From Ruminococcus flavefaciens (GTDB lineage Bacteria; Bacillota; Clostridia; Oscillospirales; Ruminococcaceae), in NCBI GenBank assembly GCA_023662725.1, contig JAMPIL010000007.1, positions 1 through 64,000 of the forward strand: a DNA stretch of 64,000 nucleotides, read 5' to 3'. Under the pieces are notes generated by a model. That model did not search any database and was not told the DNA's origin. It was given only the letters and a program-made list of their open reading frames with translations. Made by a program: the position numbers and the translations under genes. Every line of letters starts with the position of its first letter. Position 1 is the first letter of the stretch. Positions 1 through 64,000 of this stretch are shown here, piece after piece.

Positions 1-45
1 TTATATTATACCACGGCTTAATCTTTTCTGTCTAATTTATTATAG

Positions 46-432
46 ACGATCCATGATGATGATCCCGGTTATGATGATTGTCATATCATTGAGGTGCTGA
101 GTGAATCAACGCCGAAAGAAATGCTTGCATATTACAGAAAAATCGGTGTATCATATATTTTTGCAGGAAAAGATGACATTGATATAAATTTGGCGCTAAA
201 TAAGCTTTACAGCATTTTTGGAATCAAAAAGCTTCTGCTTGAGGGCGGCAGCATTATCAATGGGGCTTTTCTTCGTGCAGGAGCAGTTGACAATATCAGT
301 CAGGTCATTGCTCCGATTGTTGCAGATAAAGATGATAAGCCGCTGTTTTTCGATTCGAGTTTGACGGATTTCAGAATGCTTGAATGTAAGGATATGAAAG
401 ACGGTTCTGTCTGGATTTGGTATGCGAAATAG
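46..432 (+). pseudogene. 5'-truncated RibD_C / dihydrofolate-reductase-like oxidoreductase
   Basis: The frame opens right after a stop at 43-45 and reads as the C-terminal half of a RibD_C-type NADPH reductase. Visible family features are a DDDPGYD-like turn, an IGVSYIFAGKDDIDINLAL segment, the nucleotide-binding KLLLEGG stretch and a final strand ending in YAK. Such domains are normally about 170-200 residues and begin with a SxDG motif. That front half is absent, and I found no plausible continuation in the other frames of bases 1-45, so this is a truncated copy rather than a gene with a late start. A good terminator follows. The physiological substrate cannot be told; members act on pyrimidines or other small heterocycles. 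Confidence 0.7.
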
Positions 433-458
433 ATAGAAAAGAGTGTTATGCACAATTC

Positions 459-496
459 AGCCCCCGATTGGATTTGATTCTGATCGGGGGCTTTTT
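459..496 (+). terminator. Rho-independent terminator after the RibD_C remnant
   Basis: A perfect 10-bp stem (AGCCCCCGAT at 459-468 with ATCGGGGGCT at 483-492) is followed by a run of T residues. It ends the RibD_C remnant transcript and may also stop the convergent CAP-protein gene. Confidence 0.85.
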
Positions 497-585
497 AATA
501 GATACTACGATAATATTGACCATCTGACTGTGGATTACCCTGGTTGACTGCGAATGTTGTGAAGTATGATGAGATTATAGGCATT

Positions 586-1467
586 CTATTTAAAAAAACA
601 ATTATGATAAATAATAAACTGAGCATTCTTTCCTATAGCATATAATTTTTCTAATAATGAAAAAGAATTCAAATAATTGCTTATACATGGAGTTGTTTCT
701 GTACATTTGGTAGTTGTAGTAGTTTGTTCGGTAGATAGCGGTTGAGTGGATGTTGTGACTTTTGTTGTCGTATTTATGTCCGTTGTAGTTAGTACCGTTG
801 TGGCCGGTTTATTAGTTGTTACTGCTATAGGTTTAGCAGAAGTTGTTGAAATTTGATCCGTAGTTATTGTTTTAGCAGTCGCAGTTACCTGTGTTGTGGT
901 GGTGACTAAAGGGGGGACAATATTTTCGTTTTCGCCTGGCAAGTATGCGTCATTAGACAAATTATTGGAAGCGGCAAAAAACTGTGACCAATAGTATACT
1001 CCATCCCGATATACCACGCCCACTCCGATGTATTCCATTTTCTCATTGAGAATATTTGCACGATGTCCGGATGAATTCATCCACGCATTCATGACGCTCT
1101 CCGGATTTTTCTGACCATAAGCAATGTTCTCAGCCGCAGCTCTGTACTGGATTTCAAGTTCTGACATTGCGGTGAAGCAGCTTGTACCATTCGGACGTGT
1201 GTGTGAAAAATTCTCCTTCAATTCACTGGCTCTGATGTTTGCAGCTTCGCTGAGTTTCGGAGAAACCTTGACTGGCTGCAATCCATATGCATTACGTTCT
1301 TTGTTTACCAGCACAGCTACTTGTTCAGCATATTCTGCAAGTTGGCTATTGTCATAAGAAGCTGACATAACTTCCTGCGACAAATTTCTAAAATCAATTG
1401 CATGAGCGCTAAATGCAGTTCCTGATACAAGAATGCAAGCCATGATTGCTGAAATGATTTTTTTCAT
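586..1467 (-). CDS. Secreted CAP-domain (SCP/YkwD-like) protein with Thr-rich tail
   Basis: The start is set at 1467, where GGAGG sits just upstream; an upstream in-frame extension adds 16 residues but leaves no room for that site. The 293-residue product starts with a signal peptide (MKKIISAIMACILVSGTAFSAHA). A CAP domain spans about residues 45-165, with the family hallmarks VNKERNAYGL, FSHTRPNG and SGHRANIL, which carry the conserved His residues. A Thr-rich linker with TTTT runs follows to about 265. In relatives such linkers lead to a dockerin or wall anchor, but here the last 30 residues match neither, so the C-terminus may be truncated or frameshifted. Extracellular role; precise activity of bacterial CAP proteins is poorly defined. 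Confidence 0.85.
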   Translation of the reverse strand: MKKIISAIMACILVSGTAFSAHAIDFRNLSQEVMSASYDNSQLAEYAEQVAVLVNKERNAYGLQPVKVSPKLSEAANIRASELKENFSHTRPNGTSCFTAMSELEIQYRAAAENIAYGQKNPESVMNAWMNSSGHRANILNEKMEYIGVGVVYRDGVYYWSQFFAASNNLSNDAYLPGENENIVPPLVTTTTQVTATAKTITTDQISTTSAKPIAVTTNKPATTVLTTTDINTTTKVTTSTQPLSTEQTTTTTKCTETTPCISNYLNSFSLLEKLYAIGKNAQFIIYHNCFFK

Positions 1468-1671
1468 TTTAAAACCTCCATAATATTTCTTAGAGATAAT
1501 ATCTCTATTATCCAAGATAACATTTTTGAACTATTATGTCAATGTAAAAATATTTCCAATAGAAAACCTTGGATCGTTTTTATGAAATTCATTATTCTGA
1601 GCTTTATTTTCGATTTAAGGATTATTTAATATTTTCATGTTATAATTAAATACAGAAAGCGAGGGAGTTAT

Positions 1672-4038
1672 ATGTACTTAAGAATACTCAAAAAGGACTT
1701 AAAACGTAAAAAGACAATGAACTGCATTCTTCTGCTGTTCGTTATACTATCGTCAATGTTCGCTTCAAGCAGCGTTAATAATATTGTCACAGTAGTTAAT
1801 GGACTTGATTATTATTTCGAAAAAGCAGGAATAAGCGATTACGCTTTTATTGAAAAAGAAGATGATTCCGGTACTTCAATTGCGGAAATCCTTGAAAAAG
1901 AAAGCTCGGTGAAAGAATATAAAAAAGAAGAAGTAATTTTCTCTGTTGCAGAAAATTTCATCAGGAACGGAAAGAAACTTTCTGATTTTTCGAATATAGC
2001 TATAATTACGCCTATAGACGAAGCAAAACTGAATTATTTTGGCAGCGATAATGATATCATAAAAGAAGTTGCCCCCGGAAAAGTTTATCTCTCCACCTTT
2101 TTAGCAAAAGATTCAGGGCTTGAAATCGGAGATACTTTTCAATTAGTATTTGGTAAAAATGAACTTACTCTTGAATTTGCCGGCATTGTAAAAGACGCAT
2201 TCTTAGGCTCGGAAATGATGGCAAATCCGAGAATTATTCTGAGCCGCAGCGATTATAAAAAAATACGATCTGATAGTTATGCATTAAATGGCAATATCGG
2301 TGCAATTTACTATGTCTATACTGATGATATCAAAGCCCTTGAGTCGGCAGCAGCTGATTGTACAAATATTATGTTCGATGGTTCTGTTTCTACTATTAAA
2401 ACAACCTATCTTATGAATATACTTGTTGCAGGAATGCTTCTTGTGGTGAGTATATGTCTGATTATTGTATCGTTTGTGATTTTAAAATTTACCATAGGTT
2501 TTACAATCTCTGAGGAATTCAGAGAAATAGGGGTTATGAAAGCCGTCGGTATCAGAAATCGCTCTGTTCGTGGAATTTATCTGGTGAAATATTTTGGAAT
2601 AGCAGTTATTGGATCTATTATCGGATATGCGCTGAGCATTCCGTTTGGAAATATGATGCTTGCAAGTGTTAGCGAAAACATGGTTCTCGGCAATGAAAAT
2701 TCAGTTTTGATCGGTATTCTTTGCAGTATTGCGGTTGTTGGGATCATTCTGCTTTTCTGTTGGAGCTGTACAGGAAAAATTAAGAAAATGTCTCCGATCG
2801 ACGCAGTAAGAAGCGGTCAGACAGGCGAACGTTTCCGCAAAAAAGGTTTTATACATCTTGCGAAAAGCAGGCTGGGAACAACCGGATTTCTTTCATTGAA
2901 CGATGTCCTGAGCAGTCCTAAGCAATATGGTATCATAACGATTGTTTTTGCGATCTGCATAATGCTTGTAATGATTCTTGCAAACGTAGCAAATACGCTT
3001 AACAGCGAAAAGCTTCTTTTCCTTTTAGGCACAACGGAAAGCGATGTTTATATAAGCGATTCGACACGCATTACAGAGGTTATGCGCGGCAGTAAAACTC
3101 TTGAAGAAGCTAATTATGAGATAGAAAATATTCTTTCCGATAACGGTATGCCGGGAAGGGTTCGCATAGAATTGATGATTCATATCCCGGTATCTTTTAA
3201 CGATACAAAGACAACGGTTATGTTTCAGCAATGCAGAGATACAAAAGCGAGCGACTATACTTACAGTAAGGGAACGGCTCCACAGTATGAAAATGAAATT
3301 GCATTAACAGAACCCGTTGCCGAAAAACTCGGCGCAGGCATCGGCGATACCGTAAAGCTTACTATAGACGGAAAAGAAAGCGAATACATTATAACTGCGT
3401 TATTCCAGAGTTTCTGTCAGCTTGGTGAAGCGGGACGGCTTCATGAAAACGTTTACATTCCTGACAGCAAAATTACAGGTTCAATGGCTTTTCAGATAGA
3501 TTTTGATGATGAGCCTGATAAAAAAGAAATCGACAGCCGAATCGAGAAACTCAAAAGTATTTTTGTCAATAATCAGATTTTCAACAGCAAAGCTTACGTA
3601 AATGATACCACCAGAGCCTCTGACACTATAAAGCAGGTGAAAAATCTTATTCTGTTAATTTCAATAATTATTATCATTATGATAAGCGTACTGATGGAAC
3701 GTTCATTTATTTCGAAAGAAAAGTCGGAAATCGCTCTTATGAAAGCCATAGGCTTCAGAAACAGTTCAATTATTGCGCATCATACAGCGAGATTTTTTAT
3801 AGTAAGCATTGCAGCTTCGATAATTTCTATTATACTTTGCATACCGCTGACCAAACTGATAGCAGATCCGATTTTCAGCATAATGGGCGCAGTAAGCGGA
3901 ATCAGCTATGAAATTAATAAAATCGAAATTTTTGCGGTTTATCCTCTTGTGATTCTGGCGGCAACGCTTACAGGAGCTTTTCTGACTGCACTTTATACAA
4001 AAACAATCAAAGCTTCGGATACTTCCGATATTGAATAA
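1672..4038 (+). CDS. FtsX/MacB-type ABC transporter permease
   Basis: A 788-residue integral membrane protein, preceded by GAGGGAG and a TATAAT at 1641-1646 whose -35 box is weak. It begins with a transmembrane helix (about residues 15-35), then a MacB-PCD-like extracellular domain, a three-helix FtsX block at about 240-365 (EFREIGVMKAVGIRNRSV is the typical coupling loop), a further helix near 415-440, a second extracellular domain, and a final FtsX block from about 660 (second coupling loop EKSEIALMKAIGFRNSSI). Two FtsX blocks in one chain is usual for the BceB/MacB-like superfamily. It pairs with the ATPase 14 bp downstream. Such transporters expel or sense antimicrobial peptides, or release lipids and lipoproteins; the substrate is not visible. 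Confidence 0.88.
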   Translation: MYLRILKKDLKRKKTMNCILLLFVILSSMFASSSVNNIVTVVNGLDYYFEKAGISDYAFIEKEDDSGTSIAEILEKESSVKEYKKEEVIFSVAENFIRNGKKLSDFSNIAIITPIDEAKLNYFGSDNDIIKEVAPGKVYLSTFLAKDSGLEIGDTFQLVFGKNELTLEFAGIVKDAFLGSEMMANPRIILSRSDYKKIRSDSYALNGNIGAIYYVYTDDIKALESAAADCTNIMFDGSVSTIKTTYLMNILVAGMLLVVSICLIIVSFVILKFTIGFTISEEFREIGVMKAVGIRNRSVRGIYLVKYFGIAVIGSIIGYALSIPFGNMMLASVSENMVLGNENSVLIGILCSIAVVGIILLFCWSCTGKIKKMSPIDAVRSGQTGERFRKKGFIHLAKSRLGTTGFLSLNDVLSSPKQYGIITIVFAICIMLVMILANVANTLNSEKLLFLLGTTESDVYISDSTRITEVMRGSKTLEEANYEIENILSDNGMPGRVRIELMIHIPVSFNDTKTTVMFQQCRDTKASDYTYSKGTAPQYENEIALTEPVAEKLGAGIGDTVKLTIDGKESEYIITALFQSFCQLGEAGRLHENVYIPDSKITGSMAFQIDFDDEPDKKEIDSRIEKLKSIFVNNQIFNSKAYVNDTTRASDTIKQVKNLILLISIIIIIMISVLMERSFISKEKSEIALMKAIGFRNSSIIAHHTARFFIVSIAASIISIILCIPLTKLIADPIFSIMGAVSGISYEINKIEIFAVYPLVILAATLTGAFLTALYTKTIKASDTSDIE

Positions 4039-4052
4039 AAAGGAGAACTGCT

Positions 4053-4811
4053 ATGAATACAATACTTGAAGTAAAAGACTTATGCAAAACCTATATAGTC
4101 AACAAAAGACAGAATAACGTACTTCGCAATATAAGTTTCACCGTGAACGAAGGAGAAATGATAGCGGTAATGGGACCATCGGGTTCGGGAAAATCCACTC
4201 TGCTCTATACTGTTTCCGGTATGGACAAAATGACGGCAGGCGACGTACTCTTCTGCGGCAGAAATATGTCGAAGCTGAGCGAAAACGAACTTGCTGAAAT
4301 GCGTCTTGACGATATGGGATTCATCTTTCAGCAGATGTATATGATGAAAAATTTGTCCGTACTCGATAATATCATACTGCCTGCGGTAAAGTCGGATAAG
4401 ATACAGGAATCGAGAAAGTCAACCGTTCATCGCGGTCAGGATTTGATGAGGAAGCTTGGCATAATTGAAATTATGAATAATGACATAAACGAAGTTTCAG
4501 GCGGACAGCTTCAAAGAGCCTGTATATGCCGAAGTATGATCAATAATCCTCGGATGATGTTTGCCGACGAGCCTACAGGCGCTCTGAACCGTACTTCCTC
4601 GGAGGAGGTAATGAACGAGCTGACAAAACTCAATAATGACGGAACAACTATTATGCTTGTAACTCATGATGCAAAGGTTGCGGCAAAATGTACAAGAGTT
4701 CTTTTTTTAGTTGACGGAAACATAAAAGGCGAGTATAATATTAACAGAGAGCGAACGCTTCGAGACCGTGAGCGTGATCTGAATAACTGGCTGTTAGAAA
4801 TGGGTTGGTAA
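4053..4811 (+). CDS. ABC transporter ATPase partnering the FtsX permease
   Basis: A 252-residue nucleotide-binding protein of the LolD/MacB/BceA type. Walker A is GPSGSGKST at about 41-49, the Q-loop is GFIFQQMYM, the signature is VSGGQLQRACICRS and Walker B is MMFADEPTGALN, followed by the H-loop in LVTHDAKV. It is preceded by AAAGGAG and lies between its permease and a response regulator only 1 bp downstream, so transporter and two-component system are one operon. The arrangement is that of peptide-sensing and detoxification modules, in which the transporter itself activates the kinase. Confidence 0.92.
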   Translation: MNTILEVKDLCKTYIVNKRQNNVLRNISFTVNEGEMIAVMGPSGSGKSTLLYTVSGMDKMTAGDVLFCGRNMSKLSENELAEMRLDDMGFIFQQMYMMKNLSVLDNIILPAVKSDKIQESRKSTVHRGQDLMRKLGIIEIMNNDINEVSGGQLQRACICRSMINNPRMMFADEPTGALNRTSSEEVMNELTKLNNDGTTIMLVTHDAKVAAKCTRVLFLVDGNIKGEYNINRERTLRDRERDLNNWLLEMGW

Positions 4812-4812
4812 A

Positions 4813-5478
4813 ATGGTTGATATACTTATCGTTGAGGATAATAATGAGCTTTGCGGACTGCTTTGCGATTTTCTTCGTTTGGAAAATTACACTGTCAGCG
4901 TTGCCGAAACAGGAGAAAAAGCCTTGTCACTGTATGAGAAATACGGTGCAAGGCTTGTCTTGCTTGACATAAATCTTCCGAAGCTTGATGGATTTGCCGT
5001 ATGCAGAAAAATCAGAAAAAACGATAATACGCCTATTATTATGCTTACTGCAAGAACCGACAAAGAAGATAAGCTGAACGGAATCATCTCAGGTGCGGAC
5101 GATTATATCGAGAAACCATACGATATTGATATTCTGCTTGCAAAAATAAAAGGCATATTCAAGCGCAGACTTTCGCTTGATGTTATTTCAGACGGCGATA
5201 TTACGCTGAACATTGCGGATGAAACAGTAACGAAGCACGGACGTTCTGTTCCTGTTACTTCAAAGGAATTTGAACTTTTACGTCTGCTTATCGAAAACAA
5301 AGGACAAACATTGAGCAAAGATTTCATATTCGGCAGAGTGTGGGGAGCTGAAAGCGAATCCGAACTTCAGACTCTTACAGTACACATAAAATGGCTCCGG
5401 CAGAAAATTGAGGACGATCCGAAAAATCCTGTAAAGCTCCTTACCGTATGGGGCAAAGGCTATCGTTGGGAGAGCTGA
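4813..5478 (+). CDS. OmpR/PhoB-family response regulator
   Basis: A 221-residue protein. The receiver domain (residues 1-115) has the acidic pair in VEDNNEL, the phosphoacceptor Asp at about residue 52 in LVLLDINLPK, the Thr in MLTA and the Lys in YIEKPYD. A winged-helix DNA-binding domain follows (about 125-221), ending in the usual VWGKGYRWES. It overlaps neither neighbour but is separated by 1 bp on each side, so it is translated together with the ABC ATPase and the kinase. It probably controls this operon, though no operator repeat was found in front of the permease gene. Confidence 0.93.
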   Translation: MVDILIVEDNNELCGLLCDFLRLENYTVSVAETGEKALSLYEKYGARLVLLDINLPKLDGFAVCRKIRKNDNTPIIMLTARTDKEDKLNGIISGADDYIEKPYDIDILLAKIKGIFKRRLSLDVISDGDITLNIADETVTKHGRSVPVTSKEFELLRLLIENKGQTLSKDFIFGRVWGAESESELQTLTVHIKWLRQKIEDDPKNPVKLLTVWGKGYRWES

Positions 5479-5479
5479 A

Positions 5480-6712
5480 ATGAAAGTTTTTGACAGATTT
5501 ATTGTTGCTGTGATGTTTATAATATTTTTAGCAGTGGTCGCCATAAATTTAATCGTTTTCGGCATGGGGGCAAATGATAACAAACTTTACAAAGTAGAGA
5601 TAAATCGCATTGAACAAGAACTTTCTAACGGCAATGAAGTGAGTTCGGAAAACTATGATACGATTCTCGGCATTTATAAATATAACAAAACAGATGATTT
5701 TTACACTTCGCAAAATGAATATGTTATCCGAGAAATAAACGGAGGATTGTATCGTATAGAGTACGACGACAGGTTCAGCAGTGATAGTTTCAAGTTTCCG
5801 ATAGCTGTTAATATTGCATTGGGCATTATATTATTGATTACGCTTATCGTACTTTTGTATATCAGGTATAATATTGTGAAACCTTTTACAGAAATCAGTG
5901 ATTTGCCGTATCAGCTTTCTAAGGGAAAACTTTCTGTTCCACTCAAGGAAACCAAAAAACGCTATTTCGGAAAGTTTATATGGGGACTCGATATGCTTCG
6001 TGATGAACTTGAGAAATCTAAAATGCGTGAGCTGGAAAGAGCTAAAAAGGAAAAGACTTTTCTTATGTCCCTTTCGCACGATATAAAAACACCGCTTTCG
6101 GCTATAAAACTCTATTCTAAAGCGATTTCAAAAGGATTATACTCCGAAAGACAAAAACAGACGGAAGCGGTTGAAAAAATTGACCTTAAAGCTGATGAGA
6201 TAGAAGTATTTTTAAATGAGATAATTAAAAATCTGAGCAGCAACTGCATGACGTTTGAAGTGAATCTGACAGAATTTTATCTGTCACAAGTTATTGACAA
6301 AGTTGCAGCTTACTATGCAGACAAGCTAAATTCTCTCGGAATTGAATTTCAAGTCAGCGGATATGTAAATTGTCTGATTTCAGGCGATCCGGATAAAATT
6401 GAAGAAGTTTTACAGAACATCATTGAAAATGCGGTAAAATATGGTGACGGACATTGCATATCTATTAATTTTTCCGATGAGGAGGATTGCCGTCTTATTA
6501 CTATATCAAACGGCGGATGCACTCTCCCTGATATTGAACTCACACATATTTTTGATAGTTTCTGGAGAGGATCAAATACAGGAAGCCAGCAGGGATGCGG
6601 ATTGGGACTTTATATCTGCCGACAGCTTATGAATGCTATGGGTGGAGATATTTTTGCGGAAATATCAAATGATAACATGAATGTTACCATAGTATGCCGA
6701 AAGGACGTATAA
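5480..6712 (+). CDS. Sensor histidine kinase
   Basis: A 410-residue membrane kinase. TM1 spans about residues 7-30, an extracytoplasmic loop of about 75 residues follows, TM2 spans about 108-130, and there is a short linker without a clear HAMP domain. The H-box is SLSHDIKTPLSAIKLY, with His near residue 200. The ATPase domain shows the N-box IIENAVKYGDG and the G-box GCGLGLYICRQLMNAMGG. It has a larger sensory loop than the small BceS-like intramembrane sensors, so it may detect a ligand directly. It is the cognate partner of the regulator immediately upstream. Confidence 0.92.
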   Translation: MKVFDRFIVAVMFIIFLAVVAINLIVFGMGANDNKLYKVEINRIEQELSNGNEVSSENYDTILGIYKYNKTDDFYTSQNEYVIREINGGLYRIEYDDRFSSDSFKFPIAVNIALGIILLITLIVLLYIRYNIVKPFTEISDLPYQLSKGKLSVPLKETKKRYFGKFIWGLDMLRDELEKSKMRELERAKKEKTFLMSLSHDIKTPLSAIKLYSKAISKGLYSERQKQTEAVEKIDLKADEIEVFLNEIIKNLSSNCMTFEVNLTEFYLSQVIDKVAAYYADKLNSLGIEFQVSGYVNCLISGDPDKIEEVLQNIIENAVKYGDGHCISINFSDEEDCRLITISNGGCTLPDIELTHIFDSFWRGSNTGSQQGCGLGLYICRQLMNAMGGDIFAEISNDNMNVTIVCRKDV

Positions 6713-6761
6713 GTTATCCTGCAAAGGCAGATCAATATGTAAAAAAAATTTATTGTTTTAG

Positions 6762-6790
6762 TTGCTTTTTTATTAGATTTTTAGTATAGT
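6762..6790 (+). promoter_or_regulatory. Possible sigma-A promoter in the kinase-deacetylase gap
   Basis: TTGCTT (6762-6767) and TATAGT (6785-6790) are 17 bp apart. The following 150 bases hold AAGGAGTG near 6848 and an open frame from about 6862 to 6933 (ending SMMTDK) that has no ATG, GTG or TTG start, then the hairpin at 6939-6962. The rest of the 6713-6968 gap shows nothing else. This may be a small RNA, a decayed small gene, or chance. Confidence 0.35.
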
Positions 6791-6938
6791 GTTTTTATAT
6801 AATATGGAATTCAGAACAAATAATAATGTTGCTTTAATCTGATTTTTAAGGAGTGGTATTTATAATTTACACGATTAAGAACTTATCTTCACAAGATATA
6901 TTATACGTTTTTAGTATGATGACTGATAAATAGAATTT

Positions 6939-6962
6939 GCCCTCCTGTTTTTGCAGGAGGGC
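6939..6962. terminator. Strong hairpin between convergent transcripts
   Basis: A perfect 9-bp stem (GCCCTCCTG at 6939-6947, CAGGAGGGC at 6954-6962) with a 6-base loop lies 6 bases beyond the stop codon of the deacetylase gene on the minus strand. The U-tract is poor on both strands, so it may be a weak bidirectional terminator or an mRNA-stabilising hairpin. Confidence 0.6.
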
Positions 6963-6968
6963 ATCGCA

Positions 6969-8264
6969 TTACAAATATAATTTCTGGATCAGCAATTGCT
7001 TCATAAGGCATAAATCGAAGGAATCAATACAGTGATCTTCATATAGATCTCCGGCTTTCCAATTTTTAAGCGTATCTGTATTCAGCAGATATTTTTGCAT
7101 CGTCACAACATCGGCAATATTGAAATCTCCATCGTCATTAACGTCGCCGAATATGGTTGGGTCAATATTTTTCTTTATAAGCAAATCAATGTTTGTCACG
7201 ATCAGAGTACCGCCATATGGAATTATACTGATCCTGTTAAGATCTGTGTAATCTACATTATTTTTCTCCAAAGCTGCCTTAATATCCGATGAAAGAAAAC
7301 ACGCTTTTTTTCCATTGTAATAACTTGGCTGCACAGAATAAAACAAAGGTTCACCAGTCCATTTTTGCAGAGCGATAACCGGCTGATAAACACCGTTATA
7401 CGCAACTTCAACAGCATAATTATCCTCAAGAGATTTAAGTTCAGCGCCATCGAATACCGCAGTTTTACTCCACTCTTTTGAACTTGTATCACCGCTTACT
7501 TTTCCGATAAAGATATTTTTGAATAAAGTATAATTGCTGCACGGATATTTAGTTACTTCGCTGTAAAGCTGAGTTTTTTCCGGTGTTTCACGCTGACGTT
7601 CAAAAAGTTCTGTCAGAGTAACAAATTCATACCCATCCGCCAGAAGTGCAGGTATGATGATTTTTAAAGCTTCGACCGTCTGGGAATTTCCTCTGGAATC
7701 ATGAAGCAGTATTATTAATCCGTCTTTTGCAGATGCGATCACAGCGTCGGCACGTTCCTGAGCTGTTACACTATCCATAAAGTCGTTGCAGCCAACACCG
7801 CATATAAAAGGTTTGTCTATCACATCATACATAGTCTGACTTGTATCAATATACGGAGGACGGAAAAACTTGGTGTATTCACCTGTAATTTCAAATACAT
7901 AATTATCTACATACTCGATTTCAGCGGTCATCTCTTCTTCTGTCATTTTGGACATATTAGAATGCGTTTTGGAATGATTATCAATTTCGCACCCCATATC
8001 ATATGCACGTTTTACAACGTCAGCGCTTTCATCATTGATATTATCACCAATCAGAAAAAATGAAGCGGCGGCATCATATTCTTCCAGAATATCCAGAATT
8101 TCATTGGTTGTAGTAGTATTCGGACCGTCATCAAAAGTCAGTGCAATTAGTTTGCTTTCGGGAGTATTCGTGTCAGCAGAACCGGTTAAAGGTACTGAAA
8201 GCATAAAAGTGCTGAAAGACAAAGCTGCAAAAACGGTAAATTTTATTATATTTTTTAGTTTCAT
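6969..8264 (-). CDS. Secreted polysaccharide deacetylase with C-terminal dockerin
   Basis: A 431-residue product preceded by AAAGGA. The signal peptide covers about residues 1-31. A NodB/CE4 domain spans about 38-235, with motif 1 TFDDGPN, motif 2 DNHSKTHSNM (the two metal-binding His), motif 3 RPPY and the late motif ILLHDSRG. A middle region (about 235-370) resembles a beta-rich accessory domain. The C-terminus is a type I dockerin with two calcium-binding repeats, starting GDVNDDGDFNIADVV and AGDLYEDHCIDSFDLC. CE4 enzymes remove acetyl groups from xylan, chitin or peptidoglycan. The dockerin implies attachment to a cohesin-bearing cellulosome, so xylan or another plant glycan is the likely substrate. 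Confidence 0.9.
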   Translation of the reverse strand: MKLKNIIKFTVFAALSFSTFMLSVPLTGSADTNTPESKLIALTFDDGPNTTTTNEILDILEEYDAAASFFLIGDNINDESADVVKRAYDMGCEIDNHSKTHSNMSKMTEEEMTAEIEYVDNYVFEITGEYTKFFRPPYIDTSQTMYDVIDKPFICGVGCNDFMDSVTAQERADAVIASAKDGLIILLHDSRGNSQTVEALKIIIPALLADGYEFVTLTELFERQRETPEKTQLYSEVTKYPCSNYTLFKNIFIGKVSGDTSSKEWSKTAVFDGAELKSLEDNYAVEVAYNGVYQPVIALQKWTGEPLFYSVQPSYYNGKKACFLSSDIKAALEKNNVDYTDLNRISIIPYGGTLIVTNIDLLIKKNIDPTIFGDVNDDGDFNIADVVTMQKYLLNTDTLKNWKAGDLYEDHCIDSFDLCLMKQLLIQKLYL

Positions 8265-8442
8265 ATTTTATTTTTCCTTTATATGTTAAAAGTTATTGTG
8301 TTTAAAAACTGTACTCATTACTTATGTCTGAAGATTTTAAAATAATTATATCATAATTTGTGGAAAAATACAATAGAATTTTTAAGTTTTTTCATAAAAT
8401 TTACAGTGATTCATGTATATAAATGATTTTTAACATATCATG

Positions 8443-8471
8443 TTGACATTCTTTTTTTTGTATGATATAAT
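8443..8471 (+). promoter_or_regulatory. Consensus sigma-A promoter of the queuosine/folate operon
   Basis: TTGACA at 8443-8448 and TATAAT at 8466-8471 are separated by exactly 17 bp. The expected transcription start is about 8478, the first base of the riboswitch stem. Confidence 0.9.
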
Positions 8472-8477
8472 AAACTT

Positions 8478-8520
8478 GACAGTTCGTTTGCACCATCCTG
8501 TCGTAAAACAAAACCAGGGC
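8478..8520 (+). promoter_or_regulatory. preQ1-I-like riboswitch aptamer
   Basis: Stem P1 is GACAG (8478-8482) with CTGTC (8498-8502). The loop begins TTCG and contains CACC. It is followed by the diagnostic A-rich tail GTAAAACAAAACCAGGG (8503-8519), whose AAAACAAAA core and terminal GGG match the tail of known preQ1-I aptamers that forms the pseudoknot. The loop (15 nt) is slightly longer than usual. The class call rests on this pattern and on context: the genes downstream make preQ1. Feedback by preQ1 on the operon is the expected function. Confidence 0.75.
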
Positions 8521-8556
8521 AGTTGAAATAATCTTATATCAAAATAATGAGAATTC

Positions 8557-8590
8557 AGCGGCTTTCTTTACATAAGGAGAGCCGCTTTTC
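8557..8590 (+). terminator. Hairpin in the leader, probable expression platform
   Basis: AGCGGCT (8557-8563) pairs with AGCCGCT (8580-8586) and is followed by TTTTC. The Shine-Dalgarno GGAGG (8592-8596) lies just beyond it. The U-tract is short, so the switch could act by termination or by hiding the ribosome binding site. The antiterminator pairing was not identified. Confidence 0.55.
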
Positions 8591-8601
8591 CGGAGGTTTT
8601 T

Positions 8602-9021
8602 ATGTATTATCTGAAAACGTCTGCGTCTTTTGACAGCGCACATTTTCTAAGCGGATACAACGGAAAATGTGCTAATCTTCATGGTCATCACTGGAAAATA
8701 GAAGCAACTTTTACAAAGGATTCATTACAGCCGCAGGGAGAATACAGGGGAATGCTTATTGATTTCACTGATGTCAAAAAAGCAGTACGCCGTATCGCAG
8801 ATTCTCTCGATCATGCAACTATTTATGAAGACGGTACTTTGAAAGCGGCTACAATTGCTGCCTTTCAGGAAGAGGGATTCCGCTTGATAGCTATGCCTTT
8901 CCGACCTACCGCTGAATGTTTTGCAAAATATATTTACGAATTACTGAATAAAGAAGGTTTTCCTGTGCATCGTATTGCCATATACGAAACACCTGAAAAC
9001 TGTGCAGTTTATGAGGGATAA
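8602..9021 (+). CDS. queD: 6-carboxy-5,6,7,8-tetrahydropterin synthase
   Basis: A 139-residue PTPS-family enzyme that turns dihydroneopterin triphosphate into 6-carboxytetrahydropterin, the second step of the 7-deazaguanine pathway. The zinc ligands are visible as FDSAHFL and LHGHHWKIE, the catalytic Cys is in GKCANLHGH, and the substrate-binding Glu lies in the terminal YETPENCAVYEG. Length fits the family. It is the first gene behind the preQ1-type riboswitch and has a strong GGAGG site. Confidence 0.93.
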   Translation: MYYLKTSASFDSAHFLSGYNGKCANLHGHHWKIEATFTKDSLQPQGEYRGMLIDFTDVKKAVRRIADSLDHATIYEDGTLKAATIAAFQEEGFRLIAMPFRPTAECFAKYIYELLNKEGFPVHRIAIYETPENCAVYEG

Positions 9022-9025
9022 TTTT

Positions 9026-9706
9026 ATGGAACAGAAAAAAACATATCGTGTAGCGGAATGGTTTGTAAGCATTAACGGAGAGGGTACAAGAGCAGGCGAG
9101 TTATCTGTATTCATCAGGCTATGCGGATGTAATCTCCGATGCAGCTACTGTGATACTTTCTGGGCAAATGAGATAGATGCTAATTATACAGAAATGACAG
9201 CGGAAGAGATTCGAAGCCTGATTTCAGAAACAGGAATCCGAAACGTAACACTCACAGGAGGTGAACCGTTGATACATCCGTATGCAGAGGAACTTTTGGA
9301 GTGTCTTCTGCAAGATGATAAATTCAGTGTTGAGATAGAAACGAATGGCAGCGTTCCTATTGCAGATTTTATGAGCATACGAGATCGTGTAATTTTTACA
9401 TTGGACTACAAGCTTCCGGGAAGCGGTATGGAGGACAATATGCGGCTTGATGACAATATAAAATTTCTAAAAAAACAGGATTGCATAAAATTTGTAGCAG
9501 GCTCAGAGAAAGATCTGAAACGTGCCGAAGAATTGATCAGGAAATATAATTTGTGCAGTATATGTCATGTGTATTTCAGTCCGGTATACGGACAGATCGA
9601 TCCCGAGGATATAGTGGAATTCATGAAAAGGAAAAAATTGAATGGTGTACGGTTACAGTTACAGCTTCATAAATATATCTGGAAGCCGGATAAACGGGGA
9701 GTATAA
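9026..9706 (+). CDS. queE: 7-carboxy-7-deazaguanine synthase (radical SAM)
   Basis: The start at 9026 is chosen because GAGGG lies 9 bases upstream; an upstream in-frame ATG would overlap queD by 47 bases. The 226-residue enzyme rearranges carboxytetrahydropterin to 7-carboxy-7-deazaguanine with a 4Fe-4S cluster and S-adenosylmethionine. The cluster motif is CNLRCSYC (CX3CX2C). GEGTRAG precedes it and the SAM-binding LTGGEPLIH follows. It is cotranscribed with queD (4 bp gap). Confidence 0.92.
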   Translation: MEQKKTYRVAEWFVSINGEGTRAGELSVFIRLCGCNLRCSYCDTFWANEIDANYTEMTAEEIRSLISETGIRNVTLTGGEPLIHPYAEELLECLLQDDKFSVEIETNGSVPIADFMSIRDRVIFTLDYKLPGSGMEDNMRLDDNIKFLKKQDCIKFVAGSEKDLKRAEELIRKYNLCSICHVYFSPVYGQIDPEDIVEFMKRKKLNGVRLQLQLHKYIWKPDKRGV

Positions 9707-9720
9707 AGGAGCGTATAAAA

Positions 9721-10314
9721 ATGGCAGTCGATCAGAAAAAAATTGCATATCATATCCGTGGTATTCTTGAGGCATTAGGAGAAGATCCTGACCGTGAAGG
9801 TCTGCTGGAAACACCGGATCGTGTTGCAAGAATGTATGCAGAGGTATTCGAGGGTATTTCGTACAGCAATCATGATATAGCGCAGATGTTCGGAAAAACC
9901 TTTGAAGAAAGCTCTGCAAAGGGAAAAAGTTCTGCGGTAACAGTACGTGATATCAGTGTGTACAGCTATTGCGAACATCATATAGCTCTTATGTATGATA
10001 TGCACGTAAATGTTTCTTATCTTCCGAAAGGCAGAGTTATTGGTCTGAGCAAAATCGCGCGTATATGCGATATGGCAGCAAAACGTCTGCAATTGCAGGA
10101 GCGTCTGGGACAGGACATTGCTGATATTATGAAAGAGGCAACTGGTTCGGAAGATGTAGGCGTTGTTATAACTGCTTCACATAGCTGTATGACAGCCCGT
10201 GGTATACGCAATCTTCCGGCTAAGACTACTACTGCTACATTCTGCGGAGAATATGAGAATGATTCATTTTTGCAAAGTCTGGTTATGGATTCGACAAAGG
10301 GAGCGTGTTTGTAA
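9721..10314 (+). CDS. folE: GTP cyclohydrolase I
   Basis: A 197-residue FolE1 that opens GTP to dihydroneopterin triphosphate, the shared entry point of folate and queuosine synthesis. Family features are GEDPDREGLLETPDRVARM at the N-terminus, the zinc Cys and catalytic His in YSYCEHHIAL, the KGRVIGLSKIARI loop and the second zinc Cys in SHSCMTARGI. Its place between queE and queC, with the folate genes further down the same operon, explains why one copy can serve both pathways. Its stop overlaps the queC start (TAATG). Confidence 0.95.
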   Translation: MAVDQKKIAYHIRGILEALGEDPDREGLLETPDRVARMYAEVFEGISYSNHDIAQMFGKTFEESSAKGKSSAVTVRDISVYSYCEHHIALMYDMHVNVSYLPKGRVIGLSKIARICDMAAKRLQLQERLGQDIADIMKEATGSEDVGVVITASHSCMTARGIRNLPAKTTTATFCGEYENDSFLQSLVMDSTKGACL

Positions 10315-10997
10315 TGAAAGCAATGGTATTATTCAGCGGTGGAGTTGACAGCACTACCTGTCTTGCACAGGCTATAAAAAAGCATGGCGCATCCGAAGTG
10401 ATCGCACTATCGGTTTACTATGGTCAGCGGCATCAGAAAGAAATAGAATGCGCAGAGAAAATCGTTAAGTATTACGGAGTAAAATGGCAGAAGCTTGACC
10501 TTTCAAGCATCTTTACAGATTCAAACTGCTCCTTACTGCAAGGCTCTACAGAAGAAATTCCAAAGGAGAGCTATGCAAATCAGCTTAGTAAAACAGACGG
10601 TTCGCCGGTTTCAACATATGTTCCGTTTCGGAACGGTCTGTTTCTGGCTTCTGCGGCAAGTATTGCTATTACACATGGATGCAGTGTAATTTATTACGGT
10701 CCCCATGCAGATGATGCTGCCGGAAATGCATATCCCGATTGCAGTACTGTATTCAATCGAGCAATGGCGGAGGCGATTTATGAAGGAAGCGGACATGAAG
10801 TATGTATAGAAGCGCCCTTTATCAATTGCACCAAAAAGGATATTGTAAAAACAGGTTTGGAACTCGGCGTTCCATATGAGATGACATGGAGCTGCTATGA
10901 AGGCGGAGAGCATCACTGCGGAGTATGCGGTACGTGCCGTGACCGTGCGGAAGCGTTTCGTGCAAACGGAGTAATCGATCCGATAGAAAGGGAGTAA
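10314..10997 (+). CDS. queC: 7-cyano-7-deazaguanine synthase
   Basis: The start at 10314 overlaps the folE stop; an in-frame GTG at 10305 exists but looks less likely. The 227-residue enzyme uses ATP and ammonia to convert 7-carboxy-7-deazaguanine to preQ0. The PP-loop is [10 protein letters not shown] near the N-terminus. The C-terminal zinc site is the Cys cluster [18 protein letters not shown]. Substrate-binding segments such as [14 protein letters not shown] are in place. Confidence 0.95.
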
Positions 10998-11001
10998 AGA
11001 A

Positions 11002-11499
11002 ATGACCGGAAGAAAAAAAGAAGAAACTGCCGGAATCACGTTGCTTGGAAACCAGCAGACAAAATATGCTGACAATTATGCGCCGGAAGTTCTTGAAACT
11101 TTTGATAATAAACATATCGGACGTGATTATTTTGTAAAGTTCAATTGTCCGGAATTCACCAGTCTCTGTCCTATTACAGGTCAGCCGGATTTTGCTGCAA
11201 TTTATATTTCATATGTACCCAACGTAAAAATGGTTGAAAGCAAATCACTGAAGCTGTATCTGTTCAGTTTTCGCAATCACGGTGACTTTCATGAGGACTG
11301 CGTAAATATCATCATGAACGATCTTATAAAGCTGATGGATCCTTACTATATCGAGGTTTGGGGAAAGTTTACTCCAAGAGGCGGAATTTCAATTGATCCA
11401 TACTGCAACTACGGCAAACCTGAAACAAAATGGGAACAGGTAGCGTGGGAACGGATGACGCATCATGATCTGTATCCGGAGAAAATAGACAACCGATAA
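11002..11499 (+). CDS. queF: NADPH-dependent 7-cyano-7-deazaguanine reductase
   Basis: A 165-residue unimodular QueF of the YkvM type, which reduces the nitrile of preQ0 to preQ1, the riboswitch ligand proposed upstream. The active-site Cys is in [12 protein letters not shown] and the NADPH-binding QueF motif is [20 protein letters not shown]. It lies 4 bp after queC. With it the operon covers GTP to preQ1 completely. The later steps (Tgt, QueA, QueG) are not in this window. Confidence 0.95.
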
Positions 11500-11503
11500 T
11501 AAA

Positions 11504-12001
11504 ATGAGGGATAATTTGAATCTTGAAATAACTAACAGAATAATTGCTTGCGATAAATATCTTCATGAACTTAAATTGCTTGAGGAACTCGAACATGATC
11601 GCATCTTTTGCGGACATGATATTGAACATTTTCTGAATGTTGCACGGATAACTATGATAATGTGCTGTGAAAATAGTATCTGTATCAATCCTGATATTGT
11701 ATATTCAGCAGCCTTGCTTCATGATATAGGAAGAACGGATGAGTATATCAGCGGTGTGCCCCATGATGAAGCCGGAATCCGTAAAGCGGAAGTTATACTA
11801 AACGAAGTAGGATGCAATGAAGAAATGAAAGAAAAAATACTTAGTCTTATCGGAAGTCATCGAAATAAAAGCGGAAATGACTGCTCTCCGGAAGAGATAT
11901 TCTACAGAGCAGATAAAAAATCACGGCTGTGCTTCTGCTGTCCTGCACAGGAAGATTGTAACTGGTCTGAGGAAAAAAGAAATATGAAAATTGAGGTGTG
12001 A
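11504..12001 (+). CDS. HD-domain phosphohydrolase in the folate operon
   Basis: A 165-residue protein with a metal-dependent HD domain: the first His in GHDIEHFLNV, the HD pair in ALLHDIGRTD and a later His in IGSHRNK. The C-terminus carries an unusual CFCCPAQEDC cluster. It starts 4 bp after queF and ends 3 bp before folP. Family members hydrolyse phosphate esters. From the context I infer a nucleotide or pterin phosphate substrate; a dihydroneopterin phosphate is attractive because no Nudix enzyme for that step is seen in the operon. This is unproven. Confidence 0.7.
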   Translation: MRDNLNLEITNRIIACDKYLHELKLLEELEHDRIFCGHDIEHFLNVARITMIMCCENSICINPDIVYSAALLHDIGRTDEYISGVPHDEAGIRKAEVILNEVGCNEEMKEKILSLIGSHRNKSGNDCSPEEIFYRADKKSRLCFCCPAQEDCNWSEEKRNMKIEV

Positions 12002-12004
12002 ATA

Positions 12005-12829
12005 ATGCTTATCGGAAACAAAGAATTCGATACTGACCATAACTGTTATATAATGGGAATACTTAATTTTACTCCTGATTCTTTTTCAGACGGAGGAGTT
12101 TTTAATAATTTGGATGCAGCTCTTAAACACGTTGAGCAAATGATCGCTGACGGCATGGATATAGTAGACATCGGCGGAGAATCTACACGTCCCGGATACA
12201 CAAAAATTTCAGATGATGAAGAAATAAACAGAGTTGTGCCGGTAATTGAAGCAGTCAAAAACCGTTTTGATATTCCTGTGTCGCTTGATACTTATAAGTA
12301 CGCAGTAGCGAAAGCTGGAATAAAGGCAGGAGCCGATCTCATTAATGATATATGGGGACTGAAATACGATAATGGTGAAATGGCGGAGCTTATCGCAGAA
12401 AGCGGCTTGCCATGCTGTCTTATGCATAACAGAAAAAATACTGACTATGTAAATTTTCTTGATGATATGATTTCGGATTTAAAAATCACTCTTGATATCG
12501 CCCGGAAAGCAGGTATTGACAGGGATAAAATCATTCTTGATCCCGGAGTAGGATTTGCAAAAAATTATGAAAATAATCTGGAAGCAATAGATCGTCTTGA
12601 TTTCCTTCGTAGTAACCTCGGTTATCCTGTATTGCTGGGGGCTTCAAGAAAATCTGTGATTGGTCTGACTCTTGATCTGCCTGCTGCTGACAGACTTGAA
12701 GGTACGCTTGCGGTGACTGTGGTCGGAGCAATGAGAGGGGCTTCATTCATCAGAGTTCATGATGTTAAAGAGAATATACGTGCGGTCAGAATGACTCAGG
12801 CAATAATGAGAGGATATTCAAATGGATAA
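12005..12829 (+). CDS. folP: Dihydropteroate synthase
   Basis: A 274-residue TIM-barrel enzyme that joins 6-hydroxymethyl-dihydropterin diphosphate to p-aminobenzoate. The signatures are ILNFTPDSFSDGG, DIGGESTRPGY, the pterin-binding LDPGVGFAKNYENN, LGASRKSVIG and the terminal RVHDVKENIRAV. It overlaps folBK by 8 bases, so translation is coupled. Target of sulfonamides. Confidence 0.96.
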   Translation: MLIGNKEFDTDHNCYIMGILNFTPDSFSDGGVFNNLDAALKHVEQMIADGMDIVDIGGESTRPGYTKISDDEEINRVVPVIEAVKNRFDIPVSLDTYKYAVAKAGIKAGADLINDIWGLKYDNGEMAELIAESGLPCCLMHNRKNTDYVNFLDDMISDLKITLDIARKAGIDRDKIILDPGVGFAKNYENNLEAIDRLDFLRSNLGYPVLLGASRKSVIGLTLDLPAADRLEGTLAVTVVGAMRGASFIRVHDVKENIRAVRMTQAIMRGYSNG

Positions 12830-13643
12830 AATATGTATTGAAGAGCTGAAAATATTTGCTCATCACGGCGTTTTTGAACATGAAAATGTAAATGGACAAA
12901 ATTTCTATGTTAATGCAGTCCTCTATGTTGATACTGAGAGTGCAGGAATATCCGATGAGCTTGAAAGATCTGTGGATTACGGCAGCGTATGTAAACTTAT
13001 CGAAAATGTAATGACTGAAAACACGTGCCAGCTCATTGAAGCCGCTGCTCAAGCGGTTGCATCCGCTATACTGCGCACCTATGAATTGGTTGACAGTGTG
13101 GATATTGAGATAAGGAAACCGGAAGCTCCTATAGATATGGAATTTGGCTCTGTATCAGTTAAGATACATCGAAGCTGGCACACGGTTGTAATTGCTCTTG
13201 GCTCAAATATAGGGGATAGCAGAGCATATATTAAAGGAGCTGTAAGTAAACTGATTAACAACGAGTACATCAAAAATGTTAAGCAATCTGAACTTATTGT
13301 GACGAAGCCTTACGGTTACACTGATCAGGAAGATTTTCTCAATGGAGCAGTAATTTGTCGTACTATATATTCTCCGCATGGATTGCTTCGCCTTATGCAG
13401 TCTATTGAAAATGAAGCCGGACGTGTTCGTGAAATCCACTGGGGACCACGAACGCTGGATCTGGATCTTATTTTATATGATAACGATATAATTAACGCTC
13501 CCGACCTCATAGTTCCTCATCCCGATATGCATAACCGTACTTTTGTACTTGAACCTGCCGCCGAGCTTGCTCCGGGATACAGACATCCTATTCTTGGACA
13601 GACTCTTGCGCAGCTTCTTGAAAAACTGAAAAATAATGGTTAG
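12822..13643 (+). CDS. folBK: Bifunctional dihydroneopterin aldolase / HPPK
   Basis: A 273-residue fusion. Residues 1-115 are a FolB aldolase (LKIFAHHGVFEHE with the substrate-binding region, VDYGSVCKLIE and the Lys in EIRKPEAP). Residues about 120-273 are FolK, 6-hydroxymethyl-7,8-dihydropterin pyrophosphokinase, with ALGSNIGDS, GPRTLDLDLILYD and VPHPDMHNRTFVLEP. Fusions of this type are common in Firmicutes. It overlaps folP upstream and folA downstream, each by 8 bases. Confidence 0.95.
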   Translation: MDKICIEELKIFAHHGVFEHENVNGQNFYVNAVLYVDTESAGISDELERSVDYGSVCKLIENVMTENTCQLIEAAAQAVASAILRTYELVDSVDIEIRKPEAPIDMEFGSVSVKIHRSWHTVVIALGSNIGDSRAYIKGAVSKLINNEYIKNVKQSELIVTKPYGYTDQEDFLNGAVICRTIYSPHGLLRLMQSIENEAGRVREIHWGPRTLDLDLILYDNDIINAPDLIVPHPDMHNRTFVLEPAAELAPGYRHPILGQTLAQLLEKLKNNG

Positions 13644-14133
13644 TATCATTGCAGCCGTTGCAAAAAACGGAGTTATCGGTTCTTGCGGACGTATACCATG
13701 GAATATTCCGGAGGATATGGAGTATTTCCGCAAAGTAACTATGGGTGGCATAGTCATAATGGGACGGAAGACTCATGAGGAAATAGGCAGACCGTTGCCT
13801 GAAAGATTCAATATTATTGTGTCGCAAAGCAAAAACTTCTCAGGTGATAATTTGCGAACAGTACGCAGTCTTGAAGAGGCTATTTCTCTTGGAGAGCAGT
13901 ATGCGAGTGAAAAAGAAATACCGCCAAGGATATTTCTTTGCGGAGGACAGAGAATATATTCTCAGGGAATGAAATATTCCCAAAGACTTTATCTTACCGA
14001 GATAGACGCAGATTATAACGGAGACGCATTCTTTCCGGAATTAGATCGTGAACGTTTCAGACTTGAATCCAAAATTATCGGAAAAACTCCCGGAGTGAAA
14101 TTCTGCGTTTATGAAACCGTTTCAGAAAAATAA
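13636..14133 (+). CDS. folA: Dihydrofolate reductase
   Basis: A 165-residue enzyme that reduces dihydrofolate with NADPH. Visible motifs are IAAVAKNGVIG, the substrate loop PWNIPEDMEYFR (its acidic residue is the conserved proton donor region), the NADPH-binding MGRKTHEEIG and FLCGGQRIYSQ. It is the last gene of the long operon. A folC gene and an obvious terminator are not seen before the panB promoter at 14160. Confidence 0.95.
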   Translation: MVSIIAAVAKNGVIGSCGRIPWNIPEDMEYFRKVTMGGIVIMGRKTHEEIGRPLPERFNIIVSQSKNFSGDNLRTVRSLEEAISLGEQYASEKEIPPRIFLCGGQRIYSQGMKYSQRLYLTEIDADYNGDAFFPELDRERFRLESKIIGKTPGVKFCVYETVSEK

Positions 14134-14159
14134 AATTTTGTAATAATTATCGTAACATA

Positions 14160-14188
14160 TTGAAAAAATAAGAAATTTGTGGTATAAT
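14160..14188 (+). promoter_or_regulatory. Sigma-A promoter of the panBCD operon
   Basis: TTGAAA (14160-14165) and TATAAT (14183-14188) are spaced by 17 bp, preceded by an AT-rich stretch. It lies 59 bp before panB, whose ribosome site is AAGGAG. Confidence 0.8.
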
Positions 14189-14246
14189 ATACTTGTATCT
14201 TATCCGTATGGGCGGAAAGGTAACATTATTTTAAGGAGAATCATAT

Positions 14247-15089
14247 ATGAACACGATTTCTACATTGCTTAAACAGAAGCAAACCGGAGATAAGATCACA
14301 ATGATTACCGCTTATGATTATACCACTGCGAAAATAATGGATCAGTGCGGAGTAAATTCGATTCTGGTCGGCGATTCACTGGGAATGGTAATGATGGGGT
14401 ATGAAAACACGCTTCCTGTAACTATGGATGATATGATTCATCATACAGCCGCCGTTTCAAGAGGTGCGGAAAATGCTTTTGTTGTAGCGGATATGCCATT
14501 TCTCTCTTATCAGGTAAGCGTTCAGGATGCGGTAGCAAATGCCGGACGACTTATTAAAGAAGGCGGAGCAAATGCAGTGAAGCTTGAAGGCGGAGCTGAT
14601 GTCTGCGATAGAATAAGCGCTATTGTCAAAGCCTCTATTCCCGTTGTTGCTCATCTTGGATTGACACCGCAGTCGGTCAACGCTTTCGGCGGATTCAAAG
14701 TTCAGGGCAAAAGTCTTGATAATGCAAGAAAACTGATAGACGACGCATTAAAAATTCAGGATGCCGGAGCCTGCGCAGTCGTGCTTGAGGGAATCCCTGC
14801 CAAGCTTGCGGAAATAATAACGAAAAACCTTACTATTCCTACTATAGGAATCGGAGCGGGTAATGGATGTGACGGACAGGTTCTGGTATATCAGGATATG
14901 CTCGGACTGACAACAGGTCATACTCCCAAATTCGTAAAGCGCTTTGCAGATGTCGGAACGCTTATGCGGCAGGGTATCGCTGACTATATAAATGAAACAA
15001 AATCCGGTGCTTTTCCGTCGGATGAACACACTTACAGCATAGATGAAGATGTAATATCTGAACTTATCAAGGAGGCAGATCAAAAGTGA
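14247..15089 (+). CDS. panB: 3-methyl-2-oxobutanoate hydroxymethyltransferase
   Basis: A 280-residue enzyme that forms ketopantoate from alpha-ketoisovalerate and methylene-tetrahydrofolate. The N-terminal [14 protein letters not shown], the metal-binding [13 protein letters not shown], the KLEGG segment and [20 protein letters not shown] are the family signatures. It needs a folate cofactor, which may be why it sits next to the folate operon. Its stop overlaps the GTG start of panC. Confidence 0.96.
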
Positions 15090-15934
15090 AGATCGTTAAG
15101 ACTATTGAAGAAGTACGCAGTCAGGTAAAAGAATGGAGAGCTCAGGGACTGACGGTAGGTCTTGTTCCTACAATGGGCTATCTTCATGAGGGACACGCAA
15201 GCCTTATTGAAGCGTCTCACCGGGATAACGACAGAACTATTGTATCTGATTTTGTAAATCCTATGCAGTTCGGACCTACAGAGGATCTTGAAAGCTATCC
15301 TCGTGATATTGAACTTGATTCGGCGGTAGTTGAGGCTCATGGCGGAGATCTTATTTTCAATCCCGAACCGGAGGAGATGTATCACGAAGGTTTTTCATCA
15401 TTTGTTGATATGACAGTTCTTACACAGGAACTTTGCGGACTTAGCCGTCCCGTACATTTCAGGGGAGTATGCACCGTAGTGTCAAAGCTTTTCAATATTG
15501 TAAAACCCGATCGTGCGTACTTTGGCAAAAAAGATGCTCAGCAGCTTGCAGTTATCCGTCATATGGCCGATGATCTCAATATGGATATAGAAATAATCGG
15601 ATGCCCTATCGTCCGTGAAGCTGACGGACTTGCAAAAAGTTCACGAAACACATATCTCAGCGAAGGTGAAAGAAAAGCAGCTTTGGTTCTTTCCGAATCA
15701 ATATTTCTCGGTATGAATATGGTCAAAAACGGTGAAAAGAGCTGCTCTGCAATCATTGAAGCAATGAAACAGCATATCAGTTCCGAACCGCTTGCCAGTA
15801 TAGATTATGTAAAAATTGTGGATTGTGCAACAATGCAGCAGATATCAGAGCTTGACCGTCCCGCACTCTGCGCAATTGCCGTTTGTATCGGCAAAACACG
15901 TCTTATCGACAATTTCTTTACAGAAGACGTATAA
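15086..15934 (+). CDS. panC: Pantothenate synthetase
   Basis: A 282-residue ATP-dependent ligase joining pantoate to beta-alanine. It uses a GTG start at 15086 with GGAGG 10 bases upstream. Family motifs include [14 protein letters not shown] (HxGH nucleotidyltransferase motif), [25 protein letters not shown] and the late loop [12 protein letters not shown] (KMSKS-like). Full length and cotranscribed with panB and panD. Confidence 0.96.
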
Positions 15935-15947
15935 GGAGGACGGTATA

Positions 15948-16331
15948 ATGCAGATATCAATGCTTAAAAGTAAGATTCACCGTGCCGTTATAACTCAGGC
16001 TGAACTGAATTACGTGGGCAGCGTGACCATTGATGAAGATCTGATGGAAGCAGCCGGACTCTATGAGTACGAACACGTTCACATTGTTAATGTAAACAGC
16101 GGAAGCCGTATTGAAACATATGTTATTGCCGGCGATAGGGGAAGCGGAGTGATTTGTCTCAATGGTGCAGCAGCCCGATCGGGACAGAAAGGCGATACAG
16201 TAATTATAATGTCTTATGCCAGTATGTCACCTGAGGAATCTTCTGCTCATCGTCCAAAAGTAGTTTTTGTCGGAGATAAAAACGAAATAATTAAGGTTGC
16301 AGACTACGAAAAACATGGTAAACTTATATAA
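15948..16331 (+). CDS. panD: Aspartate 1-decarboxylase proenzyme
   Basis: The start at 15948 follows AAGGAGGA; upstream in-frame codons belong to panC read in another frame. The 127-residue pyruvoyl enzyme makes beta-alanine from aspartate. The self-cleavage site is Gly24-Ser25 in NYVGSVTID, exactly at the usual position, and the Ser becomes the pyruvoyl group. The substrate loop [11 protein letters not shown] and the YASM segment are present. Confidence 0.96.
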
Positions 16332-16334
16332 ACT

Positions 16335-16364
16335 AAAGACGCTTCGTACGTGAAGCGTCTTTTT
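16335..16364. terminator. Bidirectional terminator between panD and panG
   Basis: A perfect 9-bp stem (AGACGCTTC at 16337-16345, GAAGCGTCT at 16352-16360) is flanked by A residues on the left and T residues on the right, so it works on both strands. It ends the panBCD and panG operons, which converge here. Confidence 0.88.
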
Positions 16365-16365
16365 A

Positions 16366-17226
16366 CTATTCAGAAAAATCAGATGACAATATTTGTCTCA
16401 TATATTCATAGTTCGTATCAGGATGTTTTTTCTGTGCAAGCTCTATCAGCTTGAGAGACAAACTTTTATACATTGTCCTGTCTTGTTCATCGTTTATGCA
16501 TTCAAGATGTCTGATAACGGTTGAGGTATCGCATCTTTCTACCGGACCTGTAAGCGCTGCAACAGGACCAGCTTCAAAAATATTCCTGATATTGTTCATT
16601 ACCAGAGGTTTTAGAGCGGACAATGCATCTTCTTCAGTAAATCCGCATTTTTTCATAAGAGAAATGCTCTCGTAAACCAATGCGCATACAAGATTGCTCG
16701 AAACAGCGCAAGCGGCATGATATTCTCTTTTAGTCTCACCGGAAATAATTCTGATGCGATTGCCAATTTTATTGAAAAAGTTTATCCACTCGTCAAGATA
16801 CTCTGTATCGCCTTCAATGCAGAAAAAAGCGTCATTTAGTTTGGTATAGGAATTGTATTTATCGCTTATAGGGAAAAGGGGATGAATAGAATAACCAAAT
16901 GCTCCGTATTCTGATATGTCGGGAAAAGCTTCTGATGCGGTTATTGAACCGCTGCAATGGCATATTTGTTTTCCTGATATACCCAAGCGTTTTATTTTAT
17001 CGTAAATCTTTTTAATTTCGCTGTCGGGAACTGTTAGAAATATAATGCTGCTGTCACTTATCAATTTGGCTGTATTATTATATTGTTCCGAACTTGTAAA
17101 TTCTGCTGCATCTTTTGCCGATTCAGATTTTTGACTGTAATATCCTGTAACATTAATACCATTTTCTGAAAAGTATTTTCCCAATGAAAAACCGACTTTT
17201 CCTGCTCCAATAAATCCTATATTCAT
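16366..17226 (-). CDS. panG: Rossmann/DUF2520 protein, probable ketopantoate reductase
   Basis: The start at 17226 has GGAGGA five bases upstream; a TTG four codons earlier would swallow that site. The 286-residue product has an N-terminal Rossmann fold (IGFIGAGKVGFSLGKYF, then IIFLTVPDSEI) and a DUF2520-type helical C-terminus beginning near residue 150 (ETKREYHAACAVSSNL). This architecture is that of PanG, the alternative ketopantoate reductase first described in Francisella and also found in Firmicutes. Sitting beside panBCD with no panE in view, it would supply pantoate. The function is inferred from family and context. Confidence 0.82.
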   Translation of the reverse strand: MNIGFIGAGKVGFSLGKYFSENGINVTGYYSQKSESAKDAAEFTSSEQYNNTAKLISDSSIIFLTVPDSEIKKIYDKIKRLGISGKQICHCSGSITASEAFPDISEYGAFGYSIHPLFPISDKYNSYTKLNDAFFCIEGDTEYLDEWINFFNKIGNRIRIISGETKREYHAACAVSSNLVCALVYESISLMKKCGFTEEDALSALKPLVMNNIRNIFEAGPVAALTGPVERCDTSTVIRHLECINDEQDRTMYKSLSLKLIELAQKKHPDTNYEYMRQILSSDFSE

Positions 17227-17269
17227 TAAATCCTCCAATCAAAATCAAATTTCAAATGACAGCTAATAC

Positions 17270-17683
17270 TTACTCTTCGTTAAATTTTATTTTGTATACA
17301 AATTTTACCGGTATATCTGTGCCGTCAACAAATCTCAGTTTTTCTTCTTCTTCATCAAAAAACCTAAAATTCCCTTTATAAGTTACATACGTTCCGCCTG
17401 ATTTTCGACTGTCAGGTTTAAAATAAATAACTGTAACCGGTGGACGTTCATATTGCATTTTTATTAACTGCTGAAACGACTTATTCAGTTCATCCAGTCT
17501 ATCATCTGACATAACCTCAAATTTATCGGTATAACGTGCCGTTTCATCTATTTCATCATCAAAACCGGTAAGAGCTGCAAAAGGAGAAAATTGCACCGCA
17601 CGCTCTATCATTGACATAGGTTTATGATTTTTCAATTGATATCTTGGATGATCCATGATATCTGTATAGTCATAATTGTTCAT
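17270..17683 (-). CDS. YolD-like partner of a Y-family polymerase
   Basis: The start at 17683 follows GGAG; the longer frame reaches back into the VOC gene. The 137-residue protein has the YolD-like segment RAVQFSPFAALTGFDDEI and downstream beta strands rich in charged residues. YolD-like genes usually sit next to UvrX/UmuC-type polymerases in Firmicutes and phages. Here the polymerase is two genes upstream in the same operon. Molecular role not established; presumably an accessory protein for translesion synthesis. Confidence 0.75.
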   Translation of the reverse strand: MNNYDYTDIMDHPRYQLKNHKPMSMIERAVQFSPFAALTGFDDEIDETARYTDKFEVMSDDRLDELNKSFQQLIKMQYERPPVTVIYFKPDSRKSGGTYVTYKGNFRFFDEEEEKLRFVDGTDIPVKFVYKIKFNEE

Positions 17684-17711
17684 CAAAAAACTCCATACAT
17701 TTGTTCTGTCC

Positions 17712-18092
17712 TCACCATTTCTGGCAAAAAAATTCAATTTCCTCGCCCAGCGGACCTTTGCAAAATGTGATTCTTGCCTTTAATGAGGGATCTCCGCCGA
17801 TCTGTACGTCTTTGGGTTCAACAAAAACCTCGTATCCGGCCGACTTTACTTTCTCCGCATAAGCGTCCGCATCGTCTACAGCAAAGGCAAAATGACGTAT
17901 AGTGCCTTTTTCCAGATCTTCTTTACCGTCTCTGAAAATTTCGACCATGCCTGCTCCTGTATCAAATAATATACATTTATCGCACTCCTTGAAAACTGAA
18001 AGCTTCAGTATTTCAGCATAGAAATATCTAACCTCCTGATATTCTGTATCGTTTTTGCATTTCATTGAAATATGATGTATTCCCTTAATCAT
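17712..18092 (-). CDS. VOC-fold (glyoxalase-like) protein
   Basis: The start at 18092 follows GGAGGA; the longer frame runs into the polymerase gene. The 126-residue protein has two beta-alpha-beta-beta-beta modules of the vicinal oxygen chelate superfamily, with candidate metal residues in GIHHISMKC, MVEIFRDG, IRHFAFAVDD and EEIEFFC. Substrate unknown. It lies between the polymerase and its YolD-like partner, which is an unusual insertion into an otherwise conserved pair. Confidence 0.8.
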   Translation of the reverse strand: MIKGIHHISMKCKNDTEYQEVRYFYAEILKLSVFKECDKCILFDTGAGMVEIFRDGKEDLEKGTIRHFAFAVDDADAYAEKVKSAGYEVFVEPKDVQIGGDPSLKARITFCKGPLGEEIEFFCQKW

Positions 18093-18102
18093 AATATCCT
18101 CC

Positions 18103-19578
18103 TTACGCTTTATGTCCTCCAACTTGTCTGTTACGTTCAATAGCTGTAGCCCCATCCTGAAAATTCAGACCTTTTAAGATAGCGTTCTTGCCGTATTTAT
18201 CCTTGATAGACAACATTGCTTTTTGCAGACTATGCTCACGTTCAAGTGCAGCTTTTTCCTGTTCACGCTGACGCTCCAACTCGTCTACATCGTCAAACAG
18301 ACTATACTGAACGATTTCTTCTTTTGCTTCATTTTCTTGAACAACATGATTTGCCACCACATACATTCTGCGGACTAATAAATTCGGATCTGTTATTTTG
18401 TTATATAGTCTCAGAACTGCGTCCATAATCAATTTTGTCGATGAAGTCTGTCTGCCGATATTGATAGAACCATGTGCTTGTTTGGGAATGGTCTTTCCAT
18501 ATCTGTCCGTTTCAAGTTTACCTTTATAGCCTTTGGGTATGCCCGTATGATCATATCCTATAGTCAATACTATCTGGTCGGTAACAAGTCTTTTACGTAC
18601 CAGATCAAGCACAAGAAGTTCCGTCATTTCACGGACTATCAATTGTCCTTTTTGAAAGTCATATGGACATGATAATACCTGTCCCTGATTGATACTATGG
18701 TTTTCCGGTTTATAAGATTTTATAGCGGAAACAGGTGTTGGCTCATACCCCCATGCGTGATCGATAAGCAATTCCGCATTCACTCCGAATATCTTAAACA
18801 GCTTATCCTCACCGTATTCTGAAAATCTTGCAACGTCTCCCATTGTAAACAAACCTTCCGCTTCAAGCTTTTTTGAAATACCTTGTCCGATCCTCCAGAA
18901 ATCCGTGAGCGGACGATGACTCCATAGTTTTTTACGATAAGACATTTCATCCAGTTCTGCAATACGAACTCCGTCCTGATCTGCCGGCATTTTCTTTGCC
19001 ACAATATCCATTGCGATTTTTGCAAGATAGAGATTCGTACCGATTCCGGCAGTTGCTGTGATTCCGGTTTCACGCAGAACCTCACGAATCAGCTTCATAG
19101 CAAGCTCATGGGCAGTGCATTTATAGGTTTTCAGATAAGCGGTAACATCAATAAATACCTCGTCAATCGAGTAAACGTGAATATCCTCCGGAGCAATATA
19201 TCTGAGATACATTTCATATATCTTCGTGCTTACCTCCATATAGTGAGTCATTCGAGGAGGTGCAACAATTAAATCCAATTTAAGCGACGGATTTTTATCA
19301 AGTTCAGAAGCCAGACACGAACTGCTTGTAAATTCATGATACATATTGTTTTTCCGGCGTTTCTGATTTGCATTTTTCACCTTTTGTATGACTTCGAATA
19401 ATCTCGCTCTTCCTGGAATACCATATTTTTTCAGTGACGGTGTAACAGCAAGACATATCGTCTTTTCAGTACGGTTTTCATCAGCAACTACAAGATTTGT
19501 ATCCATAGGATCAAGTCCACGGTCTACACATTCAACCGAAGCGTAAAAACTTTTTAAGTCAATACAGATACACTGCAT
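18103..19578 (-). CDS. Y-family DNA polymerase (UvrX/UmuC-like)
   Basis: A 491-residue translesion polymerase. The first catalytic Asp is in CICIDLKSFYASVEC, and the second acidic cluster is YSIDEVFIDVTAYL. The helix-hairpin-helix thumb (FWRIGQGISKKLEAEG) and little-finger domain follow. The C-terminus (about 430-491) is Gln/Glu-rich and may be coiled. Length exceeds DinB (about 350) and fits the UvrX/ImuB-like group that pairs with YolD. It leads an operon with a consensus promoter at 19640-19668. No LexA-type operator was recognised. Confidence 0.9.
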   Translation of the reverse strand: MQCICIDLKSFYASVECVDRGLDPMDTNLVVADENRTEKTICLAVTPSLKKYGIPGRARLFEVIQKVKNANQKRRKNNMYHEFTSSSCLASELDKNPSLKLDLIVAPPRMTHYMEVSTKIYEMYLRYIAPEDIHVYSIDEVFIDVTAYLKTYKCTAHELAMKLIREVLRETGITATAGIGTNLYLAKIAMDIVAKKMPADQDGVRIAELDEMSYRKKLWSHRPLTDFWRIGQGISKKLEAEGLFTMGDVARFSEYGEDKLFKIFGVNAELLIDHAWGYEPTPVSAIKSYKPENHSINQGQVLSCPYDFQKGQLIVREMTELLVLDLVRKRLVTDQIVLTIGYDHTGIPKGYKGKLETDRYGKTIPKQAHGSINIGRQTSSTKLIMDAVLRLYNKITDPNLLVRRMYVVANHVVQENEAKEEIVQYSLFDDVDELERQREQEKAALEREHSLQKAMLSIKDKYGKNAILKGLNFQDGATAIERNRQVGGHKA

Positions 19579-19639
19579 ATTCCGAACACCTCCGATTGTT
19601 TCAAGAGCTTCTTAATGTTTGTGCTCTAATTATATAAAT

Positions 19640-19668
19640 ATTATATCATAGCCGTCAGGATGTGTCAA
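19640..19668 (-). promoter_or_regulatory. Consensus sigma-A promoter of the polymerase operon
   Basis: On the minus strand TTGACA (complement of 19663-19668) and TATAAT (complement of 19640-19645) are 17 bp apart. The GGAGG site of the polymerase gene follows about 40 bp downstream. Confidence 0.85.
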
Positions 19669-19721
19669 TCGCTGATTTATAAGAACCTGTATTCATTTCA
19701 GAAGAAAACGCAGAATAACTA

Positions 19722-19750
19722 TTGACATCGGATTGTTAATAATATATAAT
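19722..19750 (+). promoter_or_regulatory. Consensus sigma-A promoter of the GH43 pseudogene
   Basis: TTGACA (19722-19727), a 17-bp spacer and TATAAT (19745-19750). The promoter is still perfect although the gene behind it has decayed, which suggests recent loss. Confidence 0.85.
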
Positions 19751-19793
19751 AAAAATATACATAATTATTTCATTTTTTGAAAGGAGTTTAAAA

Positions 19794-21258
19794 ATGAAAA
19801 GTAAAATTTTAAAAAAGACAGCAGCTCTTGCCCTCTCAGGAGCAATGCTGTTTTCAGGAGCGTATGCCGGCACTCCCTCTGATATGACAATAGATGCTGC
19901 TTCTGACAAAGCTCGTGTATCAATTCATGATCCGTCGATTTTCAAAGCGGAGGACGGAACGTATTATGCATGGGGTTCACACATTGAAGCTGCCAAGTCT
20001 AAAGATCGACAGCTATTTCGGAACTAAAATTTCAGGCGGATATTATATGTCTGGGGAAGGACCTTTTATTGAGTATAATCCGGATAACGGATACTACTAT
20101 CTCTGGGTAACATATGGCGAACTTCTTTCCGACGCGGCTATAATATGCGTGTTTTTCGTTCCGAAAGCACGACAGGTCCTTTTTATGATGCGGCAGGAAA
20201 AACGGCAGTTTTAAGTCCGAATACAAATCTTGATTCTGTCGGATTAAAAGTAATGGGAAACTATAAATTCAGCAGTTTGGATAAAGCGTATATGGCTTGC
20301 GGACATAATTCGGTACTTCGTGACGACGATGGAAGATGGTATCTTTTTTATCACGCACGTTTTGATGACGGGTTTGAATTCCATGAGGTCCGTACTCATT
20401 CAATGTATTTTAATGATGAGGGATGGCCTGTTATCGCTCCATATGAATACAGCGGCGATGTTATGGCTGAATTTGGATATGAACCGTCAGATATAGTGGG
20501 AGATTATGAATTTATCAACCACGGCAATTCAACTTATGCTAATATTATTAATTACAGCAAAATTTCACTCACCGAGGACGGAAATATCAGCGGAGCAGTT
20601 GCCGGAACATGATCGCAGGCTGATGACAGTTCAGCCGAAGTGATAACTATCGGAAATCAGAAATATAGCGGATATTTCCTTGCAGTGCAGGATGAAAACG
20701 GCAAAAAGATAATGTCGTTTACAGCCGTGTGAAACAATAATCAGACAATATGGGGAGCACAGACTAAGTCTTTTTCGGACAAGAAAAGGGCAGGACTTAT
20801 CGACTATACAAATAATGATGCAGAACTTGTTATAGCTCCTGATATAGTAGGGGAAAGCAGCAAAACAGTGCAGTTCAAGCTTGTTAAAAGCGGAAGTTAT
20901 TATGGTATTGTTTCTAAGTGTTCAGCCGGAAAGAGTGGATTGGATGTGTTCGAATTGTCAACTGAAAACGGCGGAAATATAAATCGCTTCTCTTATAATA
21001 ATTATGATTGCCAGATTTGGAAAATAGAACCTGTACATCCGGCAGTACCCAGCGGAACTTACACTATAAAAAATCTGAATAGCGGACTTTTTCTTTCTGA
21101 AAATGACGCCAACGCAGTTCAAAGCAATTCTGCAAAGTAGACTTTAACAAAGCGGAGAACTTATTGATTGGTTTGCCGGAGATATTTGCAAAGACGGAAA
21201 AATTGACGCTTTTGATATGGTAATGATGAGAAAACTTATTATATCTGAAATAGTTTAA
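19794..21258 (+). pseudogene. Decayed secreted GH43 glycosidase with CBM13-like and dockerin modules
   Basis: An intact GGAG site and signal peptide (SGAMLFSGAYAG) lead into a GH43 five-blade start with the catalytic Asp in VSIHDPSIFKAEDGTYY. The frame then breaks at about 20025 and again near 20145. GH43-like sequence continues in other frames (GYYYLWVTYGE, then CGHNSVLRDDDGRWYLFYH) and is cut by TGA at about 20610 and 20730. A ricin/CBM13-like part follows (20868-21140, with QIWKIEP and YTIKNLNSG), and the second half of a dockerin (GDICKDGKIDAFDMVMM) ends at 21258 in yet another frame. The original product was probably a cellulosomal arabinan- or xylan-active enzyme. Confidence 0.88.
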
Positions 21259-21290
21259 AGTAGTAAACTAAAGAAGAATTTAAATTATAT

Positions 21291-21325
21291 AAATCTGTTC
21301 TTATTCTCATGAGAACAGATTTTTG
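21291..21325 (+). terminator. Terminator of the GH43 pseudogene
   Basis: AAATCTGTTCT and AGAACAGATTT form an 11-bp stem followed by further T residues. From here to 21582 there is no coding signal that I can support. Confidence 0.85.
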
Positions 21326-21582
21326 TATTTAGAAAACCCAAAGCTATGCCGGGGGATGTTTATTTGCAGAACAGCTTCCGGCAATATAGCCGAGAGTAAG
21401 GTATAACCTCAAAAGCTGTTCTGATAATTCTAAGTGCTATTGGGAAAAGTGAGTTTTGTTATATATTATCATCATTCATCTTCATTTGTCTGAGGAAGAA
21501 ATATCTTTGGACAAGTCCATTCTGCCTCATCTTCCGATCTTATGATAAGCTTGCAATGACGACCGGTTACATCTGCTATTCT

Positions 21583-21870
21583 CTATGTGAACAAATAGTT
21601 CTGTTTGTTATCACCATACAGCATAGAGCCGTCATTATAATTTGTCGGACCCATAAATGTGTGTGCATGATTGAGAGAATTCCCTTGCTTTTCGTTGTGT
21701 ATTCCCATTAATGCTTGATGATTTTCTGTGAACGGAGCGAAGATTTGTTGTGTAAACTCCATAGCTTTCTCAGTAGTTAGAGCAGTTTCGGGGGTGTATG
21801 ATGTCATATAATGGAACAGCGGAGTTTTGTATTGATTATTGAAAAACTCTGCTGTTTTTTTGAACTGCAT
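21583..21870 (-). pseudogene. Relaxase (mobilisation protein) fragment
   Basis: The 95-residue frame resembles the N-terminal nuclease domain of MobA/VirD2-like relaxases. It has LFHYMTSYTPETALTTEKAM followed by an acidic helix, ALMGIHNEKQ and the metal-binding HAHTFMGPTNYNDG, where relaxases have H.HxH plus an Asn-rich strand. The protein stops soon after this motif, while relaxases run to several hundred residues, so this is a remnant of a mobile element. It is antiparallel to the integrase fragment next to it. Confidence 0.6.
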
Positions 21871-21939
21871 AGCAGCGATTTTGGGATCATAAGAATTTAT
21901 TCCGAATCCTTTAGCTACAGATTATCGTCAACAGCAAGG

Positions 21940-22417
21940 ACTCTCGTTTCACGCTTTATCAAGATAACACAAGCGCTGAACCGAATTAGAAATCCTGATG
22001 CCAATGCCCCGAAGCGAACATTATTGCAAATCAATCCACCCAAAACAAAGCACTCCGTCCGTACAATTCCTTTCCTCCAAAAAATCGCTGAAATGCTGAA
22101 AGATTACAAATCTGAGCAGATATATATTCTCTTGAAAAGCGATCTTTGAGACACTGAGCTTGTATTCACTGCACCCAGCGGTAAAGCTTATGATCCAAGG
22201 GACTTTCAACGAGATTGCCACAATCTTCTTAAACGTCATGGAATTCATGATATCGGCGTTCACGGTTTGCGTCACTGCTTCGCCACACGTTCACTGCAAA
22301 ACGGTATATCGATCAAAACTCTTTCTGCTATACTCGGACATAATAGCTGTGCATTGCCATATTGACAGAGAGATCACAGCTACAGAAATAAGTTGTCTGA
22401 ACGATATGGTTGACTGA
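21940..22417 (+). pseudogene. Tyrosine recombinase (integrase) fragment with internal stop
   Basis: The catalytic half of a Tn916-type integrase is readable: NPPKTKHSVRTIPF, then after an in-frame TGA at 22147 TAPSGKAYDPRDFQRDC and the HGLRHCFATRSLQNG box with the HxxR motif, then LSAILGHNS. After that the frame slips, and the tail (HCHIDREITATEISCLNDM) is found in another frame up to 22417. The N-terminal arm-binding domain is missing. Non-functional. Confidence 0.8.
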
Positions 22418-22536
22418 ACAATTATATCATTATAATAGTATAATGCGAAGCTCCTACTATATCCGCCTCATTGGGGCGGCAAGCCATAATATATAAAAGC
22501 TCCTGTGAGTCGGTTCTTACGTTAGGAAAAACAATA

Positions 22537-22760
22537 TTGAAACCATTAAGGATCCCTGAAACTGTTGTCAATGACATCGAACGAGAGGCATACGAAAAGA
22601 ATACCACCTTTTCCGATGTTGCAAACTACAGGCTTCAACATTATAACGCTCCGCTTACCCCAGCACTTCTCGCCAAAATGCAGGATATTTCTAATCTTGC
22701 AACAGAAGCTACTAATTCAGTCTTCACCCACAAAAGCAAAAATAGTACAAATGGAGGTAG
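22537..22760 (+). pseudogene. Ribbon-helix-helix-like mobilisation protein remnant
   Basis: From a TTG at 22537 the frame reads LRIPETVVNDIEREAYEKN, FSDVANYRLQHYNAPLTP and a helical segment, which looks like an RHH DNA-binding accessory protein of mobilisable elements. The frame runs on past about 22740 into sequence that does not fit, so the 3' part is lost. Family assignment is tentative. Confidence 0.45.
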
Positions 22761-22822
22761 CTTTATTATGGAAATCTTTAAAGTAATTTTACACACGCAC
22801 GGCGGTTATCCCTACATAGACA

Positions 22823-23157
22823 GTGGAGCTAACTACCATATTGGCGACAGACAAGTTGTATTATCCCTCCAACGAAATAGAGCAGTACAAAGGTTATCTT
22901 ATTTCTGATATTGATCCTATCCGTGGAACAGTTACTTTTACTAACGGAGAGATGATTCATACAAGAGAGGTCGCGGACGATATTTCAGAAAAGGATATGC
23001 GTCGTATACAAATAAGAGAGACTATTCTTTCCCACTTTGAGAAGCAAAGTTTTTCAATAGGGGAATAAAAACGTTATCTCTGTTCTTTATTGACGAAGTA
23101 GCTAAGTATCGGCAATGCAATGAAAACAGCATTGACGAAATTGAGCAGAACAGATGA
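22823..23157 (+). pseudogene. C-terminal fragment of a DEAD-type / type III restriction Res-like helicase
   Basis: Residues such as DKLYYPSNEIEQYKGYLISD and RRIQIRETILSHFEKQ, then in the next frame GIKTLSLFFIDEVAKYRQ up to the stop at 23155, match the end of Res-type helicases carried by Clostridia mobile elements. The frameshift is at about 23060. Both helicase motor domains are absent. This is the last recognisable piece of the remnant stretch. Confidence 0.5.
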
Positions 23158-23250
23158 TATGAGTTGAATAATACGGCTATGAAGCCTGAATTGAAATTTT
23201 TATACTTCATAATTTTATGTGAATCAGTATCTCTTTTTCAAAGAGCCATG

Positions 23251-23319
23251 TGCATTTCATGACACAAATATGCATTTCATGCCACACCTATTGACAATGA
23301 AAAAATAAATATATAAAAT
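23251..23319 (+). promoter_or_regulatory. Regulated promoter module, copy A (upstream of the RiPP cluster)
   Basis: Two direct boxes, TGCATTTCATGACACA at 23251 and TGCATTTCATGCCACA at 23271, are 20 bp apart. TTGACA follows at 23291, again 20 bp on. After a 17-bp spacer comes TAAAAT (23314-23319) and then TAATTATAGA. The same order and spacing recur at 48924 and 62918. Direct repeats on one DNA face just above a -35 box suggest an activator such as a LytTR- or OmpR-type regulator. Confidence 0.8.
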
Positions 23320-24155
23320 TAATTATAGATCATTATTCTGGTTTTTATATCAAAAATACAAGATTTTGACTGTTTACTAAAAGTTTCTGCATACATTGGA
23401 ATTTTGTGTTATAACGAAAGATGACAGAAGCAGCGTGACATTTCATAAACGGTATGTTTTTCATGTGTAAAGTACTAATTTTTTCGGTGGGATATAATAT
23501 TTTTTATATGTTATATTTTATTTCGGCTTTTTATGCTATAATGTTACATAAAGATATTGACGAAATATCTGCAAATATTGCATGAAAATCGGAGATGATT
23601 TATTTGGACAAGTTGTCAATTGAGGATGATTGTATATTATCTTAAAGAGAAACTATTGCAAAAAGTAAAAAATTAGACGATTGATATATAAAATTAGGAA
23701 GAGTCTTATTGTTACAAAGTTTATTAAGTCTGATTTTCCAGTTCCAGCGGCAAAAACAACTTATTCATTAATACAGAATATTTTCTTCATGTGCCATGCA
23801 TTTCGAGAGTAACAATCTCGCTGTTAAAGCAGTTTAGTACATGAAGAATATAGAGATTACAGTCAGAGTTTTTATGTTTCTTCTTTGATTATTTTACTGT
23901 ACCTTATTTTCCTAATCTTTTATGGTTGACTATTATTTTTACCGGATTGTTTGGCGCCTATTAACAGCTCTTTGCAGTATAAAACTTCAGAGACTTTAAG
24001 ATACACTAAGTATAAACATACTGTTTGTAATTGATATGTATCGTATAATTCATCATAATAATCATTTTACACAAATAATTATATTATACTATTAGTAATC
24101 AAGTTATTATAATTATTTAATAAATAAATCTATATAATTATGTGGGAGAAAGAAT
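23320..24155 (+). other. Long leader between promoter copy A and the carrier protein gene
   Basis: This 836-base stretch has no full gene. It shares short blocks with the leader after promoter copy C: the first 11 bases (TAATTATAGAT), a T-rich GG element near 23478-23491, and a block at 23605-23642 that includes TTGGACAAG and TGTATATTATC. In that block the frame from ATG 23595 encodes 16 residues ending SIEDDCILS before a TAA, close to STEDNCILS in the copy C frame. A weaker open frame (KFIKSDFPVPAAKTTYS) lies near 23720-23815. It may be a decayed first gene of the operon. Confidence 0.45.
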
Positions 24156-24431
24156 ATGAAAAAACAAGAAGTAAAAGAATGTTTTAATCAAATTGTTCGC
24201 AACAGTTCAAGTACGAGCGCTATCAAGGAGTCAATTGATCCGGATTCCAATTTTATTGAAGATTTAGGATTTGATTCACTTGCAACCATAAAACTTATTT
24301 CTGATATTGAGGAAAAGTTTGATATTGAGTTTGATGTAAATGAGTTGGTATATGATGTTATTGGTTGTTACGGAACTCTTCTTGATAATGTGATGAGAAA
24401 AATTGAAAAGAAGGGCAGTGGCAATGTATAA
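24156..24431 (+). CDS. Acyl/peptidyl carrier protein
   Basis: A 91-residue carrier protein preceded by GGGAGA. The phosphopantetheine attachment site is intact (EDLGFDSLATIKLISDIEE, Ser in DSL), followed by EKFDIEFDVNEL. It is the first gene of the biosynthetic operon and overlaps the next gene, an adenylate-forming enzyme, so the two probably work as a loading pair: the enzyme activates a carboxylic acid and places it on this carrier. Discrete carriers are not part of a standard radical SAM RiPP pathway. Confidence 0.9.
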   Translation: MKKQEVKECFNQIVRNSSSTSAIKESIDPDSNFIEDLGFDSLATIKLISDIEEKFDIEFDVNELVYDVIGCYGTLLDNVMRKIEKKGSGNV

Positions 24432-25677
24432 GGATTTATTGAGTATTATAAACTATGCTTACAATAATTCGGCGTTTTACAAGAAGCTGTATGATAACTC
24501 GGATATAAAGCCGGAGGATATCAAATCTGAGGAAGATATCGCTAAGTTGCCGATAGTGACAAAGAGTATGATCCAAAGCGATCAGGAGAATGTGATCTCA
24601 GAGGAGTTCACGATATACCCGAAGTCGTCACTACTGGATGTTAAGCGTACATCAGGTTCTACTGGAAAGTATCTTAAGATATACTGGTATGATAAGGACG
24701 AAGTCAGATCTATGGTGCCTTTGTGGCTTGTTCGTAACAGAAAGTATAAAGTATCTCCGGATATGAATTTCAGCTCTTTTTATTCAACAATTTATAAAGC
24801 TAATAATATTGTTGATATGCAGGAAATAACCAAAGAAAATAACTATCTTGGTTTTTCTAAACTTGATCTTACTTACGAAAAGATGGTTGAGTATTACAAG
24901 ATGCTTATTGATTTTAAGCCTGTATGGATGATGCTTCAGCCGAGTATTGCGTATATGATGGCGGAAATCGTTAAGAGAGAAAAGCTTCCGACACTTTCAA
25001 GTCTTAAATATCTTGAGCTTAGCGGTGAATTTCTTTTTGATGAATACAGAAAAGAAATTGACGAAGTATTTGGCATCAAGTCTGTGAATATGTACGGCTG
25101 TAATGAGACTAATTGTGCTGCTATTGAACTTGATGATGGAAAACTGCATGTGCTTAAAGAAAATGTGTATGTAGAGGTTATTAAAAATGGAAAACCAGTA
25201 TTTGATGAAGAGGGCGATATATATATTACGTCTCTTAATAATCACGCCATGCCTTTCATCAGGTATGAAACAGGTGACAGAGGTGTTCTTTCCGATAATA
25301 ACGGTGATCTTATTCTTGACGTTAAGACAGGTCGCATAAGCGAGTATATTCTGCTTGAAAATGGCGAAAGGCTTAACAGCTATACTATTTCTGGAGCTAT
25401 GGAATACACCAATGAGAATATGCAAAATGTTATCAAGCAGTATCAGGCTATTCAGACGGGAATAAATGAATTTAAAATGGCTATGGTCATAGATCCTAAG
25501 TTCAGTGGCTGGAAAGAGGCAGTAGAAGAATGCTTCCTTGAAAACATCAAGAAAAATCAGCTTATAAACACCAATTGGAAATTTGAATGGACAGACTTGA
25601 TTTGTCCTGAAGCTGAAACAGGTAAATATAGATTTTTCAAAAATGAGATAGTGACAAATAATGAAAAAGCGGATTGA
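24424..25677 (+). CDS. PaaK/CapK-like adenylate-forming enzyme
   Basis: The start at 24424 overlaps the carrier gene by 8 bases. The 417-residue protein belongs to the phenylacetate-CoA ligase-like branch of the ANL superfamily. The P-loop is TSGSTGKYLKIYW near residue 80, the nucleotide motif is MYGCNETNCAAIE and the hinge region contains YETGDRGVL. The C-terminal subdomain is present. PaaK relatives in biosynthetic clusters often load a carrier protein rather than CoA. The acid it activates is unknown. Its end overlaps the exporter gene by 17 bases. Confidence 0.85.
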   Translation: MYKDLLSIINYAYNNSAFYKKLYDNSDIKPEDIKSEEDIAKLPIVTKSMIQSDQENVISEEFTIYPKSSLLDVKRTSGSTGKYLKIYWYDKDEVRSMVPLWLVRNRKYKVSPDMNFSSFYSTIYKANNIVDMQEITKENNYLGFSKLDLTYEKMVEYYKMLIDFKPVWMMLQPSIAYMMAEIVKREKLPTLSSLKYLELSGEFLFDEYRKEIDEVFGIKSVNMYGCNETNCAAIELDDGKLHVLKENVYVEVIKNGKPVFDEEGDIYITSLNNHAMPFIRYETGDRGVLSDNNGDLILDVKTGRISEYILLENGERLNSYTISGAMEYTNENMQNVIKQYQAIQTGINEFKMAMVIDPKFSGWKEAVEECFLENIKKNQLINTNWKFEWTDLICPEAETGKYRFFKNEIVTNNEKAD

Positions 25678-27466
25678 AGATTTAAAAAGTTTTTTCAATA
25701 TAATTGGCTTTAGTATGAAAATCAGCTTTAAAACTTCTAAGCTATATTTCATCTTAAATATTATAATATGCTGCTGTATTGCAGCTACTCCGTTTGCGTC
25801 AATTTACCTGGCCAGCAAGACCATAGGCTTTGTTACAGAGGGCCTTATGGGTGGTAAAACTAAGGATGAGATGATAAAAGGCTATGCTTTGCTTATCATT
25901 TTAACTCTGCTTTTGAATGTGGCAGAAAACGTATTACAATCTATCTCAATATATATTAGAAAGATGTACACCGAACTTATTAATTCAAAATTAAAAGTTG
26001 ACATAATGAAAAAAGCTGCTTTTCTGGAAATGAAACATTTCGACTCTCCGGATTTTTTTGATACGCTCAATGATGTCAATTACAATAGCTTTATGATTTC
26101 GGATATGGTTTTTGTTATTTTTGAGTTTTTTAGGTCGTTCGTACAGATGATAGTGGCATTTGTGAATATAGCACTGTGGAAGTGGTTTGCACCGTTAATT
26201 GTTCTTATTACGTCTGTACCAACGATGCTTGTTAAGCGAAAACAACTAGATTCTGAATATGTTTTTCAGAAGAGTAATATGAAATATGACCGTCAGATGT
26301 TTTATGTCACGAACATAGCTGTTGATAGAGAGTATTCCTCAGATGTTAAAATGTACGGTTTGTTTCCTGAACTTAAACACAAATATTCTGTCATCTGGAA
26401 AGAAATGTTTAACAAAAGGAGAAAGCTGATCAGAAAATACACAATACTTGCAATGCTGTTTGACTGTTTGCCGCATATTGTAATGACTATTTTTTTGATA
26501 ATACTTGGTATCAGCGTACTAAACGGCAATATGACTGTACAGAATTACAGCTATATAAATGGTCTTTTATCTCAGCTTAGTCCTTTAATACTTAATGTTA
26601 TTATTTGTTATGGCGTTATTTTCGACAGTAAGATACGTCTAAAAAACTATATGAGTTTTATGAATATGTCTACTGAAGATGATGATGTGGTCTGTGAAGA
26701 ATTTAATTGCAATGATTTTGAAATTGAATTCAGAAATGTTTATTTCAGATATAATGATAAAAGTGATTATGTATTAAAAGGGATCAGCTTTAAAATAAGA
26801 AGCGATAAAACCTATGCGTTGGTTGGTATGAACGGATGCGGAAAAACTTCGATAATCAAGTTAATACTCAGGTTTTATGAACCGACGGACGGTGAGATAC
26901 TTATTAACGGAAAAAATGTAAAATGTTATTCAGTAGATAGTATAAGAAAGCTGTTCAGTCCTATGTTTCAGAAATACAATAATTATGCATTTACCGTTAA
27001 GGAAGATATTTATCTCTCGGATATTGATAATAAAGCCGATGATAAGAGAACTATTTCGTCAGCGTTGCAGAGCGGTGCAGACGAATTTGTCAAGGATTTT
27101 GATGAAAAATATGATACATACCTCACAAGGCAGTTTGAGGATGGCGTTGATCTTTCAGGCGGACAGTGGCAGAAGATAGCGCTTTCAAGGACTATTTTCA
27201 GAGATTCTGTTATGTATATACTTGATGAACCTTCATCTGCGCTTGATGCTGAGTCTGAAGATGAACTCTTCATGAGTTTCGATAAGTTATTTGAAAATTC
27301 CGGAGCTATCCTGGTTTCTCACAGGTTATCTAACGTAAAAAAATGTGACAGTATAATTGTTATTGATGACGGCAAAGTGTTAGAAGAGGGAACACATGAG
27401 TATCTGATGGAGCATCCAAATAAATATGCACATATGTTTCAGATTCAGGCGAATAAGTATCAGTAA
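25661..27466 (+). CDS. ABC exporter (fused membrane and ATPase domains)
   Basis: A 601-residue half-transporter. Transmembrane helices lie in about residues 1-335, and the ATPase domain spans about 350-601 with Walker A LVGMNGCGKTS, signature VDLSGGQWQKIALSRT, Walker B VMYILDEPSSALDAES and the H-loop VSHRLSN. There is no N-terminal C39 peptidase domain, so leader removal must be done by another protein, presumably the subtilase-like product next door. It probably exports the finished peptide. Confidence 0.92.
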   Translation: MKKRIEDLKSFFNIIGFSMKISFKTSKLYFILNIIICCCIAATPFASIYLASKTIGFVTEGLMGGKTKDEMIKGYALLIILTLLLNVAENVLQSISIYIRKMYTELINSKLKVDIMKKAAFLEMKHFDSPDFFDTLNDVNYNSFMISDMVFVIFEFFRSFVQMIVAFVNIALWKWFAPLIVLITSVPTMLVKRKQLDSEYVFQKSNMKYDRQMFYVTNIAVDREYSSDVKMYGLFPELKHKYSVIWKEMFNKRRKLIRKYTILAMLFDCLPHIVMTIFLIILGISVLNGNMTVQNYSYINGLLSQLSPLILNVIICYGVIFDSKIRLKNYMSFMNMSTEDDDVVCEEFNCNDFEIEFRNVYFRYNDKSDYVLKGISFKIRSDKTYALVGMNGCGKTSIIKLILRFYEPTDGEILINGKNVKCYSVDSIRKLFSPMFQKYNNYAFTVKEDIYLSDIDNKADDKRTISSALQSGADEFVKDFDEKYDTYLTRQFEDGVDLSGGQWQKIALSRTIFRDSVMYILDEPSSALDAESEDELFMSFDKLFENSGAILVSHRLSNVKKCDSIIVIDDGKVLEEGTHEYLMEHPNKYAHMFQIQANKYQ

Positions 27467-27480
27467 CAGAGGGTGAAAAA

Positions 27481-28596
27481 GTGAGTAGTTTGAAAGCGGC
27501 TATTATCGATGACGGAGCTGCAGATATACTGTTTGAAAAAGTAAAAAATATTACTGTAAGCGAAGATTTACAGCTGAATGAAGATGCAAGTTTTACAAAC
27601 GAACTTAGTCATTCGTCCATTTGTATGAGTATCATAAAGAAGTATTCAGATATAAGTGATGTTGAATGGCTGAATATAGATATTATGAATTCGCATCATA
27701 GAAGCGGTGTCAACAGCTTTATAAAAGCGCTTGAATATTGCCGCAGAAATAATATTAAGCTGATACATCTTAGTATAGGAAGCCGAAACTTTAATGATTT
27801 TGAAAAGATAAGAGCTGAAATAGAACTACTGCTTCAAAAAAACACAGTGATAATTGCAGCTCTGTCAAATGAAAATGTATTTACTGTTCCAGCTTGCATT
27901 GACGGAGTTATCGGAGTGAAGTTTTCAATTGATCTAAAGGATAATGAGTTGTATTATCTTGATAATGCTCCTGAAAAGATAAACTTTCTTGCGTCGTCAA
28001 GGCATATTCTAAGACTTGAAGGAAAGCTTGACATCTCTTCAATATCGAATAGTTATGCAACGCCTGTTGTTACAGCTGCGGCAATAAATGTGTTAAAAAC
28101 AGAACCATTTTTGAATGCTGATGGTGTAATTGAGAGAATAAAAAACAAATCAAAGAAAGATTTCTTAGTTTTTGAAAAAACAGAACCATTCATTGATGGA
28201 AATGCAGATATGCTTACTATTCCGGTAGTTCTTGTTAAACTCAATAACAGTTCGCTTCAAAGCAAGCTTGTAAAAGAGCTTAAAGAATTGTTCATACAAA
28301 ATGGATATAATGCATTTTGCGCTTATAGTACTACCGATGGTGAGAACTTGCTGCCTGAGAAAAGACTGCTGAATTATCTTCTGTATATTCAGAAATTTTA
28401 CAATAGTGATATTATTATCCTTGGATATTCAGATGAAAAGCTGTTTTCAGATTTTCAAAGCTATGATGTTATAGTTTCTGATGATAATGATCAAAAAGAT
28501 ACTTCCGTTGCCTTAGTGCATTATTCAAAAATTAGTGATCGTAATAATGTATTTAATAAGATATTGCAAATATTTTATGAAGGAGAATATCAATGA
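27481..28596 (+). CDS. Degenerate subtilase (S8-like) of the peptide maturation system
   Basis: A 371-residue protein starting at GTG after AGAGGGTG. The first 200 residues follow the subtilisin order: Asp in AIIDDGAA, His in ELSHSSICMSIIKK, an Asn-containing ALSNENVF strand and Ser in NSYATPVVTAAAINVL. The motifs are weaker than in secreted subtilisins and there is no signal peptide, so it is cytoplasmic. Residues about 215-371 form an extra domain without a match I can name. S8-like proteins accompany Clo7bot-type clusters. Leader cleavage is the likely role. Confidence 0.75.
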   Translation: MSSLKAAIIDDGAADILFEKVKNITVSEDLQLNEDASFTNELSHSSICMSIIKKYSDISDVEWLNIDIMNSHHRSGVNSFIKALEYCRRNNIKLIHLSIGSRNFNDFEKIRAEIELLLQKNTVIIAALSNENVFTVPACIDGVIGVKFSIDLKDNELYYLDNAPEKINFLASSRHILRLEGKLDISSISNSYATPVVTAAAINVLKTEPFLNADGVIERIKNKSKKDFLVFEKTEPFIDGNADMLTIPVVLVKLNNSSLQSKLVKELKELFIQNGYNAFCAYSTTDGENLLPEKRLLNYLLYIQKFYNSDIIILGYSDEKLFSDFQSYDVIVSDDNDQKDTSVALVHYSKISDRNNVFNKILQIFYEGEYQ

Positions 28597-30023
28597 ATAA
28601 TACCCCGTATATAAAACTTTTGAAAACACCGTTGGGTAAGTATTTCTACGATGTTAACAAAAACGATATTGTAAATATCAGTGATGAGCTGTATGTATAC
28701 TTAGGAGCGAAAGATATGAATGCTGATCTTTCACAGTCCGCTGCTGAGGAGATGGAATTTCTTAAGAGTAACGGTTATCTTTCAACTCATAGAGTTAAGT
28801 TTATAAAGCATTATCTGACTGACAAAATTGAAGATTACCTCGACAGAAAGTGTTCCAAACTCACTCTTCAGCTTACACAGAACTGTAATTTCAGATGCTC
28901 ATATTGTCCATATACAACTGCTGAGTTTTATACAAATCGTTCACACAATTCAAAAAGAATGAGTGAGGAAGTTGCAATTAAAGCGATAGATTTTCTTGCA
29001 GATCATTCACGAAGTAAACAGTATGTTTCAATAGCTTTCTATGGCGGCGAGCCTTTGCTTGAATTTCCGCTTCTCAAGAAGCTGGTTGCTTATGCAGAAG
29101 AGGTATTCATAGGCAAGAGAATTGATTTTACGACAACGATTAATGGTTCATTACTTACTGAGGAGAGCATTTCTTTTTTTGAGAAACATAATTTTGATCT
29201 TATGATAAGTATTGACGGCACCAAGAAGGTTCATGACAGAAACAGAAAGTTTGCGGCAACCGGTAAGGGAACTTTTGATACTATAGTTAATAATCTGGAG
29301 GGTGTATACAACTCTCACAGAGAATATTTTAATAATAAAGTAACTATCAATTCGGTTATGGATCCACGTCTTCCTGCAAAAGAATACTACGAACTTGAGA
29401 ATAAAAATGAGATGTTTCAAGAAGTCAATATTATGCGTACAGTTGTAGATGACTTTAATAATGTTAACAGACATGCATTTGATGATAATTTCGTCATAGA
29501 CACTTCAATACTTACATTTAAGGCGTTGATGTCATTAATAAACAGATATCCCAAGGATAAGGTCAGCAGTAATCTTGTAGTCGCTGAGCTTACTGAAAAG
29601 CAGAAATCCGAAAAGTTTATAAGACCTGGTAACCAGCTTGGTGATACAGATGCTCCTTCTGGCCCATGTATTCCGGGAAGCAAACTGTTAGTTGACGTAA
29701 ATGGTACAATACATATTTGTGAAAAGGTCAGCGAAACTTCTAAGGCATTTGTCCTTGGAAATGTTTATGATGGATTTGATTACGATAATATTAGGAAGTT
29801 GCTGAATATAGGAGCGCTTACTGCTGAAAAATGTCAGAATTGTTTTGCATTCAATTTATGCTCTATTTGTCAAAGAAAATGTAATGTAGGTGACGAACTT
29901 TCAGGTGCTGTTAAAAGTGAATCCTGCGAGTGGTCAAAGAATATTGCATTGGATATGATCTATAATAAAATATTCTATAGCGAACTGAGCAGTATTCTTA
30001 ATAGCGAGGTGGGAATAAAGTGA
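28593..30023 (+). CDS. Radical SAM/SPASM peptide maturase (CcpM-like)
   Basis: A 476-residue enzyme whose start overlaps the subtilase stop. The N-terminal 85 residues resemble a peptide-recognition region (YIKLLKTPLGKYFYDVNK). The radical SAM cluster is CNFRCSYC near residue 103, followed by SIAFYGGEPLLEFPLL. A SPASM-type auxiliary cluster region begins at CIPGSKLLVDVNGTIHIC and continues to CQNCFAFNLCSICQRKC. This is the layout of Cys-rich peptide maturases (TIGR04068-like). It probably installs thioether or related cross-links on the 60-residue precursor encoded at 31583. Confidence 0.88.
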   Translation: MNNTPYIKLLKTPLGKYFYDVNKNDIVNISDELYVYLGAKDMNADLSQSAAEEMEFLKSNGYLSTHRVKFIKHYLTDKIEDYLDRKCSKLTLQLTQNCNFRCSYCPYTTAEFYTNRSHNSKRMSEEVAIKAIDFLADHSRSKQYVSIAFYGGEPLLEFPLLKKLVAYAEEVFIGKRIDFTTTINGSLLTEESISFFEKHNFDLMISIDGTKKVHDRNRKFAATGKGTFDTIVNNLEGVYNSHREYFNNKVTINSVMDPRLPAKEYYELENKNEMFQEVNIMRTVVDDFNNVNRHAFDDNFVIDTSILTFKALMSLINRYPKDKVSSNLVVAELTEKQKSEKFIRPGNQLGDTDAPSGPCIPGSKLLVDVNGTIHICEKVSETSKAFVLGNVYDGFDYDNIRKLLNIGALTAEKCQNCFAFNLCSICQRKCNVGDELSGAVKSESCEWSKNIALDMIYNKIFYSELSSILNSEVGIK

Positions 30024-31177
30024 GAATAGCAATTTATCCTTTTAATGCGGAATGTATGGCTTTTTCAGAATTCAAGGACTTACTTGACTCTGAATATTGC
30101 TTCAGTGAGGCAGCTTCGCCGAGAAGCTGGGGATTTGCGGGAATGGATATTGAAACGGTGGACGGTCCTGAAAAGATCAAGAAGTCGCCTAAAGAATTTA
30201 CAAAGGCAAACGATATGCTTGTTATTCCTGATTTCACAATTGAACCGTCTGCTGCCAAGTCTCTGATAAATGAGATAGTTAATTATATACCGTCGGTTAA
30301 GAATGTATTCTGCTGTGCTTGTTTTGAAGATATACAGCTTAATGAAATTAAAGAAGCGTGTGCAAGATCTAATACAGAGTTTATTAATGTTTTAGATTTT
30401 GGTGCAGCTGAAAAAGAATTCGCGTATTACGAAACACCTGAAAAAAGATATGCATTCACAGATAATAAGAGTGTCTTTAAAGTCTACAAAGAGGTCACAA
30501 ACTGTGATATTCCTATTTGCGCAGTATCAGGAGAATGGGAAACAACAGGAAAGTTCAATATTGAACTAAAGCTCCTACGCAATCTTAGAGATCAGGGATA
30601 CAATGTATCAATGGTTGGTTCTAATTTTTTTTCATCATTCTTTGGTGTAAATCGTTTTCCTGATTTTATGTTTAGTGGTGCAATTAGCGAAACAGAAAAA
30701 CCTCATGTTTTCAACAGATATTTGAATCGGATTGTAGTGAATGAAGATCCTGATATTCTGATCGTTGGTGTTCCCGGTGCTATGGAGCGCTATAACGACT
30801 ATGAGACAAACAGATTTGGTATTCTTCCATTCATAACTTTTCAGGCTATCAGACCGGATTATTTAATCTTAACTACTGTATACAGAGAAAAAAGCAAATC
30901 ATTACTTGAAGAACTCATAAATAAGTGCAAGTACAGATACGGCGTTAAACCCGATACGATACATTTATCAAATGCGTTGCTAGAACCAAGTGAACTCTAC
31001 ACAGAAGGCATGGAAATTGATTATGAAAATATGGATAGAGTTAATTCTGTTATAACAAATGAGTATGCTGATACTGACGGATTTGTGGTAAATCTCTTGG
31101 CTGACGGCTGTGATAAGATTGTAACTGAGAGATTAATAAGAAAACTCGGCGGTATCAGTGTTGGAGCAAATGAATAA
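30020..31177 (+). CDS. TIGR04066-like peptide maturation system protein
   Basis: A 385-residue protein with a GTG start that overlaps the radical SAM stop. It begins MRIAIYPFNAECM, has an ISGEWETTGKFNIELKLLRNL-like central part (here VSGEWETTGKFNIE) that reads like a P-loop-related Rossmann segment, and alternates strands and helices throughout. From memory of Clo7bot clusters this matches the TIGR04066 family, whose biochemical function is unknown. Its position directly behind the maturase is conserved in such systems. Confidence 0.72.
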   Translation: MRIAIYPFNAECMAFSEFKDLLDSEYCFSEAASPRSWGFAGMDIETVDGPEKIKKSPKEFTKANDMLVIPDFTIEPSAAKSLINEIVNYIPSVKNVFCCACFEDIQLNEIKEACARSNTEFINVLDFGAAEKEFAYYETPEKRYAFTDNKSVFKVYKEVTNCDIPICAVSGEWETTGKFNIELKLLRNLRDQGYNVSMVGSNFFSSFFGVNRFPDFMFSGAISETEKPHVFNRYLNRIVVNEDPDILIVGVPGAMERYNDYETNRFGILPFITFQAIRPDYLILTTVYREKSKSLLEELINKCKYRYGVKPDTIHLSNALLEPSELYTEGMEIDYENMDRVNSVITNEYADTDGFVVNLLADGCDKIVTERLIRKLGGISVGANE

Positions 31178-31190
31178 GGGGACTGTAAAA

Positions 31191-31460
31191 ATGAATGATA
31201 TCAGAGAAAAAGTGAAAAACATACTCATATCTGAGTTTGATGTAAAAAATGACAGAATAAAAGATGGTGAAGACATATCATTTTTTCTGGCAAATATAGC
31301 TTTTGATCCAAAAAGTTTTATTTATTTTGTTCTTTATATTGAAAAAGCCTTTGGCATAAGATTTTCGGAGAATGATTTTGACAACGAGAATTTTTATAAT
31401 CTCGGTGGATTTTGTGATATTTTATCAGATTATTGCAAAATCAAGGAGAATGCTTGCTAA
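31191..31460 (+). CDS. Acyl-carrier-related protein lacking the carrier serine
   Basis: The start at 31191 follows AAGGGG; earlier in-frame GTG and TTG codons lie inside the upstream gene. The 89-residue protein has the carrier-protein four-helix pattern (ILISEFDV, IEKAFGIRFSENDFD), but the usual DSL attachment site reads AFDPKSF, so there is no Ser at the right place. This fits the TIGR04069 type of peptide maturation proteins. It cannot carry a phosphopantetheine arm there and may act as a structural or binding protein. Confidence 0.78.
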   Translation: MNDIREKVKNILISEFDVKNDRIKDGEDISFFLANIAFDPKSFIYFVLYIEKAFGIRFSENDFDNENFYNLGGFCDILSDYCKIKENAC

Positions 31461-31582
31461 GGCAAGCACGCAAAATAGAGAATACTTATCTTTTGAAGTT
31501 TTCATTTTTATACTATGGTTTCACTTTCGTGAGTCGGGCGAGATTGAAATATATTAAAATTGTAACATAAGGAGTAATAATC

Positions 31583-31765
31583 ATGAAAAAATTAAGAAAA
31601 GTAAATATTTCAAATAATACTATTGAGATGTATGGTTGCTATAAGGATAAATTCTGTCAGTGTATGGGCACATACGCTTATTCATCACAATATTCTGGAA
31701 GCTCTATATATCATATGGTTACTCAGACAACAACAACACCAGTTAATCCTGGTGGACACAAGTAA
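31583..31765 (+). CDS. Cys-rich RiPP precursor peptide (Clo7bot/CLI_3235-like)
   Basis: A 60-residue peptide with a strong AAGGAG site. The leader-like N-terminus is MKKLRKVNISNNTIEMYG, rich in Lys and Asn. The core has three Cys (residues 19, 25 and 27, in CYKDKFCQC), then a Tyr/Ser/Gly stretch (YAYSSQYSGSS) and a C-terminal Thr run within VTQTTTTPVNPGGHK. It follows the maturation genes and precedes a terminator-like hairpin, as expected for a precursor needed in excess. The Cys residues are natural targets of the radical SAM enzyme; the Ser/Thr residues could accept sugars from the glycosyltransferase downstream. Confidence 0.82.
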   Translation: MKKLRKVNISNNTIEMYGCYKDKFCQCMGTYAYSSQYSGSSIYHMVTQTTTTPVNPGGHK

Positions 31766-31821
31766 TTAAGCATAAAATAAAACAATAAACTTGATCCGAC
31801 TTAAGAGTTTAACAGAAAAAA

Positions 31822-31856
31822 TGAGGGCAAACCTGAAAATTTGCTCTCAGTTTTTT
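31822..31856 (+). terminator. Terminator or attenuator after the precursor gene
   Basis: TGAGGGCAAA (31822-31831) pairs with TTTGCTCTCA (31840-31849), with one G-U pair, followed by TTTTTT after one G. It is placed between the precursor and the tailoring genes. Leaky termination here would yield more precursor than enzyme mRNA for the genes downstream. Confidence 0.8.
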
Positions 31857-31915
31857 CTGATAATTGGATAATGATTTATTTTAATTGATTTTGACAAATA
31901 TTAGGAGATCTTAAA

Positions 31916-34480
31916 ATGAAAAGTAAGGGAAAAATGCTCACTGTTGGAGTAATACTGGATAAAAGAGGCGACCCGCCTTATGTCAGCGTGAACAAACTAT
32001 GGCGTGAGACCATTGATATAATATCTCAAAAGTATTATACAGTTGTTTTTGAAGTGAATTCCTACTTCGTAGAGAATAATGATGAATATAAAGAATTTGC
32101 CGATAAGATCGATGTGTTGTTTCTTTTATCTCCGTATTATACAGTTGACAGAACTTACAAAGAATTTCCCATTGTGTTTTATGGGCTTGGTTCTATGCAA
32201 AAAGGTGGAGCATGGCTTGCGGATAATCATTATACTTTCAGATGCTATGACAAGGTTATCCTCAATTGTACAAGCTGTGTGAATATTTTTGATAAGCTCG
32301 TAAAGGAGCAGTCATTAAGCAGAGTTATGATCCCTTTTGGTGTAGATACAGATATATTCAGATATGCGGCAAATAAAACTCTGCTCAGAAAAAAATACAA
32401 TATACCTGAAGATGCATTTATTGCAGTATATTCAGGAAGAATAAATCATCAGAAAAACCCGTTTGTACTTCTAAGCGCTATCCGGGATCTGAGAAAAAAG
32501 TATAACAATCTGGTATTTATGTTTCTTGGTTCATTTGATGACTTTTATATACCGGAATTCAATGAAAACAAAGCTATTGATATTAAAGAAGCATTTATTT
32601 CTGAAGTGGAAAACTTTGGAATTGAATCAGGTATCATTCTATTTGATACTCAGGATGATACAAGTAAATATGCTGAATTATTGGGTCTCGCTGATATAGG
32701 GATCAATGCTACAACTCTTATAAGTGAAAATTTTGGATATACACCTGTTGAAATGCAGGCTTGCGGTCTAGCTGTTGTTGGTACATCATGGGGCGGTCTT
32801 AAAGACACTATAATAGATGAAGTAACAGGTTTTAAAATAGAGACAGTTCACAGTAAATTTGGTGCAAGGATCAATATGGAACAGTTGAAAGAAAAAATCG
32901 AATTCTTGATAACACATGATGACATAAGAAAACAAATGTCACAGAGTGCAAGACTTAATGCAGAAAATAACTATTCCTTGAAATTGTTTGCAAGGAATAT
33001 TAATGATATCATAAATGAAACTTACTATGATTATATTGAGTGTGATCGTAATGACAGTGATTATGCCGTTGATGATAGAATATTTGATATGTCAGAAAAG
33101 ATACATAACAAATATAGAAGTCAGGAGCGCCATGTAAGTTGGGAACATCTTCATCCTGATCTTGATTACGAATTATATGAAATGGTAGCTTCTGAATGTG
33201 CTGATAAAAAGGCTGAAGATACAGTATGGTTCGGTGATAGTATAATATCGAAGGGGTTTGACTGGGAATACAGTAATGGAACTCTGGTTTCACATGATCC
33301 AAGGTGGAATAATAATTTTGAACTTTCGAGTTGTAAGATAAACAGTGAAGAAATGCGTGTTATGGAAAATATTATTTCCGGCGAAACAGTATTGTCACTT
33401 GAAAACAGAATGAATATAACTCATAATGAGCTTATAGAATTACTGTACCGCCTTACTGATAAAGGCTTTATTATTCCATGGAACAAAACCAATACAGTTC
33501 AAACGTCTGTGGCTGCTGTTGTTATTCCACATTACAGTACCGGAACGGAAATAGAACTGTGTTGGCTTAAGAATGCTTTAAAAAGCGTTGAAGTGCAGAC
33601 TGACAAAGAATGGAAGATTATCATTGTTGATGATGCTTCTCCCGAAAGCCATGTGAAAGAATATTTGAGAACAATATCAGAAGAAAGTCATAACAGGATA
33701 GAAACAGTTTTCCTGAGAAAAAACAAGGGGCCTGGAAATGCAAGAAATGTAGGTGTATTGAGAGCTTCTATGCTTGGATGTCCATTTATTCTTTACCTTG
33801 ACTCAGATGATATAGCATCGCCAGAAAGAATTGAAAGGACAAGAAATGCTTTTATGACGCATCCGTCTGTTGGAGTTGTTTACAGTTCTTTTGATGTTAT
33901 AGACGAAAACGGAAAGAATGTTGAGAATATAAATATTCTGCCGTCCATTCGCGAAATACAGGAACAATTAAGATCAGATCCGCCGCAAGGAAAAGGCGTT
34001 TGGCGTAAAATGGGCATTGAAACAGGATACATAAACCTAACTTCTTCAACTTCCGTAAGGACTTGTGTAGCGCTTAAATATCCTTTCCCTCAGGAAAGAG
34101 TTTCAGAGGATTATTATACATGGCTTGTTTATTCGGCAAGTGGATGGGAATATATGTATCTTGATTCACTCTGTACAAAATACAGGATTCCACAAAATAA
34201 AGATGGCTCAAGAACTCGCAGCCTTGTGGGCGGTAATCATATGTTTAATTTGAAAAAGAGCCTGATTGATGTAAAGGGATTTCAAAAGGCTCTTGAACTT
34301 GCCTGCAATAACGGTGAGATCAACAATGATGATAAAAACATGCTGATGATAGCTTTCCTTAAGAAAAAGGCAGAGTCAATGAAAAAAGACGGCGAAGATG
34401 AGATAGCAAGAAACTATATCCAAAAGGCTGATAGGATCAAACAGAGTATAACCAGTCTCTCCTCAGCTTACAATCATTAA
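31916..34480 (+). CDS. Two-domain glycosyltransferase (GT4-like plus GT2-like)
   Basis: An 854-residue fusion with AGGAG upstream. Residues about 1-380 form a GT4-type GT-B domain (IPFGVDTDIFRY, then FIAVYSGRINHQKNPFVLL, and ENFGYTPVEMQACGLAVVGT with the EX7E-like motif). Residues about 470-525 look like a small winged-helix or PqqD-like domain (ENRMNITHNELIELLYRLTD). Residues about 530-800 form a GT2-type GT-A domain (AAVVIPHYSTG, WKIIIVDDASPESHV, RKNKGPGNARNVG, DXD motif in FILYLDSDDIASP). One protein could therefore add two sugars in turn. The likely acceptor is the precursor peptide; donors are unknown. Confidence 0.82.
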   Translation: MKSKGKMLTVGVILDKRGDPPYVSVNKLWRETIDIISQKYYTVVFEVNSYFVENNDEYKEFADKIDVLFLLSPYYTVDRTYKEFPIVFYGLGSMQKGGAWLADNHYTFRCYDKVILNCTSCVNIFDKLVKEQSLSRVMIPFGVDTDIFRYAANKTLLRKKYNIPEDAFIAVYSGRINHQKNPFVLLSAIRDLRKKYNNLVFMFLGSFDDFYIPEFNENKAIDIKEAFISEVENFGIESGIILFDTQDDTSKYAELLGLADIGINATTLISENFGYTPVEMQACGLAVVGTSWGGLKDTIIDEVTGFKIETVHSKFGARINMEQLKEKIEFLITHDDIRKQMSQSARLNAENNYSLKLFARNINDIINETYYDYIECDRNDSDYAVDDRIFDMSEKIHNKYRSQERHVSWEHLHPDLDYELYEMVASECADKKAEDTVWFGDSIISKGFDWEYSNGTLVSHDPRWNNNFELSSCKINSEEMRVMENIISGETVLSLENRMNITHNELIELLYRLTDKGFIIPWNKTNTVQTSVAAVVIPHYSTGTEIELCWLKNALKSVEVQTDKEWKIIIVDDASPESHVKEYLRTISEESHNRIETVFLRKNKGPGNARNVGVLRASMLGCPFILYLDSDDIASPERIERTRNAFMTHPSVGVVYSSFDVIDENGKNVENINILPSIREIQEQLRSDPPQGKGVWRKMGIETGYINLTSSTSVRTCVALKYPFPQERVSEDYYTWLVYSASGWEYMYLDSLCTKYRIPQNKDGSRTRSLVGGNHMFNLKKSLIDVKGFQKALELACNNGEINNDDKNMLMIAFLKKKAESMKKDGEDEIARNYIQKADRIKQSITSLSSAYNH

Positions 34481-34587
34481 GCGGAATATTGGCAAAAGTA
34501 CAAAAAATAATAAAAACATTGCATTCAGAGAATGTCATGTATTGGTCATTAAGGAGAGGCTGAACAGAGCAGAATAGGAGAATATAT

Positions 34588-35532
34588 ATGGCTTTTTTAC
34601 TTACAAATTCAGTTGCAGTTGCCGGTCACGAAAAAACTATAAAACTATTGAATGAAGGTAGATCTTCTTTAGATGCGGTAGAAAGCGGAATACGACTTGT
34701 AGAATCTGATCCGGAAGTCAGGTGGGTTGGTTTCGGAGGTCTTCCCAATATGCTGGGGAAAGTACAGCTTGATGCAGGAATAATCGATGGTTCAAATTTC
34801 CATGCTGGTGCTGTCGGTGCTATTTCCGGATACGCTCATCCTATTTCTGTTGCGAGAAAACTGATGGATGAGCTTCCTCATGTTCTTCTCGTTGGAGAAG
34901 GTGCAGAGAGATTTGCTCATGACATAAATGCTGAAAGATCTGATAATCTTACAGATATTTCTGTTGCTGAATGGAAAGCATGGCTTGATGAGCATCTTAA
35001 TGAAAGTGAAAAGAAGAATTGGCCGAATATATCTCTGATAAGGCCTTCGCAGCTTACTGCCACAAATAAAACTGCCAAGGGAACGACTGTTTTTCTTGCG
35101 ATAGATAATAATGGAAATATTAGCGCAGGTTCAAGCACGAGCGGATGGAGTTTTAAATATCCCGGCAGGCTCGGAGATTCTCCTGCTATTGGCTCAGGCA
35201 TTTATGCTGATAACAGATATGGAGCAGCAGCTTGCACAGGAATGGGAGAGCTTACTATACGTTCAAATACTGCACATTCCGTTATTCTGTATCTTAAAAT
35301 GAAAATGAGTTTGAAAGAAGCCTGTCTTGAAGCGCTTAATGATCTCAGAAATATTCATACTGATTTCAGAGGCGGAGTTACCATCTATGCTATGGATAAA
35401 AATGGTGAACACTGTGCCGTTTCTGCAAGAGCTGAACAGGATGGTCTCCCTGAATGTGATCCGTATTTTTGGTATTGGAACGGTGTTGAGCCATCTGTTC
35501 AGAAGATCAATGCAGATATGTATGAATGGTAA
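34588..35532 (+). CDS. Ntn-hydrolase of the aspartylglucosaminidase / isoaspartyl peptidase family
   Basis: A 314-residue T2-family protein. The self-processing site is probably the Gly-Thr in TAKGTTVFLAIDNNG, where the new N-terminal Thr becomes the nucleophile. Substrate-binding segments GSSTSGWSFKYPGRLGDSP and GAAACTGMGEL are clear. Human-type enzymes have Asp before the Thr; here it is Gly as in isoaspartyl peptidases. No signal peptide, so it acts in the cytoplasm. In the cluster it could trim a glycosylated or isoaspartyl-containing intermediate, or give self-protection. No such enzyme is a standard RiPP component. Confidence 0.85.
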   Translation: MAFLLTNSVAVAGHEKTIKLLNEGRSSLDAVESGIRLVESDPEVRWVGFGGLPNMLGKVQLDAGIIDGSNFHAGAVGAISGYAHPISVARKLMDELPHVLLVGEGAERFAHDINAERSDNLTDISVAEWKAWLDEHLNESEKKNWPNISLIRPSQLTATNKTAKGTTVFLAIDNNGNISAGSSTSGWSFKYPGRLGDSPAIGSGIYADNRYGAAACTGMGELTIRSNTAHSVILYLKMKMSLKEACLEALNDLRNIHTDFRGGVTIYAMDKNGEHCAVSARAEQDGLPECDPYFWYWNGVEPSVQKINADMYEW

Positions 35533-35553
35533 ACAGCTTTTGTGAGGTTTGAT

Positions 35554-36612
35554 ATGTTTAAGGATTGGTTGAATGCGAATTATTTTAGGAATAGCTCCGG
35601 CGGAATAGACACTACAGTAGACTCACTCTCTGATTGTCTGTCACAAACGTCTTATGTTATCGGTAAATTGAAATTCGGAATTCCTGATTTTTACAGAGCT
35701 TACCTGAACGAGAGTACATTGAAGCTGGAAATTAAGAATGATGAAATATTATACTTCGGTACGATTGATAATGTATGGATAAAAGGTATGATAGGCATAC
35801 TTCAGTATAATGAGGGAATTACTCCTTCTGACAGGATCTCAGGAGTTTTGAAGGACGGTGAACCTGCGATAATTCATCCGATAGTTGAAAGACTTTCGTT
35901 TCAGGAGTTTTATGATCCGGATTATAATGACAGCAAGCCTAAGTCGGATCACTATTTTTCGGTTATAGGTGAAGATAAGAATAACTTGTTTTTTGTCGAT
36001 AATCCTGCCGTTATCAATATGAATAAGTTTACTCCGTATAAAGCGAACAGCGAAGTTGGCATTATCAGCAAAAAAGAATTTGATGAGGCTTTGACAGATT
36101 TTTGTGAGGTCGGTGCATTTGTATTTGACCTTGACAGAATGAAAGAGGTATCAAAACAATGCGAAGAAGTTTTTAGGCTTTCTTATAATAATTACGATAA
36201 AAAATCATTATTCAATGATGATGTATATACATTTTATGGTGCAGAGGCAATAGAAAAACTATCGGAACTGTTTGAAAAAGGTGATATGTATTTTTCACAG
36301 GAAGCTCCGTCGCATGACAGAGATATCATGAAGTATTTTATTTGGAGGATCTGGCACATAAAAGGAAGAAGAAAACTTCAGGTGCAGTATCTTAGAGAGG
36401 CTTACGGAAATGACAACAGAGCGGCTTCTGATCTTGTTGATGCACTTATGGATTCAGTTAAATTCTGGGATCTTTTAAACAACAACCTGTACAAGGATTT
36501 TCTGAAAGGCAAAGAACGTATAGACTCGAAATATGTTCAGATAACGGACGAAATATTAACTGCTGAGAACAAAATGAATCAGGCATACCGCAGCTTTATA
36601 GAAACCATCTGA
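35554..36612 (+). CDS. BtrH-like (papain-fold) putative acyltransferase or peptidase
   Basis: The start at 35554 follows GAGGT; a GTG four codons earlier would absorb it. The 352-residue protein looks like the BtrH N-terminal family, which is related to C39-type Cys peptidases. A possible nucleophile Cys lies near residue 26 (DSLSDCLSQTSYVIG). The GEPAIIHP strand follows, with a His in KSDHYFSVIGEDKNNLFFVDNPA, matching the HY.xVxG...xxDP pattern. The C-terminal half is helical. BtrH transfers an acyl group from a carrier protein in butirosin synthesis. With a carrier and two adenylating enzymes in this cluster, acyl transfer to the peptide or its sugar is the best inference. Confidence 0.6.
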   Translation: MFKDWLNANYFRNSSGGIDTTVDSLSDCLSQTSYVIGKLKFGIPDFYRAYLNESTLKLEIKNDEILYFGTIDNVWIKGMIGILQYNEGITPSDRISGVLKDGEPAIIHPIVERLSFQEFYDPDYNDSKPKSDHYFSVIGEDKNNLFFVDNPAVINMNKFTPYKANSEVGIISKKEFDEALTDFCEVGAFVFDLDRMKEVSKQCEEVFRLSYNNYDKKSLFNDDVYTFYGAEAIEKLSELFEKGDMYFSQEAPSHDRDIMKYFIWRIWHIKGRRKLQVQYLREAYGNDNRAASDLVDALMDSVKFWDLLNNNLYKDFLKGKERIDSKYVQITDEILTAENKMNQAYRSFIETI

Positions 36613-36681
36613 GCGATAATAACGTAATCTATAAAATGTTAATGATCAGAATATAAGATAAAAAGAATAGAGTGATATAAT

Positions 36682-38178
36682 ATGAATAATGTTCTTGATA
36701 TGATCGAAAAATCCGCAGCTCTTTATGCTGACCGAATAGCATTTTCTGATCATAAAAAAGAGATCACATACAAAGAGCTTATTGCAAAGGCTAAATCTGT
36801 TGGACAGTATATTCTTGATATTAATCCTCAGCACAAACCTGTTATCATAATTACACAGCAAGATATAGAGTCAGTTATAATGATTCTTGGTGTTCTTTAC
36901 AGCGGAAATGTTTATATTCCTATGGACAGCAGCTATTCTGATGAAAAAATACTATCCGTTCTTGATAAAGTTTACAGTAACATAGTTTTGTGCCGAAAAA
37001 GTGATGTGCGTGTTTTCAAAACTAAGGCTGATATACATTTCTGCACTTATGAAGAAGCAAAGGACTGTAAGGCGGATAGTGATATGATCCGAAAGATAAG
37101 AGAAAGCATTGCTGATACAGATCTGCTGTGCTGTTTTCTTACGTCGGGTACAACAGGAGAACCCAAATGCGTAATGAAATCTCATCACAATATTGTTAGT
37201 ATGGTGAGGGCGTTTACAGAACAGTTTGATTTTTCCAGCAATGATGTTTTTGGCTGTCAGACTGCTTTTGATTTTGATGTTTCAAATAAATCGGTCTTTA
37301 TTTCACTATATCTTGGCGCTCAAGTATATATAATCCCGAAAGAATTGTTTATTTTTCCGGGTAAACTTGTTACGGATTTCAACAGGAGAAAAGTATCCGT
37401 TCTGATTTGGTCCGTATCGGCGCTGACGCTGCTTGCAAGAGTAAGAATAATGAAAAACGCAAAGTTCCTTTATGTGAATAAGATCATGTTTTCAGGCGAG
37501 TCAATAGCTTATGATACGATCAGGTACTGGAAAGAAAATCTTGAAGAGACTTTATTTGTAAACCTTTATGGACCGACAGAAATGACCGGTAATGCTCTCT
37601 ATTATGAAGTCAAGTCGATAGATGAAAACAAGATCATACCGCTCGGAAGTCCTATGCCAGATACAAAAGTATATTTGCTTGACGAAAACAGAAGGCTTAT
37701 TACTCAGAATAACGTAAAAGGTGAAATATATATAGGCGGTAACTGCCTTGCAATGGGCTATTATAACGATAATGAAAAAACAAAAAAGGCATTTATTAAA
37801 AATCCTTTTAGTAAAAGCTATTCTGATATCATATATAGAACCGGTGATATTGGATATAAAAACGATGATGGTGATTATGTATTTTCTGACCGGAGAGATT
37901 TACAGGTGAAACGAAACGGATATAGAATAGAACTGTCGGAAATAGAGGCAATAGTTATGAGGTCCGGTCTTATTTCTGTATGCTGTTGTGTATTCAGAAG
38001 ATCAAAAAACGAAATATGCCTTTATTATCAGTCTGAAAGTGAATGTTACAATCAGCTTTATAGTCTGATGAAGAGAGAACTTTCTTGGTATATGATTCCT
38101 AACAAAATTGAAAGAATAGATCATATACCGTTAAATTCACATGATAAACCTGATAGGGAAAAACTTATAGAAATGTAA
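36682..38178 (+). CDS. Stand-alone amino-acid adenylation (NRPS A-domain-like) enzyme
   Basis: A 498-residue ANL enzyme without a fused carrier or condensation domain. Core motifs: A3 LTSGTTGEPKCVMKSHHNI near residue 157, A4-A5 region with FDFDVSNKSVF and NLYGPTEMTGNAL, A7 YRTGDIGYKNDDGD, A8 VKRNGYRIELSEIE and the A10 Lys in NSHDKPDREKL. It probably activates an amino acid or related acid and loads it on the carrier encoded at 24156. The specificity code was not decoded. It is the last intact gene of the cluster. Confidence 0.87.
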   Translation: MNNVLDMIEKSAALYADRIAFSDHKKEITYKELIAKAKSVGQYILDINPQHKPVIIITQQDIESVIMILGVLYSGNVYIPMDSSYSDEKILSVLDKVYSNIVLCRKSDVRVFKTKADIHFCTYEEAKDCKADSDMIRKIRESIADTDLLCCFLTSGTTGEPKCVMKSHHNIVSMVRAFTEQFDFSSNDVFGCQTAFDFDVSNKSVFISLYLGAQVYIIPKELFIFPGKLVTDFNRRKVSVLIWSVSALTLLARVRIMKNAKFLYVNKIMFSGESIAYDTIRYWKENLEETLFVNLYGPTEMTGNALYYEVKSIDENKIIPLGSPMPDTKVYLLDENRRLITQNNVKGEIYIGGNCLAMGYYNDNEKTKKAFIKNPFSKSYSDIIYRTGDIGYKNDDGDYVFSDRRDLQVKRNGYRIELSEIEAIVMRSGLISVCCCVFRRSKNEICLYYQSESECYNQLYSLMKRELSWYMIPNKIERIDHIPLNSHDKPDREKLIEM

Positions 38179-38199
38179 GAGGGGTTAGATATATAATAA

Positions 38200-38711
38200 A
38201 CCAAAGCATTTGAAGAATTTATACCTGATGTTATGAACGGTAGTATGAAATCTTTCAAGCAGGAAAAATATCAAGTATTAAATTTCACTATAAAAAAGAT
38301 AAGTCAAATAATGGCATTCTTGACCTTAGTTGGGACCTTTCAAAAATAAGTGCGTTTTTGAGAGCCTATGATTACTTTGTACTCTCTCCATTCGGGAAAC
38401 CTATGGTAAAGTACGATAGTGAAATGTATATTTGGAAAAAGTATAAAATAATGACATATAACTCAACTTCAAAGAGCATCTGTATTGATGAACGCAACCT
38501 TAAAGTAAAGGGAAATGGTTTAAAAATAATTCTGATTGGAATTGAGAAGTATATTACTGATAGTGAGTCTTTGTATGACAGCTGTTCATTTGTAAGCTTT
38601 AAAAGAACTTCTGTATCAAATTTAAAAGAAAAATGTACAGACGTAATTTGTCACACATCGGCAACACAGACGGCGACTTGCTCCTTGCCTTTATCAAAGA
38701 TATGCTCGTAG
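38200..38711 (+). pseudogene. Formyltransferase-like remnant
   Basis: The first frame reads TKAFEEFIPDVMNGSMKSF. After a frameshift near 38260-38280 the next frame reads NNGILDLSWDLSKISAFLRAYDYF and FGKPMVKYDSEMYIW. This resembles the end of the catalytic domain and the linker of Fmt/ArnA-like formyltransferases. The N-terminal half with the catalytic residues is absent. The codons after about 38645 come from the neighbouring mobile element. It may once have been a further tailoring gene of the cluster. Confidence 0.5.
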
Positions 38712-38781
38712 ATGTTCATGGTAGTCCCCTCGCCAAATGGTAACACACTGTCGTATAAGTAATAAATAACGTAAAATTGCC

Positions 38782-40138
38782 TTAAAACAGGCTTCTTCTG
38801 TCAGGCAGAGGTTCATCGAGCAGCTTGTAGTTGATGTAGATTTCCCTGGGTTTGCCCTCGACATAGGCATCAAGGGTGATGTACTCTATAAGCTCCAGAC
38901 ACATCTCACGAGTAAGCTCCTGAACATCGGTGTACTTCTTCAAACGAGCGATAAAAAGCTCTACATCTTCCTCCTCCTGCTTGATTGCAGAGAGCTTCGC
39001 TTCAAGTTCTAATACTTCTACGGACAGATCTTTCTGCTCGGCTTCATATTTCGCCATGAGCTTCATTGATACATCCTCAGATACCTTTCCGAGAACCTTG
39101 TCCTCATAGATTGAGTGGATCAGCGTATCAAGCTCCTGCAAGCGGAATTTGCCCTCTGTCAGCTTCTTGGTAACGGCATACTGCTGCTCGTTGTGCTTTA
39201 TTTTGTGTGCAAGGAATTTCGCTCTTGCAGCGTTCTCGTTCTCTACAACAAGGCTTGCCATACTGCGGATATCTTCAAGAACAACCGCATCAATATCGCC
39301 CATTTTGATGTAGTGGCTCGGACAGTATCGCTTACCGAACTTTATTGCCACAATCCTGACAGTAAATCAGACCGCTTAAATTTGCCACATATTCGCTGCT
39401 GTTGCGCTTGCTCTGTGATACGAACTGCTCCATTTCTCTCACTCTGTCACACAGCTCCTGAGAAATAATAGGCTCATGCATATTCTTCACAACGCTCATA
39501 TCTTCTTCATCACGTTTTATCGTCTTGTGGTTTTTGTAAGAAACCGTAGTCGTGCGGAGCTGAACGAGATGTCCGAGGTAGATGTAATTGTGAAGAATCC
39601 GTCTTACCGATTCGGGATTCCACAAATGTCTTGTACGGCGCACAAGTCGCACGATACTTTCCTGCCTTAGCATTAGCTTCGATAACAGCCTTGATCTTTT
39701 TTGATGTTGAAGCGGCGTGCCATTCGTTGAACAAATTCACAATTGACATCATGTCAAGCGCCGAGGAATCTTTGCTTGCGGTATCCACGTTATCGTTCAG
39801 TGCGATGAAACGAATATTGTAACTCGGAAAAAAATATAATATACATATCTGCCGACCTCGATGTAATTACGACCAAAGCGGCTGAGGTCTTTGCAGATTA
39901 TCAGATTTATCTTTCCTGACTGAGCATCGGACAGTAATCTCTGTACCGCAGGTCTGTCAAAGTCCGTACCACTCCAGCCATCGTCCACATAGGTATCAAC
40001 TAGATTCCAGCCCTGCTCTTTTACATATTTGGTGAGAATAAGTTTTTGATTTTCTATTGGCAGGGATTCGCCGGCACTCATATCCTCTTATGAGAGACGA
40101 ACGTAAATTCCTGCATTATAAATGGTCTGCTTTGCCAT
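38782..40138 (-). pseudogene. Large serine recombinase (TnpX-like), multiply disrupted
   Basis: Reading from ATG 40138 on the minus strand: resolvase start MAKQTIYNAGIYVRLS, an in-frame TAA, then ESLPIENQ and the catalytic-domain segment INLIICKDLSRFGRNYIEVG. A slip near 39820 follows, then the recombinase domain (FNEWHAASTSKKIKAVIE), another slip near 39600, a zinc-ribbon segment (LSGLIYCQDCGNKV) and, after a slip near 39340, the DUF4368-type tail to 38782. It would have moved a Tn4451/Tn5397-like element. With at least one stop and three shifts it is dead. Confidence 0.85.
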
Positions 40139-40225
40139 AATAGCTCCTTTCAAATCAAAGCAGTACCATACCGGCATTTTTAGTATAACGCAAAATGTCG
40201 GTATAGTCAATGCCTTGCCGACAAA

Positions 40226-40440
40226 TTACGCCAGTAATGTTTCTTTCAAGGCTCGCTCAAATGCGAGTCTGCCGATCACTTCGTCAATATTTTTATCTCC
40301 GTCGAAGCGGCTGTGAACGACATATGTCTTTCCAACAATCACATACTCTGAAACCCTCTCGGGGTAGTTTTTGAACTTTGTATTGAGTTCAACCTCTTTC
40401 CTGCCTTCTCTTTCTCTACGGCAGTAGTCTTGTTGTCCAG
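40226..40440 (-). pseudogene. Small transposon-associated protein remnant (TnpW/TnpV-like)
   Basis: Lies just before the recombinase on the same strand. One frame gives DNKTTAVEKEKAG and the next ELNTKFKNYPERVSEY, VIVGKTYVVHSRFDGD and IDEVIGRLAFERALKETL before the stop at 40226. Short proteins of this kind accompany TnpX-type recombinases. A one-base slip splits it and no start codon remains. Family name is from memory and uncertain. Confidence 0.45.
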
Positions 40441-40544
40441 TTTATATTATTCCTTTCCGCAGCTCGATCCATTTCAACTTACTGCTACTTATAAATGTCA
40501 CTCCCCATGATTATGGGAAAAATCCTCACGGATAAATAGTCCCT

Positions 40545-40889
40545 TTAATCTTCGTCACTAGCTAATCTGTCATAGAACGAAATATCATCGTCCTCATTTT
40601 TGTTATCAGACGAATGATCACTGTCAGCATTTTCACCACCGACTAATTCAAGCAGCTCGGCATCGGACAAACAGCACGATCTCAGCTTCTGCAAAAGCTG
40701 ATGTTCAGCAGAATTGATCACGTCAAACTCTCTCGGCTTACAATTGTTCTCCTCATCCATAGCAAGACGAGAAGCTTCTTTCATCTTGTCCTCCGCCGTT
40801 TTCTTTTTAGCAGTATCGCTTGCAATGCGAGCTTCCAAACTCTTGATTTTCTCGATGAGCTGTTCTCTCTTTTCTGTGTAAATGCCCAT
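40545..40889 (-). CDS. Small coiled-coil mobile-element protein
   Basis: A 114-residue acidic protein. The N-terminal half is a predicted coiled coil (REQLIEKIKSLEARIASD, KKKTAEDKMKEAS) and the C-terminal half is Asp/Asn-rich (SDNKNEDDDISFYDRL). I do not recognise the family with confidence. The IS3-family end begins only 15 bases beyond its start codon, so its own promoter and perhaps its first codons were cut off by the insertion. Confidence 0.5.
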   Translation of the reverse strand: MGIYTEKREQLIEKIKSLEARIASDTAKKKTAEDKMKEASRLAMDEENNCKPREFDVINSAEHQLLQKLRSCCLSDAELLELVGGENADSDHSSDNKNEDDDISFYDRLASDED

Positions 40890-40904
40890 TCAAAAATTAC
40901 TGTG

Positions 40905-41735
40905 TATTGTCAACCCAAAATAGGACGGAAATTATTTAGCCGAGTGAGAAGATTTAAACGGAAGCGGAGAAAGATAACCAAGAGAGCCGTGAATGCGAGA
41001 ATTATTGAACCAATTAACGGAATCAGCGAGTTCTGACTGTAGCTGATCAAGAGAATCAAAAGTTTTATTCATAACAAATTCCGTTTTAAAAATCTTGTAT
41101 GTAACCTCGGCAACAGCGTTATCTTAGGGCAACCCTTATGACTAAGAGAACGGGTAATTTTAAAAGCATGAATAAGCTCATCAATTATCTTATTTTTAAA
41201 TTCATTTCCTCTGTCGGTATGAAAAATCTTCACCTTAGAAAGATTAACGCTGCTGCTTAGAAAAGCGTCATACACAAGTTGAGCGTCTCTGTGAGTGCCT
41301 GCTGAATATCCTATTATCTCACGATAAAACAAGTCGATCAGAATGCAGATATAGCACCACTTATCACGGACTCTCAAGTATGTAAGATCGCTTATTACTA
41401 CTTCCAGCTGCTCTCTGTCGTTGAATTTTCTATCGACTTTATTCTCGATTTTTTCTTCATTGTACGACGTTTTATGAACCTTGAACTGCTTGATCGTATA
41501 ATTTGATACCAGCCTATATTTGCCAATAATACGTCGAATTCTACGTTTCGAGGCGATGATATTTCTCTTCGCAAGTTCAATTTTTATCTTCCTTGAACCG
41601 TAATTATTTCGTCTTTTTCTTGTAATAGACAAGACTCCTCGGAATACCGAGTTTTCTGCACATTGCGATGATACTGTACTTATGTCGGTTCGCAAGGATT
41701 ATGATTTTGTCAATAATCCTTGACACAAATTTAAG
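40905..41735 (-). mobile_element. IS3-family (IS150-like) element, truncated, orfB frameshifted
   Basis: The right end carries a TGTCAACCCAAAATAGGACG-type terminal repeat at 40908-40927. The orfB transposase reads from LANRHKYSIIAMCRKLGIPR through the HTH_21-like KRRNNYGSRKIKIELAK to the integrase core with catalytic acidic residues in VISDLTYLRV and IFHTDRGNEF. A one-base loss near 41125 breaks the frame, after which DNAVAEVTYKIFKTEF, the last Glu region, and NWFNNSRIHGSLGY continue to a stop at 40932. orfA and the left end are missing, replaced by the next fragment. Confidence 0.8.
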
Positions 41736-41739
41736 GAAA

Positions 41740-42265
41740 TCACGCAGCAAGAGAAGAGTTAATCTCAACATGATAAAAAAGATATCTTTTAAAAGCAGGA
41801 GGAAGTCCACCGTTGGCAGAACAGATGCGACGATTATTCCAGTAGCTTATAAAATAACGCCAGACTTTTGTTTTCAGTTCCTCGACTGTATAATTTTCAG
41901 ATTTATCATTTCTGGAATAAAACAATTCCACTTTCATTCTTGCCCACATGCTTTCACAACGTGCGTTGTCATGACATCTTCCGCCTGCGCTGTTCATGCT
42001 CTGTTGCAAACCACTTTTGGCAATTTTTCTTCTGTAATCATCGCTGGTATATTGTCCGCCTCTGTCAGAGTGGATGATCACTCCTTTGAGTTTCGAATGC
42101 GCTTTTACAGCATTGTCAATTGTTTTTACGCAAAGACCTGCTTTCATATTTGTATCCATTGCAAGACCGGCAGCCAGCAGATCGTAACAGTCAAAAATTG
42201 CCGATACATAGATCTTTCCATCGCTTGCTTTCAGTTCAGTAATATATGGGTGAGTATAATGTTGC
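41740..42265 (-). mobile_element. Second IS3-family transposase fragment
   Basis: The 3' half of another orfB: GKIYVSAIFDCYDLLAAG, HSKLKGVIIHSDRGGQYTS (second catalytic Asp), QSMNSAGGRCHDNARCES (catalytic Glu region), then KVWRYFISYWNNRRI. It lacks the N-terminal part including the first catalytic Asp, and its sequence clearly differs from the adjacent element, so this is an insertion of one IS3 member into another followed by deletion. Confidence 0.75.
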
Positions 42266-42438
42266 AGATTCAGAAATACATGACCACATGGACGCAAATG
42301 AAAAATATCCTATGGTTATGCTGCTACAATTTGCTAACAGATTATCTATTATATAGTCCAATCACTTTTAACCTTATATATAGATAAGATGCTATTATGG
42401 CATACAACTTAATGAAAATTTGATAGAGGTATATTAAA

Positions 42439-42776
42439 ATGGATGTAACAACTACAAATCTTGCTGATTTTGGTGCAAGAGAACGTCATGAACTTATTGA
42501 GATTCTTCAGGCATGGGAAAGCAGCGGACTTCCGGATGACTTTTATGATGATGAAGTTGTTCTCATGTTCAATCGTGACAGCGGATACGTGTTCCTTACC
42601 AATTCTGAATATCAGGTGTGTATGGTAGCAGATGGAAATTGGAATCTTGGTACACCACTCCTTATACTGGCTATGAAGGATTTCTTGATGATCTTGTTCA
42701 GGCATATATGGATGATATCTATGATTGGGATGAAGAGGATATAGAATATCTACGTGATCTCGGCGCTGATGTATAA
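42439..42776 (+). pseudogene. Acidic hypothetical protein of the island, frameshifted
   Basis: The first frame starts at ATG 42439 (RERHELIEILQAWESSGLP, then VVLMFNRDSGYVFLTN). A slip near 42640-42660 moves the natural continuation (TPYTGYEGFLDDLVQAYMDD and DWDEEDIEYLRDLGADV) into another frame that stops at 42774. The joined product would be about 112 residues and strongly acidic. Similar small proteins occur in phage and ICE gene blocks; no function can be assigned. Confidence 0.55.
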
Positions 42777-42784
42777 GGAGATTG

Positions 42785-42955
42785 ATGATTATGAAGAAAT
42801 TTATTACAAAGAAAAACATCAGAACCGTATCTGCTAAGACCTCTGCAAGAGGAAGAAAGATTATGGCTTCTACAGATATGTCAGCAGATGAAATGTGGGA
42901 TATTCTCTATGCTATTACAGACTACCGTGATTTTGATCAGTTTGAGGAGGAATAA
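42785..42955 (+). CDS. Small hypothetical protein
   Basis: A 56-residue protein with GGAG four bases upstream (an internal ATG at 42791 is an alternative start). The N-terminus is basic (MKKFITKKNIRTVSAKTSARGRK region), the C-terminus acidic (DYRDFDQFEEE). It sits tightly between island genes, 4 bp before the next start. Unknown function. Confidence 0.6.
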   Translation: MIMKKFITKKNIRTVSAKTSARGRKIMASTDMSADEMWDILYAITDYRDFDQFEEE

Positions 42956-42959
42956 AATT

Positions 42960-43265
42960 ATGAAAATATACATAAGAAGTTCTTCTTTCGTAATGGCTTC
43001 TAAATGGAAAGCTCCAAACGGTAAGCAGACAAAGAGATTTCCCGGTAAGTACCTGTTTACTCGTAAGGAACTTAAAGAACTTATTGAGTATGGTATTGCA
43101 GAGAATATGGCAGGTACATTTGATCCTGCATCCATGAATTATGAGGTTATCGGTATTTGTTGGAATGAAACTAACGGTTACAGAACAGGCATACTCATTG
43201 AAGATTTGGATACCGGCGAACTGTATGTAGGAAATACGGCAGATGCGAATCTGGCTAAGTATTAA
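42960..43265 (+). CDS. Hypothetical island protein
   Basis: The start at 42960 follows GAGGAGG; the longer frame upstream is a shadow of the preceding gene. A 101-residue soluble protein beginning MKIYIRSSSFVMASKWKAP. Its N-terminus resembles the start of the broken gene at 44463 (MKLYIRPVKAAQVANKTIS), which suggests a small family amplified in the element. No known domain recognised. Confidence 0.65.
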   Translation: MKIYIRSSSFVMASKWKAPNGKQTKRFPGKYLFTRKELKELIEYGIAENMAGTFDPASMNYEVIGICWNETNGYRTGILIEDLDTGELYVGNTADANLAKY

Positions 43266-43282
43266 GTTTAGGCGGTGATCAA

Positions 43283-43542
43283 ATGAAACTTATGAGAAAT
43301 GGAAAGCCCGCCATGGCAGCAACACGCATTGTTGCTGCTGACGAGGAACTTGATACAAATGATTATGACATCGAAGAAACAATAGATGATCTTGCAGATG
43401 ATGTTGAGGACATCCAGGATACGATTGATGATGTACAAAGCTTGTGGAATCTGATCAGGAAGTGGAAAAGATTTCCGGTACCTGTCCTCTTTGTGATAAA
43501 GAAACAGACCAATATCTGAAATGGATTATCAAAGATATTTGA
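43283..43542 (+). pseudogene. Small acidic protein with zinc-ribbon-like end, frameshifted
   Basis: The N-terminal frame is MKLMRNGKPAMAATRIVAAD followed by a run of heptad-like acidic residues (ETIDDLADDVEDIQDTIDDV). A slip near 43445 separates it from ESDQEVEKISGTCPLCDKETD and YLKWIIKDI, ending at 43542. The CPLC suggests half of a metal-binding knuckle. Function unknown. Confidence 0.55.
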
Positions 43543-43557
43543 ATCCGGAGGTAGTAA

Positions 43558-44010
43558 ATGAAGTATGAAGTTTTAATTGCTGTACTTCCGGTTATATCTG
43601 CTGTTCTTGTTGCCGTGCTGAATAATTGGGAAAAACTGAATACCGGAAAATGATATATCAAAGATGTTTTAAAACTGGTACAGGAAATGGAGAGATCTTC
43701 TCAGGAAACCAAGGAAGAAGTTAAGATGCTGACTGAACAGATGCACAGACTTCAATCGACACAGCGTACCGGATTACAGACACAGATTCTTGAAAAAAGC
43801 AGGCGAATTCAATTGGCAATAAATAAAGGTGATGTTGATTATGAAGAAGAACTCAAACAACTCATTATCTTGTATCGTGAATATTATGTATGTGGATTCA
43901 ACCGCCAAGGAAAGCTTTACTTCAATGATACAATAGCAAAAGCTTCTGAGGATAATAACACTTTGGTGCGAGGTCTTATGAACACATATTTCTCTGAATA
44001 TGAACCGTAA
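43558..44010 (+). pseudogene. Membrane-anchored coiled-coil protein interrupted by TGA
   Basis: From ATG 43558 (GGAGG upstream) one frame encodes a single transmembrane helix (VLIAVLPVISAVLVAVLNNW) and then TGA at 43651. The same frame then continues as YIKDVLKLVQEMERS, a coiled coil (QMHRLQSTQRTGLQTQILE) and a C-terminal YREYYVCGFNRQGKLYFND part to 44010. Without the stop this would be a 150-residue phage-type membrane protein next to a holin-like gene. Confidence 0.6.
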
Positions 44011-44027
44011 AAATGGAGGTAGGTAAT

Positions 44028-44411
44028 ATGACAGCTACAATAGTGAATGGAGTAATTTGCCTTGTATTTTCAATCATAGCGGCATTTGTAAGTCCTATAC
44101 TTGTACCTGCACTTTCTGCTTGGCTAAAATCTAAGACAGAAAATGAGAAATTACAGGTAGTAATATCAGATATTATAACAACTGTACAGACATCTGTGAA
44201 CAAATATGAGCAGACTGTTGTTGCGAGACTGAAAGCAACAGGTGAGTGGAATGCAAAATCTCAACGTGATGTACTTGAATGTGCAATAGATGAAGTAGTT
44301 GCGAATTTAATTGATACTACTAAGGAATCCTTTATCAATAATGGTATTGATGTTTCTGATGTTGTGGAACGATATGTTGAATCATATATTCAGTCAAAGA
44401 AATCAGTTTAA
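44028..44411 (+). CDS. Holin-like membrane protein
   Basis: The start at 44028 follows GGAGGTAG. The 127-residue protein has an N-terminal transmembrane segment (VNGVICLVFSIIAAFVSPIL) and a long helical cytoplasmic part containing an amphipathic Lys/Glu-rich helix. Layout resembles phage holins of the LLH type (one helix plus a coiled tail). The assignment is structural only. Confidence 0.55.
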   Translation: MTATIVNGVICLVFSIIAAFVSPILVPALSAWLKSKTENEKLQVVISDIITTVQTSVNKYEQTVVARLKATGEWNAKSQRDVLECAIDEVVANLIDTTKESFINNGIDVSDVVERYVESYIQSKKSV

Positions 44412-44462
44412 TTTAAGTGGTGAAATCGTTATAATCTATGTCAGTGAAAGGCGGTAAATAAT

Positions 44463-44716
44463 ATGAAACTTTATATTAGACCTGTCAAGGCTGCACAAGT
44501 GGCAAACAAAACAATTTCTAGATGCGGTGAATATGAATTGGCAAAGACAGCAAAGGGGAGCTCTATGTTTACTATCCTGGCGGCTTTGTGAAGTTTACAG
44601 GTAGCGGACACCCTAATATTCCAGAGGACGTGTGAGAGAAATTTGCTCCATATACAATGCTTGGAAGAAGGTTGCTTGAAAATGGCGAAAATCCGTATGA
44701 TGAAATCTATGACTAA
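44463..44716 (+). pseudogene. Broken hypothetical island gene
   Basis: Starts MKLYIRPVKAAQVANKTIS. Near 44560 the frame slips: the natural continuation reads ELYVYYPGGFVKFTGSGHP, then a TGA, then EKFAPYTMLGRRLLENGEN to the stop at 44714. Its N-terminus is similar to that of the gene at 42960. A terminator follows. Confidence 0.5.
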
Positions 44717-44748
44717 GTACTGATACAAGTGTTTTAATAAGAATCGTT

Positions 44749-44787
44749 AATAGTCTATGTAGTAGTAATACTGCATAGACTATTTTT
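44749..44787 (+). terminator. Rho-independent terminator
   Basis: AATAGTCTATG (44749-44759) pairs with CATAGACTATT (44774-44784), followed by T residues. It separates the small-gene block from the helicase remnant. Confidence 0.85.
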
Positions 44788-44807
44788 CATTTTCGGAGGA
44801 TAAAGTA

Positions 44808-46180
44808 ATGCTGAATACAGCGCAAAAACAAGCAGTCAATTGTGATGCTAAGAAGATATTATGCCTTGCTGGAGCAGGCACGGGAAAGACACATTCCGTG
44901 ATTTCCAGAATTTCAAGATTGATTAATGATGGTGCAGATGTTTCAAGTATTCTTATACTGACATTTACAAACGCCGCTGCTTGTGAGATGCGAGAGAGAT
45001 ATCGCAGGATACATAAAAATCAAACTTCCCCAATGTTCTGTACATTCCATAGCTATTGCTATTCTCTCATATCAAGGAATAGCGCTGTAGCGAGAAGTCT
45101 CGGCTATTATAAAGGAACTCCAAATATTGCAAATGATGTGACTATCCGAAAGATTCATACAAGGTGCAGCCAACAATGCGGTACAAAAATATCTGATGAT
45201 AAACTTAATGGCAAAACTCCTTTAAAGTCAAATGAAAGATTCCAGTATGACGTATTCTGGAAACAGTATGACAAACTGCTTCATGAAGAAAACTACATAA
45301 CTTTTGACATTATGTGTTACGGAGTCAGCAAACTATTTGCAGATAACGATCCAATTGTGGATTCAGAAAAACTAAAGTTTAAATATGTATTTGTCGATGA
45401 ATTTCAGGATACGGATCCAAAGCAATGGGATTTTGTTTCTTCTTTTACAGATTCAAACTTATTTGTATGCGGCGACGCTAAACAGGCAATTTATGGCTTT
45501 CGGGGCGCAAATAGTTCTATTATAAAATCTCTTGCTGAAAATCCTGATTGGGTAACCATCAAGCTTTCAGAAAATTATCGTTCAACAATGGAAATATGCG
45601 ATTATTCCAATAAGATACATAAAAGCTGGAAAGGAAGCACCTACAATCTTGATATTGTGAGCAGTAAACATGGAATCCAAGTCGTAGAACAAGCTGAACT
45701 GAATCTCGAATCCAATAAAGATATAATGAATATTGTCAGTGATTCTGCTGACGGAAAATCTGTAGCTATTCTTTGCAGAAGCAGCAGAAGTAAAGAAAAA
45801 ACTTGAACAACTCAATATCCCATTCAATAGTAAGAAAACCAATACAGATGTCAGTGGCATTCTGAAAAGTGCCGTTGACAGCAGTTTCTGTGTTGATTGG
45901 CTTTCAAATAAACTTCGAGCAAATGATTACAATGAATACATAAAATATTGTGCTATAGACAGCAGATACAGCACAGAACCCGGATTTATTAAATTGTATC
46001 AACATTTGCTTGAACGATACATAAAAATCATTATGCAGGTGCGTGAGATACTTTGTAATGAACAATTTGCTTATGGTAAAATTACAGCTATCAGTGAACT
46101 TCTGAACATTCCGCATGGTATCATAAAGCTTGCATCAGATGATAACGATGGTGTTATTGAATATCTCATAGAGCTTGCCG
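44808..46180 (+). pseudogene. UvrD/Rep-type DNA helicase, frameshifted and truncated
   Basis: The N-terminal half is well preserved: Q-motif LNTAQKQAVNC, Walker A LAGAGTGKTHSV, motif Ia TFTNAAACEMRER, Walker B YVFVDEFQDTDPKQWD, motif III GDAKQAIYGFRGA and motif IV LSENYRS. A slip in the A-rich run near 45795 ends the first frame at 45806; the next frame continues (KKLEQLNIPFNSKK, FIKLYQHLLERYIK) until about 46180, where the reading runs straight into an unrelated ATPase fragment. Motifs V and VI are gone, so it cannot be a working helicase. Confidence 0.8.
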
Positions 46181-47279
46181 ATTCTCTTTCAGAAGAAACT
46201 GGAATCTATGCAATCTTCAAGCACTCTGACGGTCGAGCAATGAGCGTTGAGCTGACAGTTGATGATGACAGCAAGCCAATCACAATCACAAGGACATGGG
46301 AGAAGAAAGGCAAGGACATTGTTGCAAACAGCAGTATATCCCCTGCTGTATATGATACCAAGGGGATTGTCGGAAGTTTGGAACTCCCTGTGTTCAACTT
46401 CAATGAATTTGTCGGTATGACCGCCAATAAGCTTAAGGAATGGTTTATGAATTTTCTGCCGGCTGTTGATGCAGAAATTGATTGGGATTATGAACTCAGC
46501 AACTTAATGACCTCACTGCTCAGATGACAGAGCTTGACCGTGAGATTCGTGATATGAATAACACAATCAACTCTGAGCGTGTTCAAATGGCAGAGGTTGA
46601 AAAGGCATACTCTCAGTATGATTTTGTTAGCTGCCAAATAAGTATTGATGTTAAAGGTAGCACGGTTGAGGAATTGACATTAACAATCAAGGAACTTGAA
46701 ACCGAAATCAACAATCGCCGAGATATTATCATCAAGCTGAAAGCAAACAAGAAGTACGAGGAACTGACTGATAAGCTTACCAATGAGAAATACACTATTG
46801 AGCAGGATATTGAGATCCTCAAGGTATGGTGCAAACTCACAGATGTAAATGGTTTACAATCCAAACTTATGAAAGCACCTTTTGATAACCTTGCTAATAA
46901 GATGTCCGAGTACATCTGCAAATTCTTTGAGGGTACCGGAAAATTCAAGTCTGCTGCATTCATGCTCACAGAGAAAGCAAACAGCTTCAGTTTTGGTGTA
47001 ACAGATTCTACCGGTACATATATCGAGTTTGACCTCCTTTCAAGCGGTGAGAAATGTTTGTACACACTTGCTATGCTGCTCTGTATCGTTGAGGTGTCAG
47101 ACTCACCACTGAAACTTGTGATGATATATGACCTTCTGGCCCACCTTGACACAGCAATAATTAAGGATTGCTTTTCAACCTTATATTCTATTAGTACCGT
47201 TCACGTACTACTTGCCGGAGTGCAGGACTGCCTGCATTCTAATGCAGATGAATTTGTTGTTGAAGTAGTATCAGATTGA
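46181..47279 (+). pseudogene. SMC/RecN-like ATPase fragment fused to the helicase remnant
   Basis: Follows the helicase fragment in frame (VELTVDDDSKPITITRTWEK), slips just before 46524, then continues through a coiled coil (EELTLTIKELETEINNRRD) to the C-terminal ATP-binding lobe with the ABC-type signature DLLSSGEKCLYTLAML and Walker B LVMIYDLLAHLD. The N-terminal lobe with Walker A is missing; a deletion between two genes explains the junction. Phage and ICE genomes often carry such SMC-like proteins. Confidence 0.75.
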
Positions 47280-47308
47280 TCATCAACTGTTAATTGGAGG
47301 AATCAATA

Positions 47309-47746
47309 ATGCAAAGACCAGATGGTTTTCTTGATGAAGGTAAGGATTATACTGTGACTGTAACAAAAATACTTTCTAAAGGTATAACTGTTAGAATTAA
47401 AGATACAGAATATACAGACTTTATTCACATCTCAAAAATATCAACAGAATTTGTATCAAATATCAATGAATATGTAAAGTTGAGAGACATACTGTCTGCA
47501 CATGCAATTAAAAGAGGTGACAAAATCAGTGAACCTGAACTGTCCTTACAACATTTACATCTCAAATCGTTATATCATGCAGAGAGAAGTACGTATGATA
47601 CTGAAGTTGTTACCAAAGTTTCTTCTGAAAGAAATCCGGAAGATATGATAGCTGCTGCAAATTTATCACTCAAAGATAAGATGCAGACAATCCATTCCAG
47701 AACAGAAAGAAAGCGTAAAAATCCAAAACGCAAATCAAAATTTTAA
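47309..47746 (+). CDS. S1-domain RNA-binding protein
   Basis: The start at 47309 follows GGAGG; a TTG five codons earlier overlaps that site. The 145-residue protein starts with an S1-like OB fold of about 70 residues (VTVTKILSKGITVRIKDTEY, DFIHISKIS) and ends in a basic tail (RTERKRKNPKRKSKF) suited to nucleic-acid binding. It belongs to the island's gene block and is intact. Confidence 0.7.
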   Translation: MQRPDGFLDEGKDYTVTVTKILSKGITVRIKDTEYTDFIHISKISTEFVSNINEYVKLRDILSAHAIKRGDKISEPELSLQHLHLKSLYHAERSTYDTEVVTKVSSERNPEDMIAAANLSLKDKMQTIHSRTERKRKNPKRKSKF

Positions 47747-47762
47747 TATTCAGGAGGATTAC

Positions 47763-48161
47763 ATGATCAAAGAAAAAATTATTTTTGAGTCTACTCTTAC
47801 CGGCAAAATCTATGATTCATTAACAGACGCTCTTGAAGCTGAAAAGTCGGAACAAACTGATTCAAGTATGCCGATCAACAAGTTCCGTGAGGTAGCACGT
47901 GAGTTCAGAGAAAAACTCAATAACATTAATTTGCGTTATACTGAGCTTAAACATGAAACAATTGAATTACACCGAAAGTATGATCCGATTCTGAATTCTA
48001 TGGCAAAAGCTCTAAATTCTATGAGTGTGGATGTTTCAAAGATTGACAATACAGACAGTGAAAAGTATGATACAGTAATTCATGAATCTCATCCGAAAGC
48101 AAGAATAGTCAAAGTTCATACAAGCTCATTCAGAAAATCTGATTTTTCACAGCAGCTTTGA
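47763..48161 (+). CDS. Hypothetical coiled-coil protein of the island
   Basis: 132 residues behind a strong AGGAGG site, 16 bp after the S1 gene. The N-terminus reads IIFESTLTGKIYDSLTDALEAE, a pattern typical of small phage proteins that take a residue-level helix-turn. The middle part is helical (FREKLNNINLRYTELKHET). Unknown function. Confidence 0.6.
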   Translation: MIKEKIIFESTLTGKIYDSLTDALEAEKSEQTDSSMPINKFREVAREFREKLNNINLRYTELKHETIELHRKYDPILNSMAKALNSMSVDVSKIDNTDSEKYDTVIHESHPKARIVKVHTSSFRKSDFSQQL

Positions 48162-48375
48162 AAAATCAAAAACTTGAACAGAGCAAATCTTTAATATAAG
48201 TGGTCGGGAAATTATCCCCGACAGGGAATCTGCAATGAGCAGAGTACTGTCCGTCTGGTGGGTTGGCGGCAGACAAGTTGAAATGTGAGTGCAAATCTCA
48301 CTTTCAGTGCCAATAGTTTCAATTTTATACTCCTTCATTTTTGCAGGCGTATGATAAAATCACTGCCTGCAATAT
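48162..48375. other. Non-coding stretch with a tRNA-like T-arm
   Basis: No gene here. Around 48286-48302 a perfect GTGAG/CTCAC stem with a 7-base loop and a CCA about 11 bases on resembles the T-arm end of a tRNA, but I could not fold a matching acceptor, D or anticodon arm. It may be a decayed tRNA of the same cluster. Confidence 0.3.
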
Positions 48376-48452
48376 GGGCTATTAGCTCAGTCGGTCAGAG
48401 CTTCCGCCTCATAAGCAGATGATCCTTGGTTCAAGTCCAAGATAGCCCACCA
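48376..48452 (+). tRNA. tRNA with CAU anticodon (Met, or Ile2 if lysidine-modified)
   Basis: Acceptor GGGCTAT pairs with ATAGCCC, followed by A and an encoded CCA. D-arm GCTC/GAGC, anticodon loop CTCATAA (CAT), T-arm CTTGG with CCAAG around TTCAAGT. The anticodon stem has one C-A mismatch, which hints at mild decay or a mobile-element origin. Confidence 0.8.
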
Positions 48453-48548
48453 GCCCTTGAAAAAGGGCATGTCCTCTTTCTTTTGTTCTACACATTTTAT
48501 AATTTCCTTTTGTCCTGAATATTGGATAATAACTCAGGACACATTTAT

Positions 48549-48623
48549 GCATCATTCGTCTAATGGTTAAGACATCAGATCCCCATTCTGAAAATGAGAG
48601 TTTGATTCTCTTATGATGCTCCA
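48549..48623 (+). tRNA. tRNA-Gly (CCC)
   Basis: Acceptor GCATCAT pairs with ATGATGC and is followed by T and an encoded CCA. D-arm GTCT/AGAC, anticodon stem TCAGA/TCTGA with loop TCCCCAT (anticodon CCC), T-arm GAGAG with CTCTT around TTTGATT, where the usual TTCGA is replaced by TTTGA. Probably functional but diverged, and carried by the mobile element. Confidence 0.75.
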
Positions 48624-48891
48624 CTGTTCCAATGCCTAACAACGTACTCGCTGTTAGGCAGAGATGTCCTAATACGTCGAAGGGACTTTTGACGACGTTA
48701 AATATGAAAATAGGTCTTCGTGGGAAGCTACAAAAGTTGGACATAGCAGGGGATGTAGCAAATGTTGAATTGGTTATTCAATACAATTATTAAGAATATG
48801 AGGTAATGACTTATATTCTTGATCAATATACAAGGATGCTGGAACGGTAGGCAAACAGTCATATTAAAGCTCGCATCTGCGGGCTTTTTTT
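48624..48891 (+). terminator. Structured non-coding stretch ending in a terminator
   Basis: A perfect inverted repeat TGCCTAACA/TGTTAGGCA lies at about 48633-48660. Near 48835 the bases GGATGCTGGAACGGTAGGCA resemble the 5' end of a tRNA-Leu. The stretch ends in a clear terminator: AAAGCTCGC (48866-48874) and GCGGGCTTT (48879-48887) followed by T residues. It closes the tRNA transcript. No protein gene is visible. Confidence 0.6.
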
Positions 48892-48923
48892 GATGTTTCA
48901 GAGCAGAAATTTCTTGTATAATG

Positions 48924-48992
48924 TGCATTTCATGCCAAAATTCTGCATTTCATGCCACAAATATTGACAACCGAAACGTAAATTGTTACAAT
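48924..48992 (+). promoter_or_regulatory. Regulated promoter module, copy B (upstream of the protease-lectin genes)
   Basis: Boxes TGCATTTCATGCCAAA at 48924 and TGCATTTCATGCCACA at 48944 are 20 bp apart. TTGACA follows at 48964, again 20 bp on, then 17 bp and TACAAT (48987-48992), then TAATTATA. Same layout as copies A and C. The leader to the first protease gene is about 160 bases long and has a T-rich stretch followed by GGGGGAG. Confidence 0.82.
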
Positions 48993-49153
48993 TAATTATA
49001 AACAAACACTCATAATTTTGTGTTAAATGTGCAAGTGTTTTAAAAAGTGCTTGGATTTTATAATTTTTTTGGGGGAGTTGATTAAAATGGTGCTTTGAAA
49101 TCAAATGCAGAGGAAGTGCTTTAATTATATTAAATTTAAGAAGGAGTGTTTAT

Positions 49154-51739
49154 ATGAAAAGAATAGTAAGTATTTTAGTGTTAATGACAATAGCAGTATC
49201 ATGTATACGATTTAGTCCATGTAACTTGAAAACTGTAGCAGCAAATGACAATAATTCTCCATGGCTTGTTTCTTCTCAAAATGATGAAAATATTTTGTTT
49301 TATCCTGATTCTAATACTAAAGCGCCAAAGTCTTATGAAGAAAATGGTGTTTCATATTCATTGGCAATCAGAAATCTATCCGGCAGTCGTACTGCGTATT
49401 ATGAGAAAACATTTTATGTGCAGAAAAACACAGATTATGTTATAAATGCTTTTGTAAAAAGTACTTTTACAAAAACAGCGTCTAAAACTGGTTTTAATAC
49501 TAAACAGGTTATGCCAACGAAAATCGTTGTAATCGATGGAAGCAAAACTATTGAAAGTTATACTTCAATTGGTCAGGATAATGAATGGCAAGAGACAAGT
49601 GTCGGATTTAAAACCGATACAAATACAATTATAAAGATCAGATTATATGTTGATTTTAATCAGCCAGGCACAGTCTGGTTTGATAACATACGATTGGACA
49701 AGCCTGAAAAAACAAAAGTATTAATGTTAGCATATGACGAAATTGATGCCGTGTATGATAATGTCAGCTACTATTCTGAAAGAAAATCTGAAGTTACAAA
49801 TGAGGTTGTTATTGAAACAATGAAAATGTTTGATGATGAAATGAAAGAATTGTCTAATTCTAAAATCATTACAGATACAACAGTAATATTTCCGGGTACA
49901 TTGTCAAACTTGCATTTTGCAGGCGACCGTATGTATGCAAACTACAGCGACATCAAAGAAGTAGTGGAAAGTCAGCCACAAAATTATGATTTTGTATTTG
50001 TTTTAATGCCGGCAAATGCTGAAAAATATATAAACGGCAAAACCCCATATATGGGTGTTTGTTATTCAGCAGAAGGTGTTGCGAATATAGATCAGGGGTT
50101 GGCAGCCGGAAGTCTCCCAACTGAATATAACGCTCCTGTGGATGGAATATGTCATGAGTTTATACACTATATAGAATATTTAAGCAAATCAAAATTAAAT
50201 TCTGAAGCTCCGTTTTTGGATCATTATGAAACGGGGTTTGATTATGATTCGGACGGAGATAAAAGAATAAAAATAAACGGAATATGGTATAATTCTTATT
50301 ATGATTATTATACGTCGAATATAAATACAAGTAATAATAAAAATTATGTTGAAAAAGTTGATATTCAGACTCCGCCGATTTACCAGCATTTAAATGTAAA
50401 ATATCAATGGTATTATGATGTTTTAAATGGTCAGGTTCAGCATTACGATTCAGGATTCTGGGGACATAGGAGTATAAGCATTCTAAAAGACGGAACTGTT
50501 TCAGAATATCATATGAATACAGAAATGATACCAAGCGGCATTTATAACCTTAAAAATAATTACTATACTTCTAATCCCTATTTAAAAGAAGATAATACGG
50601 TTTTAAGCCATGTATCAGAAAAGGGCAGCATTAATGAATATTGGAACATAAACTGTGTTGACGGTTATTATGAATTAACTCCGCTGAATAACCCCTCATT
50701 AAGACTTACCGTTGATAATTTAAGTTTATCTTCACAGCCTGACAAAGGCACAATAAAGTTGGTTGCGGCAAATAACAGCAATCACCAGAAATGGCTTATA
50801 AAAAAGGTTAGCACAAATCAATATAAAATAGTACCCAAACTGGACAGTGCCAGATGTTTTGAATATGCATACGGTGGAGTTGTCAATGAAGCTCAGATGT
50901 GGATTTATGTAGGCGGAAATAATCAAAAATGGTCTTTTGAGAATGTCGATACTTTTACAAATGGTACATATAACATAAGAAATAATTATTATAATCAATA
51001 TATTAAGTTTAATGGTGATTCTTCATTATCTCTTTCAGTCAGCAACAGTACATTGGCAGATAATTGGGTATTTGAGAAAGTGGGAGATTATTTTAAAATA
51101 AGACCTGCATTAAGTTACAATACCCCCCTTAGTGTGAAAGAAATTAGTCTTTCTGAAAATTCAGCTAAAGGACAAATAGAATTTAAAGAAAATACTTATG
51201 ATTATTCTCAGTTATGGATCGTAGTAAAACTCAATGATAGTTCATATCGAATAACTTCTGCTATGAATCCAAATAAATGCTTTGAATATGCTTATGGCGG
51301 AGTTATCAATGAAGCTCAAATGTGGAATTTTGTGGGTGGAACAAATCAGAAGTGGACCTTGGAAAAAGATAATATTACCATAAGTAAAACTATGAAAAAT
51401 CCTTATTATAATAATTATTTATCAGGCAATTTATCAATGTCAGGCAGCAGTTATAACTGGACTATAAAACCATATGAAAATTATTATATTATTTATAATT
51501 CAAACGGAAGATTAACATTAAGCGGTGTTTCAAACGGGAGCAAAGTTTATTTAAGCAATAATTCTGAAATAACTGATGATCAAAAATGGACGATTAATAT
51601 ATTGGATAATGGTAATTATGTAATTTCTTCTATGTTAAATAATCAAAAATGTTTAGAGTATAGTTATGGAGGTATTACTAATCAACTTCAAGTGTGGGAA
51701 TATGGAAATGGTAATAATCAACAGTGGATACTAAATTAA
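49154..51739 (+). CDS. Secreted HExxH metallopeptidase with CBM-like and ricin-type lectin domains
   Basis: An 861-residue exported protein with AAGGAG upstream. The signal peptide covers about residues 1-31. Residues about 60-190 form a jelly-roll carbohydrate-binding-like domain (AYYEKTFYVQKNTDYVINAF to WFDNIRLDKP). Residues about 195-420 carry the zincin motif CHEFIHYIEYL. From about 450 there are ricin/CBM13-type repeats marked by QKW or QQW (NSNHQKWLIKK, GGNNQKWSFEN, GTNQKWTLEKD, GNNQQWILN) and repeated CFEYAYGG segments. It should bind and cut glycosylated protein outside the cell. No dockerin, so it is free or surface-bound by its lectins. Confidence 0.82.
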   Translation: MKRIVSILVLMTIAVSCIRFSPCNLKTVAANDNNSPWLVSSQNDENILFYPDSNTKAPKSYEENGVSYSLAIRNLSGSRTAYYEKTFYVQKNTDYVINAFVKSTFTKTASKTGFNTKQVMPTKIVVIDGSKTIESYTSIGQDNEWQETSVGFKTDTNTIIKIRLYVDFNQPGTVWFDNIRLDKPEKTKVLMLAYDEIDAVYDNVSYYSERKSEVTNEVVIETMKMFDDEMKELSNSKIITDTTVIFPGTLSNLHFAGDRMYANYSDIKEVVESQPQNYDFVFVLMPANAEKYINGKTPYMGVCYSAEGVANIDQGLAAGSLPTEYNAPVDGICHEFIHYIEYLSKSKLNSEAPFLDHYETGFDYDSDGDKRIKINGIWYNSYYDYYTSNINTSNNKNYVEKVDIQTPPIYQHLNVKYQWYYDVLNGQVQHYDSGFWGHRSISILKDGTVSEYHMNTEMIPSGIYNLKNNYYTSNPYLKEDNTVLSHVSEKGSINEYWNINCVDGYYELTPLNNPSLRLTVDNLSLSSQPDKGTIKLVAANNSNHQKWLIKKVSTNQYKIVPKLDSARCFEYAYGGVVNEAQMWIYVGGNNQKWSFENVDTFTNGTYNIRNNYYNQYIKFNGDSSLSLSVSNSTLADNWVFEKVGDYFKIRPALSYNTPLSVKEISLSENSAKGQIEFKENTYDYSQLWIVVKLNDSSYRITSAMNPNKCFEYAYGGVINEAQMWNFVGGTNQKWTLEKDNITISKTMKNPYYNNYLSGNLSMSGSSYNWTIKPYENYYIIYNSNGRLTLSGVSNGSKVYLSNNSEITDDQKWTINILDNGNYVISSMLNNQKCLEYSYGGITNQLQVWEYGNGNNQQWILN

Positions 51740-51852
51740 TAATTTCATTAATAGTACTGTTTGTTCAAGACAAAGAATTTTTCCAAGAGTTAAAATTTGA
51801 ATGTTTAATTTAGGTCGATAGATATTCGAAAATAAAAATTAAGGAGGAAAAT

Positions 51853-54393
51853 ATGAAGATCAAAAAAATTGTTTCTGTTTTTACAATGTTTATGGTTCTC
51901 TTAACGATAGTCACATCGTTAAGACCAAATAACGGCAGTGCAGCTGCTATTGACTCTTTAAGTAATAATGTTGCAAATAATCAAATGCTTATCAATGAAG
52001 CAAAAGAACAAGTTGTAAATCAAGATCATACGTCGTTAGTAATGCCAGGAAAGTTTAATATTCTGTATCTTGTGTTTAGAAATGTTAATGTTAAAAACAA
52101 CGATAATACTACTACGGCATGGAAAATGAATTCTACTACTGATAAAGCATATATGGATACATGTATTGCAAGTTTTAAAGAAAACGTTGAAAGGCTTTCA
52201 AAATATAATGTAAAATTAAATATAACCACCATTTATATTGATGAATTAATAAATCTGAATGCAAATGTATCCATGGATCCTGTAACTGATTACATTAAAG
52301 CCAATTATATAGATCAGATGGAATCTATAGATTCTGTTATTGCTTGCTATAAAGGTGAAAATAGTGGCGGTTATACAACAAGCGGAATATTTCCTTCATA
52401 TGGATATTCATGTTACAGAACTGCACTAAATTCATGGGATGCTTCTTTTGCACCTGAAGGTCCAGATATTTCAATATATGATATAGGTGTGCCGATTCAT
52501 GAATGGCTGCACCAGCTTGAGGGATACCGTTCATATCTTGGAATTGATTTTCCAAAGACCCATGGACACTTAAGTACACTTTATGGCGGAAGTGAACAGT
52601 ATACCGGATATCAGGATTATGGTGCTAATGGAAGTAGCCGATGCACAGCTTACTATTTGGATTTCTTAGGAGGAACTGTTTTATACAATAATGATAGCCT
52701 TATTGGTATGTATCCAAAAATGTGGAATGTTACACCAACGTCCATGGAGGTCGGCAGATACTATATCAAAAATGTTGCTACTGGTAATTATCTTGATTAT
52801 GATTCATCAGTGCCTATTACTCAGGAGACTGTTGCAATACAAACCTCTTTTGTCACAGGTAAAAAATCACAGCAATGGATACTTACAACTTCATCAAATA
52901 ACGGATATGTCAAAATTCAGCCGGTTTCCAATAAGTCAAGATATGTAACTGAATGGGGCAATAACGTAAAAATGTGGGGATATTATAATAATGACGTTCA
53001 TGACTGGAAATTTACTATGAATTCTGACGGAACGTATAAAATTAGTCCGAAGAGTAATTCTAATTTGGCATTGTGTCTGAACAATAGTACAGCAACTGCA
53101 ACGCTTGCAGCTACATCGACAAACTCAAATCAAAAATGGGAGCTTGTTGAAATTCCCAAAATTGAAAGCGGCGTTTCTTATACTATAAAAAATGCAGCTA
53201 CAGGAAAATATTTTGACTATACTCCTTCAGAACAAGCGGTACCGTTAAAACAGCGAGATACCTTTAACACAAAATCTGCGCAGCAATGGAAGATTAATTA
53301 TACAGGAAATGGTTTATATAAAATCAATCCTGCAACAGATTCTCAAAAGTATATAAGTGCAATAAATAATGATGTAGAAATGTGGGGATGGTACGCCACA
53401 GAATATCATGACTGGGAAATTTCTTTAAATAGCGATGGTACTTTTAAAATCAGTCCTTACAAAAGATCATCATTAGCAATGACTGTAACCAGTTCTACAG
53501 AAAATGTAACGCTAGCAACATATTCATCTTCGGACAGCAAACAAAAATGGATATTAGAAGAGGTTCCTAAAGTAAGAAGCAGTACTTATCGTTTTAAGAA
53601 TTTAACAAGTGGCAAATATCTTGATTATGATTCTACGATTCCAATTTCGCAGGAAACATCTGTGGTACAAAATACGCTTTCCTCTTCAAAAACATCTCAG
53701 CAATGGAATGTTACTGAATTGGAAAATGGTTTTTACAGAATTAAACCAGTATCTGATTCGGCACGTTATCTAAGCGCATGGTATAATCCTGTAATGTGGG
53801 GATATTATTCTTATTCTCCTGAACAGCATGACTGGCTGTTCATTCCGAATTATGACGGAACATATAGCCTTTCGCCTGCAATGTATTCGTCCAAAGTTAT
53901 AAGCATAGCTAATACTACTGGCTCAACTGCAACTTTGGAAACATATTCAGCTTCGAATAAAAATCAAAAATGGATATTGGAGGAAGTTAGTCCCACTATT
54001 AAAGAAGGCGTTTATTATTTTAAAAATTTATCATCCAATAAGTATCTGAAAAATTATAATAATACATTAAATCAATCCTACCTTGAGTTAACCCAAAAAG
54101 AGTATAATTATAAGCTAGCCGAAAATCAGCAGTGGAGAATTAGTTCGATTGGAAATGGAAATTTTAAAATTTGCCCTGTAAATGATTCGACAAAGTTTTG
54201 GATTGTAAGTGGCAACAGTATTATAATAGGAAGTTCATCAAATTCGTGGAAATTTGTTTTAAACAATGATGGAACATTTAAAATTCAAAATTCGAGCAAA
54301 TATCTTGAGAGTACTCTTTCAGGTGCGTTATCTTTAAAGGCGTATTCAGATTCGGATAATCAGAAATGGACGCTTGTTTATCTTCATGAATAA
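51853..54393 (+). CDS. Secreted HExxH metallopeptidase with about four ricin-type lectin domains
   Basis: An 846-residue exported protein with AAGGAGG upstream. Signal peptide about residues 1-35, then a zincin domain (about 55-290) with VPIHEWLHQLEGYRSYLG and a downstream Gly-rich THGHLSTLYGGSEQY. The rest is an array of ricin-like beta-trefoil repeats, each with a YLDYDS or YFDYTP start, MWGYY or MWGWY and a QKW/QQW end. It shares overall plan but little sequence with the preceding protein, and the two were probably paired for different glycoprotein targets. It lies 113 bp downstream, likely on the same transcript from promoter copy B. Confidence 0.82.
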   Translation: MKIKKIVSVFTMFMVLLTIVTSLRPNNGSAAAIDSLSNNVANNQMLINEAKEQVVNQDHTSLVMPGKFNILYLVFRNVNVKNNDNTTTAWKMNSTTDKAYMDTCIASFKENVERLSKYNVKLNITTIYIDELINLNANVSMDPVTDYIKANYIDQMESIDSVIACYKGENSGGYTTSGIFPSYGYSCYRTALNSWDASFAPEGPDISIYDIGVPIHEWLHQLEGYRSYLGIDFPKTHGHLSTLYGGSEQYTGYQDYGANGSSRCTAYYLDFLGGTVLYNNDSLIGMYPKMWNVTPTSMEVGRYYIKNVATGNYLDYDSSVPITQETVAIQTSFVTGKKSQQWILTTSSNNGYVKIQPVSNKSRYVTEWGNNVKMWGYYNNDVHDWKFTMNSDGTYKISPKSNSNLALCLNNSTATATLAATSTNSNQKWELVEIPKIESGVSYTIKNAATGKYFDYTPSEQAVPLKQRDTFNTKSAQQWKINYTGNGLYKINPATDSQKYISAINNDVEMWGWYATEYHDWEISLNSDGTFKISPYKRSSLAMTVTSSTENVTLATYSSSDSKQKWILEEVPKVRSSTYRFKNLTSGKYLDYDSTIPISQETSVVQNTLSSSKTSQQWNVTELENGFYRIKPVSDSARYLSAWYNPVMWGYYSYSPEQHDWLFIPNYDGTYSLSPAMYSSKVISIANTTGSTATLETYSASNKNQKWILEEVSPTIKEGVYYFKNLSSNKYLKNYNNTLNQSYLELTQKEYNYKLAENQQWRISSIGNGNFKICPVNDSTKFWIVSGNSIIIGSSSNSWKFVLNNDGTFKIQNSSKYLESTLSGALSLKAYSDSDNQKWTLVYLHE

Positions 54394-54515
54394 AGCTATT
54401 GATTAGATATTATATAAGAAAGTTAATTGAACTGAAAAGTAAACGTTTAACCAAATAATTACTAATAATTGAGTAAAAATACACATCTACTAAAATTTTT
54501 AAAGATGATAAACTT

Positions 54516-54549
54516 AACACCATCTGAACTTCAAAGTTTAGATGGTGTT
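54516..54549 (+). terminator. Hairpin after the protease-lectin genes
   Basis: AACACCATCT (54516-54525) pairs perfectly with AGATGGTGTT (54540-54549) and is followed by ATTTATTTG. It is about 120 bp after the stop codon and probably ends the operon. Confidence 0.7.
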
Positions 54550-54654
54550 ATTTATTTGTCAGCATTTGTTTTTACTACTCGTTAATTTATAATCATATAA
54601 CAAGAGTATACAGCCTGATATTACTACATACTTTCAGTTTTTATTATTCAAACC

Positions 54655-54687
54655 AGTCGATACATAAAAGTGTATCGGCTGATTTTT
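54655..54687 (+). terminator. Second terminator before the island resumes
   Basis: AGTCGATACA (54655-54664) pairs with TGTATCGGCT (54671-54680, one G-U) followed by GATTTTT. The bases between 54550 and 54654 show no gene. Confidence 0.75.
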
Positions 54688-54738
54688 GCTATATAGAAAT
54701 CGTTATTATTTATATATAGTGATTTGAAAAGGAGCATG

Positions 54739-55092
54739 ATGGTTGTGGATACAAAATAACAGATATTGAAAAGATATTTTTCAAAAGAGTTTATCTCTAA
54801 AATGCAAAATGCTATGGTTATGTCACATTATAAGTACGACTGGTGTTCTCAAACATATCCTGAATTAGCACAGGCCTATAAAAGCATTGAGGAACGTTTG
54901 GATCTGTATAAGAAAACACATAATACAGAATATCTTATAGATATTGCTAATTTTGCAATGATTGAATTCAAACATCCCTCATTTAAAGATGCTAAGTATA
55001 TAGCTAATGACAGTAATGCATCACCTGGCTTAAAATATGGGATTTCATATAAGGAAATGATGGAGAAATTTAAAAATGGAAATCATTTTTAA
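54739..55092 (+). pseudogene. Phage-type small protein with an early in-frame stop
   Basis: A good AAGGAG precedes ATG 54739, and the frame reads MVVDTK then TAA at 54757. It continues in the same frame as QILKRYFSKEFISKMQ, MSHYKYDWCSQTYPELAQA and YLIDIANFAMIEFKHPSF to 55092. The later part is typical of phage and ICE proteins of about 110 residues with a YLIDIANFAMIEF motif. A TTG at 54766 could rescue translation, but it has no ribosome site. The 3' end overlaps the methyltransferase start by 17 bases. Confidence 0.6.
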
Positions 55093-56251
55093 TAATGAGA
55101 AGGGTAAAATAATTCACGGTGATAATATTGCAGTACTTGGTGAATTAAATGAAGCATCTGTAGACAGTTGTATATCTGATTTTCCGTATGCAATTGAATT
55201 TATGGGAAAGAATTGGGATTCAGCCAAATGCTGGAATCAGAGCAAGGGTATACACGGTCAGTTTCCCGGAACCGGATATTCAGGTAAGAAGAGACCAGCA
55301 TTTTATGCTAATTCACATGAGGATAAACTTATATTCTATGATTGGTACCTTAAGCGTGCAGAATTGTTGTTTAAGGTTCTAAAGCCTGGTGGATATGCGG
55401 CAATATTTGGTCATCCTAAGCCCAATCACAGACTGAAATGTGCTTTTGAGGATGCAGGATTTAAGATTGTTGAGGAGATAGATTGGATTTATTCTACAGG
55501 TATGCCTAAGAATCAGGACATTGGAAAACTGTTTGAGCAATCAGGAAACACCACAATGACTGAACAATATGCAGGATATAAAACAGCAGGATTGAAGTCT
55601 GCACATGAATCAATCACGATCTTTCAGAACCCTCTTGAAGGTACATATATTCAGAATATAGAAAAATATGGATGCGGAGCAATGAATATTGACACTTGCC
55701 GAGTACCGTTTAAAAATGAGCAGGATATTCAAACAGCAAAAGCCAAAACCCATTTTACAGAAGCATCTGATCACAGTCGTGGGTTCGGCAATGGTACCGA
55801 TATTTACGGAGATGCTAATACTCCATTGGAGCAGTCACACGGAGCTTATCAGGATAAGACTAATGCGGATTATATGAATGATTCGCTTGGTGGATATGGT
55901 GATATAGGTTGTGTAAGCAGATACTTCCCAATCATAAAATATTGTCCTAAAGTTGCACCTCATGAACGTCAACTTCCAAATAGAGAAAGAAATCCTCATG
56001 TTACAGTAAAACCTGTAGAATTAATTAAGTGGCTAATCAAGCTGCTAACACCGATTGACGGAACAACTATTGATGTAATAGCAGGGAGTTGTACTCATGC
56101 AGTTGCTTGTGAAGAGCTGAACAGAGAGTGCAGATATAATCTGAGATGTGTAGACATTGAATTGATGAATACAGAATCAGATCCGTACTGCGATATTGGC
56201 AAACAACGTGTAGAAGCTGTAAACTGCGGTAAACCGAAGAAGTTGTTTTAA
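55076..56251 (+). CDS. DNA methyltransferase (N4/N6-type)
   Basis: A 391-residue amino-methyltransferase of the phage type. The catalytic motif is SDFPYAIEFMGKNWD near the start (DPPY-like with Phe for Pro). SAM-binding residues are expected in the C-terminal TTIDVIAGSCTHAVACEELN, where the usual FxGxG is degenerate. PKNQDIGKLFEQ in the middle is typical of this subfamily. Its target sequence is unknown. It overlaps the gene before and is followed closely by a small Cys-rich gene. Confidence 0.82.
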   Translation: MEIIFNNEKGKIIHGDNIAVLGELNEASVDSCISDFPYAIEFMGKNWDSAKCWNQSKGIHGQFPGTGYSGKKRPAFYANSHEDKLIFYDWYLKRAELLFKVLKPGGYAAIFGHPKPNHRLKCAFEDAGFKIVEEIDWIYSTGMPKNQDIGKLFEQSGNTTMTEQYAGYKTAGLKSAHESITIFQNPLEGTYIQNIEKYGCGAMNIDTCRVPFKNEQDIQTAKAKTHFTEASDHSRGFGNGTDIYGDANTPLEQSHGAYQDKTNADYMNDSLGGYGDIGCVSRYFPIIKYCPKVAPHERQLPNRERNPHVTVKPVELIKWLIKLLTPIDGTTIDVIAGSCTHAVACEELNRECRYNLRCVDIELMNTESDPYCDIGKQRVEAVNCGKPKKLF

Positions 56252-56265
56252 AGGAGCATAAAATT

Positions 56266-56433
56266 ATGTGCGTTAAATCCTGTGATTGTAATAATTGTCT
56301 TAAAACAAAGACCTGCACTGACTGTGAATATAGTCAGTATGTAGAAAAATTCATTAATATCAAGTGTAATAGTAATGGTGTACAGGGGTGCCCTTTTAAA
56401 TTAACACTCAAAAATCAGTTATCAAGGAGCTGA
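56266..56433 (+). CDS. Small Cys-rich protein
   Basis: A 55-residue protein with AAAGGAG upstream, directly after the methyltransferase and 3 bp before a radical SAM gene. It has eight Cys, arranged as CVKSCDCNNC, then CTDCEYSQY, then KCNSNGVQGC. The pairs suggest zinc or Fe-S knuckles, not secreted disulfides, since no signal peptide is present. Its position suggests it works with the radical SAM protein, for example as a small partner, but this is a guess. Confidence 0.65.
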   Translation: MCVKSCDCNNCLKTKTCTDCEYSQYVEKFINIKCNSNGVQGCPFKLTLKNQLSRS

Positions 56434-56436
56434 CTG

Positions 56437-57609
56437 ATGAAAGTAGCAATAATTGATGCAGATCTTATCTGCAGAAAGAATCATAGATTTCCAAATCTTG
56501 CTTGTATGAAGATATCATCATATTGGAAACAGCAAGGTGCAGATGTAGAATTGAAACTTGATTACCAAAATCTCAACACATATGACCTTGTTAGTATTTC
56601 AAAGGTATTTTTAGATACCGTTATACCTGGTGAACCACCCTTCAGATTTATGAAAAATGAAAAGCAGATACATGAGTTCTATAAAAACAATCGGATTTTG
56701 AATCTACCCAATGTCCAATACGGCGGTACTGGATTCTACTACGATAAAGCACCAAAACTTCCAGATGAGATTGAACATATAATGCCTGATTATCATTTAT
56801 ATGATTCTTGGGTGCATCAACAACTTGATTCTGGTATTAATCGAAACGCACTCACCTATTACCTTGATTGGTCAATCGGCTTTACAACAAGGGGATGTAT
56901 CAGAAAATGTCAGTTCTGTGTGAACCGCAATTACAGCAAATGTTCTGCTCATAGCCGCCTTAAAGAGTTTGTGGATCAGGATAGGCCTTATATTTGCCTT
57001 TTAGATGATAATGTATTTTCCTGCTCGGAATGGAAAGCTATATTTGATTCCCTCAATCAAAGTGGAAAACGGTATCAGTTTAAGCAGGGTCTTGATGAAC
57101 GTCTGCTCACTGATGAAAAGTGTGACTACCTGTTCAGCAAATCAAACTGGATCGGTGATAGAATCTTCGCCTTTGACAACATTGAAGATAAGGACGTTAT
57201 CATAGACAAGCTACAAATGATACGCAGACATACTGATGCAATCGTTAAGTTCTATGTATTCTGCGGATTTAATCACGATAATCCCGGAAAGTATGATATA
57301 GATTTCTATCACAAAGACATTCATGACCTTATGGAAAGAATCAGAATCCTCATGACATATAACTGTCTGCCATATATTATGCGGTATAAGGATTATCAGA
57401 AAAGTCCATACAAAGGATTTTATAACGCTACAAGTTGGTGGTGCAATCAGCCTGCATTCTTTAAGAAAACAAGCTTTCGTGAGTTCTGTGAAAGCAATCA
57501 AAAGAGAGTTAAGGGAGAGTGTGTAGCGGTGCAGTATCTCAATAAGGTAGAAAGTGACTTTCCAGACATTGCAGAACAGTACTTCGATTTGAAATGGAGT
57601 GATGTATAA
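56437..57609 (+). CDS. Radical SAM protein of the mobile element
   Basis: A 390-residue enzyme. The N-terminal 130 residues form a Rossmann-like domain (KVAIIDADLICRKNHRFPNLA) reminiscent of B12-binding radical SAM proteins but without the cobalamin DxHxxG motif. The Fe-S motif is TTRGCIRKCQFCVNR (CX3CX2C) near residue 155. A YICLLDDNVFSC segment lies downstream. Similar proteins occur in phages and ICEs beside PAPS-reductase-like proteins, as here (the next start overlaps this stop). The substrate is unknown; DNA, tRNA or protein modification are possible. Confidence 0.75.
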   Translation: MKVAIIDADLICRKNHRFPNLACMKISSYWKQQGADVELKLDYQNLNTYDLVSISKVFLDTVIPGEPPFRFMKNEKQIHEFYKNNRILNLPNVQYGGTGFYYDKAPKLPDEIEHIMPDYHLYDSWVHQQLDSGINRNALTYYLDWSIGFTTRGCIRKCQFCVNRNYSKCSAHSRLKEFVDQDRPYICLLDDNVFSCSEWKAIFDSLNQSGKRYQFKQGLDERLLTDEKCDYLFSKSNWIGDRIFAFDNIEDKDVIIDKLQMIRRHTDAIVKFYVFCGFNHDNPGKYDIDFYHKDIHDLMERIRILMTYNCLPYIMRYKDYQKSPYKGFYNATSWWCNQPAFFKKTSFREFCESNQKRVKGECVAVQYLNKVESDFPDIAEQYFDLKWSDV

Positions 57610-58665
57610 TGAAACATTATATAAGTGATTTACATCAGATGCAATCATTACTCCTCAGTGCCAAAATAAGCATGACACAGAGACGTATTATAGATTGGTA
57701 TAATCATTTTTGTGGGGACGTATATTTGAGTTTTAGTGGCGGCAAGGACAGCACTGTACTCAATCACATTATTCAGAGTATGGGGTATGATATTCCGGCA
57801 ATGTTTATTGATACTGGCTTAGAATATCCGGAAATAAGGGAGTTTGTCAAGCAATGCAAGGAAAATGGTGAGAACATCGAAATCATCAGACCTACTTTGA
57901 CTTTCCGTCAGGTTATTGAGAAATATGGATACCCTGTGATTTCAAAAGAGGTCAGCCGTAGGTTGCAGTATGCTAAGAAAGCTATTGCAGAGGGCAGAGA
58001 ATCTACTCACGGTGACTGTCAGAAACTGTGTGGTCTTGCAGTAGATAAAAACGGAAATAGAAGTCAATTCAACTGTGAAAAAATGGAAATTTCTGCTTGA
58101 TGCACCATTCAAGTGTTCATCAGAATGTTGTACAGTGATGAAAAAGCACCCTGCAAAGAAATATGAAAGAGAAACCGAAAGAAATCCGATTTTAGCTACG
58201 ATGGCTGATGAATCAAGACTAAGGTTAGAAAATTGGATAAAATATGGTTGTAATGCCTTTGAAGGAGGTCGGCCGATCTCTCAGCCTATGTCATTTTGGA
58301 CTGAACAAGATGTGTTGCAGTATTTGGTTGAATATAATGTTCCATATGCTTCTGTCTACGGTAAAATCTATCAGGAGCGGAACGGTACATATAAGATGAC
58401 AGGTTGTAATCGGACAGGCTGTGTGTTCTGTATGTTTGGCTGCCATCTTGAAAATGACGAGAGCCGTTTTCAGAAACTCAGTAGAACTCATCCTAAGCTG
58501 TACAATTATTGTATGAATGGTGGTGAGGAGGTTGAAGGTGTATGGCATCCAGATAATAACGGTCTTGGACTCGCAAAGGTTCTTGATTACATAGGGGTTG
58601 ACTATACACCACATAAGCAGTGGAAATCTAAAAAGCTGTTTAATATTGAACCAAAATCTGATTGA
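57609..58665 (+). pseudogene. PAPS-reductase/DndC-like ATP-pyrophosphatase, frameshifted
   Basis: The first frame (57609-58100) has the PP-loop VYLSFSGGKDSTVLNH and a typical FIDTGLEYPEIREFVKQ. A slip at the A6 run near 58080 changes frame within NCEKWKFLLDAPFKCSSECC. The second frame then carries the rest to 58665, including PISQPMSFWTEQDVLQYL and a Cys group (TGCNRTGCVFCMFGCH) that could hold an Fe-S cluster. The joined protein would be about 350 residues. One base in a homopolymer makes true decay, a sequencing error or slippage all possible. Confidence 0.78.
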
Positions 58666-58691
58666 CAAAATAGGTGGAAGTGCGATATAAT
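58662..58691 (+). promoter_or_regulatory. Sigma-A promoter of the phosphoesterase gene
   Basis: TTGACA (58662-58667) overlaps the stop codon of the gene before; TATAAT follows at 58686-58691 with an 18-bp spacer. Confidence 0.8.
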
Positions 58692-58744
58692 TTATATATG
58701 TAAGAGGTAATCGGTATATAAATAGCAATAGAAAGGATTAAATT

Positions 58745-59437
58745 ATGGTATATATAACAGGAGATATCCACGGCAGTATGTATCCGATCTATGAGCTGTG
58801 CAATGCACTAAGTCCAACATTTGAAGATGTGGTTGTGATTCTCGGAGATGTAGCTGCAAATTATGATTTGAACAGTAGAGATCGACAGTTCAAGCGACAG
58901 ATGTCAAGATTTCAGCCGACTTTCTTCTGCATTCACGGAAATCATGAGTGCCGACCACAGAACATTGCATCATATAAAGAAAAGCAGTGGAATGGCGGAA
59001 CTGTAATGTACGAAGAAGAATTTCCGAATATTTTGTTTCCGGTAGATGGTGAGATATTCATGCTTGCAGAAATGAAGTGTTTGGTCATCGGCGGTGCATA
59101 CAGCGTTGACAAGTACTTTAGATTACAAAGAGGTTTAAATTGGTGGGCAGATGAACAGCCCTCAGAGGAGATAAAAATACGTATAGAAGATCAAATATAT
59201 AATAATCATATCGATGTTGTATTTTCTCATACTTGTCCATATAAGCACACTCCAATAGAATGCTTTCTGCCTGGAATTGATCAAAGTACGGTTGACAATA
59301 GTACGGAACATTGGCTTGACACAATTGAGGAATCTATTGATTACAAGGCTTGGTATTGCGGTCATTGGCACATCAACAAAAGAATTGATAGAATGCATTT
59401 CTTATATCATAATGTAGAAAATATGGTTACTTTGTAA
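58745..59437 (+). CDS. Calcineurin-like metallophosphoesterase
   Basis: A 230-residue enzyme with AAAGGA upstream. Metal-binding motifs are YITGDIHGSMYP, VVILGDVAAN, CIHGNHECRP, a His in VVFSHTCPY and YCGHWHINKR. All five blocks of the fold are present. It has its own promoter. In phages and ICEs such enzymes act on nucleotides or nucleic acid ends. Confidence 0.88.
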   Translation: MVYITGDIHGSMYPIYELCNALSPTFEDVVVILGDVAANYDLNSRDRQFKRQMSRFQPTFFCIHGNHECRPQNIASYKEKQWNGGTVMYEEEFPNILFPVDGEIFMLAEMKCLVIGGAYSVDKYFRLQRGLNWWADEQPSEEIKIRIEDQIYNNHIDVVFSHTCPYKHTPIECFLPGIDQSTVDNSTEHWLDTIEESIDYKAWYCGHWHINKRIDRMHFLYHNVENMVTL

Positions 59438-59449
59438 ATGGAGGTATAT

Positions 59450-59716
59450 ATGTCAGTATCTGAATCAAAGAAACGAGCAAATAAAAAGTATGACAGCAAG
59501 GCATATGATCAGATGATGGTTCGTGTTAGAAAGGGGGGATAAGGCAATTATTGCTGCTCATGCTGATAAGTATGGTGAAAGTATAAATGCCTTTTTGAAG
59601 CGAGCTCTTTATAATCAAATGGAGCTTGAAGCACTGGAATTTCACAACGGATTGAACAAAAATCTGCTCGTATGGGGATGTACATGGATATGAGATATTT
59701 CATCAATAGTTTATAG
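59450..59716 (+). pseudogene. Ribbon-helix-helix (antitoxin-like) protein, frameshifted
   Basis: Starts at ATG 59450 after GGAGG: MSVSESKKRANKKYDSKAYD. A slip in the G6 run near 59535 moves AIIAAHADKYGESINAFLKR into another frame, and a second slip near 59660 leads to SARMGMYMDMRYFINSL ending at 59714. The joined protein (about 88 residues) matches the common Clostridia pattern of Arc-like RHH proteins of mobile elements. No toxin gene lies next to it. Confidence 0.65.
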
Positions 59717-59808
59717 CATAAATTCTATACTTAGTGAGGTGATTAATGAAAATCCATATTTGTAAAAATATTTTAACGCACGAATTTTTAAGTATACTTC
59801 AAAAACTA

Positions 59809-59838
59809 TTGACTTTTACCTGATTTTTGTGGTATACT
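59809..59838 (+). promoter_or_regulatory. Sigma-A promoter of the AAA/DUF4143 gene
   Basis: TTGACT (59809-59814) and TATACT (59833-59838) with an 18-bp spacer, 18 bp before the start codon; GAGGTG is the ribosome site. Confidence 0.7.
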
Positions 59839-59855
59839 AAAACAGAGGTGATAGC

Positions 59856-61037
59856 ATGGTTGAGCGTAAGTATTATATGGATAAAATCAAGAAATTACAA
59901 AATCATCAGATCATCAAAGTGGTGACAGGCGTCAGGAGATGCGGCAAGTCCACATTGCTGAAACAGTTTCAGGAGTATCTTTTGAAATCCGGTGTGAATT
60001 CCGAACAGATTATTGCAATTAACTTTGAAGATGTTGCGAACGAACATCTTCTCGATTATCATGCTTTACATGACTATGTAATTGAACATTTGCAGGCTGG
60101 TAAGATGACCTATATCTTCCTTGATGAAATACAGGCTGTTCCAGATTTCCAGAAGGCTGTGGATTCATTGTTTATCCGTGAGCAAACGGACATCTATATA
60201 ACTGGTTCCAATGCGCATATGCTGTCCGGTGAACTTGCAACGCTGCTTTCCGGCAGATGTATTGAAATTCCGATGCTGCCATTATCATTTGCAGAATATC
60301 TTGAATTATCCAGCCTTGATAAACGCACGGCGTGGCAAAACTATTTTCAATACGGCGGTTTCCCCTATGCTGTTCAGATAACGGATGCTGAAATCAGAGC
60401 TGATTATCTTCTTGGCATTTATCACACGGTATTGCTTAAGGATGTAGCAGAAAGAAAGCGTATCAATGACATAAGGTTGCTGGAAAGTGTTGTAAAATTT
60501 CTGTTTGACAACATCGGTAATATTGTTTCTTCCAAGAAGATTGCAGACAGCCTGACTTCATTTGGCAGAAAAACAACCCCTATAACGGCAGAAAACTATG
60601 TCACTGCACTGACAGATGCTTTTATTCTGTACAAGGCAGAACGGTATGATGTGCAGGGTAAACAACATTTAAAATCACTTGAAAAATATTACGCTGTGGA
60701 TATGGGGCTTCGTTGTTTGCTGCTTGGCAACCGCAGACAGGACATCGGTCATATCCTTGAAAACATCGTCTATCTGGAACTGATACGCCGTGGCTATAAG
60801 GTGAGCATCGGCAAGGTTGGTGACTTAGAAATTGATTTTGTTGCAGAGCACAACGGCGAAAAGATATATTATCAAGTATCTGCAACCGTAATCAATGAGG
60901 AAACCTTTGAACGAGAAATCACACCGCTGAAACGTGTGCATGATAACTACCCCAAATACATCATCACAATGGACGAACTTCCCATGGATGAAGAAGGTAT
61001 CAAGATTATCAATGTAATTGATTTCTTATTGCAATAA
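59856..61037 (+). CDS. AAA_14/DUF4143 ATPase
   Basis: A 393-residue protein. Walker A VVTGVRRCGKSTLLKQF at about residues 22-38, Walker B MTYIFLDEIQAVPDFQ, sensor ITGSNAHMLSGELATLLSGR, then a winged-helix part and a C-terminal DUF4143 domain with a nuclease-like core (LENIVYLELIRRGYKVSIGK, EIDFVAEHNGEKIYYQVS). Such stand-alone ATPases are frequent and often horizontally moved in gut Clostridia; role unknown. It has its own promoter and terminator, so it is an independent cassette in the island. Confidence 0.88.
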   Translation: MVERKYYMDKIKKLQNHQIIKVVTGVRRCGKSTLLKQFQEYLLKSGVNSEQIIAINFEDVANEHLLDYHALHDYVIEHLQAGKMTYIFLDEIQAVPDFQKAVDSLFIREQTDIYITGSNAHMLSGELATLLSGRCIEIPMLPLSFAEYLELSSLDKRTAWQNYFQYGGFPYAVQITDAEIRADYLLGIYHTVLLKDVAERKRINDIRLLESVVKFLFDNIGNIVSSKKIADSLTSFGRKTTPITAENYVTALTDAFILYKAERYDVQGKQHLKSLEKYYAVDMGLRCLLLGNRRQDIGHILENIVYLELIRRGYKVSIGKVGDLEIDFVAEHNGEKIYYQVSATVINEETFEREITPLKRVHDNYPKYIITMDELPMDEEGIKIINVIDFLLQ

Positions 61038-61076
61038 TCTGGTATATCTGATTTTAGACAATTGAATAATTTTTAT

Positions 61077-61114
61077 AAGCCGTACCGATGCCCAGTCATT
61101 GGTACGGCTTTCTT
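61077..61114 (+). terminator. Terminator of the AAA/DUF4143 gene
   Basis: AAGCCGTACC (61077-61086) pairs perfectly with GGTACGGCTT (61101-61110), followed by TCTT. Confidence 0.85.
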
Positions 61115-61183
61115 ATTACCCAAATCGTTGTTATAGTATATGAGTAGGTTTATGCAAATACAGCAGAACCTTAATTATTTTCA

Positions 61184-61798
61184 GTGGGTGATAAACTTTT
61201 GAATTACATACCATTTCCAAATAAGAAGTATAAGACAATTCTTGCTGATCCGCCATGGAAAGAAAGTGGTGGAGGAAAAATCAAACGTGGAGCTGATAGG
61301 CATTATCCGCTTATGGCAACAAAAGAAATATATGAACTTCCAGTGCAACAGATAGCAGATGAAAACTGCCATCTTTACCTATGGACAACCAATAATTTTC
61401 TTCAAGACGCTTTCAAAGTAATGGAATCCTGGGGGTTTGAGTATATCACCTGTATCAAGTGGATGAAAGACAGCCAAGGGTTAGGTCAGTATTATAGAGG
61501 ACTGACAGAGCACTGTTTGTTCGGCAGAAAAGGTATGGTGCCATATAAGACAATTGATGAGAAAAGACAGCAGGGGGTAACCGGATTTTATGCACCAAAG
61601 GAAGAACACAGCAAAAAGCCTGACACTATGCGTCAGATGATTGAAAAGGTATCATATATGCCTGCTATTGAACTATTCGCACGTCAAAAACATCCGGGTT
61701 GGGACTGCTGGGGTAATGAGGTGTGTATATGCGATGATTCATCTGCTCCGTTAAGAACTTCTGTCAAAAGCAAAAGCCTATTCACCATAAAGGATTGA
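61184..61798 (+). CDS. MT-A70-family adenine methyltransferase
   Basis: A 204-residue protein with a GTG start (a TTG at 61199 is possible; neither has a strong ribosome site). The catalytic motif is TILADPPWKESGGG near the N-terminus. CHLYLWTTNNFLQDAF, ITCIKWMKD and PAIELFARQKHPGWDCWGNEV follow the family pattern. It should methylate N6 of adenine in DNA; the site is unknown. It overlaps the next methylase by one base. Confidence 0.85.
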   Translation: MGDKLLNYIPFPNKKYKTILADPPWKESGGGKIKRGADRHYPLMATKEIYELPVQQIADENCHLYLWTTNNFLQDAFKVMESWGFEYITCIKWMKDSQGLGQYYRGLTEHCLFGRKGMVPYKTIDEKRQQGVTGFYAPKEEHSKKPDTMRQMIEKVSYMPAIELFARQKHPGWDCWGNEVCICDDSSAPLRTSVKSKSLFTIKD

Positions 61799-62452
61799 TG
61801 CTTATGAAGTCAATAAAGCTATTTGAAACCAATTCAAAGTCTACTATGAAATCAGACAGAACAATCATAAGTCCGATTCCATATATGGGAAATAAAAAGA
61901 GGTTGATTAACAAGGGTCTGATTAGTATGTTTCCAAAGAGAATACATACTTTTGTAGATCTTTTCTCCGGAAGTGGTATCGTTTCAATGAATACAAGAGC
62001 AGACAAAATCATTATGAATGACATAGACACTCATCTGATTGAGCTATATGAACTGTTCAAATCGCATACTGCTGAGTGTATCATACAGCATATTGAAAGC
62101 CGCATTCAGGAGTTTGGTCTTCCAAAAGAAACAACAAGACGCTGTGTATTCAAGGATGCTGAAAAGATAAATCAGTATAAAGCGGCATACATCAAGCTCA
62201 GAAACAAGTATAATCAGGAAAAATCTACATTGGATCTTTGCACTTTGATGTATTTCTCCTTTTCTCAGCAATTCAGATTCAATGCTAACGGAGATTTTAA
62301 TATGCCTTGCGGTAACGATTATTTCTCTGACTATCAAAAAGCAGGTATCTTAAGCGGATGTGATTTCTTTCATAACAACAGTTAACTATCACTAATCTTG
62401 ATTTTAAGCTATTTGATCTAAACACTCTCACTACATATGATTTTGTCTACAA
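61798..62452 (+). pseudogene. DNA adenine methylase (Dam/D12 class), truncated
   Basis: The first part is intact: PIPYMGNKKRLINKG and the SAM motif TFVDLFSGSGIVSMN, then a long target-recognition insert. The frame ends at 62383. The continuation TITNLDFKLFDLNTLTTYDFVY is in another frame and stops just before the catalytic DPPY motif would occur, where unrelated sequence begins. Without DPPY the enzyme is dead. Confidence 0.8.
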
Positions 62453-62464
62453 TCTTATTTACAG

Positions 62465-62560
62465 ACAGCTCTTGAAAATTCGATTTATCACGAGCAGTTT
62501 GTTGAGGGGGAATTTGATGAAGATTTCGATTTTGACGATGATATTCAGTTGGAGTTATAG
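62465..62560 (+). pseudogene. 3' end of another island gene
   Basis: A frame without start reads ALENSIYHEQFVEGEFDED and FDFDDDIQLEL to a TAG at 62558. It is joined to the truncated methylase, so a deletion removed the end of one gene and the start of the other. Confidence 0.4.
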
Positions 62561-62572
62561 GAGGGATAAGAT

Positions 62573-62854
62573 ATGAAATATAAAAGATTTTTTGTAAAAA
62601 TTACTCCCAATACTGATCTGTCGAGAGAAGATAAGAACGGCGAAATTGTTGTCAGCGATGGGTTCACTATTGAAGTTTTTTCGGATGAATCTGAAAAGCT
62701 TGAAGTTGATGTTTTTTCGGCGGCAGTTGATTTTGAGCTACTGAAAAACAGTCTTGAAGAAGCGGTTCAGTTCGCTAAGGATTATATCGACAGTGAGGAA
62801 AAAGAATACTGCAGAATGATTGATGAGTATGGTCGTGAATTCGAAAAGGATTAA
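62573..62854 (+). CDS. Small acidic hypothetical protein
   Basis: A 93-residue protein behind GGAGGG. It begins MKYKRFFVKITPNTDLSRED and ends in a charged helix (DYIDSEEKEYCRMIDEYGR). Short proteins of this kind are common in phage and ICE replication blocks. No domain recognised. It is the last gene of the island before promoter copy C. Confidence 0.6.
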   Translation: MKYKRFFVKITPNTDLSREDKNGEIVVSDGFTIEVFSDESEKLEVDVFSAAVDFELLKNSLEEAVQFAKDYIDSEEKEYCRMIDEYGREFEKD

Positions 62855-62917
62855 TGAGCAGATGTGCAGTTCGGATAGAAATGTTCGGACTGCATAACAT
62901 TTTTGAACTGGTAAAAG

Positions 62918-62996
62918 CTCATTTCATGTTAAAATAAAATAAAAATGTGCATTTCATGCCACAGGTATTGACATTTAAAATTTATAAGGTTAAAAT
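62918..62996 (+). promoter_or_regulatory. Regulated promoter module, copy C (upstream of a third HExxH gene)
   Basis: Box 2, TGCATTTCATGCCACA, is at 62948 and TTGACA at 62968, 20 bp on, then 17 bp and TAAAAT (62991-62996) and GAATTATAGA. The upstream box is weaker (CTCATTTCATG at 62918) and lies 30 bp before box 2, one helical turn more than in copies A and B. A leader of about 220 bases without a gene follows. Confidence 0.78.
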
Positions 62997-63226
62997 GAAT
63001 TATAGACAATTATTTGGTTTTTCATCAAAATTTGCTGAAGAATGACTGAAAGTTAAAGATGTATTCAACAAAATAAATTTGAAGTTGTTTTTTGTCATAT
63101 TTTGACAGAAAATAAGTGCTCAAATTAGTATGTTGTTGCAGAATGTACAAGCGCCATTTGTGTTTTTTTGCAATCATACAAATATTTTGAAGTTTGCTCG
63201 AATTTTGTAACTTTTTGGCGGCGAAA

Positions 63227-64000
63227 ATGATTATATATATTAGAGACGTTCAAAATCTTGATTTTGGACAAGCGGTCTCAACAGAAGATAATTGTATATT
63301 ATCAAATATCAATATATTATTGGTAATAATAAGTTTTTATATATTTAGTGGAGCAAAAGGAATGAGTGTAATTATGGTATATTATAATCGTCTGTTAGGG
63401 AATTATAACACAAATTTTTTTAGTATTCATTTATTTGATGATGATATTTCTACATACTTTCATGAATATGTACATCATATTCAAAATATTACAACATCAT
63501 ATGGTTTAACATACTATGCTTCGAGATTAGTGTACTTTATGCATGAATTCGTAAAAAATCCAAATTCGGGCTTGTATGATTCTATTAATAATTTATGGGA
63601 AAAGGATAAAAAAATAATATTAAAAACCATAGAACAAGTAGGAAAGGTAATGAATATAGAGTATAGTGGTGAAAAGGTGGAAGATATTGTTTTCAAATTT
63701 AATAAAAATATTTTGTCTGGATATGAAATTAAAATAATAGAATCAGTAGAGATAAAATTGAAAATTCAAAATGAGACTGTTTCTGTCCCATTTACAGTGA
63801 GAATGATAAAAGAAAATATGGCACGATTGATTTAGGATAGATGCTTTCCTAAAAGTTATATGACTAAAAATATAACTTACTATTTAGTAGAAGAAATTAT
63901 AGAATGGTATGCGCCAAATTTTCCGATAAATGCACAAACAGTTGTCGCACTTTGTGATCTTTCATTAATAGCTGACAATCCTATACATGGATTTTTTGCT
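63227..64000 (+). pseudogene. HExxH (zincin-like) gene with amber codon, running off the window
   Basis: An open frame starts at ATG 63227 (weak GGCGGCG upstream) with MIIYIRDVQNLDFGQAVSTE, the CILS segment and a hydrophobic stretch. A better start for the enzyme itself may be ATG 63362 (AAAAGG upstream; MSVIMVYYNRLLGNYN). The zincin motif is STYFHEYVHHIQNITTSYGL. At 63833-63835 a TAG stops the frame, yet the same frame continues without break (DRCFPKSYMTKNITYYLVEE, then PNFPINAQTVVALCDLS) to the window end. A CAG-to-TAG nonsense change is the simplest reading. No signal peptide on the 63362 form. Confidence 0.65.

Follow-up and report, generated by a model that had tools for sequence, protein, structure and literature searches.

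A CcpM-type radical SAM peptide cassette in Ruminococcus flavefaciens with predicted glycosylation and amide-forming genes

Results

A conserved cassette of twelve genes

Within the 64,000-nucleotide stretch of DNA analyzed here (the window), from the gut or rumen bacterium Ruminococcus flavefaciens, positions 24156-38178 hold 12 ORFs, all on the + strand (Table 1), and it is well supported that the 12 genes form one pathway. With somewhat better than even confidence, we read the product as a thioether-type RiPP that is glycosylated and joined through an amide to an acyl group by the logic of lincosamide synthetase; its substrates, modification sites and order of steps are inferred. The ORF list verified the coordinates given in the first-pass annotation, which had also described the genes at 24156-31460 as overlapping or abutting and the remainder as following on the same strand. 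Overlaps were found at 24403-24431, 25661-25677, 28593-28596, 30020-30023, and 31158-31177, and the sole gap in this stretch is 14 bp (27467-27480, ABC exporter to S8 protease). The precursor gene lies 122 bp past the carrier-related protein gene and 150 bp ahead of the glycosyltransferase (GT) gene, the latter spacing containing a terminator-like hairpin. The later gaps are 107 bp (GT/Ntn-hydrolase), 9 bp (Ntn-hydrolase/35542 gene), and 69 bp (35542 gene/A-domain).

Table 1. Features of the cassette, by position in the window.
Feature	Position	Strand	Basis
Stand-alone acyl/peptidyl carrier protein, motif DSL	24156..24431	+	PF00550 40.8 bits (cut-off 20.8)
PaaK-like adenylate-forming ligase	24403..25677	+	TIGR02155 91.6 bits, below cut-off; alignment A1
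ABC exporter, membrane + ATPase domains	25661..27466	+	PF00005, PF00664
S8-like (subtilisin-like) protease	27481..28596	+	NF049966 QhpE 59.9 bits (cut-off 165)
Radical SAM/SPASM peptide maturase, CcpM-like	28593..30023	+	TIGR04068 446.8 bits (cut-off 500); nested in CcpM tree
TIGR04066 protein, weakly related to DUF1611	30020..31177	+	220.3 bits, above cut-off 200
Carrier-related protein, TIGR04069-like, without phosphopantetheine serine	31158..31460	+	TIGR04069 24.5 bits (cut-off 70)
Precursor peptide, 60 aa	31583..31765	+	Leader aligns with relatives' precursors
Terminator-like hairpin, 3' of precursor gene	31822-31849	+	Folding z -6.6; sequence kept in 3 genomes
Two-headed glycosyltransferase: GT4 (about 1-370), linker, GT2 (about 535-760)	31916..34480	+	PF00534, PF00535
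Ntn-hydrolase	34588..35532	+	PF01112 (Asparaginase_2) 220.7 bits (cut-off 27)
Papain-fold protein, predicted carrier-dependent amide synthase, CcbD/AziU2-U3/CtaG-type	35542..36612	+	AlphaFold model, Foldseek, VIA-align
Stand-alone NRPS-type adenylation domain (A-domain)	36682..38178	+	TIGR01733 294.1 bits (cut-off 317.4); PF00501 186.2 bits

All 12 genes are present in identical order in a Ruminococcus flavefaciens MAG. DNA homology between the two is confined to 24082-38178, where the only sizeable coding stretch that fails to align is most of the precursor core. The dN/dS values against this MAG were 0.02-0.21 for nine proteins (a set without the A-domain, with the 35542 protein represented by its first 51 codons only), 0.49 for the carrier-related protein, and 0.36 for the precursor. 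The cassette is under purifying selection and conserved beyond chance.

The hairpin between the two halves would fit two neighboring pathways, one for a CcpM RiPP (24156-31765) and a small one for an aminoacyl-sugar (31916-38178), as would a cluster (L139) that has no CcpM yet carries ligases, a carrier, PaaK, and possible papain-like transferases (the last recognized by eye). However, the carrier and PaaK ligase are encoded among the RiPP genes and their presumed transferase and the A-domain in the opposite half; the unit is conserved over its whole length, survives rearrangement in a second cluster, and recurs in another genus (G256) with other genes in between. This recurrence lowered an already small estimate further, and we regard such a split as distinctly improbable.

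Peptide core machinery

The core genes had been assigned to the Clo7bot/CLI_3235 type. The Clo7bot identity of the maturase was rejected (TIGR04334 58.3 bits against a cut-off of 600) and the CLI_3235 (CcpM) part stood: by sequence, the system family is CcpM/CLI_3235, though the window's maturase and precursor fall under its NCBIfam cut-offs. TIGR04068 is the maturase's best family, yet the score is below cut-off. Its cysteines form CxxxCxxC at 98-105, with eight more at the C-terminus. The paralogous maturase of L061 reached 515.3 bits with TIGR04068 and groups with the window's maturase inside the CcpM tree (97/91), which was built from maturases of at least 200 bits and 430 residues. With regard to a ranthipeptide or sactipeptide product (a Cys thioether to a non-alpha or alpha carbon), similarity to the RumMC (187.2 bits) and PapB (173.8 bits) models was also seen, both below cut-off. 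The plasmids scanned gave one distant relative of the maturase (33% identity), in Enterococcus raffinosus.

The TIGR04066 gene adjoins the maturase gene, as in CcpM/CLI_3235 systems; its protein matched PDB 2g0t at E 0.001 (32-sequence profile) and a DUF1611 protein at E 0.015 (hhalign). The next gene, annotated earlier as acyl-carrier-related, did prove TIGR04069-like and sits in the expected place although the match is weak and below cut-off; the phosphopantetheine serine is missing, so it does not count as a second functional carrier of the ordinary type. The precursor has a conserved leader bearing NxIExY, followed by a variable core in which there are 3 Cys and 11 Ser/Thr. The TIGR04065 model (cut-off 26) gave no match for the precursors of the window, R. 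flavefaciens, or L099; it scored 24.8 bits for L061 and 15.6 bits for L101, and was passed by four relatives' precursors (three in L060 and one in L100). The S8-like protease scored 15 bits with PF00082 (below the cut-off of 21.8); its Asp10, His44, and Ser-motif blocks aligned in all five sequences including the window's, and it is the probable leader peptidase.

Carrier, ligase, and adenylation domain

The carrier at 24156 is a protein of 91 residues with a holo-type motif. In the window, and likewise in L060, L061, L099, L100, L101, L121, and L138, the PaaK-like ligase gene adjoins that of the carrier; its product is far below the TIGR02155 equivalog cut-off (646.3) and also below that of PF00501 (26.1 vs 29.9 bits), and matched PDB 4r1l, a phenylacetate-CoA ligase, at E 1.8e-20 with a three-sequence profile. 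These genes bear on an oddity of CcpM clusters, their possession of a carrier-like protein: the attachment serine is absent from 11 of 11 carrier-related proteins chosen and aligned, yet in the PaaK-bearing loci aligned there is a serine-bearing carrier as well (all 8 of the carriers selected for alignment have DS where phosphopantetheine attaches).

The A-domain is 78% identical to its homologue in the R. flavefaciens MAG, and its structural matches are the A domains of linear gramicidin synthase in the PDB. At motif positions and GrsA numbering that we assume, the specificity code is D-V-K-I-M-S-L-G-N-K in the window and D-S-K-I-M-S-L-G-N-K in the MAG. The aspartate, if so placed, suggests an amino acid substrate; the lysine at position 239 is, we presume, reminiscent of some acidic-residue domains. 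Besides the general adenylation-domain model, the best NCBIfam match was DltA (261.7 bits, cut-off 476), in keeping with the idea of a self-protective decoration of the producer's own surface by the A-domain, carrier, GT, and amide synthase, like that of teichoic acid by Dlt. However, no DltB-type membrane acyltransferase was recognized among the 12 genes and the amide synthase model is papain-type in fold, and we consider surface decoration highly improbable.

Glycosyltransferase and Ntn-hydrolase

The two halves of the glycosyltransferase score 78.9 bits (GT1) and 71.1 bits (GT2), each above its Pfam cut-off, and they are two separate ORFs in G256. The best NCBIfam match of the GT4 half is TIGR04157 (glyco_rSAM_CFB subfamily; 82.3 bits, cut-off 400). 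RREs fused to PF00535 glycosyltransferases were reported in 2025 in the accessible text of one study (PMC12710340). An RRE (leader-binding domain), suggested by eye in the GT4-GT2 linker, found no support here, the tests being negative or uninformative: comparison with a PqqD-like winged helix was weak (hhalign E 0.29 and 0.21), and a fragment model with a hairpin and three helices had pLDDT 48 and a best Foldseek E of 0.5.

The closest solved relative of the Ntn-hydrolase is glycosylasparaginase 1p4k (163 bits); L-asparaginase 2zak, the best PDB entry not named glycosylasparaginase, gave 126 bits. Thr166 and the GR.GDSP block, presumably catalytic, align with 1p4k. Genes for amino-sugar biosynthesis were not recognized among the twelve, and that the sugar carries an amine is therefore assumed.

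Papain-fold protein at 35542

The name BtrH-like, given earlier to this protein of 356 residues, drew little from sequence comparison. Pfam gave no BtrH_N (PF14399) match for it or its L061 and L121 homologues; profile comparisons with five BtrH-type proteins (E 0.059) and with an L101 neighbour (E 0.26) were weak. HMMs run in both directions between BtrH-type proteins and the window's protein gave no match at E <= 5 among the ORFs gathered, and a PDB profile search with the BtrH-like pair had a best E of 0.22, to an unrelated protein. No relatives were found in viral_contigs. The predicted fold does support the wider family: the AlphaFold model, of moderate quality (pLDDT 66, pTM 0.64, three-sequence alignment), has a papain-like N-terminal and a helical C-terminal domain, as in the CcbD/AziU2-U3/CtaG amide synthases (Foldseek, VIA-align). 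A candidate triad, C32-H137-D153, is unchanged across four sequences, with identities as low as 37%. In the model C32 is at a helix start, H137 before a strand, and D153 after the next strand, an assignment by topology and spacing in which the stretches neighboring H137 and D153 have pLDDT <50. From the modeled fold, the protein is probably a carrier-dependent amide synthase.

Among the families listed for HMM checks, TIGR04066, GT2, and GT4 were over cut-off, TIGR04068 and TIGR04069 scored below, and TIGR04065 and BtrH_N gave no match for the window's proteins. The earlier description of a radical SAM RiPP cluster with a true carrier, a PaaK-like ligase, an A-domain, a double glycosyltransferase, and an Ntn-hydrolase was borne out by HMM families and relatives.

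Relatives and co-occurrence

The tailoring genes travel with the maturase. Neighborhood comparison, suggested in the first-pass annotation, found them together in the R. flavefaciens MAG and in G256, where the GT, hydrolase, and "BtrH" genes follow in order downstream of the core, so the refuting outcome named there, tailoring genes that never accompany the maturase in relatives, did not arise; no A-domain was recognized beside the G256 block or in contig C20. The genes for the GT, for the Ntn-hydrolase or what remains of it, and for the amide synthase adjoin in 4 of 4 clusters readable for all three (window, L121, G256, and L061). The start of the amide synthase gene is present in L099; the L060 and L099 sequences compared end at chosen stretch limits, not contig ends. 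The draws of 197 genomes scanned for co-occurrence evidently did not include G256 and G874, both of which carry the genes.

Most CcpM-type loci are without the acyl module. PaaK and carrier were found in 2 of 39 regions fetched, which are part of the maturase-search matches and in some cases are cut by contig ends or choice of stretch; 10 of the 39 show no gene of the TIGR04066 type and are possibly not CcpM systems, and among the 29 that have one the count was again 2. The PaaK scan, with two short exact patterns taken from three sequences that all lie beside CcpM, reaches close relatives only, so its 5/5 is not an unbiased rate. An ACP-PaaK-ligase-S8-ABC locus (G060) has no maturase within the 20 kb fetched.

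Two looser relatives, L100 and L101, have ligase, carrier, and PaaK with the maturase (in L100 the PaaK gene overlaps the maturase ORF, its presence shown by tblastn match), and no GT was recognized in the stretches covered. They would fit an acyl module that acts on the peptide itself (N-terminus, Lys, or Ser/Thr), with glycosylation separate, and acylated RiPPs have precedents in the lipolanthines and the Lys-acylated nostolysamides (accessible text of PMC13060382 and PMC10435860). The L100 stretch, however, ends within transporter-type genes, and in G256 the GT block lies beyond such genes; the adjoining of GT, Ntn-hydrolase, and amide synthase in the four clusters and the closest fold match, CcbD, which couples an acyl group to an amino sugar, also speak against acylation of the peptide, which we hold to be rather unlikely.

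Proposed pathway

In the favored reading, an acylated glycosylated RiPP, the precursor (31583) would be made and the CcpM-like maturase would install thioether-type links at its cysteines, as the maturase family suggests, aided by the TIGR04066 protein and the carrier-related protein that lacks the serine. The two-headed glycosyltransferase may add one or two sugars. The A-domain, and somehow the PaaK ligase, would activate a carboxylic acid, probably an amino acid, and load the carrier at 24156. The 35542 enzyme would then take the acyl group onto its cysteine and pass it to an amine, on either the sugar or the peptide, to form an amide, modeled on the action of CcbD/LmbD on an amino sugar. 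The Ntn-hydrolase may remove an aspartyl- or glycosyl-type amide group, the S8 protease would cleave off the leader, and the ABC protein would export the product. We give slightly less than even credence to three assembly logics meeting on one molecule: a ribosomal peptide, crosslinked by the radical SAM enzyme and glycosylated, with an amino acid or other acyl group attached to the sugar-bearing peptide by the NRPS-type A-domain, the free carrier, and a lincosamide-type papain-fold synthase, and the Ntn-hydrolase trimming or unmasking the decoration. Points counted against the favored reading are the moderate synthase model, the lack of a sequence link to BtrH_N, and the hairpin between precursor and GT, and further the Glu rather than Asp of CcbD/LmbD, the separable module of G060, the majority of CcpM loci without the module, the want of recognized amino-sugar genes in the cassette and of a recognized A-domain beside the G256 block or in C20, and the unsupported RRE of the GT.

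Comparison with known systems

The family name of TIGR04157 pairs a glycosyltransferase with a radical SAM protein; the GT2 half of the window's enzyme is unmatched, and the partner maturase belongs to another family (TIGR04148, Bacteroidetes). Two CcpM/CLI_3235 systems, that of SacP23 in Paenibacillus polymyxa and that of the Roseburia intestinalis L1-82 locus, share with the window the maturase, TIGR04066 protein, carrier-related protein, S8 protease, and ABC exporter. In the accessible text of the two papers (PMC10731318, PMC4573289), neither cluster is reported with a holo-type carrier, PaaK ligase, A-domain, GT, Ntn-hydrolase, or papain-fold amide synthase. According to the same text, SacP23 has a Cys-rich precursor of 61 aa, and in the Roseburia locus no obvious structural gene was found. 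The blocked N-terminus of SacP23 (m/z 3404; PMC10731318) fits N-terminal modification in the wider family, but the accessible text does not report that cluster with the acyl module, so it is no evidence here.

In the open-licence literature searched, with subscription papers mostly outside, no published RiPP cluster with a papain-fold amide synthase came up, and neither did a crosslinked RiPP decorated with sugar and an acyl group or amino acid by the machinery of small-molecule antibiotics. If the favored reading is true, this would be the first case, within the searches made, in which a papain-fold amide synthase that depends on a carrier acts on a RiPP. The acyl groups of lipolanthines and nostolysamides are supplied by GNAT enzymes or PKS lines. 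Both have, as proposed here, an acyl group on a ribosomal peptide (a long chain in lipolanthines); their backbones are of the lanthipeptide type, and no papain-fold amide synthase or radical SAM maturase is named in the accessible text (PMC13060382, PMC10435860).

The favored reading would also mean that a RiPP pathway took over an amide-forming module from the small-molecule antibiotics, lincomycin among them, and gained a new route for adding non-ribosomal building blocks to genetically encoded peptides. The module is compact (A-domain, 91-residue carrier, and 356-residue synthase) and, since the core varies while the decorating enzymes are conserved between close relatives, may tolerate many peptides. 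The 35542 protein has the same predicted fold as CtaG (closthioamide) and as AziU2-U3, which reportedly has a role in the azinomycin pathway. The variant names of CtaG imply a Cys, a His, and an Asp, the last two at a distance of 16 from each other as in 35542; CtaG is the proposed joiner of building blocks in a ribosome-independent thiotemplated pathway, unlike the RiPP cassette (accessible text of PMC6772006). In lincosamide synthetase (LmbC/LmbN/LmbD; CcbC/CcbZ carrier domain/CcbD), as described in the accessible text of PMC4351081 and PMC12945683, the CcbD/LmbD triad is Cys-His-Glu as against the candidate Cys-His-Asp, the carrier is a domain of another protein whereas the window's carrier is free-standing, and the acceptor is a small amino sugar instead of a ribosomal peptide.

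Conservation of the Cassette in Close Relatives

The cassette lies in a 3.1-Mb assembly of 70 contigs and is a run of twelve genes, encoding in order a carrier protein (ACP), a PaaK-like ligase, an ABC exporter, an S8-like protease, a radical SAM/SPASM maturase, a TIGR04066 protein, a TIGR04069-like carrier-related protein, a 60-residue precursor, a glycosyltransferase (GT) with GT4 and GT2 halves, an Ntn-hydrolase (ASN), a "BtrH-like" protein with no Pfam family match (here amide synthase) and a stand-alone adenylation domain (A-domain). All twelve recur in identical order in L121, taken to be from the R. flavefaciens MAG RUG11186, the closest carrier of the cassette with a name. The whole window aligned to L121 by blastn in three pieces, with nothing beyond their outer limits, so that homology starts 74 bp 5' of the first gene and stops at the final base of the last; most of the precursor core is the one sizeable coding stretch left unaligned. 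A third MAG (L099) carries genes 1-10 in identical order; gene eleven (49% identical) follows with its initial 37 residues, after which the fetched stretch ends. Directly upstream of this copy is a set resembling, by eye, agr-type quorum sensing (response regulator, kinase, AgrB-like protein, small peptide).

At the protein level ASN was 95% identical between the window and L121, GT and PaaK ligase each 84%, A-domain 78%, amide synthase 77%, maturase and carrier each 74%, and the precursor 43%. The dN/dS ratios were 0.02-0.21 across the tested proteins (A-domain left out; amide synthase by 51 codons only), except that the carrier-related protein gave 0.49 and the precursor 0.36. The decorating enzymes are constrained at least as strongly as the maturase, whereas the peptide varies. 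A strong, conserved terminator-like hairpin (folding z -6.6) follows the precursor gene and perhaps sets high precursor and lower tailoring expression. Recombinase-type and integrase-core fragments in the right flank are consistent with mobility.

Coordinates of features in the window and in loci of related genomes
Feature	Locus	Coordinates	Strand
Twelve-gene cassette	Window	24156-38178	+
Carrier protein (start)	Window	24156	+
TIGR04066 protein	Window	30020-31177	+
TIGR04069-like protein	Window	31158-31460	+
Most of precursor core	Window	31634-31754	+
Hairpin between precursor and GT genes	Window	31822-31849	
Amide synthase	Window	35542-36612	+
Recombinase-type (DUF4368) and integrase-core fragments	Window	38782-39673, 41069-41695	
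blastn piece, 78% identity to L121	Window	24082-31633	
blastn piece, 84% identity to L121	Window	31755-34459	
blastn piece, 81% identity to L121	Window	34570-38178	
Recombinase-like ORF	L061	13681-14445	
agr-type set	L099	2421-5328	
GT as two ORFs	L141 (G256)	15595-18172	
ACP-PaaK-acyl ligase-S8-ABC locus	L138 (G060)	9401-15458	
Multi-enzyme cluster	L139 (G021)	1632-19901	
CcpM cluster	L122 (G807)	8600-17615	
Three tandem ORFs	L122 (G807)	5486-6195	-
Radical SAM protein	L122 (G807)	1999-3168	-
BtrH_N protein and neighbors	L104 (G789)	167-3408	

Assignment of the Core Genes

The first-pass annotation had called the system Clo7bot-like, an assignment that we withdrew: the maturase scored 58.3 bits against a cut-off of 600. 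Its best model was TIGR04068 (446.8 bits, below the cut-off of 500), and the TIGR04066 protein scored over its model's cut-off. The window precursor gave no TIGR04065 match; precursors beside related maturases matched this model three times in L060 and also in L100, and those of L061 and L101 scored 24.8 (cut-off 26) and 15.6. A leader motif is common to the window precursor and those of relatives, and the maturase has CxxxCxxC at residues 98-105 plus eight further C-terminal cysteines, positioned identically in L121. Because the best model falls below cut-off while the TIGR04066 protein passes, relatives' precursors match and motifs are common, we infer that the maturase, inside the CcpM tree, works like a CcpM system (the CLI_3235 Cys-rich peptide type), and claim no NCBIfam equivalog status. 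A profile of the TIGR04066 protein and 31 relatives had as top PDB match the DUF1611-type structure 2g0t (E 0.001) and aligned to a DUF1611 protein at E 0.015; this member of the CcpM core set could be a divergent relative of DUF1611.

Co-occurrence of the Tailoring Genes and the Maturase

The expectation that tailoring genes travel with the maturase was borne out: all twelve genes are in L121, and GT, ASN and amide synthase stand in one cluster with a CcpM core in G256 and, with ASN as a remnant, in L061. G256, from a different genus of the same family, has the order ligase, carrier, PaaK, ABC, S8, maturase, TIGR04066, carrier-related protein and three precursors, followed by sugar-binding-protein-, permease- and membrane-protein-like genes (by eye) and then GT, hydrolase and amide synthase, with no A-domain after the latter. 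The GT-ASN-amide synthase order is therefore kept across genera despite the intervening genes. Hydrolase and amide synthase are 69 and 37% identical to the window's; the GT is two ORFs (GT4 plus linker 53%, GT2 49%), so the window's two-headed GT may be a fusion, or the G256 ORFs a split.

L061, on contig C20 of the window's own genome, is another CcpM cluster (maturase 515.3 bits, above cut-off), with the order truncated GT, ASN remnant, amide synthase, carrier, PaaK, ABC, S8, maturase, TIGR04066, carrier-related protein and precursor; no A-domain was recognized on this 14.5-kb contig. Lying in the GT/amide synthase interval, the ASN remnant aligns with L099 hydrolase residues 31-80 (E 4.7e-7, small target) and contains a frame change and a stop. 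The block holds together, yet on the opposite side of the core genes relative to the window, which argues against adjacency by chance. A recombinase-like ORF downstream in L061 is similar by tblastx (E 7e-17) to one downstream of the window cluster.

Among 197 same-family genomes, the BtrH-like (E <= 1e-8) and GT (E <= 1e-40) profiles each matched only the window's own, twice, beside its two CcpM clusters. The Ntn-hydrolase profile (E <= 1e-30) matched two, the window's genome and, weakly (113 bits), G145; the PaaK profile (E <= 1e-40) matched three: the window's genome in two places, G060 at 324 bits and G021 at 149 bits. The G060 copy lies in an ACP-PaaK-acyl ligase-S8-ABC locus with no maturase across the 20 kb fetched, and neither S8 nor ABC was recognized near that genome's two CcpM clusters elsewhere; a split system is possible. 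The G021 copy belongs to another kind of multi-enzyme cluster, which encodes a carrier, a pair of acyl ligases, a PaaK-like ligase, a pair of ABC proteins, one short protein judged by eye to be radical SAM, and three that by eye recall papain-like transferases and gave no BtrH_N match.

A scan with PaaK alignment patterns, one genome per species, found five loci, all adjoining a CcpM maturase and TIGR04066; since the two short patterns came from three CcpM-adjacent sequences and L098, one of the five, is identical to the query locus L060, this shows a link within a set of close relatives and cannot be read as a frequency. From the maturase side, PaaK and carrier occurred in 2/39 fetched regions (L060, L061) and a TIGR04066-type gene in 29/39; outside L060 and L061 the regions mostly contained ABC, S8 and binding proteins along with the maturase, TIGR04066 and carrier-related protein. 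L122, reached through a genus search, instead has a CcpM cluster flanked by a carrier, a ketosynthase-like gene and a protein that may be BtrH-like. Three similar tandem ORFs there (61-79 aa), near a same-strand radical SAM protein, have the look of precursors for an additional peptide system. In the maturase tree (35 sequences), six of seven PaaK-bearing rows fell in one group (94/80), with L101 apart; the trait needed two changes (0/500 shuffles as low). The module is thus a lineage trait of one CcpM branch plus one separate case.

Carriers, Ligases and Sugar-Related Enzymes

The window carrier has DS at the phosphopantetheine site, as do 8/8 carriers chosen for alignment, and the TIGR04069-like protein and its relatives lack serine there (11/11 chosen, among them four whose loci showed no PaaK). 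These clusters thus have a single conventional carrier, and the carrier-related protein must function with no phosphopantetheine arm in that position; the core of CcpM systems may employ a carrier fold that carries nothing. PaaK is the carrier's constant partner among relatives, and the second ligase varies: an A-domain in the window, an A-domain fused to a carrier in L100, an acyl ligase in L101 and L060. In L104, one protein exceeds the Pfam cut-off for BtrH_N; the genes on either side of it are, by eye, for an acyl ligase and a membrane protein with multiple spans.

The GT4 half resembles TIGR04157 (82.3 bits, below cut-off), a family linked by name to radical SAM peptide systems. The GT linker had the appearance of a leader-binding domain; tests gave no support. 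ASN belongs to the asparaginase-2 family, and its closest solved structures are glycosylasparaginases (163 bits; the top entry bearing the name L-asparaginase scored 126). Glycosylasparaginases cleave the amide joining a sugar amine to aspartate. This likeness, in a gene adjoining GT and amide synthase, is suggestive.

Proposed Pathway and Comparison with Known Systems

The conserved unit is under purifying selection and holds a holo-type carrier, two adenylating-type enzymes and a two-headed GT, together with a protein modeled with an amide-synthase fold and a candidate triad. In the proposed pathway, Cys would be crosslinked in the precursor, the peptide glycosylated and the carrier loaded by the A-domain and/or PaaK, whose role is the least clear; the amide synthase would transfer the carrier's group to a sugar or peptide amine, the Ntn-hydrolase would trim, the S8 protease would take off the leader and the ABC protein would export the product. 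A bold reading is a ribosomal/non-ribosomal/glycoside hybrid product.

In the open-licence papers searched, we found no RiPP cluster with this module. The sections consulted of papers on two published CcpM-type clusters, SacP23 (PMC10731318) and a Roseburia locus (PMC4573289), report the core alone, whereas the window cassette has core and tailoring module. We classed the cassette as a known RiPP kind in a new form, a CcpM core with an added module.
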